Origin: Alphaproteobacteria bacterium
Lineage (GTDB): Bacteria; Pseudomonadota; Alphaproteobacteria; Rhodospirillales; Rhodospirillaceae
NCBI GenBank assembly: GCA_030835385.1
Contig: JAURPI010000037.1
Span: 1 to 55,787, forward strand
Length of the DNA stretch: 55,787 nucleotides
Direction: 5' to 3'
Below the pieces are notes generated by a model. It ran no database searches. It was not told the DNA's origin and saw nothing but the letters and a program-made list of their open reading frames with translations. The translations under genes were made by a program, and so were the position numbers. Within the stretch, counting starts at the first letter, position 1. Each line of letters starts with the position of its first letter. Below, piece by piece: positions 1 to 55,787 of the stretch.

Positions 1-1
1 A

Positions 2-1198
2 ACCGCCCTCACCCTCAATTCAAATGACCATGACGCTCACTTCGCAATCGCCAATGTGTATGCCGACAGGGGCCAATACGATAACGCCATCACGCACATC
101 AAAACGGCTATCAACATCAAGCCAGATTGGGCGCAGGCGTATATAAACCTGGGCAATTACCTCACGGGTATAGATTGTCACGATGAAGCATTGGTTTTTT
201 ATGATCGCGCGTTAGAGCTTGACGCGAACAATGTAAACGCGCGCGCAAATCGCGGCTTGACCCTGTTGACTTTGGGACGACTAGAAGAGGGTTGGAGTGA
301 CTACGCTGCCCGCGCCAAATCTGACGCTCCATTTTATGGCACCTTTGAAAACAACCTCCCGCAGTGGCAGGGCGAAGACCTCGCCAAAAAGAACGTCTTA
401 GTATTGGGTGAACAGGCGTTGGGAGAGGAAGTTCTGTTCGCCAGTTTTTTGCCAAATTTAGCGCCAACAGTGCAGAGCTGCACATTACTTTGCTCGACCA
501 AACTGAAAACCGTGTTCACTCGATCGTTTGCAGACGTCTCAAACTTGCATGTCACTGACAAGTTAGACGGTGGTGCAGACCTGATTGACTTAGACCTTCA
601 GCTCTCCCTTGTGGATTTAGGACGCGTGTTTCGCCCATCCATGTCCGCGTTTCCGGAGGCACATCCCTACCTGGTTTGGAACACTGACCTGCGCACTGCC
701 CTTAGGGCACACTTAGAAGACCAATATGGGGCAGACCAAAAATTTATCGGCATCTCATGGGCCAGCGCCAACCCTCTTATCGGCGGCATTAAGTCAATTC
801 CCCTCATAGAGTGGGCTCCTCTCCTATCCACCTCCGGGGTCACATTCGTGAATGTTCAATATGGTCAACCAGCTCAAGACATCGCCGCCTTGCCAGACAA
901 CCTCAGAAAAAAGATCGCATTGATCGATATGGTCGATCTAAATGGAGACCTTGACGAAACCTTATCGCTGCTAGCCGCTCTTGATCAGGTTATCACCTGT
1001 AGCAATACCACAGCCCATCTGGCAGGTGCCGTGGGGCTCTCGACGCGCGTCCTGGTGCCCAACGGGCGGGCCCGTATATGGTATTGGTTCAAAGAAGGGG
1101 CCAGCAGCCCATGGTACAAAGACACCCGTTTGGTGCGAAAAAGCGTGAATGACGGCTGGGATAAAGTTATGGGTCAAATAGCATCTGGTGACCAATAG
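2..1198 (+). CDS. TPR protein with GT9-like glycosyltransferase domain (5' end outside window)
   Basis: The reading frame is open to the window edge, so the true start lies upstream; a GTG at 56 is only an internal candidate. The first ~105 visible residues form tetratricopeptide repeats (for example AYINLGNYL and ALVFYDRALELD). The C-terminal ~250 residues resemble the GT-B fold domain of the GT9-like family that often follows TPRs, including FIGISWAS, the nucleotide-sugar-site-like CSNTTAHLAGAVG near the end, and SPWYKDTRLV. The protein is paralogous to the gene at 6354-8291, with the same order of motifs. It is probably a cytoplasmic glycosyltransferase or a catalytically altered relative; donor and acceptor are unknown. 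It lies just upstream of a secreted Ser/Thr-rich protein and the type II secretion operon, which suggests a functional link (inference). Confidence 0.85.
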   Translation, partial: TALTLNSNDHDAHFAIANVYADRGQYDNAITHIKTAINIKPDWAQAYINLGNYLTGIDCHDEALVFYDRALELDANNVNARANRGLTLLTLGRLEEGWSDYAARAKSDAPFYGTFENNLPQWQGEDLAKKNVLVLGEQALGEEVLFASFLPNLAPTVQSCTLLCSTKLKTVFTRSFADVSNLHVTDKLDGGADLIDLDLQLSLVDLGRVFRPSMSAFPEAHPYLVWNTDLRTALRAHLEDQYGADQKFIGISWASANPLIGGIKSIPLIEWAPLLSTSGVTFVNVQYGQPAQDIAALPDNLRKKIALIDMVDLNGDLDETLSLLAALDQVITCSNTTAHLAGAVGLSTRVLVPNGRARIWYWFKEGASSPWYKDTRLVRKSVNDGWDKVMGQIASGDQ

Positions 1199-1341
1199 CC
1201 CCGCATTTGTGGGTATAAAGCCCGGGTGCCAGAACCAGCGCCTCACATATGCCGCTCTTAGTACGGTTCTTCAATCATCTCCGCATGATCTGCCGAAGCG
1301 AGAAGTGTTGCAAAAACAGCACACTACAACAACCTTACCGC

Positions 1342-1371
1342 TTGACTTTGGCCCCGTGAAACGGTGATATG
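1342..1371 (+). promoter_or_regulatory. candidate sigma-70 promoter of the secreted protein gene
   Basis: TTGACT at 1342-1347 is followed after 17-18 bases by TGATAT/GATATG (1365-1371), a weak -10. It sits about 90 bases upstream of the start codon at 1458, in the only intergenic stretch preceding that gene. Visual match only; a transcription start has not been shown. Confidence 0.35.
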
Positions 1372-1390
1372 CAACTGCGCTGACGGGCGC

Positions 1391-1408
1391 ACGCGTATGC
1401 ATGCGCGT
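1391..1408. promoter_or_regulatory. 18-bp near-perfect palindrome in the leader of the secreted protein gene
   Basis: ACGCGTATGCATGCGCGT is self-complementary except for one T/G position pair. It lies between the candidate promoter and the start codon at 1458. It could be an operator for a dimeric regulator or, less likely given the lack of a loop, an RNA hairpin. No known binding-site family was recognised. Confidence 0.4.
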
Positions 1409-1457
1409 AACCTTGTTTTAAATCAGATATCTGGAAACTTAAGGGGATCCTTTAGTT

Positions 1458-2906
1458 ATGAAACGACAAACTCTTCAAATCGGTAGTGCGCTGTTGGCAA
1501 CAACTGCCCTATCGTCCACTGCGATTGCTGGTAGCGTCACTGCTGCAAGCGACACAGCCCAACAAGCGGCTTCAAGTCTTACACCTATATCCCTGTCCGC
1601 ACAGGTTTTTGGTGGTCTCACACCAGAAGCTATTTCACTTGGACCGGCTACATGGAACTTTGATCTGACCAATTCGTTGACCTCGAAGTTCACTCTTGAA
1701 CTTCGTAGTTCGAATTCAGATTTCGTGACAACAGGTGGTACTGTCGAAATTTACTCTGAGTCCGGCACAACACTTCAGGCTGCTACGACATTCACTGGAT
1801 GTACTGTACAAACCTTGACCGATCGTATCCTGGTTCAGGATTGCTTGGACATTAGCAGTAACTCCGGCGCTGGTATCGATGTACTGCAGATTTCAGGCAT
1901 TATCTTCGATGAAGCCAATGGTCTTGCCACAGTAGGCACATCAATCGCTCTTAGCGGTGCAGTGCTTGGTGACGGTTCTGCAGGAACCTTTGAAACGATA
2001 ACAAGCGCAAATGTGGTCACCTCAGTCAACTCCTTGTCTGGATCTCACCGGCAAGGTACCGCAGGTACTATTAGCAACACTTCTACCCCTGCTTTCTCGA
2101 CATTGGCTGCAGGTGCAGTAACTCTGAACCTCGGTTCAGTCGCGCTGTCCGCTGGCACCAGTGTACGGGGCACTGATTTAGCAACCGCAATTACTGGTAG
2201 CGTTACCAACATTGTGTCTGCGCTTGAACTAACTGTTGAGCATGGTGTGTTAACTGATGTTGCTACTTCGAACCTGGTATTGACACCTGGAGCAGGTGCA
2301 GTTAGTGCAACTCAGACGTTCGTACCGACTACAACAGCTGGCAACACGGCATCCTTTGATGTCGACGTCAGTGGGTCATCGCCGCTTGGATCCTACGATA
2401 TTGTCGTTAACTTCGACAATTCGGATGCCATCTCTGCATGGCCGGCCGGTACGTTAACAGTGGCCTACAGTGTTGGAGATGCGGTGAACCGCGCCGCCAT
2501 TGCCAACTCCACTGGTGGACTGGCTTCATTGACCCGGGGCGGAATGTCCGCGGCAATCAATACGGCTCAGTCCTCCACAGGCGCTGGAACAACGTTTAAC
2601 TCGTTGGTCCGGATCGTGAACAACGGCACCGTCGCTGGTACTGCAGTGATCGTCGTTACTAACGATGCAGACGGCTCCACACTGGGTACATACACAACAG
2701 CGACAATTGAACCGGGAGCAACCTTGCAGGTTGATATTCCGGAAATTGAAGCTGGTGCTAGTATCACACCAGACGGTGGCCAGTATGGATTGGCAGTCAG
2801 TGGCGCATTCACTGGTTACATCCAGCACCTGATGTTCAACACAGCAACTGAATCGCTGGTTGATCTTTCAGGCTTCCGTCTCGGAACTGGTACAAACACA
2901 CCGTAA
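1458..2906 (+). CDS. secreted Ser/Thr-rich protein of unknown function (possible surface layer or T2SS substrate)
   Basis: The 482-residue product has a clear Sec signal peptide: positively charged MKR, a hydrophobic core, and cleavage after about residue 24 (STAIA-G). The mature part is dominated by Thr, Ser, Ala, Gly and Val. It has only two Cys, about 13 residues apart near residue 120-135, and almost no Lys after residue 2, a composition usual for extracellular beta-rich proteins. I recognise no domain. AAGGGG at 1441-1446 serves as ribosome-binding site. The gene stands alone with a 259-base leader and a strong terminator, which suggests independent and perhaps high expression. It is flanked by a TPR glycosyltransferase gene and the gspF-D operon. 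A natural guess is that it is the exported cargo or a glycosylated surface protein, but nothing in the sequence proves this. Confidence 0.85.
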   Translation: MKRQTLQIGSALLATTALSSTAIAGSVTAASDTAQQAASSLTPISLSAQVFGGLTPEAISLGPATWNFDLTNSLTSKFTLELRSSNSDFVTTGGTVEIYSESGTTLQAATTFTGCTVQTLTDRILVQDCLDISSNSGAGIDVLQISGIIFDEANGLATVGTSIALSGAVLGDGSAGTFETITSANVVTSVNSLSGSHRQGTAGTISNTSTPAFSTLAAGAVTLNLGSVALSAGTSVRGTDLATAITGSVTNIVSALELTVEHGVLTDVATSNLVLTPGAGAVSATQTFVPTTTAGNTASFDVDVSGSSPLGSYDIVVNFDNSDAISAWPAGTLTVAYSVGDAVNRAAIANSTGGLASLTRGGMSAAINTAQSSTGAGTTFNSLVRIVNNGTVAGTAVIVVTNDADGSTLGTYTTATIEPGATLQVDIPEIEAGASITPDGGQYGLAVSGAFTGYIQHLMFNTATESLVDLSGFRLGTGTNTP

Positions 2907-2943
2907 GCTGGTTGAAAATTTCAGCTTCTTTCGAAGCTGTACG

Positions 2944-2975
2944 AAAGGGGAGGGTTTTTACCCTCCCCTTTTTTT
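2944..2975 (+). terminator. intrinsic terminator after the secreted protein gene
   Basis: A 10-bp perfect stem (AAGGGGAGGG at 2945-2954 with CCCTCCCCTT at 2961-2970) encloses a 6-base loop and runs into a T tract ending at 2975. It lies 38 bases after the stop codon and separates this gene from the gsp operon. Confidence 0.95.
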
Positions 2976-3138
2976 GCCTACGTTATGCTGCTCCCGACTA
3001 TTTATCTGTCCTTGTACAAGGTTAAGTCCGACTGGCAGAATGCAAACTCACGGCCCCGTTCTACATGACATTCGCTTAACTTCCGCTCTCAGCCCCAATT
3101 AGGTTAAAACACCGCTTAAGCCTGTTAGGAGACGAGAC

Positions 3139-4350
3139 ATGTCAGCGTTTGACTATGAGGCAATAGACCACGCGGGCAAGCCTCTCATCGGCCAGGTCAC
3201 GGCAGAGTCCGAGCGAGATGCTATTCGGTTGCTAGCAGCTAAGGGCCTCACGCCTGTTTCCATTGACTCACCCAAACAAGAGCGCACAACCAGCCAAATA
3301 TTTGATTTTCAACGGCCGCCCTCTGCTCAAGATTACATCCTTACGGTGAAACAACTGGCCATTCTGCTCAACGCCGGAGTTCCTCTTATCGCTGCGGTTG
3401 AAACATTGAAATCACAAGGTCTGCACCCTGCTCTCTCCAAAGCTTTCGACGGAATGTCGAGATCATTACGTTCCGGCGCTGCATTCTCATCCGCATTTGC
3501 AAACAATCTTCCTGCTCTTCCTCCGTATGCATTCCAACTCAGTGCAGCCGGTGAATCGATCGGCGAGCTTGGGCCAGCTTTAGCCGACACAGCCAAGCAA
3601 ATGGAATATGAGCACCGGGTACAGCAAGACATCAAAAATGCTCTTACCTACCCCGCTATTCTAGTCTCTACCGGATTAAGTGCCGTTCTGTTTATTTTTC
3701 TAGTCGTTGTCCCACGGTTTTCCGCGATGCTCGCATCGTCAAAAGAGCCGTTGCCCTTCATTTCAGAAGTCGTACTTTCAACCGGGATGTTTCTAAGCGG
3801 GAACAGCACACTTGTTTTTATCTTTCTGGCAATGACTGTAATCACCCTTATTTGGTTGTTTAAGCAACAATCAACTAAAGATGCTGCGCGGCAGGCCATA
3901 GCGTCCGCCCCCCTGATAGGGTCATGGTTAAGAGAGGCGGAATTGGCAAAATGGTCATCCATGCTTAGTACAATGTTGCGGCACGGTGTCGATCTGATTA
4001 AGGCGTTAGATTTTGCAAGAGGAACAGTCGGCATCAAGTCAATTCACACCCGTATGGAACAGGTCAGCAAATTAGTCCGAGGAGGAAAGTCGCTATCGAT
4101 CGCAATGAGAGAGCAAGAGACATTCTCAGACACCGCCCTAAGCTTAGTTCAGGTTGGTGAAGAATCCGGTGAACTGGCGAACATGCTGGGGTCTCTCGCT
4201 ACTCTTTACGAAGAGTCAGGGCGACAACGAATGAAGCGATTCCTTCTAATCCTTGAACCGGCAGCTATCATACTGATTGGAATCGTGATCGGTGGTATCG
4301 TAACAGCCATTATGCTAGCCATTACAAGCGTTAATCAGGTCTCCCTTTAG
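3139..4350 (+). CDS. gspF: type II secretion inner-membrane platform protein GspF
   Basis: GspF is the polytopic platform protein that couples the assembly ATPase GspE to pseudopilus growth. The 403 residues match the family length and show the usual order: N-terminal FDYEAID...GQVTAES segment, a first cytoplasmic T2SSF domain (about 60-185), transmembrane helices near 170-190 and 215-235, a second T2SSF domain, and a C-terminal helix near 370-395 (ILEPAAIILIGIVIGG). TAGGAGA a few bases upstream supports the ATG at 3139. It is the first gene of the operon; gspE, which usually precedes it, is absent from this window. Confidence 0.95.
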   Translation: MSAFDYEAIDHAGKPLIGQVTAESERDAIRLLAAKGLTPVSIDSPKQERTTSQIFDFQRPPSAQDYILTVKQLAILLNAGVPLIAAVETLKSQGLHPALSKAFDGMSRSLRSGAAFSSAFANNLPALPPYAFQLSAAGESIGELGPALADTAKQMEYEHRVQQDIKNALTYPAILVSTGLSAVLFIFLVVVPRFSAMLASSKEPLPFISEVVLSTGMFLSGNSTLVFIFLAMTVITLIWLFKQQSTKDAARQAIASAPLIGSWLREAELAKWSSMLSTMLRHGVDLIKALDFARGTVGIKSIHTRMEQVSKLVRGGKSLSIAMREQETFSDTALSLVQVGEESGELANMLGSLATLYEESGRQRMKRFLLILEPAAIILIGIVIGGIVTAIMLAITSVNQVSL

Positions 4351-4360
4351 GAAGTATGCT

Positions 4361-4822
4361 ATGCGCCTGAAAAAAAACAACGACAATAAAGACTCTCATC
4401 GCGAGAGTGGGTTTACTTTGCTGGAGATGCTTGTCGTACTCGTCATTATTGGACTTGTCGCTAGCCTGGTCGGTCCACAGCTACTTGGCCGAGTGGATAG
4501 TTCAAGAGTGACAGCTGCTGATACCCAAATCCGTATGCTAAAAGGCGCCCTTGATACGCTCAGGCTTGATGTTGGCCGCTATCCGACAGCTGAAGAAGGA
4601 CTCATGCTTCTCATGAACGCCCCTTCCGACGAGCAAACTCGAAGAAAATGGCAAGGCCCTTATCTAGCAGAAAGCGTTCCACTAGACCCATGGGGTAATG
4701 CCTACCAATACAAACCAAAAAACACGACCAGCGTCGTGCTTTTTAGTTTTGGCGCAGATGGCAAAGCCGACGGCGAAGGGATTAATGCAGATGTGGGTAT
4801 ATTGGACACCAACTCACAGTAA
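4361..4822 (+). CDS. gspG: major pseudopilin GspG
   Basis: GspG is the main subunit of the type II secretion pseudopilus. The 153-residue protein has the class III prepilin signature ESGFTLLEMLVVLVIIGL near residue 16-35: cleavage after Gly, Phe at +1, Glu at +5, then a hydrophobic helix. The conserved body follows (LDVGRYPTAEEGL..L, PLDPWGNAYQY, and a calcium-site-like FGADGKADGEG). It begins 10 bases after gspF. A prepilin peptidase (GspO) is needed for its processing but is not encoded in this window. Confidence 0.96.
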   Translation: MRLKKNNDNKDSHRESGFTLLEMLVVLVIIGLVASLVGPQLLGRVDSSRVTAADTQIRMLKGALDTLRLDVGRYPTAEEGLMLLMNAPSDEQTRRKWQGPYLAESVPLDPWGNAYQYKPKNTTSVVLFSFGADGKADGEGINADVGILDTNSQ

Positions 4823-5300
4823 ACTGACCGTTCAAACAGCCGGCTTCACTCTTCTCGAGGTGCTCGTGGTGGTCTTCATCATGGGTCTGACTGCTTCTGT
4901 CATTGCCCCAAATTTTCCTGGGCTTTTTGACCGCCTCAGATTCGCAAATCAAAAAGAAACGTTGTTCCGACAGATTAATACTTTGCCCTACTCGGCATAT
5001 GGTGCAAGCCAGGACTTAGTTCTTGGCGACGATCTGTCACTTTCTGCTGCAATATCTCATGATGATAGGAAATACAAACAGTCATTAGACTTAGCTGACC
5101 TTGATATTGAAACACCCTTTCGAGCTGCTAGCCTGAAACAGGCAGAATTGGATATACCCGACGGATGGGAGATACGCATTCCCCAACCGATTTTTTATCG
5201 CGCCTCTGGGTTCTGCACAGGCGGACAAATACAAATCTTTGTTGGCTCGATGGCATATGAATTTGGACTATCACCCCCGTATTGCCAGATCAACCAATGA
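4791..5300 (+). CDS. gspH: minor pseudopilin GspH
   Basis: The gene encodes a pseudopilin with the N-methylation motif AGFTLLEVLVVVFIMGLTAS about 16 residues from the chosen start, followed by a variable globular part. The start is ambiguous: ATG at 4791 (GAAGGG at 4775-4780 lies 10 bases upstream) is preferred over ATG at 4785 and CTG at 4824. All but the CTG overlap the end of gspG. By position between gspG and gspI it is assigned as GspH, which is thought to sit near the pseudopilus tip. It overlaps gspI by ATGA. Confidence 0.85.
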   Translation: MWVYWTPTHSKLTVQTAGFTLLEVLVVVFIMGLTASVIAPNFPGLFDRLRFANQKETLFRQINTLPYSAYGASQDLVLGDDLSLSAAISHDDRKYKQSLDLADLDIETPFRAASLKQAELDIPDGWEIRIPQPIFYRASGFCTGGQIQIFVGSMAYEFGLSPPYCQINQ

Positions 5301-5743
5301 CTACACGATCACATAGACAATCAGAACAGGGTTTCACCTTGATTGAAGCCATAGTCTCAATGGTCATAATCGGCACCGCGGCTCTTCCGATCATGCTTCT
5401 CATTAGTCAATCCCTGGACCAATTAACAAGAGTCGCTGAGGCAAATGCGCGTGCCGCTGCAATAGAGTCAGCACTCGCAATCATAGATCCCGTAAATCCA
5501 GCGTTGACACCATCCGGTGAAATCGACATGGGTGACGTATCATTTACGTGGGATAGCGAAGTTCTCGTACCACCCAATGAAACGGTCCAGCCAGGCACTG
5601 GGTTAGTAGGCTTCTTTGTAAGCTTCCACAGCGTAGAAGTAGAGTTCATCAAGGAAAGTTTGCCTTGGTTTTCCTTTTCTACACGGAAAGTGGGCTACAC
5701 CAAGATTCAAACGGGCAATCCGTTTGGAGCTATCAGCCAATGA
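5297..5743 (+). CDS. gspI: minor pseudopilin GspI
   Basis: A short prepilin of 148 residues. QGFTLIEAIVSMVIIGTAAL follows a 12-residue leader, matching the GspI/PulI pattern of Gly at -1 and Glu at +5. The helix continues into a small domain typical in length for GspI. Its ATG shares bases with the gspH stop (ATGA at 5297-5300), so translation is probably coupled. GspI nucleates the GspI-J-K tip complex in characterised systems. Confidence 0.88.
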   Translation: MTTRSHRQSEQGFTLIEAIVSMVIIGTAALPIMLLISQSLDQLTRVAEANARAAAIESALAIIDPVNPALTPSGEIDMGDVSFTWDSEVLVPPNETVQPGTGLVGFFVSFHSVEVEFIKESLPWFSFSTRKVGYTKIQTGNPFGAISQ

Positions 5744-6357
5744 GGATAGCTTGCAGCTCAAGCCAAAAGGGCTTCACTTTACTTGAAGTCATAGTAGTCC
5801 TGCTAATATCAAGCCTTATTGCTGCAATACTATTCCAGGGGCTGTCGCTGGTTCTAGATATACGCTATCGCGTAATCAATACACTAACTCGGATTGAGAC
5901 GATTGGTCTTCAGTCCAGCATTATGACCAGCCCACTTCGGAGTATGATCCCAGATCACACTGATGAGCCTGGCGTTTTTGCTGGCGATGCAAAACGACTC
6001 AAAGGCCTGACATTGAGTCCTTTGCATGGCACAAGCGGTGCCCCAACTGCCTTTGCGATGGAACTAGGTTACAATCTTACCGACGACGAAACCGTACTAA
6101 CTTACTATGAAATGGGCTACGATTCCGTCATTTTGGCCAGCTGGACTGGCAATATCGGGAACTTTTCTTATCGTGGCCGAACTGGCGATTGGGAAACTAG
6201 TTGGCCGCCAAGGAATGCAGATAAACCACTTCAAGTGCCACGTACAGTTCGCTTAGATACGGGTATGAATCAAAATCCAGTACAAATCACTCGGGTTATG
6301 GGTCCCCATAACCGAGCGATACGCACTCAAGACCTACCCTTTGGCACTAGCCAGTGA
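5740..6357 (+). CDS. gspJ: minor pseudopilin GspJ
   Basis: The 205-residue product starts MRIACSSSQKGFTLLEVIV, a canonical prepilin leader and N-terminal helix. A globular domain of the size expected for GspJ follows. The ATG at 5740 overlaps the gspI stop (ATGA), and its own stop overlaps the GTG start of the next gene at 6354 (GTGA). Part of the pseudopilus tip complex by family knowledge. Confidence 0.88.
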   Translation: MRIACSSSQKGFTLLEVIVVLLISSLIAAILFQGLSLVLDIRYRVINTLTRIETIGLQSSIMTSPLRSMIPDHTDEPGVFAGDAKRLKGLTLSPLHGTSGAPTAFAMELGYNLTDDETVLTYYEMGYDSVILASWTGNIGNFSYRGRTGDWETSWPPRNADKPLQVPRTVRLDTGMNQNPVQITRVMGPHNRAIRTQDLPFGTSQ

Positions 6358-8291
6358 CGGAGTCGAGACAATTTGACGAAGCGCTATTCCGGCAAGCACT
6401 TCAGCACTTTGACAGCGGTAATTACATCGATTTTGATCGCCTATGCAATTCCCTACTGAAGAACGATCCAAACCACCCCCTGCTAAACCATTTGCATGCC
6501 CTTTCCTGCCGTAGTCTGGGAAGACTCCAGGACGCTGAAGAATCTATTTTGCGCGCTTTAACTCGGTCGGTAGACCATCCGGCAATTCTAAATAGTTATG
6601 GCCTCATCCTACTGGATCTAGGTAAAGCTCAAAAAGCTATCAGCATCCTGACTAAAGCGTTGAAGATTGATCCAAGCTCGGCTGCTATAAACGCAAATAT
6701 GGGGCACGCGCAGCGTGCTTCAAACCTTCTTCCCGAATCTGAAGCCAGCTATCGAGAAGCTCTACGCCTTGATCCCACCTGTGCGGATGCACTGATCCAA
6801 CTCGCTCTACTTCTGAGGAATGAAAACCGTCTAGTGGAATTGGGGCACTCTTTATCACCACCAACCGGGAAATTTCATAACGACCCAGGTTTGGCGATGG
6901 TTCAGGGTCTTATTGCGCTTGACCAAGATATGCTAGCGGACTCGGAAGCTGCATTCCGGCACGCTCTAAAACGGCTACCTCAATCTGCGATACTATGGAA
7001 CAACTTGGGACTAGCATTATCAAAGCAGGGAAAACAAGAAGACGCACGAAAAGCTTATGAAACATCTATACATATTGATCCGAACCTTTTTGAGGCAAGG
7101 TTAAACGTTACTGACTTAATGAAATATGATTCTCCCGCAATCGCGCGAGAATATTTAATTGATGTGATTGAGACACAACCGAACAATGAGGCCGCCCATG
7201 ATTTATTGGGTTTCACCTGGTTTATGGATAAAGATTTCGACCGTGCGATTAACTATTTTACTCAAGCACTATCTATAAACAGTAGTTTCGAGCAAGCTGC
7301 CGCTCACAGAGCCGGCGCGCATTTTCTGAAAGGAGATTTATCATCTGCTTGGCCAGACTATAACCGTAAGTATGGAAAAAACGGGTTAAGCAGCAGCCCG
7401 GCCTCAGAAGATCGCCCCTTGTGGAATTTAAAGATACCTTCAGAGGACCCGGTACTAATTTGGACCAACGAAGGCCCTGGAGATGAGATTCTTCAGCTTG
7501 GTTTTATCTCAGACATACGTAGTCACCTACATAAACTTATTATTGCAACTAGTGACCGTATAGTACCAATTGCTTCGCGCTCATTCCCTGAGGCTATGTG
7601 CATTGATGTGGAGAGCCTTCGACAAGATAGTGTGGAAATTCCACAGCTCACAACCCAATGCCCAGCTATGCAGGTCGCTCCACTTTTGTGGAAGTCCACC
7701 CATGACTGTCCACAACGCAAACCATACCTAATCGCGAACGAAGGTGAGGCACTTGGCCTTCGCAAAAAATATCAAAAGCATAGTAAAGGGAACCTACTCG
7801 TTGGAATTTCCTGGCGAAGTACAAATGCTAAGTTCGGCTCTAGAAAGTCTCTAGATTTAGCTGATTTAATTCCTGTACTAGAAATCCCTGACGTTACTTT
7901 TATCAACCTACAGTATGGAGATACCAAAGCGGAAATCTCTGCGCTTCCTGCTGAGATTCGACAGAAGATAATTTGTGACGAAAAAATTGATTCTCTCGCC
8001 GACATAGATTTGTTTACAAGCCAAGTGCGTGCTTTAGACCTCGTGATTACCACCAGCAACACAACGGCTCATATTGCAGGTGCCCTAGGGTGTAAAACCT
8101 GGACACTTGTTCCCCGCGTCGGTCCAGGTTGGCTGTGGTACTGGTTCGACAATCGACTGGATAGCCCATGGTACTCTGAAATGCGCCTTTATAGACAGTG
8201 CCCAGATGACGGATGGGCAAAGCCACTCTCTGAAATACGAAAACACCTTTCAGTCTTTATTAAGGAATTCCAAAGCCTTACAGGGAATTAA
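6354..8291 (+). CDS. TPR-GT9-like glycosyltransferase embedded in the T2SS operon
   Basis: The 645-residue protein has about 350 residues of tetratricopeptide repeats (AEESILRAL, ILNSYGLILLDLGKAQKAI, WNNLGLALSKQGKQEDA). A C-terminal GT-B-like domain follows, with LLVGISWRS, VTFINLQYG, TTSNTTAHIAGALG and SPWYSEMRLYRQ. The C-terminal part aligns motif by motif with the protein encoded at 2-1198. It starts at a GTG overlapping the gspJ stop by 4 nt and is followed by gspK 134 bases later, so it belongs to the same transcript. TPR plus glycosyltransferase architecture recalls protein O-glycosyltransferases. Glycosylation of a pseudopilin or secreted cargo is inferred, not shown. No signal peptide is visible, so it should act in the cytoplasm. 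Confidence 0.88.
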   Translation: MTESRQFDEALFRQALQHFDSGNYIDFDRLCNSLLKNDPNHPLLNHLHALSCRSLGRLQDAEESILRALTRSVDHPAILNSYGLILLDLGKAQKAISILTKALKIDPSSAAINANMGHAQRASNLLPESEASYREALRLDPTCADALIQLALLLRNENRLVELGHSLSPPTGKFHNDPGLAMVQGLIALDQDMLADSEAAFRHALKRLPQSAILWNNLGLALSKQGKQEDARKAYETSIHIDPNLFEARLNVTDLMKYDSPAIAREYLIDVIETQPNNEAAHDLLGFTWFMDKDFDRAINYFTQALSINSSFEQAAAHRAGAHFLKGDLSSAWPDYNRKYGKNGLSSSPASEDRPLWNLKIPSEDPVLIWTNEGPGDEILQLGFISDIRSHLHKLIIATSDRIVPIASRSFPEAMCIDVESLRQDSVEIPQLTTQCPAMQVAPLLWKSTHDCPQRKPYLIANEGEALGLRKKYQKHSKGNLLVGISWRSTNAKFGSRKSLDLADLIPVLEIPDVTFINLQYGDTKAEISALPAEIRQKIICDEKIDSLADIDLFTSQVRALDLVITTSNTTAHIAGALGCKTWTLVPRVGPGWLWYWFDNRLDSPWYSEMRLYRQCPDDGWAKPLSEIRKHLSVFIKEFQSLTGN

Positions 8292-8425
8292 TTGGGGAAT
8301 TACAGAACAAGCATCTACTGTGTCTATTCAAGGTGCACTGTATACCTAGGCTGGGTCCTACGCTTATTCCTGTCTTGATGTTGCTCCTGATCGTGAAACG
8401 TTTCTTTGGCGACGGAACATAAATC

Positions 8426-9496
8426 ATGAGCATGGAACGAAATGCCGTACGAGGTTTTATATTACCTGTCACCCTCTGGGTGATAGCCGCGATTGGACTC
8501 GCTGCGGCTATCCTGTCGGAGTGGGTTGGTGGCGCTGTGACCAACGCAATCGCAATTCAGGAAAAGATTAATGCAGAAATTGCATTCTCTGACATACGTA
8601 GCGAAATCATTTTTGCGGTCGCAAGACGCCCTTATACGAGTCGTGGCCTACAAGTCGGGAATTTTCTTTCTCAACCCACTGGATCAACCTTTCAGGATGT
8701 TCTGAATTCTAATTATGAATCCGATAAACTGATTTTCTTTGATGGTCGCCCTTATGTAATGGCCAGCAATCCAAAATATGCCGTACAAATACAGGATGGT
8801 AGAGGCCTCGTTAATCTCAACATTGTTAGCGCTGAGAACACGAAAAAGTTTCTGGGCGCGCTTGGTATCAATGAAGAAAGCCAGTCGCATCTAGCTGATA
8901 CTCTACAGGACTATCGGGACGCCGACGATTTGACCCGCTTATCGGGGGCCGAAGAAAATGACTATAGGCGCCTAGGACTACATCTGCCTGCTAATGGTCA
9001 GCTAATGTCTCCGTGGGAAGCACAACGCATTATTGGCTGGAGCAGTAGCGTTAACCTCTGGAATTCTCAATTCGAACGACCATTAATGTCAACTTGTCGT
9101 GCTTCGGGATTCAACCCTAACACAGCGCCGCGTGAGGTGTTGTCCTCTTATTTAGACGGCGTATCTATGGAACGGGCAAACATGCTGGTGACACATCGTG
9201 AAAATTTACCCTTTAGAAACGCCAGAAATGTTGGCGATGCGGCTGGGGTAATTTTGTTGAATCAACCCTTCTTCTTTAGCTTCACACCGGGTCGATGCAT
9301 TATTGTCGACCTTATCGACCGTGAAACAAATGAACGTATTCGATTTTCTCTCACCCTACTCCCGTTGCAACGGGACCAACCTTGGCAAATAGACTATGTC
9401 CTTAGAATTCCTAAAGCATACAGGAAAGCACTGGATCAACTCGATCCAGAAATCACTTTCCCCAGTCCCGAAGAGATTGCTGGAGCAACAGGATAA
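8426..9496 (+). CDS. gspK: minor pseudopilin GspK
   Basis: GspK caps the pseudopilus tip. The 356-residue length is typical (GspK is the large pseudopilin). The N-terminus reads RGFILPVTLWVIAAIGLAAA, a prepilin helix in which the +5 Glu is absent, as is usual for GspK. A central helix-rich domain (LADTLQDYRDADDLTRLSGAEE) and a helix-hairpin-helix-like segment (FNPNTAPREVLSSYLDG) match the family. The 134-base gap from the preceding gene is the largest inside the operon. A second ATG at 8432 is also possible as start. Confidence 0.9.
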   Translation: MSMERNAVRGFILPVTLWVIAAIGLAAAILSEWVGGAVTNAIAIQEKINAEIAFSDIRSEIIFAVARRPYTSRGLQVGNFLSQPTGSTFQDVLNSNYESDKLIFFDGRPYVMASNPKYAVQIQDGRGLVNLNIVSAENTKKFLGALGINEESQSHLADTLQDYRDADDLTRLSGAEENDYRRLGLHLPANGQLMSPWEAQRIIGWSSSVNLWNSQFERPLMSTCRASGFNPNTAPREVLSSYLDGVSMERANMLVTHRENLPFRNARNVGDAAGVILLNQPFFFSFTPGRCIIVDLIDRETNERIRFSLTLLPLQRDQPWQIDYVLRIPKAYRKALDQLDPEITFPSPEEIAGATG

Positions 9497-9497
9497 T

Positions 9498-10499
9498 TTG
9501 AGAGTATTGCCGGGGTCTGATCGACGAATCATATGGGTGCCGGCACGAAACACTCTTAAGCATGCTGTATTTAGTCTCCCAGAACAACTCACTGGGAAGA
9601 AGAGGCTATCTGCACTTGAACTCAAAATCAGCGCCTGGTCTCCATTTAGTGACACGAGATTCTCCGCAACTTGGTCTGGAAATATCGCGAGTGTCTTTGC
9701 CTGGGATGGCGAAGCATTAGACCGACGTATTAAAGAGAACGGGTATAACCCGGCTGACTGTGAGGTCGTTCCCGAGGCCTACATAAGGCGTCCCGGCGAC
9801 AATGGTATTCGACTGGTATCATGTAATGACGGAATTGAAGCTCAGGTATGGACGAATGGGTTTCTTAGCACTTCTCGTTGGTGGGCGGAGGTTCCTGCGA
9901 AACACGAATGGTCACTGTTTGCGAGAACGATAAGCGCATCTGTGAATTCGGCACCTCCATCCGTGATTGATCCTGAGTGGCTTGAAAGTCCATGGCACAT
10001 AAGTCAAACCGGTGGGACACTGATTACTCAAATTATCAGGAATGAGGATCTTTTAGCTGCGAGTATAGCACTACTCATCGCACCGTGCGTATATTTCGCT
10101 GCGGAATGGGCAAGTTACTCAGTGATGAGAAGCGGGGTAACACGCGAAATCACCTTAGTTGCTGAAGAAAGCAGAGCAATTAGAGGTCAAAGAGCGCAAG
10201 CATTATCTGCTCTCGAAACGACTGAAGATCTGTTTGCTTTACGACGTTATCCACATCAGATTCAAATCATGTCAAAGACTCATGCGTTACTCCGTGGACA
10301 TTCTGTGACGCTGTCTAGCTGGGATTATAATGACGGCGTGCTCGAATTCGGACTAGATTCTGAGCAAGATATCGACACGAGAGTTTTCATCACAGCATTT
10401 GAGAATGACCCCCTATTCTCGTCAGTGAGCGCTGGAACCAGAGGGTCACGTATCGTCATGCGAATGAGCATATCTTCTTACGCAGCCGCTTCATCATGA
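9498..10499 (+). CDS. gspL: T2SS assembly platform protein GspL
   Basis: GspL links the cytoplasmic ATPase to the periplasmic GspM/GspC. The frame is open from 9396, but the region before 9498 overlaps gspK. A TTG at 9498, one base after the gspK stop, gives an N-terminus (LRVLPGSDRRIIWVPA) like other GspL proteins. A cytoplasmic actin-like domain of ~190 residues is followed by a membrane segment (LLAASIALLIAPCVYFAAEW) and a ferredoxin-like periplasmic domain. The start codon is the uncertain point. The end overlaps gspM by ATGA. Confidence 0.8.
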   Translation: MRVLPGSDRRIIWVPARNTLKHAVFSLPEQLTGKKRLSALELKISAWSPFSDTRFSATWSGNIASVFAWDGEALDRRIKENGYNPADCEVVPEAYIRRPGDNGIRLVSCNDGIEAQVWTNGFLSTSRWWAEVPAKHEWSLFARTISASVNSAPPSVIDPEWLESPWHISQTGGTLITQIIRNEDLLAASIALLIAPCVYFAAEWASYSVMRSGVTREITLVAEESRAIRGQRAQALSALETTEDLFALRRYPHQIQIMSKTHALLRGHSVTLSSWDYNDGVLEFGLDSEQDIDTRVFITAFENDPLFSSVSAGTRGSRIVMRMSISSYAAASS

Positions 10500-11134
10500 T
10501 TTCTAGCCTTACCTTACACGGCACTGTCAGAAATTTCTTACGCCAATTACAAGTTCGGTTTGAGCAAGAATTTGCTGCTAATGATCGATTGAAGTGGCTT
10601 GCGAGTATAAGCATCACCTTACTATATACAGCTTTTGTTCTGTATATAGCGGGTCAAGCTGGAGAAGCTCGCAATGAGTTAAACCTAGCGCGAGAGCAAC
10701 TTTCGCAGATTAGGGCACAGGCCCTCGAAACTCGATGGCCAGACCGGGCAACGCAAGCCCAAGCACTTATCTCTGACTTGGAAAAAAGATTCTGGTCCGG
10801 CAGTACTCCTGGCTTAGCGGAGGCAGGATTTGAACGCTGGATTAGGCAGACTTTTGACCAACATGGTGTTCAAGTCAGACAAGTGCAACTCACGCGCGGT
10901 CCTATTCTAGAGAACGGACTGGGCGCCCAAAAACCAACGTTGTCTTCGGTACAGCAGATTAGAGCTAAAGTTATCAGTCCACTTGATGAAATTGCACTCG
11001 TTAGATTTCTCAATGACGCGGCTAGCCATAAATCTTGGTTAGTAGTTGAACAATTGATAGTTAGACCTGGTCGCAACCCGCGACTAGAAATGGACTTAGC
11101 AACATTCTTTAGAACGCCTCAGCCAAACCCATGA
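10496..11134 (+). CDS. gspM: T2SS protein GspM
   Basis: The 212-residue protein has a short cytoplasmic N-terminus, one membrane segment (LASISITLLYTAFVLYIAG, about residues 35-54), a coiled-coil stretch (ARNELNLAREQLSQIRAQ) and a small periplasmic domain, as expected of GspM, the partner of GspL. Identification rests on this topology and on its position directly after gspL with a 4-nt overlap, since GspM sequences diverge strongly. It overlaps the next gene by ATGA at 11131. Confidence 0.75.
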   Translation: MISSLTLHGTVRNFLRQLQVRFEQEFAANDRLKWLASISITLLYTAFVLYIAGQAGEARNELNLAREQLSQIRAQALETRWPDRATQAQALISDLEKRFWSGSTPGLAEAGFERWIRQTFDQHGVQVRQVQLTRGPILENGLGAQKPTLSSVQQIRAKVISPLDEIALVRFLNDAASHKSWLVVEQLIVRPGRNPRLEMDLATFFRTPQPNP

Positions 11135-11628
11135 AAGTCACCCTAAATCCCTTCCTAAGTCAGCTACACGGTCTTGGCGCCCGTCATTCACGCCTAGCAG
11201 GGGGCCTTTTATTGTGCGCCCTCCTAGGTGTATCGGTATCTATGTTGAGTTCCAATTCAGTTCAAAAGCTAAAAAATCGTGATGCAAACTGGTCTCTACC
11301 AACTAACATCACTCTCACTTTAGATTCAGACGTCGATGCAATGCTTGCAGAACCGCTATTTGGTAGCCCACCGGTGATCAAAGTGATTCCCAAAGTAGTG
11401 TTGGGGGAGGATGCTTTTTCAGAGTGGCGCTTACTCGGGATTATCGCTGAAGGGGCTTTGCGGCAGATAGTCTTCAAGAATGTAGAGACTGGAGAAATCC
11501 AGCATGCACGTACGGGAGACACTCTCCCAAGTGGTGAAACGTTGATGGAAATTCACGACAATTCCATTGCACTCCAAAAAGATAATGAGAGCAGAACTAT
11601 TGCTCTGTTTGAAGATATTGAAAGATAA
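11131..11628 (+). CDS. gspC: GspC-like inner-membrane protein with HR domain, no PDZ
   Basis: The 165-residue product has an N-terminal membrane helix (LAGGLLLCALLGVSVSML, residues ~23-40). A linker and a homology-region-like domain follow: FSEWRLLGIIAEGALRQIVFK and GDTLPSGETLMEIHDNSIAL. This beta-rich domain of GspC/PulC docks on the N0 domain of the secretin. The C-terminal PDZ or coiled coil of classical GspC is missing, so this is a short form. It lies immediately before gspD, which fits that partnership. GspN/GspP-type proteins are an alternative label. Confidence 0.7.
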   Translation: MKVTLNPFLSQLHGLGARHSRLAGGLLLCALLGVSVSMLSSNSVQKLKNRDANWSLPTNITLTLDSDVDAMLAEPLFGSPPVIKVIPKVVLGEDAFSEWRLLGIIAEGALRQIVFKNVETGEIQHARTGDTLPSGETLMEIHDNSIALQKDNESRTIALFEDIER

Positions 11629-11640
11629 GAGGGATACATC

Positions 11641-13710
11641 ATGAGTCTCTTCGACAATGAGCGATTACTCCAGCTCGCAGCTCAACTATGCGTAGTATTT
11701 GCTGTCAGTATAATTCTATCAAGCTGCACGACACTGCCACGCACCCCGATTACGACACCGATGCAGATTAGCAAAACCAGCAATGTAGATGGGGATTTAA
11801 TCATCGAAGGGGCAGCAACCGGGAGGAGTTCATTGACCTCTGAGCCGGGCTTGCGAACGCCAAGTGGTCGAGAAAGCGCCGCCCCGATAACCAGTTCCCA
11901 GCCCCCATCACTTGAAGGAGAAGACATCAGTATCAATTTTGAAGGTGTGTCATTACCTGCCTTTGTCAATACTGTGTTCGGCGAATTACTGGAGGTAACC
12001 TTTGAGATTGACAGCGCTGTTCTCGATCGAGAACAGCTTGTTACACTACGCACCGCTGAGCCAACGAGTCCGGACGGTTTTTATCAATTAATCACACAAG
12101 TGTTATCGAATTACGGTATCAGCGTAGCGTATGAAAACGGTGTGTATAGGGTTGTCGAGAATTCACAAGCGCAAAAAGAAGTCCCTCGGATCATACGTTC
12201 TAGGGCATTTACCAGTGTCCCGGGGGATATGCGCCCCGTTTTCTATTATGCAACAGTTGACAATGTTCGCATCCAAACTATGCAGGTATGGCTTGACCTT
12301 ACGATGCGCAAAAGAGTCCAGATTATCACCATTCCTTATTCAAATGCCCTTCTACTCCTAGGCAATGCCGAAGACGTTTCAGCTGCTACGGAGGTAATTG
12401 ATATACTGGACCAACCTAATCTTGCCGGTAGTAGGAGTTTAAAGATTTCCCCCGCGTTCTGGAGCGCTGACAAACTCACACGGCAATTGATGGAAGTCCT
12501 AAAAGCGGAAGGGTACTCGGTTGAACTAGGACCCGATACGAATGCGCCAATAAAGATGATTCCTGTGCAGGCGCTAAATACGATTATTGTATTTTCTTCT
12601 AGTGAACAGAACTTACAACACGTACTGGATTGGGCTTCGGAACTCGATCAACCTGGGCAGACTATTAACACGACAGGCGTTTACTACCACCAAGTGAAAA
12701 ATACAAATGCGGAAGAAATAGCCACCATAATAACCGAGCTTCTCTCCACAGACGCACCGGACAACAACGCGACAGGCCAACAAGTCGAAAGTAATGTTAC
12801 TAAATCAGTCACCGTCGACAAGCCGAGAAATGCACTGATTTTTCAAGGGTCGGCAGAAGAGTACGCGCAATTTCGGTCCTTGGTTGAGCAAATGGACCGG
12901 GCGCCATTTGAGGTGCTCATAGAAGCCACAGTCGCTGAAGTTACTCTGGATCAAGGAGAATCGCTAGGGGTAGTCCTGAAATTCGATAACGCTGCAACCA
13001 CTGTTCCAAATAGCACTTCGATTCAATCGGACAGCGGACTTCAAGTTAACTTGATACGTGATACTGGTGATTTTACAGCTGCCCTTAATGCCGCAGCTGA
13101 TCAAAGCCGCGTCTCCATCTTATCCAGCCCAAGGCTAATTGCGGCAAGTGGAAAAACTGCATCAATGCAAGTAGGCACACAGGTCCCCATCATAACCACC
13201 CAACAAACAGCACCTGATGGGTCAACCGGTGGCACCAGCAATATTCTTCAACAAGTTCAGTACAGAGACACGGGTGTTGTCCTAGATATTTCTCCTATCG
13301 TGAATTCAAGTCAGCGCGTAGAACTCACTGTCTCTCAAGAAGTTAGCGAAGCCCAAGGCAACGACACATCTGATATTCAAAGCCCTATCATCCTAACACG
13401 GAGCTTTACGACGACGTTATCAATAGATGACGGGGAAACGGTGCTTCTTGCTGGCCTTATTTCGGAAAATTTCAGCACTGGAGATAATGGAGTTCCGTAC
13501 CTAAAAGATGTTCCCATTCTAGGGAACCTGTTTAAAAGCAGCTCTCAATCCGTACAAAAAACAGAGCTAATTGTTCTGCTCACACCTTACATCATTGATA
13601 GTCGCAATGCTTCAAGATCAGTTAGAGACGCCTTCCGCTCACAACTCGGAGGGCTTGCGGAATCCTTCGTTGAGACAAATGCACCCGCGCCATATCAACC
13701 CAGCCAATAA
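11641..13710 (+). CDS. gspD: type II secretion secretin GspD with its own lipobox
   Basis: GspD forms the outer-membrane channel. The 689 residues contain an N0 domain (ISINFEGVSLPAFVN, about residue 100), N1-N2-like domains, and the secretin core (VSILSSPRLIAASGKTASM, GVVLDISPIV, DDGETVLLAGLI, VPYLKDVPILGNLF, ELIVLLTPYII). The N-terminal segment ends in IILSSC with Cys-29 followed by Thr, a lipobox with no inner-membrane retention residue. The secretin may therefore be a lipoprotein that reaches the outer membrane without a separate pilotin, as described for the liposecretin HxcQ. The start at 11641 follows GAGGG about 8 bases upstream. Confidence 0.95.
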   Translation: MSLFDNERLLQLAAQLCVVFAVSIILSSCTTLPRTPITTPMQISKTSNVDGDLIIEGAATGRSSLTSEPGLRTPSGRESAAPITSSQPPSLEGEDISINFEGVSLPAFVNTVFGELLEVTFEIDSAVLDREQLVTLRTAEPTSPDGFYQLITQVLSNYGISVAYENGVYRVVENSQAQKEVPRIIRSRAFTSVPGDMRPVFYYATVDNVRIQTMQVWLDLTMRKRVQIITIPYSNALLLLGNAEDVSAATEVIDILDQPNLAGSRSLKISPAFWSADKLTRQLMEVLKAEGYSVELGPDTNAPIKMIPVQALNTIIVFSSSEQNLQHVLDWASELDQPGQTINTTGVYYHQVKNTNAEEIATIITELLSTDAPDNNATGQQVESNVTKSVTVDKPRNALIFQGSAEEYAQFRSLVEQMDRAPFEVLIEATVAEVTLDQGESLGVVLKFDNAATTVPNSTSIQSDSGLQVNLIRDTGDFTAALNAAADQSRVSILSSPRLIAASGKTASMQVGTQVPIITTQQTAPDGSTGGTSNILQQVQYRDTGVVLDISPIVNSSQRVELTVSQEVSEAQGNDTSDIQSPIILTRSFTTTLSIDDGETVLLAGLISENFSTGDNGVPYLKDVPILGNLFKSSSQSVQKTELIVLLTPYIIDSRNASRSVRDAFRSQLGGLAESFVETNAPAPYQPSQ

Positions 13711-13732
13711 AGATTTCTGGAGACTACACCCT

Positions 13733-14494
13733 ATGACTCTTAAGAACATGTTCTCAGCAATGGCAATTGCGATGTTTATCTCCGCTTGCTCCACACCGAG
13801 AACATCAGATGAAGCACTAATGAAGTGGTACCCAAACCAAAAATACCATCAATCATTGGAAACGAGCGCGCTCGAACAAGAAGCGCTTGAAGGGTCAATC
13901 GAAGCAGAGCTACAATTTGGCATAAGACTCATGAATGGTGATCGGGTTGATCAAGACATAGAAAAGGGGGCCAAGATCTTTAAGAGGCTGGCCATGTTGG
14001 GTGATGCGCGAGCTCAGTTCATGCTCGGAACGGCATATGATCAAGGCGCCGGTGTCGAGCGCAATCCAGACCAAGCACTCGGTTTGTTCAGGGACTCCGC
14101 AGAACAAGGGTACGACCTTGGTCAGTATTGGTACGCGTTTATGTTATCCCGCGGTCGAGGAATACCTGAACCAGATTGGAAGGCCGCCCTACCCTGGTTC
14201 CAGAAGGCAGCCGACCAAGGCCACCCTCTAGCCCAATTTTCACTGGGTGAAATACATGAGTCTTGCCGGGCTGGTTTGGATCGTAACTTTGACTTGGCTG
14301 CATATTGGTATCGCCGTTCATTTAGTGAGAATCCCAGCGCCGCCGCCCAATATAATATATTGCGGCTCATAGATTTGGGACTGGTCGCTTGGCAAGACGG
14401 TGATCCCGGTGAACCACAATCAAGGATTAAGATGTTAGATATGTCTAAATTCGAACCTTGCGATCCTGACGCCTATGACCCGCTCTTAAACTAG
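13733..14494 (+). CDS. Sel1-repeat lipoprotein at the end of the T2SS operon
   Basis: The ATG at 13733 (CTGGAG upstream) gives a 253-residue protein with a lipoprotein signal (AMFISAC, Cys-19). Sel1-like repeats follow (AQFMLGTAYDQGAGV, ALGLFRDSAEQGYDLGQYWYAFML, WFQKAADQGHPLAQFSLGEIH). Sel1 repeats are alpha/alpha scaffolds for protein contacts. It begins 22 bases after gspD, so it is probably co-transcribed. A pilotin-like or accessory role at the secretin is possible but unproven. Confidence 0.85.
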   Translation: MTLKNMFSAMAIAMFISACSTPRTSDEALMKWYPNQKYHQSLETSALEQEALEGSIEAELQFGIRLMNGDRVDQDIEKGAKIFKRLAMLGDARAQFMLGTAYDQGAGVERNPDQALGLFRDSAEQGYDLGQYWYAFMLSRGRGIPEPDWKAALPWFQKAADQGHPLAQFSLGEIHESCRAGLDRNFDLAAYWYRRSFSENPSAAAQYNILRLIDLGLVAWQDGDPGEPQSRIKMLDMSKFEPCDPDAYDPLLN

Positions 14495-14531
14495 ACACGT
14501 TAACCAACTTTCTCCAATTTATTTCACCGCC

Positions 14532-14771
14532 ATGCAAATGACAAATAATATAGAGTTGTCAATTACAATCGCGATTATGATTGTAGAAATTGGCCTTTTT
14601 GCTCTTTGTTATTATAGAGCTAAACAGCCGCCAGATCCGCTCAGTCCACGGATAATAAACTATGGTCTTGTTATGATTCTTTTGGCTCTGATTTTCTTCG
14701 CGACTTTAGCTCACGCTATCAGCTTGGTGACAGGAACGCAGGTCAAGCCCAGAAGAAGAAGAGGTTTATAA
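14532..14771 (+). CDS. small two-helix membrane protein
   Basis: A 79-residue product with two predicted membrane segments (IELSITIAIMIVEIGLFALC and YGLVMILLALIFFATLAHAI) separated by a Pro-rich loop, and a basic tail KPRRRRGL that should be cytoplasmic. I recognise no family. It lies 37 bases after the Sel1 lipoprotein on the same strand and may be the last gene of the operon. The ribosome-binding site is weak; a second ATG at 14538 is possible. Confidence 0.5.
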   Translation: MQMTNNIELSITIAIMIVEIGLFALCYYRAKQPPDPLSPRIINYGLVMILLALIFFATLAHAISLVTGTQVKPRRRRGL

Positions 14772-14872
14772 AATGACCATATCACCTAACTATTTTTCAA
14801 ATAGGGCACTATCCACCTAAAAGAAAGCTCGAATAGTAAGATTAGATTATGAGTCTGTATTAAGCCCTATCG

Positions 14873-15529
14873 TCAACTTTCAGCGTACAAGGTCTTCAAA
14901 CGTTGATACTCAGGATTATTGCCGTCCAACGCGACTGATTTGGAAATCAGGTCGTGAGCAGCCTGAGTATCTCCAGACTCTGCCTTGATCAACGCAAGGC
15001 CGTAAAACGCGTGCGGAATATTATCCCGTTCGCTAATGACCTCTTCCAGATATTCCGTTGCCATATCTAGTTGAGAAGAAAAAATTGCGGTTAGACCCGC
15101 ACCGACTTTGTAATTCACGTTCTTTGAATCGAGTGCTATTGCGCGTTGGTAAGCGCGAAGGGCTTCAGGAAAGTTATGTATTTGCTGAAATGTATCACCG
15201 ATAGCGCCATAAATATCAGCCCTGGCCGGATCGACCCGTCCGGCCTCCAACATAGCTTTGATGCCGTCCTCAACCTTACCAGTCGCAACGTAGCCCTGGC
15301 CAAGCGCGAAATGATACTCAGCGACTGTGTCATCAATCTGGATCGCGGCTTCGAGGTAATTGATCCCATCATCAAACTTACCTCTCTGACATGCCAAAAC
15401 TCCTAACAACTTTAGGGCCTCAGCGTTCTGAGAATCATCCGTAACGATATCAAGATAGGCTTGTTCGGCTGCGTCCAAATCACCGGACTGATGTAAACTG
15501 AGAGCTTGTTCGATTGCGGTTTCTGCCAT
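14873..15529 (-). CDS. TPR repeat protein
   Basis: The 218-residue protein consists almost wholly of tetratricopeptide repeats (ALSLHQSGDLDAAEQAYLDIV, ALKLLGVLACQRGKFDDGINYLEAAI, YGAIGDTFQQIHNFPEALRAYQRAIAL, AFYGLALIKAESGDTQAAHDLI). ATG at 15529 is preferred over an upstream TTG at 15562. It is divergent from the TPR/glycosyltransferase gene at 15733 and both proteins begin MAET, which suggests common descent of the N-terminal repeats or shared regulation. Function unknown, likely protein-protein contacts. Confidence 0.82.
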   Translation of the reverse strand: MAETAIEQALSLHQSGDLDAAEQAYLDIVTDDSQNAEALKLLGVLACQRGKFDDGINYLEAAIQIDDTVAEYHFALGQGYVATGKVEDGIKAMLEAGRVDPARADIYGAIGDTFQQIHNFPEALRAYQRAIALDSKNVNYKVGAGLTAIFSSQLDMATEYLEEVISERDNIPHAFYGLALIKAESGDTQAAHDLISKSVALDGNNPEYQRLKTLYAES

Positions 15530-15732
15530 GCGGGTACTCTGAATTAGGACCTGCGCGCCCAAATTCAGGGCTCGCTTGGGGCCGGACGATCGATGAATTC
15601 TGTGTTCTAGCCAACCATAGCCTCCAGTTCAAACAGAAAACGGCTTTTGGGTTGCCCTGCGGGCCGCTAAGTTGGTTCCGATAATCAGGTCAACCTGCGC
15701 AAGTAGCACCTTATTGAGGGGCATGGTGAAAG

Positions 15733-17418
15733 ATGGCGGAAACTGACTCTGCTGCCGAAACTCAAGTAGAGAAAGGTAAAACTGCACTGGCAGAGGGTCG
15801 AGATCAGGACGCCGAGGCGGCTTTTCGCGCGGCCTTAGACATTTCTCCTAATTTCATCCCCGCAAACTATCATATGGGACTGCTAAAACTTGGATGCGGC
15901 CAAGCTGCCGACGGCCTGCCCTTCCTGCAAAAAGCGGCCAAAGCACAGCCCTCCACGACAACGCTCACGGCGCTCGGAAATTGCTTTGAGACTTTAGGCG
16001 CTTATGAAAAGGCGATACGGTGTTATCGCCCCGTGCTCGATAAAACGCCCGGGGATTCGAATTTGTGGGCACGATATGCCAACCTCTTACAATCTCTTGG
16101 TCAAGAGTCAGATGCGATCGAAGCCTACAACAGTGCTTTGACGCACAACCCTAGACACGCACGAGCGGCTATCAAATTGGGCTGGATTTTGTGGAAAGAG
16201 ATTCCGCAAGAGGCGATACGTGTCCTGAAGATTGCCCTGGATGAGACGGACAACTTGACGGACCGTGTCACCCTTCTTAGCGCTCTCGTCCTCTTTGAAG
16301 AATGGAGCGCACGACTGAGCATGAAGCTCATGCCATATCATGCGACTTCACTGGATGACCTATTTTTTCACTCCGCCAACGATACCCTTAAAGAATTTAA
16401 GTCGACCGCCGCCCGGCTCGCAGAAAGTAATCCAGAAAACTCTTGGGCCTTAATGACGAATGGCTTGGCAACTTTTGCCTCGGGCGATCCGGATGCTGCT
16501 CAGAAATTATTCACGCGAGTTACAGATCATCCTCTCAAAGAGATGGCACAAGCCATTCGATTCGACCCCCCCTTCTTTGACGAACTTGAGAAAACGACCA
16601 ACTCAAAATTGATGGCCGAACTTCCCAACGTTGAAACGCTTAAGGAAGCTAGTCTTAGCAAGGCAGATGTTTTGTATATGTCCTGCAACGACACATATTT
16701 TGACATGTTCGCGAAACCTTTACTGCGCTCTCTAGCACAGAATGGGCCAGAGAATGAGGTGCACATTCACCTCATGGACTCCACGCAAGAACATTCCGAT
16801 ACAGCCATAAAATTCTGCACTGACCTTCCAAATGTTCGCACAGCCCTCAGCGTTGAGCGGCCTGATTTCTCTGGCGCCAACCTCGCAGTCAAAAGGGCCT
16901 ATTTCCACGCCATCAGATTCATTCGGTATTATCATCACTTTTTAGAATATCAGCGATCGTTGTGGCTGATGGATGTGGACGGACTGTTTAACACCTCACC
17001 ACGGGACCTCTTCTTAGGCTGCGGCGACACAGACATTAGCTTGCGAGCCCGGCCAGGACGATTGGAACCCTGGAACCAGTTCAACGCATGCCTCATCGGC
17101 GCTCACCCAACCAGTGTAGCGACCAAATATTTACACCTAGTCGCGGCATACATAGCCCATTTCTATCGACAACAAAATCTCCCCTGGGGCATTGATCAAC
17201 TGGCTATGTATGCCTCGTTTCTTCACTTGCAGAAGCATGGCGCCGCCCCTCGGTTGAATTTTCTAGGTGACAAAGTTTTGGACTACGAATACCTCGAAGA
17301 CAGCATCCTGTGGTGCAGCTCTGGCATAGGAAAACTAAGCGCTTCGGGCAAAAAAAACATCGAAAACGACCCCAAAGCAACGGCCTATGACCGGGCTTTC
17401 TCACGGCATCAAAGCTAA
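15733..17418 (+). CDS. TPR protein with GT-A-like glycosyltransferase domain
   Basis: The first ~180 residues are tetratricopeptide repeats (GKTALAEGRDQDAEAAFRAAL, YEKAIRCYRPVL, QESDAIEAYNSALTHNPRHA). The C-terminal ~260 residues look like a GT-A nucleotide-sugar transferase fold: DVLYMSCNDTYFDMFAKP, HLMDS, and a DxD-type metal site LWLMDVDGLF with Asp-414 and Asp-416, then WGIDQLAMYA near 480. I cannot name the donor or acceptor. It is the third TPR-plus-transferase gene in the window and of a different fold class from the other two. The intergenic region with the divergent TPR gene (15530-15732) should hold both promoters. Confidence 0.8.
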   Translation: MAETDSAAETQVEKGKTALAEGRDQDAEAAFRAALDISPNFIPANYHMGLLKLGCGQAADGLPFLQKAAKAQPSTTTLTALGNCFETLGAYEKAIRCYRPVLDKTPGDSNLWARYANLLQSLGQESDAIEAYNSALTHNPRHARAAIKLGWILWKEIPQEAIRVLKIALDETDNLTDRVTLLSALVLFEEWSARLSMKLMPYHATSLDDLFFHSANDTLKEFKSTAARLAESNPENSWALMTNGLATFASGDPDAAQKLFTRVTDHPLKEMAQAIRFDPPFFDELEKTTNSKLMAELPNVETLKEASLSKADVLYMSCNDTYFDMFAKPLLRSLAQNGPENEVHIHLMDSTQEHSDTAIKFCTDLPNVRTALSVERPDFSGANLAVKRAYFHAIRFIRYYHHFLEYQRSLWLMDVDGLFNTSPRDLFLGCGDTDISLRARPGRLEPWNQFNACLIGAHPTSVATKYLHLVAAYIAHFYRQQNLPWGIDQLAMYASFLHLQKHGAAPRLNFLGDKVLDYEYLEDSILWCSSGIGKLSASGKKNIENDPKATAYDRAFSRHQS

Positions 17419-17461
17419 GCCAGCGTCTTGACCGATTAGAGAATTCGGTTTAACAAATATC

Positions 17462-17518
17462 CACCGTGGTGATTTGAAGACCGGATTGCGGCCACGTAAA
17501 ATAAAGCGCTAAAAGGTC
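17462..17518 (+). ncRNA. SAM-II riboswitch (metA motif) controlling metZ
   Basis: The segment matches the SAM-II aptamer: P1 strands CGTGG (17465-17469) and CCACG (17492-17496), the conserved TGATTTG after the first strand, CCGGATTGC in the loop, an A/T-rich linker, and GCTAAAAGG (17508-17516). The pseudoknot can form between ACC (17480-17482) and GGT (17515-17517) and between GC (17488-17489) and GC (17508-17509). SAM-II is found mainly in alphaproteobacteria upstream of methionine genes, and here it precedes metZ by about 60 bases. Confidence 0.93.
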
Positions 17519-17527
17519 GAGGGCTCT

Positions 17528-17556
17528 GCCCCCGCCTCACCGGTCGGGGGTTTTTT
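17528..17556 (+). terminator. terminator between the SAM-II aptamer and metZ
   Basis: CCCCCG (17529-17534) pairs with CGGGGG (17545-17550), followed directly by six T. The hairpin sits after the aptamer and 20 bases before the start codon. GGGC at 17521-17524 could compete by pairing with GCCC at 17528-17531. This suggests SAM-dependent transcription attenuation; it may instead serve in part as terminator of the upstream gene. Confidence 0.85.
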
Positions 17557-17576
17557 ATTGCCGAAAAGGACGCGCA

Positions 17577-18770
17577 ATGACCATCGATTATGAGAGCCAA
17601 AGGAATTGGGATCCGCAAACGCAAGCCGTGCGCGGCGCAACCGTACGTAGCCAGTTCGATGAGACTAACGAAGCGATATTTCTAAACTCTGGGTATGTTT
17701 ATAAGTCGGCTGAGGAAGCAGAAGGCGCCTTCAATCAAGACATTGACCGCTTTGTCTATTCGCGTTTCGGCAACCCCACTGTCACTATGTTTGAACAGCG
17801 CCTCGCTCTAATTGAAGGGGCTGACCAGTGCAAAGCAATGGGCAGCGGCATGGCCGCAGTGTTTGCCGCGCTTGCAAGTCATCTCAGTGCCGGCGACCGC
17901 CTCGTCGCCTCCCGCGCGCTTTTCGGTTCATGCCAGTACATTTGTGAAGACCTCCTACCGCGATTTGGGGTCACGACCGAATTGATTGATGGCAGGAATC
18001 TTGAGGAATGGGAAAGGGCTCTGTCAAAGCCGGCAAACGCCGTATTCCTAGAATCACCCTCCAATCCGGGTTTGGAGATCATTGATATACCAGCTGTCTG
18101 CGAGCTCGCTCACAACGCTGGCGCACTGGTTTTTGTCGATAACGTATTTGCGACCCCCGAATTACAGAAGCCCTTGGAATTTGGAGCCGACGTGGTCATT
18201 TATTCGGCGACCAAACACATTGATGGTCAGGGGCGGTGTTTAGGTGGAGCAGTACTTGGCACCCAGTCCTTCATAGAAGACGTTGTTACACCCTTTATTC
18301 GGCACACAGGCCCGGCATTGAGTCCGTTCAACGCATGGGTCCTTCTCAAAGGCCTGGAGACACTCAGCCTAAGAGTAGATAGACATTGTAATTCCGCCAT
18401 GTCGATCGCCACACACCTGTCAAAAAAGAGTGGCATAAACCGTTTGTTGTACCCCGAACTGGAATCTCACCCACAACATGATCTTGCGATGCGGCAGATG
18501 ACGCGCGGTGGAACAGTCGTGGCCTTCGAATTAGAGGGTGGCAAAGAACGCGCATTCGCGTTTTTGAATAAATTAAGAATCATCGACATTTCCAACAACT
18601 TGGGTGATGCGAAAAGCCTCATCTGTCATCCTGCAACAACCACTCACCAGAAGCTTTCTGACGAAGACAAAGAGCGTGTTGGTATTAGGCCAGGATTTGT
18701 GCGTCTCTCGGTCGGGCTAGAATCAGAAGACGACCTCATCGCAGATTTGGATCAAGCCCTCGCCAACTAA
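17577..18770 (+). CDS. metZ: O-succinylhomoserine sulfhydrylase MetZ
   Basis: A PLP-dependent enzyme of the Cys/Met metabolism family that makes homocysteine from O-succinylhomoserine and sulfide. The 397 residues show YSRFGNPTVTMFE, the cofactor region MGSGMAAVFA, SPSNPGLEIIDI, DNVFATPELQ, and the PLP lysine in YSATKHIDGQGR. The latter pattern and the C-terminal SVGLESEDDLIADLDQAL favour MetZ over cystathionine gamma-synthase. AGGA at 17567-17570 precedes the ATG. It is controlled by the SAM-II riboswitch upstream and followed by apaG, a common alphaproteobacterial order. Confidence 0.93.
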   Translation: MTIDYESQRNWDPQTQAVRGATVRSQFDETNEAIFLNSGYVYKSAEEAEGAFNQDIDRFVYSRFGNPTVTMFEQRLALIEGADQCKAMGSGMAAVFAALASHLSAGDRLVASRALFGSCQYICEDLLPRFGVTTELIDGRNLEEWERALSKPANAVFLESPSNPGLEIIDIPAVCELAHNAGALVFVDNVFATPELQKPLEFGADVVIYSATKHIDGQGRCLGGAVLGTQSFIEDVVTPFIRHTGPALSPFNAWVLLKGLETLSLRVDRHCNSAMSIATHLSKKSGINRLLYPELESHPQHDLAMRQMTRGGTVVAFELEGGKERAFAFLNKLRIIDISNNLGDAKSLICHPATTTHQKLSDEDKERVGIRPGFVRLSVGLESEDDLIADLDQALAN

Positions 18771-18869
18771 GATATCGTTCAAGAAAGTGGTTGTGGCCCA
18801 TAAGCTGGCCTATGGTAAACTCTTGTCCGCGGCGCACTTAGACCTTTTCAATTAGCGACCGGATATAGA

Positions 18870-19262
18870 ATGTACGAAAAAACGACTCGCTCAATTACGA
18901 TTACCGTTCAACCCTTTTACTTGGACGAGCAGTCAGAGCCTGACGAAGAGCGATACGTATGGGCATATAAAGTCAATATTGAGAACGTCGGCGATGAAAC
19001 TGTTCAACTCCTGAATCGACATTGGCGCATTACTGATAAGCTTGGCCGACTACAGGAAGTTAAGGGTCTTGGAGTTATTGGCGAACAGCCTGTTCTCAAT
19101 CCAGGTGATTCCTTTGAATACACCAGTGGCACCCCACTCCCCACACCCTCGGGCATTATGGTTGGATCCTACGAAATGGAAAGCGCTGAGGGTGAGCGAT
19201 TCGACGTTGAGATTCCGGCATTTTCCTTAGATAGCCCTTACGATTCTGCGGTCGTCAACTAG
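18870..19262 (+). CDS. apaG: ApaG protein
   Basis: A 130-residue single-domain protein matching ApaG in length and motifs: ITVQPFYLDEQSEPDEERYVWAY, WRITDKLGRLQEVKG.GVIGEQP and the Gly/Ser-rich SGTPLPTPSGIMVGSYEM. The fold is fibronectin type III-like. Mutants in enterobacteria affect cobalt and magnesium sensitivity, but the biochemical role is unsettled. It lies 99 bases after metZ. Confidence 0.95.
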   Translation: MYEKTTRSITITVQPFYLDEQSEPDEERYVWAYKVNIENVGDETVQLLNRHWRITDKLGRLQEVKGLGVIGEQPVLNPGDSFEYTSGTPLPTPSGIMVGSYEMESAEGERFDVEIPAFSLDSPYDSAVVN

Positions 19263-19362
19263 ATCTATTGATCCGTAGGGCTGGTGATTCCGTACCAATT
19301 ACGTAAACTTGAGATTGACTAGAAAGCGCGTCAAAGAATGCGCCGATTCGAAGGGACCAGAC

Positions 19363-20001
19363 ATGACCCAACGCCGCCATGGATCTATGGAGAATGCGCC
19401 CCGTGACCATGGGGACCGCAAAAGTGCGACAGATCGGCCGACACGAACTGAGGCGGAAGAAGCGGTCCGCACTTTGATTAGATGGGCGGGCGATGACCCA
19501 GACCGCGAGGGCCTACTTGGCACACCGGACCGCGTAGCTAGATCTTATAACGAATTTTTTGCCGGATACTGGCAGGATCCCGAATCAATACTGCGGACGA
19601 CTTTTGAAGAGACTGAAGGCTATGACGAAATGGTGGTGCTTCGCAACATAGACTATGAGTCCCACTGCGAGCACCACATGGTTCCTATCATTGGCAAGGC
19701 ACATGTCGCCTATCTGCCCAATAATCGTGTCGTAGGCATTTCTAAATTAGCGCGCGTCGTAGAAGCCTATGCAAAACGGCTACAAATCCAGGAAAAGATG
19801 ACGGCTCAGATCGCAAAAACCATAAACGATGTGTTAGCGCCGAAGGGGGTGGCCGTCGTGGTTGAGGGTAACCATGAGTGCATGAGCACCCGCGGCGTTC
19901 ATAAACCGGATGTAACAATGGTGACCAGCACAATGCTTGGTGTATTCCGGGACGACCCATCCACACGACGCGAGTTTCTGGCCTTTATTGGCAAGTCGTA
20001 A
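19363..20001 (+). CDS. folE: GTP cyclohydrolase I (type IA)
   Basis: FolE converts GTP to dihydroneopterin triphosphate, the first step of folate and pterin synthesis. The 212-residue protein shows [18 protein letters not shown], the zinc-site region [36 protein letters not shown], and the second zinc Cys in [16 protein letters not shown] at 19363 is chosen because GAAGGGA lies 6 bases upstream; the frame is also open from a TTG at 19309, which has no such site. Confidence 0.97.
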
Positions 20002-20144
20002 AGTCTAAACCCAACAAGAATTCGCACTACCCGTAGTCCTTTTGAGCAGCGCCATGGTGGTTTATGCTGCCCATTCGCACAGAAGCGGAGGCGTATGCTT
20101 TTGAGCACGCCCACGAACCAATGGGCTACAGGGCAAGGACAGAT

Positions 20145-21593
20145 ATGATCGACTTTAGGCCTGTCTTTCTCGTACTCGGATTATTGTTAATCGTCGTGGC
20201 TGCAGGCATGGGTATTCCTGCAATAGTCGACCTTGTTATTGGAAATCCGGACTGGGCAGCCTTTGCTGTATCCGCTGCGTTTACACTCTTTGTTGGTGCC
20301 GCAACCGTTATGACCACCCGAACAGGTGAAGTCACACTGACGCTACGGCAAGCATTCCTTCTCACCACATTATCCTGGATCGTCCTTCCGGCATTCGCGT
20401 CAGTGCCGTTTATGATTTCGGATTTCCGGCTCTCCTTCACGGATGCGTTCTTCGAAGCGATGTCTGGCATCACGACAACGGGTGCCACGGTGATTACAGG
20501 TCTCGACAACGCACCCCCGGGACTTCTGCTCTGGCGAAGCATTCTGCAGTGGCTCGGAGGGCTCGGCATTATCATCATGGCCCTTACCATCCTGCCGATG
20601 CTAAAGGTGGGCGGCATGCAAATGTTCAAAGCTGAAGGGTTTGAGGCACAAGAAAAGATTCTGCCTCGCGCAACCCAGTTGGCCGCAGCACTCGTTCTTG
20701 TTTTCATTGGGCTAACTGGGCTTTGGGCCTTCTTTTATTGGGTGGCTGGCATGGGAGGTCTTGACGCCGTAACTCATGCAATGACCACCATTGCCACCGG
20801 AGGATACTCAACCCACGACGCCTCCATGGGATACTTCGACAGCCCAGCTATAGATACCATAGCAACAATGGGCATGATCGTCGGCGGCATACCATTCTTA
20901 CTTTATGTTCAAGTCTTGCGCGGCCGTGCAGATGCCCTATGGAATGACTCGCAAGTACAGTGGTTTGTCGGTGTTGTCGTCGTATTCATCGGCATTGTCG
21001 CGGGCTACCTTATTTTCACCGACACCTACGCTCCTATATCAGCTGCACGGTACGCGGCATTTAACACGGTATCGGTCATCACCGGCACTGGATATGCAAC
21101 AGCCGATTTTGGACAATGGGGTGGCTTCGTCGTCGTTATACTATTCATGCTCATGTTTGTAGGTGGCTGCGCTGGGTCAACCACATGCGGAATTAAGATA
21201 TTTAGATTCCAAGTGCTTTTTGAAGTAGCTCGGGTGCAACTTCGTCAACTGCTTCAGCCCCACGGCGTTTTTACGCCCTACTTTAACAAACGACCCATTG
21301 ATGACTCTGTCGCAACGTCTGTGATGGGCTTTTTCTATCTATATGCTCTGACCGTATGCCTGTTGGCGATAGCGCTTGCCGCCCTAGGCCTCGATTTCAT
21401 CACCGCATTTTCGGGCGCTGCCAGCGCGGTCTCTAATGTAGGTCCCGGTTTGGGCGCCACAATAGGTCCAGCAGGAACCTACGCCCCCTTGCCTGATGCC
21501 GCTAAATGGCTATTGGCTCTTGGCATGCTTCTCGGGCGCCTAGAGCTTTATACCGTTCTAGTGCTTGTTCTTCCGAGGTTCTGGCGCGGTTAG
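20145..21593 (+). CDS. trkH: TrkH-family potassium uptake protein
   Basis: The membrane subunit of Trk-type K+ uptake; it works with a cytoplasmic TrkA, not present here. With ATG at 20145 (AAGGA 5 bases upstream) the protein has 482 residues, the usual TrkH length, and begins MIDFRPVFLVLGLLL. Selectivity-filter-like P-loops appear as MSGITTTGATVI, MTTIATGGYS, NTVSVITGTGYAT and SAVSNVGPGLG. The frame also opens from ATG 20064, giving a non-homologous 27-residue extension. Confidence 0.95.
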   Translation: MIDFRPVFLVLGLLLIVVAAGMGIPAIVDLVIGNPDWAAFAVSAAFTLFVGAATVMTTRTGEVTLTLRQAFLLTTLSWIVLPAFASVPFMISDFRLSFTDAFFEAMSGITTTGATVITGLDNAPPGLLLWRSILQWLGGLGIIIMALTILPMLKVGGMQMFKAEGFEAQEKILPRATQLAAALVLVFIGLTGLWAFFYWVAGMGGLDAVTHAMTTIATGGYSTHDASMGYFDSPAIDTIATMGMIVGGIPFLLYVQVLRGRADALWNDSQVQWFVGVVVVFIGIVAGYLIFTDTYAPISAARYAAFNTVSVITGTGYATADFGQWGGFVVVILFMLMFVGGCAGSTTCGIKIFRFQVLFEVARVQLRQLLQPHGVFTPYFNKRPIDDSVATSVMGFFYLYALTVCLLAIALAALGLDFITAFSGAASAVSNVGPGLGATIGPAGTYAPLPDAAKWLLALGMLLGRLELYTVLVLVLPRFWRG

Positions 21594-21640
21594 CCCTATT
21601 GGCTAGTCCCTTGCACAGAATCGAATTCACCTGACGACGC

Positions 21641-22570
21641 CTATTTCACCGCGGCAAGTTCATTCTCGCTGAATTGAAATTCTGTCTCGCAGAATTCGCA
21701 GGTCATTGAAACTTTACCGTCATCCGCCATGTCTAGAATTTCATCCATTGGGAATGACGCCAATATCTTCGCTGACCTTTCGCGCGAACACCGGCATCCA
21801 GCCGAAAGATCTCTACGATCAAGCAATCTGCCACCAACTGTTCCGTATAAGCGGATCAGCACATCTTCCTCAGTTAACGAGGGGCTCAGTAATTCTTCAT
21901 CTGAAACACTACTCATAAGAATAACGGCCGCACGCCACGCATCCTCGTCTTCGTCAGTTGGCGTATAGCCACCCTCACCTGGCATTCTTTGAACCATCAA
22001 TGCCGCAGACTGCCACGGAGAGTCAGAATCGGCAGGATCCGTTCGACCAGCGACAATTTTAATGGCCGTCTCCAATTGTTCTGACTGCTGGAAATATTGA
22101 TGAACACAATCAACAATTGACGTGCCGGCAAGCTCGATAATGCCCTGGTAGCGCTCCATATCCACACCCTGGTCCACGGTAAACGCAATGTGACCTGTCC
22201 CGAGCACATCCAATAGCGACACAGCCGTGTCACGCCCGCTTCTTAATGTTGCTAGTTCATCCTCATGAAACTTGGCGCACCCCCGCATCACTCGATCGCT
22301 TGTGATATCGGTGACCAACATATGAACCGGGCCATCACCCTGTATTTGAAGCGTGAAAGAGCCTTTAAATTTAAGGCCGTCCGCCAAGGCAGCAGCAGCG
22401 GCCATGGATTCGCCTAGAATTTTTGTAACGTCATCTGGATAGGCGTGGTGCCCCCGAAGAACTGTATCCGCGACACCATTCAGCCGCACAATACGGCCTC
22501 GTACGGCGCCGTCATAGAGCAGAAAGGGCTGACTTACGCCAGGCTGTTGATCAATAGGACTCTTGGTCAT
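21641..22570 (-). CDS. hslO: Hsp33 redox-regulated chaperone
   Basis: Hsp33 is a holdase activated by oxidation that releases zinc from four Cys. The 309-residue protein has the N-terminal QPFLLYDGAVRGRIVRL region. The C-terminal switch is CRC (Cys-259, Cys-261) and CEFC (Cys-291, Cys-294), all four ligands present. It lies 10 bases downstream of argF, forming the argD-argF-hslO order common in alphaproteobacteria. It converges with trkH. Confidence 0.96.
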   Translation of the reverse strand: MTKSPIDQQPGVSQPFLLYDGAVRGRIVRLNGVADTVLRGHHAYPDDVTKILGESMAAAAALADGLKFKGSFTLQIQGDGPVHMLVTDITSDRVMRGCAKFHEDELATLRSGRDTAVSLLDVLGTGHIAFTVDQGVDMERYQGIIELAGTSIVDCVHQYFQQSEQLETAIKIVAGRTDPADSDSPWQSAALMVQRMPGEGGYTPTDEDEDAWRAAVILMSSVSDEELLSPSLTEEDVLIRLYGTVGGRLLDRRDLSAGCRCSRERSAKILASFPMDEILDMADDGKVSMTCEFCETEFQFSENELAAVK

Positions 22571-22580
22571 GGGATCAGAG

Positions 22581-23492
22581 TCAGCTTAGGCACCACTGTA
22601 GGATCCCTTTTTGTGCGTGCAGTCGATTCTCGGCCTCATCCCACACGACAGACCAGCGGCCATCTATTACTTCGTCAACAACCTCATCACCGCGATGGGC
22701 TGGCAAGCAATGCATAAAGAGCGCATCGTCCTTGGCATGCCCCATAACTTCTTCGGTGACCCTATAGGGAGTCAGCAACTGCACGCGGTCTTCCGCTTTG
22801 TTATGCATTGAGACCCAGGTGTCCGTCACCACACAATCTGCCTTCTCTACAGCCACCAGCGTGTCATCTGTCACCGTAAGGTCCGCGCCAGATTCTATCG
22901 CCCACCGCAGAATTGCAGGATCGGGCCGCAAGGAATCAGGGCAAGCCAATCGCAAACTGAAATCAAATTGCGTCGCCGCATGTATGAGGCTGTTAACGAC
23001 GTTATTGCCATCGCCGCTATATGCCACGGTGCGGCCTGCTATCGGTCCACGGTGCTGCTCAAACGTCATAACATCGGCCATCAATTGACACGGATGAGAT
23101 AAGTCGGTCAGGCCATTAATGACCGGCACAGTGGCATGTTCAGCCAAGTCGGCGAGTTTTTGCGGATCATCAGTTCGAAGCATAATGACATCCACAAACC
23201 GAGATAAGACCCGCGCCGTATCCGCGATTGTTTCTCCATGTCCAAACTGCGTTTCATTTTGAGAGAGAACAATAACCTCGCCACCGAGTTGTCGCATACC
23301 TATCTCGAAAGATACGCGTGTTCTGGTCGATGGTTTTTCAAACATCATGGCTAGCGTCTTGCCAACCATTGGCCCGTCGCCTCTGCTTGATGGGTCAGCC
23401 TCTTTCGAAGCAGCACCGAGATCAAGAATCTCCCTTAACGTCGCCTTATCAATGACATCTAAGTCGAGAAAATGTTTTAACGCATTTGCCAT
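22581..23492 (-). CDS. argF: ornithine carbamoyltransferase
   Basis: Catalyses ornithine plus carbamoyl phosphate to citrulline in arginine synthesis. The 303 residues contain the carbamoyl-phosphate loop [23 protein letters not shown], and the ornithine-side [11 protein letters not shown] near the C-terminus. The so-called SMG loop reads TDTWVSMH. The start codon follows argD by a single base, so translation is probably coupled. Confidence 0.97.
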
Positions 23493-23493
23493 A

Positions 23494-24669
23494 TCAAACC
23501 GCCAGCACTTTTGCAGCTGCGTCTAACTTTTCTAAAGCCAATTCAATTTCTTCGTCCGACATCGTCAATGGCGGGAGAAGCCGAACAACATTGTCGCCGG
23601 CGACAACGGTAAGCATATGCTCGTGGATAAGCGCGCTCACAACATCACCATTCGGAACATGGCACTTGAGCCCAAGCATGAGTCCCCTGCCCCGGACGCC
23701 TTCAAAAACACTGTCGTTGCTCGCAACAAGGTCATCTAAGCCCGAGCGCAGCTTCTTCGATGCCGTTTGCACTCTAGCCATGAAGCCCTCGGCCAGCATG
23801 ACATCTAGAACGGCGTTGGCGGCAGCCATCGCAAGTGGGTTGCCCCCGAAGGTCGATCCATGGGTGCCCGGGACCATGTGCTCAGCAGCCTCGGAGGTTG
23901 CCAAGCAAGCTCCAACAGGAAACCCACCCCCTAGAGCCTTTGCTAGAGCCATAATGTCTGGCGCCACACCGGATTTTTCGTAGGCAAACATATTGCCTGT
24001 CCGGCCCATGCCACATTGAACTTCGTCGTAAATCAAAAGCAGTCCAAACTCATCGGCCATGGCGCGAAGCCCTTTGAGATAATCGTCGGTCGCCACGGCC
24101 AAGCCGCCCTCACCCTGGACCGGCTCAACAAGCACCGCAGCTGTCTCTTCTGTGACTGCGGCCCGTGCCTCATTCAAGTTGCCGAATGGAACATGATCAA
24201 AGGCATCAACCACAGGCGCAAAACCATCCAGGTGTTTCGCTTGCCCACCTGCCGCAATCGTCGCCAAAGTCCGGCCGTGGAATGCGTTATCGGCTGTAAT
24301 GATCCGGTACTTCTCATAACGCCCACCAGCTTGGTGATACCGCCGTGCCGTCTTGATGGCACACTCCAAGGCTTCCGCGCCCGAATTGCAGAAGAATGCT
24401 GTATCTGCAAAGGACGCATCGATGAGGCGTTGAGCCAATTTTTCCTGACCATCAATGCGGTACAAGTTTGAGCAATGCCAAAACTTTCCCGCTTGATCTT
24501 GCAGTGCTTCAACCAGGTGCGGGTGAGCGTGGCCGAGAGCATTCACGGCGATACCGCTATTGAAATCAAGAAAGCGCTGGTCATTAGCCGAGATCAGCCA
24601 CGACCCCTCGCCCCGTTCAAAAACAAGGTCTGTTCTTGCATAGGTGGACATAACAGCCTGCGTCGACAT
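23494..24669 (-). CDS. argD: acetylornithine aminotransferase
   Basis: A class III PLP aminotransferase of arginine synthesis. The chosen ATG at 24669 gives 391 residues starting [20 protein letters not shown], matching the family. The frame is also open further upstream, through a stable hairpin. Motifs are [55 protein letters not shown] and the PLP-lysine region [20 protein letters not shown] about 8 bases upstream supports the start. First gene of argD-argF-hslO. Confidence 0.96.
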
Positions 24670-24702
24670 GGCCTGGCCCTCTTCGCTTTCGTAAAACACA
24701 AG

Positions 24703-24730
24703 GCCCCGCGCACTGTCCTGTCCGCGGGGC
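24703..24730 (-). promoter_or_regulatory. strong hairpin in the argD leader
   Basis: A perfect 8-bp inverted repeat (GCCCCGCG at 24703-24710 and CGCGGGGC at 24723-24730) with a 12-base loop lies about 34 bases upstream of the argD start. On the - strand it is followed by CTTGTGTTTTA, a poor T tract. It could be an attenuator, a protector of the mRNA end or an operator. It does not match a riboswitch class I know. Confidence 0.55.
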
Positions 24731-24769
24731 ATGAAACATTAGCTATTGCCCATTAGTCACGTTTCTCTG

Positions 24770-24805
24770 ACGTGAAAAATAGAAGGGGCGGCCAAAAGAC
24801 CGCCC
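24770..24805 (-). terminator. terminator of the ABC-2 permease gene
   Basis: On the - strand GGGCGG (24805-24800) pairs with CCGCCC (24791-24786) around an 8-base loop and is followed by CTTCTATTTTT. It lies about 75 bases after the permease stop and separates that gene from the arg genes. Confidence 0.75.
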
Positions 24806-24880
24806 GAGTTCTGCCGTTTTATCGCTCTCAACCCTGTTTTGTCAATCTTCTGGGCCGTGCGACGAAGGCTCGGACCCAGC

Positions 24881-25696
24881 CTAGGTCTTGAGTTTATAAC
24901 CACTCTTGAGCATCAAATAGGTCGTCGTTAAGGCCGCCAGCGCGGTTAGGCCCGTAATCGCCACCCCCAGACCGACCTGGGTTGAGTCCTGACCCAGAAA
25001 CCCATGGCGGAAGCCGTCTATGGCATAGAAAAACGGGTTGTACTGGCAAATGAAACGCAAGCCTTCAGGCAACCGGTCAATTGTGTAGAACGTCCCAGAG
25101 AGGAAAGTGAGCGGTGTAATCACGAAATTAGTCACCGCTGCCATGTGATCAAATTTATCGGCCCAGATTGCTCCAATAATACCGCCACAGGCCATAAAGA
25201 CCGCGCCCATCAGGGCGTGATAGACAATCAGGAACGGGTTGTGGACGTGCATATCGGCAAAAAGTGACATGGCAACTGCTGCGGATATTCCAACGACGAT
25301 GCCACGCGTCACAGCGCCAAAAGTCCAAGCGACCGTTAATTCCACTGCGCTAAGCGGTGGCATTAGTACGTCCACAATATTGCCTTGAACTTTAGCGACC
25401 AGTATTGAGGAAGACGTATTTGCAAATGCGTTTTGCACGATCGACATCATTATGAGACCGGGCACAAGAAAGTCGTTGAACGGCACACCAGCAACTGCTG
25501 GCCGATCAAAAGCGAACGTAAATATGATGAGGAACAGCAGCGTGGTGACCATTGGCGCACCAACAGTCTGAGTCGCCACCTTTGAGAAGCGGCGCACCTC
25601 TTTCATATAGAGTTCCCACATACCGCGCCAATTCACGGCCCCCACATCACGAGGATGAGGTATTAAAAACTCTCGATTCTGGGTCGTATTGCTCAA
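24881..25696 (-). CDS. ABC-2 type transporter permease
   Basis: A 271-residue membrane protein with about six hydrophobic segments and the ABC-2 family hallmarks NDFLVPGLIMMSIVQNAFANTSSSI, GNIVDVLMPPLSAVE, FLSGTFYTIDRLP and NPFFYAIDGFRHGFLG. It resembles YadH-type permeases, which pair with a YadG-type ATPase; no ATPase gene is adjacent, so the partner is encoded elsewhere. The start is a TTG at 25696 preceded by AGGTGAG. Substrate unknown. It is divergent from recX. Confidence 0.88.
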   Translation of the reverse strand: MSNTTQNREFLIPHPRDVGAVNWRGMWELYMKEVRRFSKVATQTVGAPMVTTLLFLIIFTFAFDRPAVAGVPFNDFLVPGLIMMSIVQNAFANTSSSILVAKVQGNIVDVLMPPLSAVELTVAWTFGAVTRGIVVGISAAVAMSLFADMHVHNPFLIVYHALMGAVFMACGGIIGAIWADKFDHMAAVTNFVITPLTFLSGTFYTIDRLPEGLRFICQYNPFFYAIDGFRHGFLGQDSTQVGLGVAITGLTALAALTTTYLMLKSGYKLKT

Positions 25697-25765
25697 GTCT
25701 CACCTAGTGCCTTGCTTGGGTAGTTGGTTTAGGCTTCGCAGACATGGATATCAAGGGGCGGCTGC

Positions 25766-26356
25766 GTGGCGGACCGAACTTCAAACAGTAAGGAAGTAGC
25801 TCGGGACAAGCGCAAACCCGAGCGTAAAGTGCCACGACGCATTACCAAAGACCGTCTTCGCAATATTGCCCTGCATCACTTGGAGCGTTTCGCCACCAGC
25901 GCAGAGAACCTGGGCCGCGTGCTTTACCGGCGTGCATTAAAAGCAGCCCGCCATCACGATACAGATATGGAACAGGCAGAAACCTGGATTGACGAGGTGG
26001 TGGATGGTTTGGTCCGTTCTACAGCCATCGACGACACACGATACGCGGATGGCAAAACCCTATCCATGCTGCGGCGCGGTCAGTCGCCGCGCAAGATACG
26101 TGCCTACCTTATCTCAAAAGGAATAGCCACCGGAACCATCAATGCGGCCCTGGAGCACGCAACGACGGAATTTGGCGACCCAGACCTAGAAGCAGCTCGC
26201 GCCTATGCAATGCGGCGGCGCATAGGCCCATATAGAACCAAAGAGATCACTTCTGAATTGAAGCAGAAAGAGCTCGCCGCGCTAGGCCGGGCGGGATTCA
26301 AATTCGAAATCGCCCGGAAAGTTGTCGATGCCGAAACCGAAGATGATGTTGTATAA
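25766..26356 (+). CDS. recX: RecX-family regulatory protein
   Basis: RecX modulates RecA filaments. The 196-residue protein is helix-rich and basic at the N-terminus. It shows three-helix RecX repeats: ALHHLERFATSAENLGRVLYRRA, DDTRYADGKTLSMLRRGQSPRKIRAYLISKGI and a C-terminal region with RRIGPYRTK...AALGRAGFKFEIARKVVD. It starts at a GTG with AAGGGGCG upstream. recA is not in the window. Its 3' end is opposed by the tail of a degraded gene on the other strand. Confidence 0.9.
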   Translation: MADRTSNSKEVARDKRKPERKVPRRITKDRLRNIALHHLERFATSAENLGRVLYRRALKAARHHDTDMEQAETWIDEVVDGLVRSTAIDDTRYADGKTLSMLRRGQSPRKIRAYLISKGIATGTINAALEHATTEFGDPDLEAARAYAMRRRIGPYRTKEITSELKQKELAALGRAGFKFEIARKVVDAETEDDVV

Positions 26357-26461
26357 TAAGATTTCGCGGCGTGGCGAGAGCGCCTCATTTTCAACCCGCA
26401 TGCGATGCATCAAGAGCGCGGCATTCAAGAACGAAAAAACGGCAGCAATTTCCCACGCCCC
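26282..26461 (-). pseudogene. C-terminal remnant of an isoprenylcysteine carboxyl methyltransferase-like gene
   Basis: In the - frame shifted by one from the polyketide synthase fragment, 26461 onward reads AWEIAAVFSFLNAALLMHRM then RVENEALSPRRE. This resembles the end of ICMT-family methyltransferases (final membrane helix followed by RIRVEEAAL-type motif). No start codon or upstream catalytic domain remains. In many bacteria ICMT-like genes directly follow type III polyketide synthase genes. The remnant directly abuts a synthase N-terminal half, so an internal deletion joined them. The tail overlaps recX antisense. Confidence 0.55.
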
Positions 26462-26894
26462 CAGCACATCCGAACCCAAATATAGGAAGCCGTTGTACGT
26501 CAGGATTCAAGCCTAGCGGGCTTTGAAGCAAGGAATCCAAACTCGGGGTTACAATACCCGTACTGGATACAATCACAGTCGCCGCAACATCAGCCGGCAA
26601 GACATTAGCGGCGGCCATGCAGGCCTCCCCTGCCTCTGTGAGCAGAGCAATGGCGTTCTGTTCGTAGAGTTGTGTACGCTCTGGCCACCCGTGCTGCTCA
26701 AGATACCAGTCGAGCGGAACACAGGAGTGCCGCGTCTCTACTCCGGCATTGCCGTAAGCTGCCGCCATCCTCCTGAAATAATCTGGTTTATGACCAAAGA
26801 CCTCTGCAGCTTTAGCAGCCACATCGTCTTGTTGCATGACATGTGGCGGATAAGCCGTCGCGACGGCATAAATATGTGCCGATTCAGAAGTCAT
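26391..26894 (-). pseudogene. truncated type III polyketide synthase (N-terminal half)
   Basis: The 167-residue product matches the first half of chalcone-synthase-like enzymes: ATAYPPHVMQQDDVAAKAAEVFG, AGVETRHSCVPLDWY, VIVSSTGIVTPSLD and the active-site region PIFGFGCAGG with Cys-143. Normal length is about 350 residues. After GGVG the frame continues into unrelated residues and stops at 26391, so the catalytic His and Asn of the C-terminal half are missing. The product should be inactive. Confidence 0.82.
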
Positions 26895-26966
26895 GGGCTC
26901 ACGCTATCAGAGGTGGGCCAATTACTGCTTCAAATTACTGAGGAATCCAGGCGATTAAGGGCTTGC

Positions 26967-27755
26967 TCACGCGTCTTTGATGAAGGCAACCACCGCATCG
27001 GTCCACGCTTGGGGTTGTTCATCGACGATATCATGGGTTCCGCCATCCAATTCGACAAACGCCATGTCTGGCCGCATGTCCCGCGCCCGACAGCTAAGGT
27101 GGTAAATGTCATCACCGGTATTGGTGAGAATCAAGGTCCGCATTTTTAGACCCATGAAGGCATTAGTAATGTCGTATTCGTAGGCTGCCGCGTGGCCATA
27201 CCAAAATGTTTCACCAGCCCACAGTATTTGCAGCACGTTGTTATGCATTGCGTCGATATCAGACCAACCCACCGTCGCCGCAATTCGCGCGTTCCATCTT
27301 GTCGTGAGGTGACTGCCATCTGGCTCAATGGGTGTTGGACCTGGCGCACCGACCCGTCCCTGGCGCTCCTTCGTGGAGAATATGGGCGGACCGTTGAGAA
27401 TGAGGCTCTTAACCCGGTCTGGATGCTGGTGAGCAAACTCCGCGACATTCGCCGCGCCGGTGTGGTGACCAAGAAAATGGGCAGTCTTAAAACTGAAATG
27501 ATCTAGCACCGTTGCAAACGCGGTCGAGTAATCTTGGACCGATGGCTGTGGGTCTGGCACATCAGAACTGCCGAACCCCGGCGTATCAACACCAATGGCC
27601 TGAATGCCAGCCTCCGCCAACAAAGGATAAGCCTTGTGAAACATGTTGGATGAGCTGGGAGACTGATGAGACAGAACTAGCGGAACCCCCTCTCCGAGCG
27701 TCTGGAAATGGATTTGCCCTGTCGGGCCATCGACGTACCCGCGGCGGGGCTTCAT
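26967..27755 (-). CDS. alpha/beta hydrolase fold protein with His at the nucleophile position (downstream paralogue)
   Basis: A 262-residue alpha/beta hydrolase from the ATG at 27755, which overlaps the stop of the upstream paralogue (ATGA). The start MKPRRGYVDGPTGQIHF aligns with that paralogue. Family features are LVLSHQSPSSSNMF (oxyanion region), GVDTPGFGSSD, the elbow LGHHTGAAN, and the late TLILTNTGDD and GGTHDIVDEQP segments supplying acid and His. The elbow reads G-H-H-T-G (96-100) where GxSxG is expected, with His-98 in place of Ser/Asp/Cys. Function unknown; ordinary esterase chemistry would be unlikely unless another residue serves. Confidence 0.85.
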   Translation of the reverse strand: MKPRRGYVDGPTGQIHFQTLGEGVPLVLSHQSPSSSNMFHKAYPLLAEAGIQAIGVDTPGFGSSDVPDPQPSVQDYSTAFATVLDHFSFKTAHFLGHHTGAANVAEFAHQHPDRVKSLILNGPPIFSTKERQGRVGAPGPTPIEPDGSHLTTRWNARIAATVGWSDIDAMHNNVLQILWAGETFWYGHAAAYEYDITNAFMGLKMRTLILTNTGDDIYHLSCRARDMRPDMAFVELDGGTHDIVDEQPQAWTDAVVAFIKDA

Positions 27756-28555
27756 GACGCCACACCTAGAACATGATCCGCCACCAGTGCTGACCACCTT
27801 TCAGGCTCGTCGAAAATAATGTGGAACGTTCCACCCTCTAGCTCAGCAAACGTAAAATCGGGTCGCGTGTCGCGAAGATAGGGCATCCGCTCGTGCAAAA
27901 CATCGCCGGTATTGGAAATCACGACAGTCGGAACGGTGAGCGCTTTGTAGTCAACATCAATGTCGTATTTGAACGCGGCATGGTGACCGAACCATTCATT
28001 CGGCCCCGCCCAAAAAAATTGAACCAAAGACCAATGGATCGCATTTGGCGAGGCAGTTCCACCGGACGCGGTGTTGGCCAACGCCCAGCGGTCTGTCAAA
28101 TGTGAACCATCGGGCTTGGGGGTTTGATCAAAGTGCGGTTTAGCCAACCGTTCGGCTCGCCTCTCGGGGGTGTAAATAGGTATTCCATGAAGAAGCAATT
28201 GCTTGATCTTCTTTGGATACTTGGCGGCAAAAGCTGTCGCAATAGAGACCCCGGTGTGGTGGCCCAGAACAGCAGGCTGATCGACGTCTAGTTGATCAAA
28301 AGTAGCTGCTAGAGACTCTGCGTAATCCTGGATAGACGGCGGGTCATCAGGTCCATCTGATAGTCCATACCCAGGGGTATCAATAGCGATACAGCGCAAC
28401 CCTCGGTCGGCTAAATATGGCATCGCGTGCTTGAACTGCAGCGAAGACCACGCCGTTTGATGAAGTAAAACAAGCGCCGGGCCTTCCCCCAACTCTCGCA
28501 CATGAACTTGCCCCATGGGGCCATCGACATAATATTTTTTCATATCCGAGAGCAT
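27752..28555 (-). CDS. alpha/beta hydrolase fold protein with His at the nucleophile position (upstream paralogue)
   Basis: The 267-residue protein is paralogous to its downstream neighbour along its whole length: MKKYYVDGPMGQVHV, LVLLHQTAWSSLQF, AIDTPGYGLSDGPDD, LGHHTGVSIA, VVISNTGDVLHERM and LEGGTFHIIFDEP. The nucleophile elbow is again G-H-H-T-G (98-102). The alternative start ATG at 28543 gives an N-terminus exactly parallel to the paralogue and may be the real one. Neither start has a strong ribosome-binding site. Tandem duplication with translational coupling suggests a heteromeric or sequential role. Confidence 0.83.
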   Translation of the reverse strand: MLSDMKKYYVDGPMGQVHVRELGEGPALVLLHQTAWSSLQFKHAMPYLADRGLRCIAIDTPGYGLSDGPDDPPSIQDYAESLAATFDQLDVDQPAVLGHHTGVSIATAFAAKYPKKIKQLLLHGIPIYTPERRAERLAKPHFDQTPKPDGSHLTDRWALANTASGGTASPNAIHWSLVQFFWAGPNEWFGHHAAFKYDIDVDYKALTVPTVVISNTGDVLHERMPYLRDTRPDFTFAELEGGTFHIIFDEPERWSALVADHVLGVAS

Positions 28556-28617
28556 AACGATTCAACGGCCAAGACCAAGCACGAATGACTCCCCGTCGAC
28601 CCAAAAAGAACTCGCGT

Positions 28618-28956
28618 TTAATCGACCGGAAGTGGAAATTCGATTGGCTTGGTTTCTGGATCGGCCTCTTCTAGGGCACCCAGCGGCAACTGATCGATAG
28701 CTGGGCTCAACATATTCTTTAAATACAAGACCTCACCGGTACGGTCCTCTGGCACACACTCGGCCCACGCCACATAAACACCGTCATTACGATCGTACAG
28801 CGCTAAATCTGGATCGTTCTGCGCCGTCGCAAGTGTGGTCGATAGATCTTCCGTATGGCCAACATAAATCCACTGGGGTCTTATGCCACGATGCCAAAAC
28901 GCAAATAGTCCGCCGACGTCTTTTAATGCCGCTATCCCCTCTTCCTCAATCAACAA
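28618..28956 (-). CDS. small GIY-YIG-like hypothetical protein
   Basis: A 112-residue protein starting at TTG (28956 or 28953; AGAGGAG lies about 12 bases upstream and an in-frame TAG excludes a longer form). The segment GLFAFWHRG...WIYVGHTEDLSTTL resembles the core strands of GIY-YIG domains (G-x-Y ... YVG-x-T-DL). The catalytic Arg and Glu of nucleases are not obvious, so nuclease activity is doubtful. It lies upstream of the two hydrolase genes on the same strand. Confidence 0.6.
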   Translation of the reverse strand: MLIEEEGIAALKDVGGLFAFWHRGIRPQWIYVGHTEDLSTTLATAQNDPDLALYDRNDGVYVAWAECVPEDRTGEVLYLKNMLSPAIDQLPLGALEEADPETKPIEFPLPVD

Positions 28957-29056
28957 GAGACGAGGATACTCCTCTTGCGCGGGCTACCACGGTCCACGAT
29001 CTGACTTTGTTGTAAACGTATCAGCAAGTTTTCCCGATAACTTGCTTCCAGGGCTT

Positions 29057-29752
29057 TTAAGCGCCATCGGGTGCCTCTCTCGCATTCTCATTGCTGAGCA
29101 TGAGCTTGGCCATATAGGTATTGATGCCAACCACAATAATGCCAGCAAATAAGATATCGCTGAGGAAATGTGCGCCTTCAGCCATTCGTGCCAATCCCAT
29201 GAGCAGTCCGAATACTACCCCCATCACAAGCAATGGACGGCGCTGCCCGACCGGAAAAAGAAACGCGAAAGCTGTCACCCAAAACGCCAGTGCTGCATGA
29301 CCGGACACAAAGGAACAATTACGACTACAGGACTCCGCCAACCAAATAGCCGGAGTGAACGGTTCTTCGCCGCCGAAAACAGTAATGTCGCGCGGACGAG
29401 CTCGCCCAGAATAAACCTTGAGAAGACTCTCAACGATCAATCCCGGTCCGAGAAGTATCGTCAACAAAAGGAAACCCGCTTTGCGACCAGACATATCCCA
29501 AAACTGTTGCCCCAATATTTTACCGGCCAGCCACAACACGAGACAAAAGAGTAGCGCTCCGATGATCAGCGGCGGCACTCCGCTTCGCGCGAACTGCATG
29601 AGATTAGACCGTGGCGTCCAAATCGATGTCGAATGATTGAAAAAGAGACCACTGGCCCACAAATCCAGGACAGGGAACACACTCACGAGACCAGCAAATC
29701 CCAAAGCAAAGAACCAAGGGTGTTTGCCCAAAAATAAAATGGACGGGCGCAT
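29057..29752 (-). CDS. PAP2-family membrane phosphatase
   Basis: A 231-residue membrane protein with the three PAP2 motifs: KVYSGRARPRD (Lys-112 to Pro-120), FVSGHAA (Ser-150, Gly-151, His-152) and ARMAEGAHFLSD (Arg-189, His-195, Asp-199). Members remove phosphate from lipid phosphates such as undecaprenyl pyrophosphate or lipid A. ATG at 29752 directly follows the end of the GT39 gene, so the two are coupled. With lptG and GT39 upstream it forms an envelope-lipid operon. Confidence 0.9.
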   Translation of the reverse strand: MRPSILFLGKHPWFFALGFAGLVSVFPVLDLWASGLFFNHSTSIWTPRSNLMQFARSGVPPLIIGALLFCLVLWLAGKILGQQFWDMSGRKAGFLLLTILLGPGLIVESLLKVYSGRARPRDITVFGGEEPFTPAIWLAESCSRNCSFVSGHAALAFWVTAFAFLFPVGQRRPLLVMGVVFGLLMGLARMAEGAHFLSDILFAGIIVVGINTYMAKLMLSNENAREAPDGA

Positions 29753-29754
29753 CA

Positions 29755-31251
29755 CTACTCGTAGCCCTTGAAATCGCTCAACAGGTATGCGCTGAGCTCC
29801 AGCGCATCGCTCGAATATGCACGCGACCGGAATGTGGCGACCAGTTTGGATTTCGCGAATGAAGAACCCGCTCTTTCTGGCCAATCGTGGCGAATCACAT
29901 AGAGAAAATCATCTCCTTCTGACCCCGTGATATCTGTGAACAATTCAAAGTGGTTGTTGCGCTTACCTGTTGGATTCCACATCACAGCGTCGAAGGGATG
30001 CGGTTTTACATAGTAGGTCAAGGCGGACATCACTTTCCGGTCGTCAAAAAGAAGCTTCACGCCGGGCATCTCGCGCTGCAGATCGCTCGCCCAATTGCCT
30101 GCATGATCCCATCCGCGCATGCGACGGGCCGGATCCATTCCCGGTGTGATTGGAATATCAAATGTGCGGGCGATGAGATCAAAATTATACAAAACGACAG
30201 CCGCCAGAACGTGAAGTACAAGCGAACCCTTCAGCCAATTTACGCGCTTCCGTTTAAGCAACTCCGCAGCGACGAGAACTGTCGCAGCGACGTAGGCAGT
30301 CGCTGCCCAATTGGCATGGGCTCGCGTCACGAAAGCTTGGAACGTAATCAGCCCCAATATCGGAATTGAATAAGAGAAAAGTTGACGCTGCACATCCGTA
30401 AGCGTGTTGTTTGCGGAACGGTGAACCAGAAGCATCACCGTGAGCGCGAGAAAACAGGTGAATAGAATCGGTCCAAAAACACCAAACTGACTTGCGACAA
30501 ACTCAAGAGCCTTTATTGGATTGATGAGGTCTCCGTTGATATTGATGTTCTCCCCGGTGTGGATGTAGCTGGGAAAACCGTTGGACCAATTCCACACAAA
30601 ATTCGGAAGATAGATGACCGCAGCGAGACCGATGGCGCACCAAAACTTATACCGGCGCCAAACAGGCGAATCTTGTCGGCGCCAAAGAGAATCGACAACG
30701 ATCACCATTAAGAAGAACGCCATCGCATACTTGCTTAACAACCCAAAGCCAAGCGCGAAGCCAAAGGCTCCCCACCATGCCCACCGGTCTGTTCCTTCCG
30801 CACGAATAATCGCCAACAAAGCCAACGACCAAAAGAACAGTAAGTACACATCAGTTGAGACAATCATCCCGGACAAACTGACAGCAGGCAGCAGAGCAAA
30901 GGTTACAGCCGCCCAGAATCCGGCACGCTCATCATAAAGTGCCTTTGCTATAAAAAAGATTATCATCGACGTGCCGCCGTGAAACAACGGCGCACTGAGA
31001 CGAACACATCCCTCTCCATCACCACACAGAGCAGTGGTTCCGGCGATCGCCCAAGCGATGACGGGTGGTTTGGAATAGTATCCAAACGTGAGGTCCTGCG
31101 CCCAGGTCCAATACTGCGCCTCATCAAAAAAGAGCGGTAATGGCGAAGAGACAACAACCAATACACGGAATAATGTCGTTGCCAGAACAACGGCAAAGGC
31201 CAGAGAAACCCAAACCGGGTTGTCGGCGTCTTTGGTACTTTCGGTAGTCAT
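29755..31251 (-). CDS. GT39/ArnT-like membrane glycosyltransferase
   Basis: A polytopic membrane protein of the PMT_2/ArnT type, 498 residues from ATG 31251 (ATG at 31266 or 31272 would overlap lptG further). The catalytic Asp-Glu lies in the first periplasmic loop (PLFFDEAQYWTWAQD), then YYSKPPVIAWAI and many membrane helices. Such enzymes transfer sugars from polyprenyl-phosphate donors to lipid A or proteins on the periplasmic side. A soluble domain of ~100 residues ends the protein. The substrate cannot be told from sequence. Confidence 0.87.
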   Translation of the reverse strand: MTTESTKDADNPVWVSLAFAVVLATTLFRVLVVVSSPLPLFFDEAQYWTWAQDLTFGYYSKPPVIAWAIAGTTALCGDGEGCVRLSAPLFHGGTSMIIFFIAKALYDERAGFWAAVTFALLPAVSLSGMIVSTDVYLLFFWSLALLAIIRAEGTDRWAWWGAFGFALGFGLLSKYAMAFFLMVIVVDSLWRRQDSPVWRRYKFWCAIGLAAVIYLPNFVWNWSNGFPSYIHTGENININGDLINPIKALEFVASQFGVFGPILFTCFLALTVMLLVHRSANNTLTDVQRQLFSYSIPILGLITFQAFVTRAHANWAATAYVAATVLVAAELLKRKRVNWLKGSLVLHVLAAVVLYNFDLIARTFDIPITPGMDPARRMRGWDHAGNWASDLQREMPGVKLLFDDRKVMSALTYYVKPHPFDAVMWNPTGKRNNHFELFTDITGSEGDDFLYVIRHDWPERAGSSFAKSKLVATFRSRAYSSDALELSAYLLSDFKGYE

Positions 31252-31258
31252 CCGTGGA

Positions 31259-32422
31259 TCAACCATCCTCATGGTGAAACAAGTAGGTCAGTCCAAGTAA
31301 AGCTGCCACCATTGTTGGGGCCCAAGCGGCCAATGGAAGTGGCAAGATTGCGGATAAGCCCAGCGCATAGGTCAAACGCGAAAAGAAATACAGCATGAAG
31401 CCGGCCCCCAAACCGGCCAACCCACGCTTTGTCCAACCTCCGAGACGATTATTTGTCGTCAGGTAAAATGCCGATGCGACCAACACCATGGCACAAAATA
31501 AGAATGGTGAGGCCAATAAGGAGTGCCAATACAAACGGTGCGGTCGTGTCGAGAATCCTGCTTCTTCAGAAAACCGAATGAACTGCGGCAAATCCCAAAA
31601 AGACATCGTTTTGGGCGCGGCGAAACTCTCCTGCACCTGACCAATAGAAATCGAAGTCGGAAGAAATAACTCCGCGTGGAAAGTTGATTCTATACTCGGC
31701 GATGTTTCCCAAACCGAATCAAGCTGAAAGAACCCGTCAAGCAATTGCCCCGCTTTGGCCTCATAGCGCCGCACAAAACGATCAGCCTTGTCCATCTCAA
31801 ACAGACTCACACCGCCAACAAACAATATACTACCGTCCTGCCGAACGCTGCGTGCGTGCACGACTGTTTGTTTGTCGTCTGAACTCTCCCGCAACCACAA
31901 TCCCTCTCTACCGATGTTCAACGCATTATTTCGTTTGAGGAATATCTCGTCCTTCAATTGCTCATAGGTTTGATACAAATTCGCAGAAAACGGATTCACG
32001 ACCAGCAGATTGACCACGCCAAGCCCGGCGACCAGCAAAAGGGTTGGAGCTAAAAACTGCCAAACGGAGACACCGGCCGAACGCATGACCACCAGTTCGG
32101 AATTGCGCGCCAGCCGAAACAGCGCAAACATCATGCCAATCATAACGGCAAAAGGCAGAACATCTTGAAGTGTGTGTGGTAATTTTAATGCTGCTAAGCC
32201 GAACAGCGTCCCCATACCCAGGTCGTTAGCCGTAACCGATCTTCGGACCAACTCGATGAGGTCGAACAGCATGATCAACCCCATGACGACTAGGAGAACA
32301 CTGACAAAGGCGACAATGAATTGCCAACCGATGTACAGTGACAGCGTTGGTGAAAGCCTGATCAAGAGCCGAGAACCTGTTTCATTAGGGATAAAGACCA
32401 AACATACTGGAAAACACACCAA
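31259..32422 (-). CDS. lptG: LPS export permease LptG
   Basis: LptG/LptF are the membrane subunits of the LptB2FG lipopolysaccharide extractor. The protein shows LSLYIGWQFIVAFVSVLLVV, IELVRRS, LPHTLQDVLPFAVMIGMMFALFRLARNSELVVMRSAGVS and a periplasmic domain of ~150 residues, then three C-terminal helices. The start is uncertain: GTG at 32422 gives an unusual hydrophobic extension, while TTG at 32365 (giving LIRLSPTLSLYIG) fits the family better. No lptF is adjacent, which is unusual. It heads an operon with GT39 and PAP2. Confidence 0.88.
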   Translation of the reverse strand: MVCFPVCLVFIPNETGSRLLIRLSPTLSLYIGWQFIVAFVSVLLVVMGLIMLFDLIELVRRSVTANDLGMGTLFGLAALKLPHTLQDVLPFAVMIGMMFALFRLARNSELVVMRSAGVSVWQFLAPTLLLVAGLGVVNLLVVNPFSANLYQTYEQLKDEIFLKRNNALNIGREGLWLRESSDDKQTVVHARSVRQDGSILFVGGVSLFEMDKADRFVRRYEAKAGQLLDGFFQLDSVWETSPSIESTFHAELFLPTSISIGQVQESFAAPKTMSFWDLPQFIRFSEEAGFSTRPHRLYWHSLLASPFLFCAMVLVASAFYLTTNNRLGGWTKRGLAGLGAGFMLYFFSRLTYALGLSAILPLPLAAWAPTMVAALLGLTYLFHHEDG

Positions 32423-32479
32423 CGGTGAACGGCAAGAGGCCCTATTCTAGCAACCTTTGGAGCGTAATGGACCGGGCAG

Positions 32480-33064
32480 ATGGTAAAACTCAACAAGATC
32501 TACACGCGTACGGGAGATAAAGGCGAAACAGCACTTGGCGATGGGACTCGTCTCCCCAAGCACGCGCCTAGGGTATCGGCTTACGGCGAAATCGATGAGA
32601 CAAACGCCGTCGTCGGCCTCGCCATTGTCGCGCTCGCTGCCAAGGGTGAGCCCACTACAGACATGGTGCAGACCCTCACACGCATACAGAACGATTTGTT
32701 TGATCTGGGCGCAGACCTTTGCACCCCCGAGACCCAGTCAGATGCGTCTGCGCCGGCGCTTAGAATCACACCAGCGCAGGTGACAGCGCTGGAGCAGGAC
32801 ATTGACCACTTAAACGCTGATCTAGACCCCCTCACCTCCTTTGTGCTTCCAGGCGGCACAGCCGCAGCTGCCCATCTCCATCACGCCAGAACGGTGGCGC
32901 GGCGTGCTGAGCGCATGATGACCTCACTTGCCACGCAAGAGGCCATCAACCCGCAGGCATTGAACTATATAAATCGACTATCGGATCTGCTTTTTGTGAT
33001 GGCCCGCTGCGCAAATAATGGCAGCGCGGGTGACGTTTTATGGACGCCTGGCGAGAATAGGTGA
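32480..33064 (+). CDS. PduO-type ATP:cob(I)alamin adenosyltransferase
   Basis: Makes adenosylcobalamin. The 194-residue protein begins MVKLNKIYTRTGDKGETALG, the ATP-binding N-terminus of the PduO family, continues ERVSAYGEIDETNA-like (PRVSAYGEIDETNAVVGL) and ends with the conserved RRAERMM...YINRLSDLLFVMARCANN helices. The cofactor is needed by the class II ribonucleotide reductase encoded at 49170-51452 and by mutases. It precedes etfB by 198 bases. Confidence 0.95.
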   Translation: MVKLNKIYTRTGDKGETALGDGTRLPKHAPRVSAYGEIDETNAVVGLAIVALAAKGEPTTDMVQTLTRIQNDLFDLGADLCTPETQSDASAPALRITPAQVTALEQDIDHLNADLDPLTSFVLPGGTAAAAHLHHARTVARRAERMMTSLATQEAINPQALNYINRLSDLLFVMARCANNGSAGDVLWTPGENR

Positions 33065-33262
33065 GGCCTCCATTCAATCGCGGGCTTTCGCCTGGTTTTG
33101 CGGTGCGAACGCGATGTTGCAACGCAATATATTGAGCGTTGACTTGCCCCAGCCAAAGGATTACCTCTGTACGCCGTTTCGGGCCGTGCAGCAGGGTTTT
33201 TTGCATGGCGATCGCGCATTCAGCGCCCGATTTTTTCACCAAGTGTATACGGAACCGTCACC

Positions 33263-34015
33263 ATGAAGGTCTTAGTAGCCGTCAAACGGGTGGTTGACTA
33301 CAACGTCAAAGTTCGCGTCAAAGCGGACAACACTGGCGTTGAGTTGGCAAACGTCAAAATGTCCATGAACCCGTTCGACGAAATCGCTGTTGAAGAAGCT
33401 GTCCGTCTTAAAGAAGCCGGTACAGCAGAAGAAATTGTCGCAGTTAGTATGGGTGTGCAGCAGTGCCAGGAGACGATCCGCACTGCGCTTGCCATGGGTG
33501 CCGACCGCGGCATCCTGGTCCAGACCGATGACGAACTGCAGCCCCTCGCTGTGGCCAAAATGTTGAAAGCATTAGTCGACAAGGAAAGTCCTGATCTGGT
33601 GATCGTAGGCAAACAGGCCATTGACGACGATGCGAACCAAACCGGGCAAATGCTGGCAGCACTGTTGGGCTGGCCTCAGGGCACATTTGCTTCAAAGGTT
33701 GATTTAGCAGATGGCAAAGCAGACGTGACTCGCGAAATTGATGGCGGGTTAGAAACAATCGCGCTTTCGATGCCATGCGTGGTCACCACAGACTTGCGCC
33801 TCAACGAACCTCGATACGCCTCTTTGCCCAACATTATGAAGGCGAAGAAGAAACCTATCGACAACGTCACCCCTGACGAGCTTGGTGTAGATACCGCCCC
33901 ACGCATCGTCACCCTTAAAGTCGAAGAACCACCAAAACGTGAAGGCGGCGTCAAAGTTGCTGACGTTGCTGAATTGGTGGACAAACTCCGCAACGAAGCC
34001 AAGGTGATCTCATGA
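33263..34015 (+). CDS. etfB: electron transfer flavoprotein subunit beta
   Basis: EtfAB carries electrons from acyl-CoA dehydrogenases to the quinone pool. The 250-residue subunit starts [20 protein letters not shown] and contains [38 protein letters not shown] and [13 protein letters not shown], all diagnostic. It overlaps etfA by ATGA. Confidence 0.97.
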
Positions 34016-34941
34016 CTTGTCTAGTTGTAGCTGAACACGACAACGCCGAACTTAAACCGGCAACGTTAAGCGCAATCCAAGCCGCATCTGAGATTGGCGG
34101 CGATATTCATATTCTCGTCGCAGGATCAGGATGTGCAGCCGTAGCGGATCAAGCGGCAAAGGTTGCGGGTGTTGCCAGTGTCAAAGTCGCAGATGATGCA
34201 CGATATGAGCACCAGTTAGCAGAGCCTATCGCGGCCCTGGTCGTCAGCCTTGCTGGCGATTACACACATATTCTCGCGTCGGCTACGACAACCGGGAAAA
34301 ATTTCATGCCGCGCGTGTCAGCCCTTCTTGATGTGGCTCAGATTTCCGATATTGCCGCTGTTGTTTCGGCAGACACCTTCGTTCGCCCAATCTATGCCGG
34401 AAATGCGATGGCCACGGTCCAGAGCAACGATTCCGTGAAACTGATTACGGTGCGTGGCTCAACCTTTGACAAGGCTGCGGCTGAAGGTGGATCAGCTCGG
34501 ATAGACAGTGTCAGCGCCGCGGACGACCCCGCTGTATCATCCTTTGTCAGCCAGGAGCTCTCTAAATCCGAGCGACCAGAGCTGACTTCCGCTAGAATCG
34601 TGATCTCGGGTGGCCGCGGCGTTGGTAGCTCTGAAAACTTCGCGATTATCGAATCACTGGCGGACAAATTAGGCGCCGCCGTTGGTGCGTCGCGGGCTGC
34701 AGTCGATGCGGGCTACGTCCCCAATGACTACCAGGTTGGTCAGACCGGTAAAATAGTTGCACCGGACCTATATGTGGCGATCGGTATTTCCGGCGCCATC
34801 CAACACTTGGCCGGCATGAAAGACAGCAAGGTCATCGTCGCGATCAATAAAGATGAGGAAGCACCAATCTTCCAGATCGCTGACTACGGACTTGTCGGTG
34901 ATCTGTTTGATGTGGTTCCGCAATTGTCAGACGCCCTCTAA
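34012..34941 (+). CDS. etfA: electron transfer flavoprotein subunit alpha
   Basis: The FAD-binding partner of EtfB. The 309 residues include the C-terminal FAD domain signature [44 protein letters not shown], and [16 protein letters not shown]...[21 protein letters not shown]. It is coupled to etfB and followed 27 bases later by the hydroxybutyryl-CoA dehydrogenase gene. Confidence 0.97.
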
Positions 34942-34968
34942 TCAGGGCCGATTCAAAAGGAACGTTAA

Positions 34969-35910
34969 ATGAACGATGATGGCGGCCGCGTTGCGCAGGC
35001 CAGAAAGGACGAGAGTCGAGTGTCTAAATCAAGTTACGAAGTGAAGACTATTGGTATTATAGGCGCTGGCCAAATGGGCAGCGGCATTGCCCATGTGAGC
35101 GCTCTCGCAGGCTACGACGTCAAAGTCTTCGATATTAGGGACGACCAGCTCAAAAAAGCCCTGGCCGGTATTGATGGCAATATGGCACGGCAGGTTAAAA
35201 AAGAACGTATAACCCTAGATACTAAGGATGCGGCAATTCAACGCATTGAAACGTCTACAGCACTTGATTGCATGTCCGATGCCGACATGGTGATCGAAGC
35301 CGCGACCGAAAAAGAAGACATTAAGCGCCAGATCTTCAATGACGTTTGTCCGATCATTCGCGACGACGCCATTCTTTGCTCCAACACCTCTTCTATTTCC
35401 ATCACACGATTAGGCGCTGGCACAGATCGCCCGGAACGGTTTATGGGTCTGCACTTTATGAACCCAGTACCAGTCATGAAGCTCGTGGAACTGATACGCG
35501 GAATCGCCACAGCTGAAGACACTTTTTCTGCTGTACGAGACGTAGCCGTAAAACTCGGGAAGCAAACTGTATCGTCAGAAGATTTCCCAGCGTTCATCGT
35601 CAATCGCATTTTGATCCCAATGATCAACGAAGGAATTTACACTCTTTATGAAGGCGTTGGCTCTGTTTCGGCCATTGATACAGCCATGAAACTCGGGGCC
35701 AACCATCCGATGGGACCGCTGGAATTGGCTGACTTTATTGGTCTTGATACCTGCTTGTCGATCATGGGCGTACTTTACGAAGGTCTAGCCGACTCTAAAT
35801 ATCGTCCCTGCCCACTGCTTGTTAAATACGTCGAAGCGGGGTGGCTCGGTCGCAAAACCGGCAAGGGGTTCTATGACTATTCAGGTGAGGAACCAGTGCC
35901 AACACGCTAG
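34969..35910 (+). CDS. hbdA: 3-hydroxybutyryl-CoA dehydrogenase
   Basis: NAD-dependent oxidation of 3-hydroxyacyl-CoA. The 313-residue protein has a Rossmann motif [19 protein letters not shown], the catalytic-domain [31 protein letters not shown] with the active-site His, and [23 protein letters not shown] 7 bases before ATG 34969 supports this start; a GTG at 35020 would remove a 17-residue polar extension. Placed after etfBA, the enzyme probably works in fatty-acid or polyhydroxybutyrate metabolism. Confidence 0.95.
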
Positions 35911-35996
35911 ATCAGCGAAACTGGCGCAACATTTTCTCTTGCGTTTCCAAGGCGGCCTCCGATGCAATGGGGGCCGCTCTCGTATTTGGAACTAGG

Positions 35997-37628
35997 ATGG
36001 CAGGCTCAGTGACCAGCCTCACACAAGGTATTCGACCGTATCTGGTCTTGACCGCGCTCTGCATGGCTTTGTTCCTACCTGGACTTGCCTCTTTGCCGCC
36101 CACAGATCGTGATGAGTCACGATTTATGCAGGCCACAAAACAGATGCTCGAAACTGGTAATGTCGCCGTCATCCAATTTCAAGAAGAACCGCGCACCAAG
36201 AAACCAATCGGGATTCATTGGCTGCAGTACCCCTCTATCAAGTACACCGCTCAAGGCGATACCAGCGCACTATGGGCGTATCGTCTACCGTCAGCATTGG
36301 CAGCTTGGCTTTCCATACTGTGTATTTTTGCACTTGGCCGCAGAATGTTTGATGCCCGTATCGGCCTGATTGCTGCCGGACTTACGGCTTGCACCTTGAT
36401 CACAGCGGTAGAAGCTCATCTCGCCAAAACTGATGCGGTTCTATTGCTGACCGTTGTTGTTGCGCACATCGCGCTCTATCAGTTTTATAGCGCTCCACCG
36501 AACCACATACCCCGCCTAAGGGTTGCTCTCTTGTTTTGGGCTGCGGTAGGTGCCGGCCTGTTGATTAAGGGGCCAATTACAATCTTAGTCGCTAGCGCAA
36601 CAGCTATTGCGTTGTCTATCGCCGATCGAAGTGTCACCTGGCTGCGCGGCCTGCAGCCAGAGGTGGGCGTCCCTATTGCCTTGGCTTTTGTTCTACCGTG
36701 GCTGCTTGCTTCGGTCGCAAACGGACAAGACAATATCGTTCTAGCTTCTTTGGCGGAGGACTTTCTGCCCAAGTTGTTCGGCGGCGCCGAGGGCCACGGC
36801 GCACCACCAGGCACTCATCTAATCGTTGCGCCAATCACACTTTGGCCAGCTTCACTGCTTCTTATCCCAGGCGCCATCTTGGCCTGGAGCAACCGCCAAG
36901 ATCCTGCCATACGCTTTGCATTGGCATGGGCTGCTGCAACGTGGCTGATGTTTGAGTTAGTGCCGACTAAGCTGCCCCATTATATCCTTCCAGCGACCCC
37001 GGGTGTGGCGCTAGCGGCAGCTGCAGCGCTTTCTATATCCGACACAAGTAGAGCGCGCTGGAACAATGTTTTATGGACCGGAATCACCTTAGTGATTGGA
37101 GGCGGTCTATATTGGGCAACCCTCTCCTATGACGGTAATCAAATTTCATCAGGTGTCTTGATGCTCGTTCTCATAACTGCCATCGGCGCACTCTGGTTGC
37201 AACGCACAGATTTGGTTTTAATCGTGCCCGCAACGGCGGTTTTGAGTTTTGGACTGATTGTCGGGTGGGTTCTCCCCAACATGCGTGACCTGGCATTAAG
37301 CCCTAAGTTGGCCACATCAATCCAGACACACATGACTCCAGATAGCCCTGGTATTGCTCTATCGCGTTATCATGAACCATCAGTAGTATTTCTGGTTGGC
37401 ACAAATGCCTGGCTGACCACCCCTCGCAATGTCGCCGCCCACGTTGCCGCCGACCCATTGGCCCTAGGTGTTGTTGCAACGACTCAATTGGAGAACGTGG
37501 GTGAAATGATCGCCGCCACCCAGGGGGTCATGGAGGTTGTCGATACCGTGGATGGCTACAATTATTCCAAAGGTCGGAGAGAATCCATGTCGATCATTCG
37601 TAGTCGCCCCCAAGGGGTGATTGAATGA
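35997..37628 (+). CDS. GT39/ArnT-like membrane glycosyltransferase (second copy)
   Basis: A 543-residue polytopic protein of the ArnT/PMT_2 type. The catalytic acidic loop reads PPTDRDESRFMQATKQMLETG, followed by EEPRTKKPIGIHWLQYP, the ArnT-like spacing, and about a dozen hydrophobic segments. ATG 35997 has GGA 6 bases upstream; ATG 35967 is an alternative. It is not a close copy of the gene at 29755-31251 but has the same architecture, and it is likewise coupled to a PAP2 gene (ATGA at 37625). Transfer of a sugar to lipid A is the usual role of ArnT-type enzymes; here it is inferred. Confidence 0.88.
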   Translation: MAGSVTSLTQGIRPYLVLTALCMALFLPGLASLPPTDRDESRFMQATKQMLETGNVAVIQFQEEPRTKKPIGIHWLQYPSIKYTAQGDTSALWAYRLPSALAAWLSILCIFALGRRMFDARIGLIAAGLTACTLITAVEAHLAKTDAVLLLTVVVAHIALYQFYSAPPNHIPRLRVALLFWAAVGAGLLIKGPITILVASATAIALSIADRSVTWLRGLQPEVGVPIALAFVLPWLLASVANGQDNIVLASLAEDFLPKLFGGAEGHGAPPGTHLIVAPITLWPASLLLIPGAILAWSNRQDPAIRFALAWAAATWLMFELVPTKLPHYILPATPGVALAAAAALSISDTSRARWNNVLWTGITLVIGGGLYWATLSYDGNQISSGVLMLVLITAIGALWLQRTDLVLIVPATAVLSFGLIVGWVLPNMRDLALSPKLATSIQTHMTPDSPGIALSRYHEPSVVFLVGTNAWLTTPRNVAAHVAADPLALGVVATTQLENVGEMIAATQGVMEVVDTVDGYNYSKGRRESMSIIRSRPQGVIE

Positions 37629-38305
37629 AGCCCATATATCACATCCTTAAAGGGGACCTGATACGACTGCGCCCCTGGCTCATAATGGTCACAATCGTCT
37701 CTAGTGCATTCATTTTGTTCTGGGACATTCCGCTGGCTTGGTATTTTGAGACAGAGCTCGATCCCAGCGTTCACAGAATAATGGGAACAGTTACGGAAGC
37801 CGCGAACGGCGCCTTTTGGTATGGACTGGCGGTCCTTGGCCATGCCACCAGCCTTACCCTCGCCCACCGAGCCAAAGACAAAGAACGCGTCACCAAGTTC
37901 CGAAACCAGGCGCGCGCATGGGTCTTCATGCTTGTATCTATGCTGACAGCAGCTGCGCTCATCAATTTCTTAAAAATTGCTGTTGGTCGATATCTCCCAC
38001 GCTACCTATTTGATAACGACCTATCTGGGTTCGAGCCATTTGGGGTGGCCCTTAAGATGGCTAGCCTCCCATCAGGTCATGCCCAGTCAATTTGGTCAGC
38101 AATGATCGCCCTGGCATTTTTAACGCCGCGATTTGCCCCTTTATATTTTTTCGTCGCGTTCATGGTCAGCATCAGCCGCTTTGTCACAGCTGTTCACTTT
38201 GTCAGTGACGTTATCGTCGGAAGCTTCTTGAGCATTGTTATCGCTGTCTTGATGCGCCGCTGGTTTGAACGCAACAACCAAACTGTACGACTTTCGATGC
38301 CTTAA
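37625..38305 (+). CDS. PAP2-family membrane phosphatase (second copy)
   Basis: A 226-residue membrane protein with PAP2 motifs KIAVGRYLPR (117-126), LPSGHAQS (His-152) and SRFVTAVHFVSD (184-195). Motif 1 is unusual: Leu-124 sits where the family normally has Arg of the RP pair, although Arg-122 and Arg-126 are near. It is translationally coupled to the GT39 gene. It converges with tlpA, the two stop codons sharing TTAA. Confidence 0.88.
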   Translation: MKPIYHILKGDLIRLRPWLIMVTIVSSAFILFWDIPLAWYFETELDPSVHRIMGTVTEAANGAFWYGLAVLGHATSLTLAHRAKDKERVTKFRNQARAWVFMLVSMLTAAALINFLKIAVGRYLPRYLFDNDLSGFEPFGVALKMASLPSGHAQSIWSAMIALAFLTPRFAPLYFFVAFMVSISRFVTAVHFVSDVIVGSFLSIVIAVLMRRWFERNNQTVRLSMP

Positions 38306-38865
38306 GGGCTTGGTTCGGCGAGTCCTAACAAAACGTCTTTAATCGCAGGATCATTCCATTCGGCTGTTCCCTCCAGCCGAGCCACTTCCATGCCATTGGG
38401 ACTGATTATCAGTGTGGTGGGAAGACCTCGGATGTTGGCGGCCCGAGCGAAAGTCGTTCCATCAGACACATAAAGATCCAAATTGGACCAACCATTTGTC
38501 TCTAAAAAAGGTGCGGCTACGCGAGCCCCTTCCCTATCTTGAGAAAGAGCGATCACATGCAACCGATCCCCCCCTAGATCGTCCTGGAGTGCGTCAAGCG
38601 TAGGCATTTCACGAATACAGGGAGCGCACCACGTCGCCCAAAGGTTAACGACCAGGACTTTCCCTTCAAAGTCAGCGATAGCTATGTCCGTCCCGTCTCG
38701 GTCCTGAAAAGGTGTATCTGGCACGACGAGCGGCTCGTCATGCCATTTCAGTTTTTCGATCCCAGACTCTGCTGCGCTGGACAGGGGCGCTGGCGCGATG
38801 GTAAGGACCGCGACAACGACGAGCGCTGTAAGGCTCTGGGCCGCGAAAATTAAGACCTTTGGCAT
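38302..38865 (-). CDS. tlpA: TlpA-like membrane-anchored thioredoxin
   Basis: A 187-residue periplasmic thiol-disulfide protein with an N-terminal hydrophobic anchor or signal (residues ~5-30, ending SSAAES) and a thioredoxin fold with the active site [16 protein letters not shown], then [13 protein letters not shown] with the cis-Pro. TlpA proteins reduce partners in cytochrome c maturation. It is divergent from argH with only 42 bases between the starts. Confidence 0.92.
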
Positions 38866-38907
38866 CGTTTAGTCCTTGTATACTGCCCAATAGGCAGGAG
38901 GTGTCTC

Positions 38908-40302
38908 ATGACCAGCCAGATCTGGGGCGGTCGGTTTTCCGGCGGCCCATCTGACATAATGGAAGCAATCAACGCTTCTATCGATTTCGACCAGCGCCTC
39001 GCGAAGCAGGACATCCGGGGCTCGCGGGCGCATTGCGCCATGCTTGTAGCCCAAGGCATTCTGTCAAAAGACGACGGCGAAGCCATTATGAATGGGCTTC
39101 TCAAGATTGAGAAAGACATAGGCGACGGTAGCTTCACATTCAAGCGGGCGTTGGAAGACATCCACATGAATATCGAAGGCCGCTTAGCCGATTTGATCGG
39201 CGAGCCCGCTGGCCGGCTACACACCGCTCGGTCCCGGAATGACCAAGTTGCGACAGATTTCCGCCTCTGGGTACGGGCCGCCATCGACACCATCGATGAC
39301 CAGCTAAAGGGATTGCAAAAGGTCCTGATTGATAAAGCTGAAGAACATGCAGACACGGTCATGCCTGGGTTTACCCATCTTCAGGCAGCTCAACCGGTGA
39401 CATTTGGTCATCATTTACTGGCATACGTGGAAATGATCGGCCGGGACAGGGGACGCTTTGCCGATGCGCGGGCACGGCTGAATGAAAGCCCGTTGGGCGC
39501 CGGTGCATTGGCCGGCACCTCGTTCCCACTCGATCGGGATCGGACATCAAAAGACTTAGATTTCGATAGACCGATGGCTAATTCTCTGGACGCTGTTTCC
39601 GATCGTGACTTTGCACTGGAGTTCCTGTCCGCCGCGTCAATCCTGTCCGTCCACTTGTCTCGTTTGGCAGAAGAATTGGTGATCTGGGCGAGTGCACAAT
39701 TCAGCTTTGTCTCTTTTACTGACGCGTTCTCCACTGGCAGCTCGATGATGCCTCAAAAGCGCAATCCGGATGCGGCTGAATTGCTGCGAGGCAAGGTTGG
39801 GCGGGTTATCGGTGCGATGAACGGTCTCCTGATCGTTGTCAAAGGATTACCTCTGACCTATTCGAAGGACATGCAGGAAGACAAAGAACCCGTCTTCGCC
39901 GTTTTCGATACGCTTGAGTTATGCCTCGCGGCTGCAACGGGCATGATCGCTGATATCGGCGTCAACAAAGCTGCAATGCGGGATGCTGCCGGTTCAGGCT
40001 ACACAACCGCCACAGACCTTGCGGATTGGCTCGTGCGGGAAAAGAACGTGGCTTTCCGCGAGTCCCACCATATCGCCGGACAAGTTGTAAAGCTGGCCGA
40101 GGATAAGGACTGTGGCCTTGAAGACTTAACGGCAAGTGACCTGAGTACAGTCGACGAACGTTTAACTGCCGATGCGCTCGCAGTTGTAACCGTAGAAGCC
40201 TCCGTAAACAGTAGAACTAGTTATGGAGGAACCGCTCCAGACAATGTACGTGCGCAAGTCGCTGCAGCGCGAGAACGGTTTTTGACGGGAGGCAACCCAT
40301 GA
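38908..40302 (+). CDS. argH: argininosuccinate lyase
   Basis: Last step of arginine synthesis. The 464-residue protein has [17 protein letters not shown] at the N-terminus, [35 protein letters not shown] and the fumarase-superfamily signature [12 protein letters not shown] near residue 277-288. A near-perfect ribosome-binding site AGGAGGTG precedes ATG 38908. Its stop overlaps the start of lptM (ATGA). Confidence 0.98.
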
Positions 40303-40436
40303 CCCGCGCAATACGCGTTTTCGCGATTTGCGTCGCCGTGGTGTTATGCCTCGGCAGCTTGACCGCCTGTGGGAAAAAGAGCGCGTTAACACCGCCACCG
40401 GATTCTCAATATCCGAAACAGTATCCGCGTCAGTAG
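40299..40436 (+). CDS. lptM: small lipoprotein LptM (YifL family)
   Basis: A 45-residue lipoprotein: [20 protein letters not shown], lipobox LTAC with Cys-24, followed by [10 protein letters not shown] and a short polar tail. This is the YifL/LptM pattern (C-G-x-K-x-x-L-x-x-P). In E. coli LptM binds LptD and helps its disulfide maturation. The argH-lptM-lysA order supports the call. The ATG overlaps the argH stop and lysA starts 18 bases downstream. Confidence 0.9.
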
Positions 40437-40454
40437 ATCTACGGACAGATCACA

Positions 40455-41732
40455 ATGGACCACTTTCAATACCGCGAGGGCGTCCTTCACGCTGAAGACG
40501 TGTCGATACCCGCCATTGCAGCAGCAGTTGGAACTCCATTCTATTGCTATTCTGCGGCGACATTGACCCGTCACTACCGTGTGTTTGCCGATGCATTAGA
40601 GGGGCTCGATACACGCGTATGCTTCTCCGCCAAAGCCAACGGGAACTTGGCGGTTTTGCGCCTTCTCGGAAACCTAGGCGCTGGTTGCGACGTGGTCTCC
40701 GGTGGCGAGCTTAAGCGCGCCCTCGCCGCTGGTATCCCAGCAGAGAAAATCGTGTTTTCAGGCGTTGGTAAAACTGCTGAGGAACTCGCACTCGCATTAG
40801 ACAGTGGTGTTGGTCAGATCAACGTTGAGTCCGAAGCTGAACTCAATCGATTGAATGATATTGCCTCCAAAGTAGGGCAAACAGCACCCATAGCGTTTCG
40901 GGTAAACCCGGACGTGGATGCAGCAACACACGACAAGATTTCAACCGGGCGCAAAGAAGACAAGTTTGGTGTCGCTTGGGAAGATGCGCCGCGGCTCTAC
41001 GAAGTTGCAGATGCACTTTCTGGGATCGACGTGCGCGGCGTTGCCGTCCACATTGGATCACAGATCACTGACCTCGCTCCTTTCGAAACTGCCTTTACAA
41101 AAGTGGCCGGTCTGGTTGAGAACCTACGCAAAGCTGGAATTGATATTCGGACAGTAGACCTGGGTGGTGGCCTCGGCGTGCCCTACAAGCGCGACAATAC
41201 GGCACCACCAAGCCCAGCAGAATATGGCGACGTGGTACGCCGCACAGTCAGCAATCTTGGTTGCACCATTTTATTCGAACCAGGAAGGGTGATCGCTGCG
41301 AACGCCGGCATCCTGGTCACCAAAGTCGTCTATGTGAAGCCCGGTGAAACAAAGGAATTTGTTATCGTTGACGCAGCGATGAACGATCTTGTCCGGCCAG
41401 CAATGTACGACGCCCATCATGATGTGTTGCCTGTCACCGAGCCGAATGCAGGTTCAGCCAAAAAGACGATAGATATCGTCGGGCCAGTTTGCGAAACAGG
41501 GGACCGCTTCACACGCGACGCAACTCTCAGTCCACTCGAAGAAGACGATCTCATCGCATTCGCAACCGCTGGTGCGTATGGCGCCGTAATGGCATCGACC
41601 TACAACACCAGACCTCTGGTGCCGGAGGTTATGGTGAACGGAGACTCATTCGCCATTATTCGGAAAAGGCCTGCTGTCGAGGACCTATGGGCGTTGGAAA
41701 ACCTACCCGATTGGATGACAGACGAGAATTAG
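40455..41732 (+). CDS. lysA: diaminopimelate decarboxylase
   Basis: Converts meso-diaminopimelate to lysine. The 425-residue PLP enzyme (alanine-racemase-type barrel) has CFSAKANGNLAVLRLL with the PLP lysine near residue 61, GAGCDVVSGGELKRALAAG, HIGSQITD, VDLGGGLGVPY, FEPGRVIAANAGIL, and GPVCETGDRF plus AGAYGAVMASTYN near the C-terminus. All catalytic segments are present. Confidence 0.98.
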   Translation: MDHFQYREGVLHAEDVSIPAIAAAVGTPFYCYSAATLTRHYRVFADALEGLDTRVCFSAKANGNLAVLRLLGNLGAGCDVVSGGELKRALAAGIPAEKIVFSGVGKTAEELALALDSGVGQINVESEAELNRLNDIASKVGQTAPIAFRVNPDVDAATHDKISTGRKEDKFGVAWEDAPRLYEVADALSGIDVRGVAVHIGSQITDLAPFETAFTKVAGLVENLRKAGIDIRTVDLGGGLGVPYKRDNTAPPSPAEYGDVVRRTVSNLGCTILFEPGRVIAANAGILVTKVVYVKPGETKEFVIVDAAMNDLVRPAMYDAHHDVLPVTEPNAGSAKKTIDIVGPVCETGDRFTRDATLSPLEEDDLIAFATAGAYGAVMASTYNTRPLVPEVMVNGDSFAIIRKRPAVEDLWALENLPDWMTDEN

Positions 41733-41784
41733 TGCCACTTGGTTCTGGAATTGAACCAGACCAGACCTCAGCCTAAACTCCACT

Positions 41785-44301
41785 ATGTCTCGGAATTGGC
41801 GTGAATTATTGCGGCTCCGCCGCCTCATAGCCCGCCGCCTCCTGTTATCGCGCCTTAGCCTTGGGCTTGAACGCATAACAGCAGCGGTTTGGGTCCCGAT
41901 TCTTATGCTCGGCGGCTTTGTCGCCGTTGCGTTGTTTGACCTATTGCCGCTACTTCCCGGTTTTTTACACGGACTGTGCCTCGCCATCTTTGTGGTTGCG
42001 TTGCTTTGGAAAGTGCGAACAGGGTTTTCTGGCTTCTCCTGGCCAACCGCTCTTCAGGCAAAACACCATCTGGAAACTTCATCGGGCGTCAGCCACCGGC
42101 CACTTACAGCCTGGGAGGATAATCTCGGCTACAAAGCAGGTCCGGGACAAAACAAACTTTGGCTCGCGCATCGTCTACGCATGTTTGCGTTTATTGAACG
42201 GTTGCACGCCCCGCGCCCAGGCGCAGTCGTCGCCGCAATAGATCAGTTCGCAATCCGTGGACTAGTTGTGCTGCTTTGCGTTGTCGGCCTTCTAGGGGCC
42301 CAAGGTGATATCGGACCTCGCTTTGTTCGCGCTGTAAATCCGGCGCTGGCCAGCGACACAGGTCCCGTCGATGTGAAGGTTTGGGTTACACCCCCAACTT
42401 ATACAAACAGACCTCCGATCCTGCTTGACCCGTTCGTCGAGATGATGACGAACGATCCAATCGTCGTCCCCGAAGGGACTCAGGTCTTAGTCGTTGTCAC
42501 CGGTTCAAAACGCCCAGCCCGACTGGTCGTCAGCGAAACCAGCATTGACCTCGCAATGATGGACGATGCAAGCCATAGATACGAAGGGCCACTTCCAACC
42601 GGGACTAAGATGGAAGTGCGACAAACCAGCAAAATATTGGCGACCTGGACTCTCTCTCCACTTGCCGACAATCAGCCAGAAATTACCGTGAGCGAACCAC
42701 CGAGCGAAACAGGCCGCTTTCGTGTCGGGATTAGATACGCCGCCGAAGATGATTATGGGGTGGTCTCTGTGTCAGGCCACATCGACCGACCAGACGAAAC
42801 ACGCCCGTATGCAAAAAATTGGGTGACGGATTTCTCTGTTTCTGTGCCACCGCTAACCCCACAGAAAATTGAGCACCAGTCTTTTCATGATTTCACCGCC
42901 CATCCTTGGGCTGGCAAAGACGTCGCCCTAAAACTGACAGCCCGCGATGCCGCCGGACAAAGCGGCGTGAGTGAGTTGACTACCTTTCGCCTTCCTGAAC
43001 GCAGGTTTTCCCATCTCGTTGCCGCGACAATTATTCAATACCGCAAAGACTTGATCGACGATCCCTCCACCGCGCCCATGGCCGCTCGCGCTTTAAGCCG
43101 TCTCATGGAAGTGCCGGAAAACTATGGCGGCGACGTCATCGCTCATCTGGCAATGGCCAGCGCCCGCAGCCGGCTCGACTTACAAGATGCGACCGACGTT
43201 TTGGACAGCGTCATCGATTTAATGTGGCGTGCGGCCATACGCATGGAAGACGGCGTGATGGCTGTTGCAGAACAGGCGCTGAAAGATGCTGAAGAGGCGC
43301 TGAGTGAAGCAATAGAGAACGGCGCGTCCCCAGAAGAAATTGGACGGCGCATTGAGCGTCTTCAACGCGACCTCATGGCATACTACCAGGCCTTGATGAA
43401 AAACATACCCGAGGGAAGTTTCCCACTAAGCGGGCAGGCCGGTGACATGCAAACGATGGGATTCCAGGATTTAGCAGAGATGATGGAGCAATTACTCCAA
43501 CTCTCTGATATGGGTGCAGAGGACGCGGCCAAAGAGATGCTGTCAGAGCTCAAGAATATGTTGGAGCAGCTTCGCAATACAGCACTCAGCCCCATGGACA
43601 ATCCAGAAGTCGAAGCCGCCCGGCAGATGATGGAAGACCTCAAGCAAATCACCCGGCAACAGTCAGGCATGCTCAACAAAACCTTTGAGCAAGCGCAGCA
43701 GCAAGCGCTGGAACGCGCCCAAAGCGATCCTCGTGACCGAGATGCTGCTCGTGATTCAGAACAGCAAGATCAGCAAAACGATCGCAGTGAAGAACAATCA
43801 AATAAAGCAATAGACGGTGAAGACGCCGCAGAACAACAGCAGCAATTACGGCAGCGTTTAGGCGATTTGATGAGTAAAATGGCTGAGATGACTGGGCAGC
43901 TTCCTGACGAACTGGGAGACGCGGATCAAGCCATGCAAGATGCAGAGCGCGCTTTGCGCCAAGAATCCTGGCGATCTGCATCAGACGCACAAGCAGATGC
44001 TTTAGCCAATCTTCAAAATGGCATGCAGGGAGCTGCTCAACAAATCATGGAAGCCCTGGCTGAACAGGGATTGGCAGGTCTTATTCCGATCCCAGGTCAG
44101 GCCGGACAACCCCTTGGGGCAATGGGACCAAACCTCGGTCCAGATGACGGCAAAGATACAGAGTTGCCGACTGATCCCGACACACGCGGCTTGTCACAGC
44201 GTTCCCGTGAAATCCTTCAAGAAATCAGACGCCGCTCAGGTCAACGGCTTCGACCGCGTGAAGAGCGACAATACCTCCGGCGCTTATTGGAACAGTTTTA
44301 G
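41785..44301 (+). CDS. TIGR02302/DUF4175-family membrane protein
   Basis: The 838-residue protein has an Arg-rich cytoplasmic N-terminus, two to three membrane segments in the first 180 residues (VWVPILMLGGFVAVALFDLL, LCLAIFVVALLW, GLVVLLCVVGLLGA), a periplasmic beta-rich part (VDVKVWVTPPTYTNRPP) and a long helical, Gln/Glu-rich C-terminal half (about 450-790). This matches the alphaproteobacterial TIGR02302 family, of unknown function, usually located after lysA as here. It ends in an Arg-rich segment and converges with the zinc-finger gene by a 4-nt overlap. Confidence 0.88.
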   Translation: MSRNWRELLRLRRLIARRLLLSRLSLGLERITAAVWVPILMLGGFVAVALFDLLPLLPGFLHGLCLAIFVVALLWKVRTGFSGFSWPTALQAKHHLETSSGVSHRPLTAWEDNLGYKAGPGQNKLWLAHRLRMFAFIERLHAPRPGAVVAAIDQFAIRGLVVLLCVVGLLGAQGDIGPRFVRAVNPALASDTGPVDVKVWVTPPTYTNRPPILLDPFVEMMTNDPIVVPEGTQVLVVVTGSKRPARLVVSETSIDLAMMDDASHRYEGPLPTGTKMEVRQTSKILATWTLSPLADNQPEITVSEPPSETGRFRVGIRYAAEDDYGVVSVSGHIDRPDETRPYAKNWVTDFSVSVPPLTPQKIEHQSFHDFTAHPWAGKDVALKLTARDAAGQSGVSELTTFRLPERRFSHLVAATIIQYRKDLIDDPSTAPMAARALSRLMEVPENYGGDVIAHLAMASARSRLDLQDATDVLDSVIDLMWRAAIRMEDGVMAVAEQALKDAEEALSEAIENGASPEEIGRRIERLQRDLMAYYQALMKNIPEGSFPLSGQAGDMQTMGFQDLAEMMEQLLQLSDMGAEDAAKEMLSELKNMLEQLRNTALSPMDNPEVEAARQMMEDLKQITRQQSGMLNKTFEQAQQQALERAQSDPRDRDAARDSEQQDQQNDRSEEQSNKAIDGEDAAEQQQQLRQRLGDLMSKMAEMTGQLPDELGDADQAMQDAERALRQESWRSASDAQADALANLQNGMQGAAQQIMEALAEQGLAGLIPIPGQAGQPLGAMGPNLGPDDGKDTELPTDPDTRGLSQRSREILQEIRRRSGQRLRPREERQYLRRLLEQF

Positions 44302-45705
44302 TCCCAATCCACCCGAAGGCTCGTGGCCGAATCAACAGGAAGCTGCAACTCAAATCTGTAGGGCAATGTCGAATTAGTATCGACGGTTGCCGAATCAGGT
44401 GGCGCCGTCGTTTCTTGCACAACTTCATTGTCTTTGTTGACCAACATCAACTTAATGTTGGGGACGTTCTGAATATCAGGCGTTAAGTTGGTAATGAATC
44501 CTGTGACAACAAGAGTCTGAACGCCACCCTTCATAATGCGAACAGGCTGCGGTGCAGAAATCCTGAGACCCTCAGCCTCATCGTCATCTAGGTTTAGCGC
44601 TTCATAAACGCCCTTAATACCCGGCCAAATTTCAGCCGACTGGTCACGCGCCATAAATAGAATACTGCCAATCAGCACGACGATAATTGTCAGCACCGCA
44701 GCCGTTACATAAGCGGGATCGATAGGCTTGCTTTTCTTTTTAGGCTTTTTCTTATCCGGTTTACCGGCATCACCTTCGCCAGAGCCCGCTCGAGAACCAC
44801 CGCCAAATTCATCATCCTCTGCGCCCTTAGCGGAACCACCAAAGTCTGGGCGATCCTCATCGGGATCTACAAGATCTTCTTCATCACCAGGCCGTTTAGC
44901 GCCTTGACTGAATCCTTCATCATCGTCATCTAGTCCGCCACCCTCTTCGCCATCTTCGTCATCATCGGGCCGCACACCGCTTTGACTGAAGCCTTCATCA
45001 TCTTCGCCGGCTAACGGATCATCTTCTAAATCATCTGGACCACCCTGACCGGGTCCACCGCTCGCGCCGCCGGCCTCACCTGGACCTCCAGACGCGCCAC
45101 CCCCGATCAGGCGCAACCTGTTGCTCGAATCCGTCGGATTTTTCTTTTTCCATCCAGGAAAGAGCTTCATCCCCTGAAGCATTGGTAAGGGCGTCCTCTC
45201 CCTTGAGCGACGTCGCTGCGGGCGCTGCCTGCGGGCCACGCATAGCCCCGCCTTCATCAAGCATAGACTGACCCGCGACCGGCGGCGGCTGTTGCTCGTT
45301 TCCTCTATCAAGCATGGACTGGCCGGTCATTGGTGCCGCGCCCGGACCCCCGGAGGCTCCAGCGCCCCCAACGGCATCTGGGGCACCTGCAGCGGCTGGA
45401 CCGCCAGTCGCCCCCTGCTCGGGTGGTGGACTGGCCGTGACGCTCTGACCAAGCGCTTGATTGGTAATGGCTGCTATTGCGGCGGTGTCCGGAACGCGGC
45501 TGCCACCGGTTCCTCCACCCATTTCACTGGCAGTTTCCTTGGCTTTTGACTCAGCTAGGACATCTGCTAGATCGATTTCATCAACGACAGCTGCCTGAAA
45601 CCAGGAAAGGCCACAGGTGGCACATTTCAGGCTTCGGCCCTTGCGGCCAAGCAACTAGGTCGGGATTTCAAAACCTGCGGCACAATTCGGGCACGGGATG
45701 CGCAT
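44298..45705 (-). pseudogene. MJ0042 zinc-finger/DUF3426 protein gene with in-frame TAG and frameshift
   Basis: ATG at 45705 has AGGA 6 bases upstream and reads MRIPCPNCAAGFEIPT, then TAG (45657-45655), then LLGRKGRSLKCATCG in the same frame. The stop thus splits the MJ0042 zinc ribbon between its two Cys pairs (5, 8 and 28, 31). Downstream, a Gly/Pro/Asp-rich linker changes frame in a run of five G (C on + at 45100-45104); four G would give continuous DRGGASGG. The rest has a membrane helix (AAVLTIIVVLIGSILFMA) and a C-terminal DUF3426 domain (IMKGGVQTLVVTGFITNLT). Either the gene is decaying or both lesions are assembly errors. Its intact counterpart usually neighbours ftsE. Confidence 0.82.
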
Positions 45706-45859
45706 GCAAGGTCCTGTGTTGGATGCCAGCAGAGTATACCATATAACGGGTCTACCCTATTACAAGACGTGGGAAATACTGGGATAACTGCGTCTTACAC
45801 TACAGGCAAGACGTTCTTTTTAGGTTAAGAGAGACGAAACAGAGTAACAGGCCTAAAGA

Positions 45860-46618
45860 GTGAAGATTTTCAACCCCCCAGAGACGCCAGATGGCACCGC
45901 TGCCGTGGAACTCAAAAACGTGAGTCTGCGCTACGACGACGGCCCTGATGTATTGTCCGCCCTCAATCTGGCTCTGCCACCTGGGTCATTCCATTTTCTG
46001 ACCGGTCCCTCTGGCGCGGGCAAAACCTCCCTGCTCAAACTGCTCTATCTCGCGCAGCGCCCGACCATGGGGTCTGTTCATTTGTTTGGAACAGACTTGA
46101 CAGCCGCCGCTCGGCGCTCCTTGCCTGCCATTCGTCGCAAGGTAGGTGTGGTGTTTCAGGATTTTCGGCTACTTGACCATCTTTCGGTTTTCGACAATGT
46201 CGCACTTCCTCTGCGGGTCGCCGCAGCAGCAGAACCAGAGATCAAAAGCAACGTTACAGAGCTTTTGTCATGGGTTGGGCTTGATGACTTTATGGATGCC
46301 AAACCAGCCGTTCTCTCGGGTGGCCAGAAGCAACGGGTCGCTATCGCAAGAGCCGTGGTGAATCGACCACGTCTAATTCTTGCTGACGAGCCAACGGGCA
46401 GTGTCGACGATGTAATCGCCATGCGGTTGATGCAGTTATTTATCGAGTTAAACAAATTGGGATCAAACATCATCATTGCGACACACAACGAGCAATTGGT
46501 TGCGCGATTTGGATATTCAAGGCTGGCATTGGCAGACAGCGCTTTGACTGAACTCCCCCCACTCAGTGATGGGAACGCCGCCGAATATGACCAGACGATC
46601 AATGAGCCACAGGCGTGA
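45860..46618 (+). CDS. ftsE: cell-division ABC ATPase FtsE
   Basis: FtsE with FtsX controls septal peptidoglycan hydrolases. The 252-residue ATPase has Walker [16 protein letters not shown] (~residue 50), Q-loop [22 protein letters not shown], signature [14 protein letters not shown] and Walker [14 protein letters not shown], then ATHNEQLV. It starts at GTG 45860 and its end overlaps the ftsX start. DFRLL with [14 protein letters not shown] is typical of FtsE rather than other ABC ATPases. Confidence 0.95.
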
Positions 46619-47505
46619 TTAGCTTGAGAACAGATTTACCTTTAGGTGGCGACAGCGCGTCTCGTTTTATTCCTTGGCTCGTCGCCATCATGATTTTTCT
46701 AGGGACATTAGCGGTAAGCGGCGTATCAGTGTTCGATACCATTCTGTCGGGCTGGTCCAGAGCCGTAACCGGCACCGTCACCGTACAAATCCCCGCACTC
46801 CCTGCAGATTCTGAACAAGAAGCCAACCAGGCCAGAACTGATCGCGCTGTAATTGCGCTAACAGATTTACCAAGCGTCGAGGGAGTCAGGGTTCTCGCCC
46901 ACTCCGAGATCGACGCGCTGCTCGCCCCTTGGCTTGGAGAAGCCGCGGCTGCAAGCGACCTCCCCCTACCTGACTTGATAGATGTCACCCTGGGTGATGG
47001 ATCAACTACTTCAATAGAGGAGTTGCGATCAGCCGTTACAACAGTTGTGCCCGACGCGATCATTGATGATCACCGGCGTTGGTTCGAGCACTTGATTGAT
47101 CTGACAGAAGGGTTCCGCTTGTTGGCGATCGGCGTGGCGCTTGTCGTCACAACTGCACTGGCACTGACAATCGTCTACGCCACTCGAGCAAGCCTGGCTG
47201 AATTCAGAGAAGTCATTTCAGTTCTGCACCTAATTGGAGCACGTGACGTATACGTAGCAACCCAATTTGCCAAAAGAACACTGATCGCGGCGCTCAAAGG
47301 ATCAGCAGGAGGTTTGATTGCGGGAGCACTTGCGCTCTTCGCCATCGGATTGCTTGCGCGCAACGTGGAAAGCGGATTTCTTCCCGACATAGAATTGACA
47401 CTAGGGTTTTGGGTATTACCCCTCTTGGTATCACTCTTTGCAACAACTCTCGCTATGGTGACAGCCTTCACCACGGTACTCAGCACCCTAAGGTCTATGG
47501 TCTAG
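46615..47505 (+). CDS. ftsX: cell-division membrane protein FtsX
   Basis: The membrane partner of FtsE. The 296 residues show an N-terminal helix ([20 protein letters not shown]), a periplasmic domain of ~140 residues, and three C-terminal helices including [40 protein letters not shown] and [18 protein letters not shown] cytoplasmic loop [23 protein letters not shown] is FtsX-typical. GTG start at 46615 overlaps ftsE. Confidence 0.93.
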
Positions 47506-47507
47506 CG

Positions 47508-48146
47508 ATGACTGTCGTGAGATCAAAGGCGTTGCGTGCCGCCCTCATCATCGCAAGCCTCTTGGCTCTCGGGTGGGGCGTCGGCCTCGTCTCATACGTA
47601 CAGTTAGTGCCCGCGTCTTTGGGTAACAAAGATGTCCAGACCGATGCCATCGTGGTGCTGACCGGCGGCAGCGGTCGTATAGACGAAGGAATAAGCCTTT
47701 TGGCTCAAGGACGCGCAGACCAATTGTTTATTTCGGGGATGGGCCCGGCAGTTAACATCGCCACACTCATCGCAACTGACGAGCCAAATCGAGGAGCTCT
47801 ATTGGAAAAAATCTCAGGTGGTTCAGAAGCCGAGGACACACCGGGCAACGCCGTTGAAACCGCTAAATGGGCTACGGCTAACAATGTTAAATCCATACGC
47901 TTAGTTACGGCAGCGTATCACATGCCTAGGGCGTTAAGTGAATTGCGGCACGCGATGCCGGATGCAGATATTATCGCCCATCCCGTATTTCCAGAACAGG
48001 TCAAAGCCGACTGGTGGCGGTACCCTGGCACCGCTAGCTTATTGGCTCGGGAATACACCAAATATCTTTTCTCAACGCTGAGAAATCGCCTAACCGTCTC
48101 TGACAACACAAGAGCCGATCACACAACACAGGCAATAAACGCGTGA
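47508..48146 (+). CDS. YdcF/ElyC-family (DUF218) protein
   Basis: A 212-residue protein with an N-terminal membrane anchor (ALIIASLLALGWGVGLVSYV) and a DUF218 domain: DAIVVLTGGSGRIDEGISLL, FISGM, EDTPGNAVETAKWA and LVTAAYHMPRAL. Family members such as SanA and ElyC act in envelope integrity. ATG 47508 lies 2 bases after ftsX, and its end overlaps plsC (GTGA). Confidence 0.9.
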   Translation: MTVVRSKALRAALIIASLLALGWGVGLVSYVQLVPASLGNKDVQTDAIVVLTGGSGRIDEGISLLAQGRADQLFISGMGPAVNIATLIATDEPNRGALLEKISGGSEAEDTPGNAVETAKWATANNVKSIRLVTAAYHMPRALSELRHAMPDADIIAHPVFPEQVKADWWRYPGTASLLAREYTKYLFSTLRNRLTVSDNTRADHTTQAINA

Positions 48147-48883
48147 CCTTTATTCGTTCTTTTTTGTATCTCGTCATATTCTTGTCCTGGACTTTAGCAG
48201 TGGCGGTGGTTGGCTTGCCGTTCCTGTTAACACGTCAAAGCACTTTAGGAGTCATCCGGTTCTGGTCACGCGGTGTAACCATTCTGGCGCGCTGGCTTAT
48301 TGATATACGGTTTGAAATTCGAGGCCAGCAGCACCTTCCTGATGGACCTTGCATTGTTGCCGCACAACATCAATCGGCGTTTGAAACGTATATTCTTTTC
48401 ATGCTTTTTGAGTATCCGGTTTTCATTCTCAAAGAATCTTTGCAGTGGATTCCGTTGGTTGGTTGGTACATCAAGCGCGCGGGGCTAATCACAATAAACC
48501 GATCAGCTGGCGCCAATGCTATGCGGCACATTCTGAAAGGAGCCGATGCGGCAATCAGTAATGGTGAATCCATACTTATTTTCCCCGAAGGAACGCGCAC
48601 AGCACCAGGACAAAGAAAGGCGTACAAACCGGGTATTGTCGCCCTGTACAATCACTGTCAGGCACCCCTCATACCGATGGCACTGAATACGGGTCTGATC
48701 TGGGGGAAAACACGGCTCAAAAAGTTGCCGGGAACCATCGTGTTTGAATTCTTACCTGCGATTCCGGCCGGCTTAAGCCGGGCAGAATTCGTAGCGGAGC
48801 TGCGCAAAAGACTAGAGACAGCGAGCGAAGCGTTGCCCAAACCCGATGGATTTGAGGCGGCTGAGGGCAAAGCCGCCACCTAA
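48143..48883 (+). CDS. plsC: 1-acyl-sn-glycerol-3-phosphate acyltransferase
   Basis: Makes phosphatidic acid from lysophosphatidic acid. The 246-residue protein has an N-terminal membrane helix, acyltransferase block I as AAQHQSAFET (the HX4E form of HX4D), block II VFILKESLQWIPLVGWYIKRAG, and block III LIFPEGTRTAPGQ. GTG start overlaps the preceding gene. It closes the ftsE-ftsX-ydcF-plsC run. Confidence 0.93.
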   Translation: MTFIRSFLYLVIFLSWTLAVAVVGLPFLLTRQSTLGVIRFWSRGVTILARWLIDIRFEIRGQQHLPDGPCIVAAQHQSAFETYILFMLFEYPVFILKESLQWIPLVGWYIKRAGLITINRSAGANAMRHILKGADAAISNGESILIFPEGTRTAPGQRKAYKPGIVALYNHCQAPLIPMALNTGLIWGKTRLKKLPGTIVFEFLPAIPAGLSRAEFVAELRKRLETASEALPKPDGFEAAEGKAAT

Positions 48884-48908
48884 GACCCCCACTTCGCCAT
48901 AACCTAAT

Positions 48909-48917
48909 TGTGGATAA
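48909..48917 (-). promoter_or_regulatory. perfect DnaA box upstream of nrdJ
   Basis: TGTGGATAA on + is TTATCCACA on -, the consensus DnaA 9-mer. It lies about 260 bases upstream of the ribonucleotide reductase start and 25 bases after plsC. DnaA boxes regulate the E. coli nrdAB promoter, so a regulatory role is plausible, but a single 9-mer can occur by chance. Confidence 0.4.
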
Positions 48918-49003
48918 GTCTGTGGGTGAATAGTCCTTATTCAAGCACACCGCTACCGATGCCTGCAATTTAGGTGTGTTATCAGACAGTTATGTGACAC
49001 CCA

Positions 49004-49069
49004 ATGACTCCGCTTTTCTCAGGAGTCATCATATATCTATTGAGAAGCCGGTTCGTGAGACTGCTTCTC
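49004..49069 (+). promoter_or_regulatory. two hairpins in the nrdJ leader
   Basis: ATGACTCC (about 49004-49011) pairs perfectly with GGAGTCAT (49022-49029), and GAGAAGC (49042-49048) pairs with GCTTCTC (49063-49069). Neither is followed by a T tract, so they are not terminators. I could not match them to a cobalamin riboswitch. They may be RNA structure or inverted-repeat protein sites in the 286-base gap before nrdJ. Confidence 0.45.
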
Positions 49070-49169
49070 GGTACGCCATCAAAGGCCCACTTTTGCGGGA
49101 CTCTTAGCCCAATCGGCCTTATGGTGCGCTCCCTCTCGACTCACTGTGTAAACACCAGGAGCACTACCC

Positions 49170-51452
49170 GTGGCTGTAATTTCTGCCATCGCCAACGAAA
49201 TCTGGGACATGAAGTACCGACTCAAGGGTACTGATGGCCAGCTTGTGGACAAATCCGTCGAAGACACCTGGAAGCGGGTTGCAGATGCTCTAGCGAGCGT
49301 AGAAACCGACCCCTCAGCCTGGGAACCTGTGTTTTATCAAGCACTTGCTGATTATCGCCTGTTGCCAGGTGGGCGCATTTTGGCTGGTGCTGGCACCGGA
49401 AGAACGGTGACCTTGCACAATTGTTTTGTTATGGGGACTGTCGGCGACGACATGGCGTCGATCTTTGAGAATCTCAAAGAGGCGGCTCTGACGATGCAGC
49501 GGGGAGGTGGCATCGGATACGACTTCTCGACCCTGCGTCCTAAGGGCGCTCCCGTTAAGGGCGTCGGTGCAGATGCCTCAGGGCCATTGTCGTTCATGGA
49601 TGTCTGGGATGCCATGTGCAAGACGATCATGAGCGCCGGGTCCCGTCGTGGCGCCATGATGGCGACCATGCGGTGCGACCATCCAGATATTGAAGACTTC
49701 ATTGCCGCAAAGCAGACCCAAGGGCGGCTGACCAATTTCAATCTATCGGTTTTGGCGACAGACCCCTTTATGGCAGCAGTAAAAGCCGATGAAGAATGGG
49801 AACTGCAATTCAACGGTACAGTCCACAAAACCGTTAGTGCAAGGACGTTGTGGGATTCATTGATGCAGGCAACGTACGATTATGCCGAACCTGGCGTAAT
49901 CTTCATTGATCGCATTAACGCCCGTAACAATTTGTCTTATTGCGAAACCATTGCCGCAACCAATCCCTGTGGCGAACAACCGTTACCGCCCTATGGAACC
50001 TGTTTGCTTGGGTCGATCAATCTTGCCCGTCTGGTTAAAAACCCGTTCACCGAAAAAGCGGCGATTGATGAAGAAGCTCTCGCAGACTTAGCCGGAACGG
50101 CGACGCGCATGCTGGACAATGTGGTCGAAGCCTCAAAGTACCCAGTAGCAGAACAACGCAACGAAGCGATCAACAAACGTCGCATTGGTCTGGGCATGAC
50201 CGGGCTGGCAGACGCCCTTATTTTATGCGGCTTAACATATGGGTCACCTGAAGCGGTCGCCGCAGCAGAACGGTGGGCCGCGATTATTTCTCATAGCGCC
50301 TACCGGGCTTCAGTGGATATGGCTAAAGAGAAAGGCGCATTCCCGCTATTCGACAAAGACGCTTATTTGGCTAGCCCGACGATCCAGGATTTACCTCAAG
50401 ACATCCAGGACGGTATTGCGAAACACGGTATTCGCAATGCACTCCTAACGTCGATCGCGCCCACAGGAACGATCTCATTGTTTGCCGATAATGTGTCGTC
50501 GGGAATCGAGCCAGTCTTTAGCTTCACATACACGCGCCATGTGGTTCAGCCGGACGGCAGTCGTAAAGGCCAAGAAGTCAGTGACTACGCTTATCGTCTG
50601 TTCCGTGAATTAAACGGCGATGACGCACCTCTGCCTGAGTATTTTGTAGATGCGCAAACTTTGTCGCCTGACGCCCACCTCGCCATGCAGGCCGCTGTAC
50701 AAAAACATGTCGACAGTGCCATCTCAAAAACCATCAACGTACCGGCCGACTTCCCGTTCGAGCAGTTCAAAGACGTATACATGTCGGCCTACGACAACGG
50801 CTGCAAGGGCTGCACGACATATAGACCATCCGACGTACGCGGTGCCGTGCTCGAAGTAAACGCCACGGAAAGCGTGGCCGCCGTGCCAGAACATGACACC
50901 ACCAAGCCTCTAGATCGGCCTGACGCGGTGCCGGGGCAAACCTACAAACTGCGCTGGCCCGAGAGTGACCACGCCATTTACATCACGGTCAATGACATCG
51001 ACGCAGAAACTGCCGACGGGAACCATCAGCGCCGCCCCTTCGAAGTGTTCATAAATTCAAAGAACATGGAGCACTACGCATGGACAGTCGCCTTAACGCG
51101 TATGATTTCGGCAGTGTTCCGGCGCGGGGGTGATGTTGGATTTGTCGTCGAAGAGCTCAAAGCCGTGTTTGACCCTCGCGGTGGACAGTGGATGAACGGA
51201 CGCTACGTCCCGAGTTTGCTGGCTGCGATCGGCGGCGTGATCGAGGAACATATGATCTCAATAGGTTTCTTAGAATCGGACAAGAAAAGTGCTGGCGCGA
51301 GCGACGCCGAGGAACCGGGGAATGTGGTGCGGCTCGACACGCCCTCACGGGATAAGCGCTTTCGAGCCTGCCCCAAGTGCGGCACCTATGCTTTACTGCG
51401 GCAAGAAGGGTGCGACTCATGCACCAGTTGCGGCTTCTCGAAGTGCAGCTAA
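49170..51452 (+). CDS. nrdJ: adenosylcobalamin-dependent (class II) ribonucleotide reductase
   Basis: Reduces ribonucleotides to deoxyribonucleotides using adenosylcobalamin. The 760-residue protein contains LHNCFVMGT (Cys-85), QRGGGIGYDFS, the radical-site motif NPCGEQPLPPYGTC (Asn-265, Cys-267, Glu-269), SIAPTGTISLFADNVSSGIEPVF, and a C-terminal Cys cluster CPKC...CDSCTSCGFSKC that is typical of redox-active tails. GTG 49170 has AGGAG 8 bases upstream. No nrdAB is present here. The PduO-type enzyme at 32480 could supply the cofactor. Confidence 0.95.
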   Translation: MAVISAIANEIWDMKYRLKGTDGQLVDKSVEDTWKRVADALASVETDPSAWEPVFYQALADYRLLPGGRILAGAGTGRTVTLHNCFVMGTVGDDMASIFENLKEAALTMQRGGGIGYDFSTLRPKGAPVKGVGADASGPLSFMDVWDAMCKTIMSAGSRRGAMMATMRCDHPDIEDFIAAKQTQGRLTNFNLSVLATDPFMAAVKADEEWELQFNGTVHKTVSARTLWDSLMQATYDYAEPGVIFIDRINARNNLSYCETIAATNPCGEQPLPPYGTCLLGSINLARLVKNPFTEKAAIDEEALADLAGTATRMLDNVVEASKYPVAEQRNEAINKRRIGLGMTGLADALILCGLTYGSPEAVAAAERWAAIISHSAYRASVDMAKEKGAFPLFDKDAYLASPTIQDLPQDIQDGIAKHGIRNALLTSIAPTGTISLFADNVSSGIEPVFSFTYTRHVVQPDGSRKGQEVSDYAYRLFRELNGDDAPLPEYFVDAQTLSPDAHLAMQAAVQKHVDSAISKTINVPADFPFEQFKDVYMSAYDNGCKGCTTYRPSDVRGAVLEVNATESVAAVPEHDTTKPLDRPDAVPGQTYKLRWPESDHAIYITVNDIDAETADGNHQRRPFEVFINSKNMEHYAWTVALTRMISAVFRRGGDVGFVVEELKAVFDPRGGQWMNGRYVPSLLAAIGGVIEEHMISIGFLESDKKSAGASDAEEPGNVVRLDTPSRDKRFRACPKCGTYALLRQEGCDSCTSCGFSKCS

Positions 51453-51488
51453 TAAGGCGTTAATACGTAAACGAAAGGGCTGGAATAA

Positions 51489-52121
51489 ATGGTCCATGTC
51501 TCTGAAGGCTATGAAGCGCGGGTACAAACGTCACGGGAACGGACGCGCCTTTCTCAAGTCCGCAAATCCTTTGACGCGGGTCTGAAACAGAAAGATGGCG
51601 GCGCTGACATCCACGAAAACTTCTTCAGCGCTTGCGTGGCATACATCAAGGCTGCAATGGACCGCTTGCACGCCCAAGATCAACGCATTCACGATTTTCT
51701 AAAGCCGCACATGGCAGATAGGGATGACCAGAACGCGACTCTTGAGAACCTCGACATGCGTCTAGCCAAAAGCCGCGATGCCCTTGCAGTATTGGTTGCC
51801 GCTGCCGCCGCCTTCAAAACGGCTGGAGAGTCTGGTTGGGCTGATTTTAAGGCTGCCGTTGAGGCTTTTATGGAGGTCTATTTCAAGATTCTCTTGAGCG
51901 GACAACACTCAACTCTGACTCTACAAGAAGAAGTTTTCGACGAGGCGACCTGGGACCAAGTCGCAGGCGTCACTCCCGAGAGCCTGGCAAAAGAAGAAGA
52001 GCTATACACAACAGTTCAAGGCTTAGCGCCAGACGACGCAGACCCAGCGTCCTTTGTAGGCGGTCCTCCTGCACCCGGCGCGGGACCTCCTGGCCAGCAG
52101 GGAACGCGTCCCGCCAGTTAA
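51489..52121 (+). CDS. hypothetical helical protein
   Basis: The 210-residue protein has no family I can name. Residues 1-165 look alpha-helical and charged (AYIKAAMDRLHAQDQRIHDFLKPH, LDMRLAKSRDALAVLVAAAAAFK, FKAAVEAFMEVYF). The last 30 are a flexible Pro/Gly/Ala tail (GGPPAPGAGPPGQQG). There is no signal peptide. It starts 36 bases after nrdJ with AAAGGG upstream and could be co-transcribed. His residues spaced in the helices invite a hemerythrin-like idea, but the motif is not convincing. Confidence 0.7.
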   Translation: MVHVSEGYEARVQTSRERTRLSQVRKSFDAGLKQKDGGADIHENFFSACVAYIKAAMDRLHAQDQRIHDFLKPHMADRDDQNATLENLDMRLAKSRDALAVLVAAAAAFKTAGESGWADFKAAVEAFMEVYFKILLSGQHSTLTLQEEVFDEATWDQVAGVTPESLAKEEELYTTVQGLAPDDADPASFVGGPPAPGAGPPGQQGTRPAS

Positions 52122-52130
52122 GATCGGCGC

Positions 52131-52940
52131 TTAGTCTTTGTAACTCTGGTCGATTTTGTCGAGCTTGCGCAGGAAACCGTTCCATGCCAGCTGCGGCACG
52201 GAGAGTCTGTTGGTCGCACCTCCGATCGCACTCTTCTGACGACGGCCTGTGACTTGATCCCTGACCTTGTCTTGCGCCTCTTGCGATGGATAACCGATCT
52301 CCACGCCACCAGCTAAGGTCATCACTTGCATGGTGCAAGACTTCTGCAAGGAATACATTTTTGAAAAAGCGGACGCGACGTCTGCTCCCATAGTAAGTAG
52401 GCCATGGTTGCGCAGAATAACGGCGTTCTTGTCACCAATATGATCAACCAATCGCTCACGTTCATCGGTGTCTAAGGCGATACCTTCAAAGTCATGATAG
52501 GCAAGATCTGGAATCAGACCCATGGAGTCTTGGTTCAAGGGCAGCAAACCCTCTTTCTGACCGGACACCGCAACACCTTCGTTGGTGTGCAGATGAATCA
52601 CGCAATGGGCGTCATCGCGTGCTGCATGCACAGCCCCGTGAATGACATAACCGCCGATGTTGTATCCTAGGCCGGTTTCATCAACAAGAATGTCTCCGTC
52701 CGCATCAATCTTTACCAAACTTGATGCGGTGATTTCGTCAAAGAACAGCCCGAAGGGATTGATGAGATAATGTCGGTCGTTGCCGGGAAGGCGCACCGAG
52801 ATGTGCGTGAAGATGTAATCGTTCCACCCGAAGAGGGCACACAGCCTGTAACACGCCGCAAGATCAACGCGCAGGCTCCACTCTTCTTCTGAAACCTGAT
52901 CGCGGATTGTTCCCGATGGTTCGTAAGCTGTTTCCGCCAT
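52131..52940 (-). CDS. class II aldolase/adducin-family protein
   Basis: A 269-residue zinc-dependent aldolase-fold protein. It shows ACYRLCALFGWNDYIFTHISVRLPG, the metal-site VIHLHTNEGVAVS (His pair), and AVILRNHGLLTMGADVASAF with the third His. ATG 52940 is chosen because AGGAGG lies 6 bases upstream; an ATG-like start 21 bases earlier lacks such a site. Relatives include fuculose-phosphate aldolase and adducin-like proteins, but the substrate is unknown. Confidence 0.92.
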   Translation of the reverse strand: MAETAYEPSGTIRDQVSEEEWSLRVDLAACYRLCALFGWNDYIFTHISVRLPGNDRHYLINPFGLFFDEITASSLVKIDADGDILVDETGLGYNIGGYVIHGAVHAARDDAHCVIHLHTNEGVAVSGQKEGLLPLNQDSMGLIPDLAYHDFEGIALDTDERERLVDHIGDKNAVILRNHGLLTMGADVASAFSKMYSLQKSCTMQVMTLAGGVEIGYPSQEAQDKVRDQVTGRRQKSAIGGATNRLSVPQLAWNGFLRKLDKIDQSYKD

Positions 52941-53007
52941 GATCGCCTCCTCTGTCTGCAAGTCACAGATTAGCGCGGCCAGTAGATCGGCGGAAGATCA
53001 GGCCCAG

Positions 53008-53741
53008 CTAGAAAGTAGAGTGCGCACCAAGAGTGAACGCGTGAGCGTTAATGCGGCGATCAAAGGCAAAGGTGGTATATGCCCCCTGCCCAGCCAGCGC
53101 CAAGCGGCCTGAGCGGGTCCAACAGTAATCCAGCATGATGTCAAAAGCCCCAGCATCGCAAGCCAAGCCTGCAGCTAGACGATACGCCAACTCCGTATCT
53201 GAACCATCCAACAAAGCGAATTCGACCGTGTAGCGTCATTGAACGCACCGGGCGTGGTGGCTTCCAGTTCAGCATCGACCAGGCCAATTCCCAAGCCGAT
53301 ATAAAGCGTGATCTGTGAGCCCGCAGCAAAGTCATAATATGCCATGGCGAAGGCTGAGAGACCTTCGTAGTCACCGTCCACTGTGCCGTCGAGACACGGG
53401 TTGATGACACTCTAACCACAGGGCACGAAAGCCTGAACGTTCTCTTGGAAGGTGCCGTTGAGACTGGCTTCGCTATACCCTAAGTTAATTTCGGTACGGA
53501 ACCACGATCCAAATGAGTAGCCGAGGGCACCGCCGAAAGTGAAACCAGTGCCCCCATCAAGGTCGAGGTCAGCAGTCATCGTGTCACTAAACGTCATGCC
53601 CTGAACAGAGGAAGGGCCGCCGTATAGACGTGCATAGGGGCCTTGTTCCTGTGCGGCGACCAAGGAGGTCATGGTGATCAAAAAAGCAAATGCGGATGCC
53701 GCTACAGTTGCGACGGGGGATACCTTGGATAACAGAGACAT
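53008..53741 (-). pseudogene. outer-membrane beta-barrel protein gene with in-frame TAG and frameshift
   Basis: ATG 53741 (AGGAAGGA upstream) begins a signal peptide (VASAFAFLITMTSLVAA-like) and a barrel protein: GPYARLYGGPSSV, GGALGYSFGSWFRTEINLGY. After VPCG a TAG stop (53414-53412) interrupts. The same frame continues SVINPCLDG, DGDYEGLSAFAMAYYDF, ITLYIGLGIGL. Near 53220 the frame shifts by a missing base to reach ELAYRLAAGLACDAGAFDIML and a C-terminal Phe, as in outer-membrane proteins. The two lesions imply a pseudogene unless the assembly is wrong. Intact, it would be ~244 residues. Confidence 0.8.
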
Positions 53742-54022
53742 CAGCCAGTCCTTCCTCTCCTTGCGTGATGTCGATGACGACAAGCAAAGCCTTAATTAAG
53801 GCAGGGATATGGCAATGCCAGCTCAAATTTTACAGAGCGCTTATGCATCATCTGCATGGCGAAAAAATATTAATCGCAAAACGCGAGGATTGAGCCCATG
53901 CACCAACTCAGAACAAACGAGTGACACACGTAAAAGTAGACACGTTGACGGACAGACAGCCGCTATCCCCGTCCCTGCAATGCGGATATGATTATGGCGA
54001 AATACATCAGGAGACCCTCGCC

Positions 54023-54345
54023 ATGACCCGCAACCTTTTTAGCTCTGCCGTATTTGCCGCCTACCTCGTCCTGGGTACGTCGGCCTGGGGCCATGCCCTC
54101 AGTGTCGATAAGGACGCTCCCGCTGGTCGCACTTGGTGCAGATCGGCATCCCCCACGGCTGCGCAGGCAACGCCACGACGGGCGTGCGCATTCGTATTCC
54201 TGACGACATCTTCATGGTACGGCCTGAGGTCAAAGCCTGGTGGGACCTCAGAATGAATATGCGCAAGATGGAGCCCCCTATTACATCCGAAGGGGTCACC
54301 TATTCAGAATCCATTGATGAAATCATTTGGCGCGGCGGCAATTGA
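54023..54345 (+). pseudogene. broken YcnI/DUF1775-like gene
   Basis: ATG 54023 has AGGAG about 9 bases upstream and encodes a signal-like MTRNLFSSAVFAAYLVLG, then GHALSVDKDAPAG. A frameshift near 54130 leads to the other frame, LVQIGIPHGCAGNATTGVRI and RIPDDIFMVRPEVKAWWDL, which resembles the YcnI/DUF1775 domain (PHGC.G.AT..VR..IP). The domain stops after EIIWRGGN, well short of the usual ~150-170 residues. Both a frameshift and a 3' truncation are evident. The intact family is a periplasmic copper-linked domain. Confidence 0.7.
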
Positions 54346-54354
54346 GAAGCGCTG

Positions 54355-55605
54355 ATGTCCACCTCTTCGGGAAACCTTCCCCCTACCTTCGACCGCGCCG
54401 ATGGCCATGCCGTGTTTCCCAACACGGATCATGATGAAACCGCTCGGCTAAACTTCCTAACCGGGCTCAATGTGCATATTGGCAGAGAGCTGTCGCCGGG
54501 CGTGCGCGCTGCTTACGAACAAAGAGTGCGGCCGTCGTTTGCAAAAACGCATGGGAAGGACCCGAGTACAGCCACCGATGTCCGCAAGGCCATGCTGGAC
54601 GACCCCTACTATCAGCAATGGGCGGCTTTGCGACGGAGCACTCAAGAAGCCAGCCAGCAGGTCAGCCGCGAGGTCGCACTGCGGCGGGTCGATACCTTGA
54701 GCGAAGCAGCCAAAGCATTGAATGATGGTCGCAACACGTTGTTCCTGAACTTGGACGTGGAAATTCCAAGCTATCAGGCGGCGGTGGACAACCACCTCAT
54801 GCCAGGGAGTTATTACACGGAAGCCAAACCCGATGACGTGACAGCCGCCGCAACCTATGAAGTCAGTCTTTTCCCCATCGGCGGCGCGAGCTTCGGCCCC
54901 AAGGGCGACGGCGGTGGCCGTGCCATGGCCAACTTCGTCCGCGACCGTTTTCCCGACCTCAACCCCAAACGCATTGTTGATATGGGTGGCGGCATCGGCG
55001 GCAACACACTGCCTCTCGCGGCAGCTTATCCGGATGCCGAGATCATCGTCGTTGATACCGCGGCACCAATGCTGCGCTATGGCCATGCGCGGGCACACGA
55101 TATGGGCTACGAAAATGTCAATTTCGTGCAAGGCCTAGCAGAGACGGTCGACCTAGAACCGGGCAGCGTCGACCTCATCATCTCGGTAATGTTCTGGCAC
55201 GAGACCTCGACCAAAACTGTTGGCGAGGCCATGGCGCACATACACAGTCTGCTCGCCCCCGGCGGGGTGATGCTGCATTTAGAACAGCCCAACTTTGACA
55301 AAGACACACCAACCTTTGACCGCTTCATGCGCGACTGGGACGCCTACTACAACAACGAACCCTTCTGGACAAAGCTGCACACCCTAGATGTGTTCGCGGC
55401 CATGCAAAAAGCTGGGTTCAAAAAAGAAAACCTGTTTGACGCCGGCACTGAGGCCGACATTGAACCGGGCCGCTTTCAACCCTGGTCGACCATCGTCGCC
55501 CGCCACCGCCATGAGACGAAAGACCTAGGCAAGATTGGTCGCCAACTCAGCACGCTGGGTGGCTATAAGGGCGAACGCTGGTGGATGTTTGGCGCGGTGA
55601 AGTAA
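54355..55605 (+). CDS. class I SAM-dependent methyltransferase
   Basis: The 416-residue protein has a SAM-binding Rossmann core in its second half: VDMGGGIGGNTLPLAAAYPD (motif I, about residue 207), IIVVDTAAPMLRYGHA, FVQGLAETVDLEPGSVDLIISV (motif with acidic Asp), MFWHETS, LLAPGGVMLHLEQPN. The first ~190 residues are helical and not recognised. The substrate is unknown. It starts 10 bases after the broken DUF1775 gene. No gene follows in the last 182 bases (55606-55787), where I see nothing notable. Confidence 0.88.
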   Translation: MSTSSGNLPPTFDRADGHAVFPNTDHDETARLNFLTGLNVHIGRELSPGVRAAYEQRVRPSFAKTHGKDPSTATDVRKAMLDDPYYQQWAALRRSTQEASQQVSREVALRRVDTLSEAAKALNDGRNTLFLNLDVEIPSYQAAVDNHLMPGSYYTEAKPDDVTAAATYEVSLFPIGGASFGPKGDGGGRAMANFVRDRFPDLNPKRIVDMGGGIGGNTLPLAAAYPDAEIIVVDTAAPMLRYGHARAHDMGYENVNFVQGLAETVDLEPGSVDLIISVMFWHETSTKTVGEAMAHIHSLLAPGGVMLHLEQPNFDKDTPTFDRFMRDWDAYYNNEPFWTKLHTLDVFAAMQKAGFKKENLFDAGTEADIEPGRFQPWSTIVARHRHETKDLGKIGRQLSTLGGYKGERWWMFGAVK

Positions 55606-55787
55606 AAGTGCGGTAATGGATTTTAACGACCCCAAGCTGTAAAGCTCCCTGGCTATGGGCCACTTTCGATGAGAGTTTCTGGGACGGGGGGACCTGATGA
55701 GGCCTGACATGATTATGCTGTTTGAGCCCCTTTCTGATGACAGTCTGGGCCTGGTTAATGGTTGAGAACCACTCAGCATTAAGGACT

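Follow-up and report, generated by a model that had tools for sequence, protein, structure and literature searches.

A T2SS gene cluster interleaved with TPR-glycosyltransferase-like genes suggests a dedicated export system for sugar-coated surface proteins

We analysed a window of 55,787 nucleotides that is a whole contig (G000:C26, 1-55787) and carries a T2SS block at 2-14,494. The genes run in the order TPR-GT a, EXP, gspF to gspJ, TPR-GT b, gspK, gspL, gspM, gspC and gspD (Table 1), where TPR-GT denotes a protein with TPR repeats and a GT-B-like domain and EXP a Ser/Thr-rich protein. The original prediction, a gspF-D block with an internal TPR-GT and with a second TPR-GT and a Ser/Thr-rich protein beside it, was confirmed gene by gene. 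GspF, GspG, GspK and GspD have clear Pfam identities, including the N0 domain of the GspD secretin; of these, GspG alone passes its NCBIfam cut-off, with GspK below its equivalog cut-off and GspD likewise (TIGR02517, 7.4e-88, 295.5 bits, cut-off 351.35). The gspH reading frame overlaps gspG, and the true start of gspH is uncertain.

Table 1. Features at the T2SS end of the window.
Feature	Position	Strand	Description and basis
TPR-GT a	2..1198	+	TPR repeats and GT-B-like domain; 5' end cut by contig edge
EXP	1458..2906	+	482 aa, Ser/Thr-rich, Lys-poor; residues ~361-482 are the CTD module
Terminator-like hairpin and T-run	2943..2976	+	After EXP; -23.8 kcal/mol, z -4.84
gspF	3139..4350	+	PF00482 4.5e-48; TIGR02120 8.4e-81, below NCBIfam equivalog cut-off
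gspG	4361..4822	+	Major pseudopilin; TIGR01710 157.5 bits, over cut-off 88.85
gspH	4698..5300	+	N-methyl motif; TIGR01708 33.1 bits, below cut-off
gspI	5282..5743	+	N-methyl motif and gene order
gspJ	5665..6357	+	N-methyl motif and gene order
TPR-GT b	6354..8291	+	~9 TPR repeats (helix pairs in model) and GT-B-like domain; inside gsp operon
gspK	8426..9496	+	PF21687 and PF03934, both over cut-off
gspL	9396..10499	+	Position (and size) alone; no Pfam match
gspM	10496..11134	+	Weak; PF10741 E 5e-4, just below cut-off
gspC-like	11131..11628	+	Position (and size) alone; no family match
gspD	11641..13710	+	Secretin; PF00263 4.4e-45 and PF21305, over cut-off
Sel1-repeat protein	13571..14494	+	PF08238; also 3' of gspD in many relatives
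TPR protein	14873..15562	-	Adjoins cluster in mapped genus members and G018
TPR protein	15733..17418	+	Possible nucleotide-sugar transferase C-terminus; PF03407 only E 0.17

The operon had also been called near-complete, which needs correction: gspE (G000:C2:16903-18630) and the prepilin peptidase gene (G000:C2:13414-13920) lie on another contig, outside the window, together with five more TPR-GTs. The locus resembles known T2SS (Gsp/Xcp/Eps) in this gene content, but differs from them in the TPR-GT genes that are interleaved with and flank the gsp genes, in the presence of EXP, and in the position of gspE beyond the TPR-GT array, at its far end. We read the window as one half of a conserved cluster of T2SS and TPR-GT genes.

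Next we examined the TPR-GT enzymes. The GT domain of TPR-GT a scores 238.7 bits with a local HMM built from relatives of TPR-GT b, whereas the same HMM finds no GT domain in the TPR protein at 15733..17418, which is not of the TPR-GT a/b type. TPR-GT b, the one TPR-GT modelled, shows a TPR and GT-B-like layout (pLDDT 86.9), with which the Pfam TPR matches agree. In a Foldseek search against the PDB, its seven best matches were SPINDLY chains (1.7e-16) and the eighth was human OGT (4e-14), aligned over ~670-850 columns of the TPR and GT parts, but with TM-scores of 0.2-0.45, 13-16% identity, large rmsd and no Pfam GT41 match. At the sequence level, OGT structures are matched by the TPR part alone, the best stretches falling within 34-313. 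The modelled layout is that of protein O-glycosyltransferases, with sugar transfer as the predicted activity. Neither GT domain of the window matched Pfam at a search setting of E<=10, under which HMMER filters still drop most weak matches, and at the same setting the GT41 model matched none of seven GT domains. The earlier label “GT9-like” does not fit, as the window GT domains have no PF01075 (GT9) match and three of five paralogues match it below the cut-off only (E 0.02-0.19).

FlmG of Caulobacter is described as a flagellin O-glycosyltransferase that combines TPR and GT-B parts, binds its acceptor through the TPR part and puts pseudaminic acid on flagellins (PMC7591256). The TPR-GTs share with this enzyme an N-terminal TPR and a C-terminal GT-B part, a likeness of described layout alone; unlike FlmG, they form a multi-gene array that includes two- and three-module fusions and lies beside a T2SS. 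No sugar-donor pathway was apparent among the few neighbour genes scanned.

EXP has a signal-peptide-like N-terminus and no terminal membrane helix, both as judged by eye, as were all signal peptides in this study. It had been described as very Ser/Thr-rich with almost no Lys, and indeed 27.4% of its residues are Ser or Thr and its two Lys are at positions 2 and 77. This Ser/Thr share exceeds that of all 611 non-CTD open reading frames >200 aa of the mapped loci (maximum 20.9%), a set of greedy ORF calls rather than a curated proteome. Among 34 EXP copies >400 aa, including that of the window and leaving out two G043 paralogues outside the cluster, the median share is 27.2% (range 21.3-30.2). 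EXP has no significant match in Pfam (best E 0.18) or NCBIfam (best E 0.045), no T9SS CTD, PEP-CTERM or GlyGly-CTERM family match in either, and is absent from 72,556 plasmid records.

None of 200 shuffles was as good as the terminator-like hairpin after EXP, and a hairpin with a T-run was found 3′ of EXP in 31 of 33 copies in a scan without shuffle control (copies of 400-560 aa with >=80 bases downstream). Given this terminator and the 232 bases that separate EXP from gspF, the gene can be read as monocistronic, as first proposed. In a simple scan of 1150-3200, no sigma-70-like promoter was found, against a mean of 1.5 in shuffles, and terminator-like sites other than this one numbered five, against a mean of 1.7.

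We then analysed gene order in a family set of 73 genomes from 23 genera, leaving out unlabelled ORFs <135 aa. An orthologous gspF is found in 36 of the 73 genomes, and in all 36 EXP lies directly 5′ of it, as a contig-edge fragment in G007, G043 and G048 (202, 124 and 121 aa). Where the 5′ side of EXP is visible, a TPR-GT on the same strand is present there in 32 of 34 cases. Such co-occurrence had been named beforehand as the check on the original prediction, and both counts speak for it. The placement of a TPR-GT inside the gsp operon, in contrast, is true of the window and not universal: of 31 visible cases, 18 have a TPR-GT after gspJ and nine have gspK directly after it. Furthermore, 13 of 14 cases have a TPR-GT after gspE, and in the 14th gspE is split into two ORFs and a TPR-GT comes after these. 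The unbroken single clusters of relatives hold 6-9 TPR-GTs.

The last ~120 residues of EXP, hereafter the CTD, recur in other proteins. We found the CTD in 36 of 36 genomes with an orthologous gspF versus 4 of 37 without (Fisher p 1.2e-16, ignoring shared ancestry). It occurs in 27 of 297 genomes of an order sample, all 27 within the family, and in 1 of 385 genomes of a class sample, our own genome; outside the family it was not found in these two samples, in which scoring was limited to 13 and 10 first-look candidates per genome, respectively. The co-occurrence of T2SS, EXP and CTD may largely reflect one clade, or one or few ancestral gains. Among genomes with departures from this pattern, G044 has no gspF or GspG match yet keeps CTD matches, and G050 and G052, assembled in about 500 and 240 contigs, respectively, have the CTD but no orthologous gspF; the GspG and GspF matches of G052 belong to a different system.

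To describe the module we fetched 41 CTD proteins, taken from regions hand-picked among the better matches, so that the family counts are not those of a random sample. At least 18 match S8 protease families, at least 7 reprolysin-like and at least 2 trypsin families, with 25 of 29 Pfam families listed. The CTD is present in two copies in 25 of them and in four in the other 16, and this recurrence of the EXP module in two or four copies, for instance in S8 protease-like proteins, is new here. In 33 of the 41, no more than 25 residues follow the last copy; in the remaining eight the module is internal or N-terminal. With an S8 protease carrying CTDs as query, matches were found in 40 genomes, the same 40 that have the CTD, and in none of the rest of the 73 at E<=1e-20, so that this comparison yielded no counterpart of the protease that lacks the CTD. 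EXP itself has a single copy. Among 36 EXP-like proteins none showed a clear second CTD, the best additional hits having E 0.0055 and 0.014, each in one protein, and there is no likeness to the CTD in the N-terminal parts of EXP (hhalign E 0.16-0.22).

As a mostly C-terminal homology region that recurs in many secreted enzymes per genome and is linked to a system for export or sorting, the CTD is like GlyGly-CTERM/rhombosortase (PMC3237569), PEP-CTERM (PMC1569441) and the T9SS CTD. Unlike all three, the CTD is a ~120-aa module linked to a T2SS and TPR-GT cluster, it can stand away from the C-terminus, and EXP ends without a membrane helix. Neither the CTD module nor a T2SS with TPR-GTs was described among the matches listed in a search of titles and abstract starts in open-licence PubMed Central.

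The model of EXP is poor overall (pLDDT 57.3), with a confident part, the CTD, in which block means are mostly 80-88. Among the 50 Foldseek matches listed for this model, seven are ASRT chains (ranks 28-50; prob 1.00, TMt 0.64-0.78, rmsd 2.7-4.7, E 4e-3 to 7e-3), and we took the aligned part of EXP to be the CTD because the alignments are 97-108 columns long and the CTD is the confident part of the model. A profile comparison followed up this list and is no independent discovery; its ASRT alignment took four of seven fetched loci (L178, L179, L180 and L183), as three misfit the cutting motif. With smaller alignments, a first hhalign comparison of CTD and ASRT was not significant (E 0.42); with larger ones it gave a score of 20.7 over 88 columns (E 0.0077, hhalign's own probability 5%), which none of 100 column shuffles reached (highest 19.8; reversed 12.2). 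Compared by sequence with solved structures, the CTD gave three carbohydrate-binding or lectin chains, none significant (E 0.41-0.67). On this borderline evidence, the CTD fold probably resembles ASRT/ASRAH domains, which are predicted sugar binders. Like them, the CTD is a predicted beta-sandwich with aligned Asn and Gln-His, and its two or four copies in the 41 proteins recall the dyads or tetrads stated for the secreted members (PMC2739507). Unlike ASRT, it has no His/Cys ligand residues, EXP has no PF07100 match at E<=1, and EXP has one copy.

The gene content and order, the co-occurrence, the composition of EXP, its terminator, the shared domain and the predicted TPR-GT fold suggest a dedicated system for export and display of sugar-coated surface proteins. 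With a confidence that is evenly balanced, we propose that the T2SS is coupled to cytoplasmic TPR-type O-glycosyltransferases, with EXP as both acceptor and cargo. The TPR domains would bind acceptor proteins prior to export and the GT-B domains would put sugars on their Ser/Thr. EXP, the putative resident acceptor and cargo encoded by a strongly terminated single-gene unit, would be made and glycosylated, would then pass via Sec to the T2SS and, once exported, become an abundant surface protein. The CTD would mark proteins using the same route, and probably keep them on the cell surface, through CTD-CTD assembly with EXP, glycan binding or both.

A more specific, and doubtful, form of this proposal is glycan-dependent display, in which the TPR-GTs would sugar-coat the scaffold EXP in the cytoplasm, the T2SS would export EXP and the CTD enzymes, and paired or fourfold ASRAH-like, sugar-binding CTDs would dock the proteases on the sugar-coated surface layer.

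Of the alternatives, the most probable, though we think it unlikely, is an ordinary T2SS whose neighbours are a lineage accident: the TPR-GTs would modify flagellin, LPS or other surface proteins, and the block would be co-inherited in one clade. In agreement with this, TPR-GT-like matches, to which the TPR repeats contribute, occur in 65 of the 73 genomes at E<=1e-10 and are therefore present also where the orthologous T2SS is absent, and the 8 of 23 genera with the CTD could be one clade. However, EXP stays next to gspF in all 36 genomes despite EXP identities down to 31% and although some genomes carry segments of the cluster in inverted orientation. Furthermore, G006 (98% complete, 5% contamination), which shows neither gspF nor GspG and whose best EXP match is not strong (E 6e-8), is also poor in TPR-GT matches (three) and in CTD matches (three versus 17-22 in four other members of its genus), though it keeps an S8 protease with CTDs.

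Less probable still is that EXP forms a self-assembling surface layer or fibre via the T2SS, the CTD being only an assembly or adhesion module and glycosylation incidental. The strong conserved terminator, the single gene and the beta-rich EXP model are consistent with this, as are Foldseek matches, led by PrgB 8beg (3.6e-8), to pilins and Ig-like adhesins, but these matches have TM-scores near 0.2, and the numerous TPR-GTs of unbroken clusters would be left unexplained. That the TPR-GTs act on the T2SS itself, its pseudopilins or other parts, and not on cargo would fit the TPR-GT between gspJ and gspK but is very improbable, given the genomes in which gspK follows gspJ directly, the Ser/Thr content of EXP, far above any ORF compared, and the TPR-GT that adjoins EXP in nearly all visible cases.

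How a T2SS recognises its cargo is a long-standing open question, and a homologous module on many enzymes that co-occurs with one T2SS offers a testable handle on it. If the proposed coupling of T2SS and TPR-GTs is true, cytoplasmic TPR-type O-glycosylation would reach beyond flagellins to the cargo of a T2SS, and several enzymes would act in one cluster; if display is glycan-dependent, a further kind of folded-tag export and anchoring would stand beside the T9SS CTD and sortase-like systems. The hosts of the cluster are uncultured bacteria of one family, and in the genome of the window further TPR-GT-like matches lie elsewhere, on contigs C39, C30, C25 and C5.

The window carries, in plus-strand order from position 2, a TPR and glycosyltransferase-like gene (TPR-GT a), the gene for a Ser/Thr-rich, Lys-poor, exported-looking protein (EXP), gspF, G, H, I and J, a second such glycosyltransferase-like gene (TPR-GT b), gspK, L, M, C and D, and a Sel1 protein, 3′ of which lie a minus-strand TPR protein and then a second TPR protein. 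By its parts the system is a type II secretion system (T2SS). The identity of gspG is certain and Pfam matches point clearly to gspF, gspK and gspD, while the assignments of gspH, gspI and gspJ rest on a pilin-like N-terminus and gene order, those of gspL and gspC rest on position, and that of gspM is weak.

We found orthologous gspF (>300 bits) in 36 of the 73 family genomes. In each of the 36, EXP is the immediate 5′ neighbour of gspF and reads in the same direction; three of these genomes hold only a contig-edge piece of EXP. With genes in relatives labelled by phmmer using the window proteins, the gene immediately 5′ of EXP can be seen in 34 cases, and in 32 of these it is a same-strand TPR-GT. 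In the two exceptions this gene lies on the opposite strand and is a TPR-GT in G065 and gspK in G064. Of the 31 cases in which the gene after gspJ can be seen, 18 have a TPR-GT there and 9 have gspK. Thus the TPR-GT inside the gsp operon is variable, whereas those beside EXP are nearly constant.

The source genome (G000; 3.28 Mb, 47 contigs, the window being contig C26) has gspE and an array of further TPR-GT genes on contig C2. Because other species, among them G068, G070, G071 and G066, have gspE, the array, EXP and gspF-D in unchanged order on a single contig, we infer that C2 and C26 probably adjoin each other. Counted as joined, they hold 7 TPR-GT genes with 8 GT domains. The 12 genomes with gspE and gspF on the same contig have 6-9 TPR-GT genes in the part mapped, counting a few that are short pieces, and one relative (G061:C2, L083) has a 1445-aa fusion with three GT modules in one chain. 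The GT8 similarity of a small protein within the array is weak (E 1e-3, below cut-off); many relatives have unlabelled ORFs of about 224-290 aa at a like place. One of two adjacent proteins near gspE matches GDSL lipases, and several relatives have neighbours of similar size there; the pair could be acyl- or deacylation enzymes acting on glycan.

Coordinates of features in the window and on contig C2 of the same genome
Feature	Location	Strand	Remark
TPR-GT a	window 2..1198	+	5′ cut
EXP	window 1458..2906	+	482 aa
TPR-GT b	window 6354..8291	+
PMT_2-type protein	window 29755-31272	-	adjoins LptF/LptG gene
PMT_2-type protein	window 35967-37628	+
Adjacent protein pair	L064:14245-16292 (G000:C2)		~340 aa each
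Prepilin peptidase	G000:C2		3 kb before gspE
gspE	G000:C2:16903-18630
TPR-GT array	G000:C2, after gspE to contig end		674, 536, 1039, 537, at least 542 aa
TPR-GT fusion	G000:C2:22262-25381		1039 aa, two GT modules in one chain
GT8-like protein	G000:C2:27069-27755 = L065:7069-7755		228 aa, inside TPR-GT array

EXP has a conserved, signal-like N-terminus (consensus ALLATTALS). The window copy contains 27.4% Ser+Thr and 2 Lys, and the medians over 34 copies, window included, are 27.2% Ser+Thr and 1.3% Lys. The strong terminator-like hairpin at its end would suit an abundant product, and 31 of the 33 copies scanned have such a hairpin, its stem sequence varying among them; a simple scan found no sigma-70-like promoter upstream. 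One relative, G043, encodes two further EXP-like proteins away from the cluster, on contigs C10 and C3 (L162, L164).

The last ~120 residues of EXP form a module (CTD) that recurs in other proteins. In G000 its profile gives six matches in four proteins, namely EXP, two S8 proteases and one protein with a C-type-lectin match. The CTD occurs in 40 of the 73 family genomes (8 of 23 genera, at most 44 matches per genome), in 27 of 297 genomes of the order sample, all within the family, and in 1 of 385 of the class sample, which is G000 itself. It is present in 36/36 genomes with orthologous gspF versus 4/37 without (G006, G044, G050, G052), and for GspG the counts are 37 with both, 1 with GspG only, 3 with CTD only and 32 with neither, although Fisher tests on these tables ignore shared ancestry. 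In G020, the sole GspG-positive genome that lacks CTD, the only gspF is a distant one (25% identity), and CTD is absent from genomes with only distant GspF-like proteins (e.g. G001, G002, G030, G038).

The most telling case is G006 (98% complete), which gave no gspF, GspG or strong EXP match, and has 3 TPR-GT matches versus 5-15 in its genus and 3 CTD matches versus 17-22. Since it retains a CTD-bearing S8 protease, either the link between CTD and T2SS is not a strict one or this remnant is decaying. G044 (76% complete) likewise retains 3 CTD matches with gspF and GspG matches absent.

Among 41 CTD proteins fetched from hand-picked regions, 25 carry two copies and 16 four, and the last copy ends within 25 residues of the protein end in 33; L124, L126 and L152 have copies in the N-terminal part instead. 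Family matches comprise S8 (18), reprolysin-like (7) and trypsin (2) proteases, InlB-type repeats (9), virginiamycin-B-lyase-like propellers (2), FG-GAP (2) and single lectin and peroxidase families. Up to 27 of the 41 look like proteases, which we judge, by family and N-terminus, to be secreted.

The model of TPR-GT b is good (pLDDT 86.9). Its best PDB matches, SPINDLY and then human OGT, span both TPR and GT parts. Their TM-scores are low, which would not be surprising for a flexible superhelix. At the sequence level, similarity to OGT is confined to the TPR part. The EXP model is poor (pLDDT 57.3) apart from most of the CTD. Its first 50 PDB matches include 7 chains of ASRT, a predicted sugar-binding beta-sandwich (ranks 28-50, TMt 0.64-0.78, 97-108 columns), below low-TM Ig-like and other beta proteins; the aligned part, unnamed in the output, is taken to be the CTD. 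A profile relation appears borderline: hhalign of 154 CTD copies against 4 ASRT sequences scored 20.7 (E 0.0077, probability 5%; top of 100 shuffles 19.8), with the invariant CTD Asn and Gln-His paired with ASRT counterparts. For the related ASRAH domains, the source paper predicts sugar binding and describes secreted members as dyads or tetrads (PMC2739507). The even copy numbers of the CTD proteins fit that state, whereas the single copy in EXP does not.

FlmG of Caulobacter is a cytoplasmic TPR + GT-B protein able to glycosylate an exported protein, the acceptor being bound by the TPR part (PMC7591256). By analogy, the cluster TPR-GTs would modify EXP, and perhaps also CTD proteins, ahead of export. 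T2SS substrates are normally folded proteins taken from the periplasm, and the CTD may be a shared feature recognised by the T2SS or by the surface. That the whole forms a glycan-dependent display system built on the T2SS is a tentative reading that we consider rather unlikely. Among the titles and abstract openings listed from the open-licence literature, none describes a T2SS, TPR-GT and CTD combination.

The two PMT_2-type (protein mannosyltransferase-like) proteins on the window contig are possibly other glycan transferases. Of nine related loci with titles, six are named ‘Rhodospirillaceae’ and two are alphaproteobacterial, while the ninth bears the label Candidatus Marinimicrobia; the sample names read as mostly marine.
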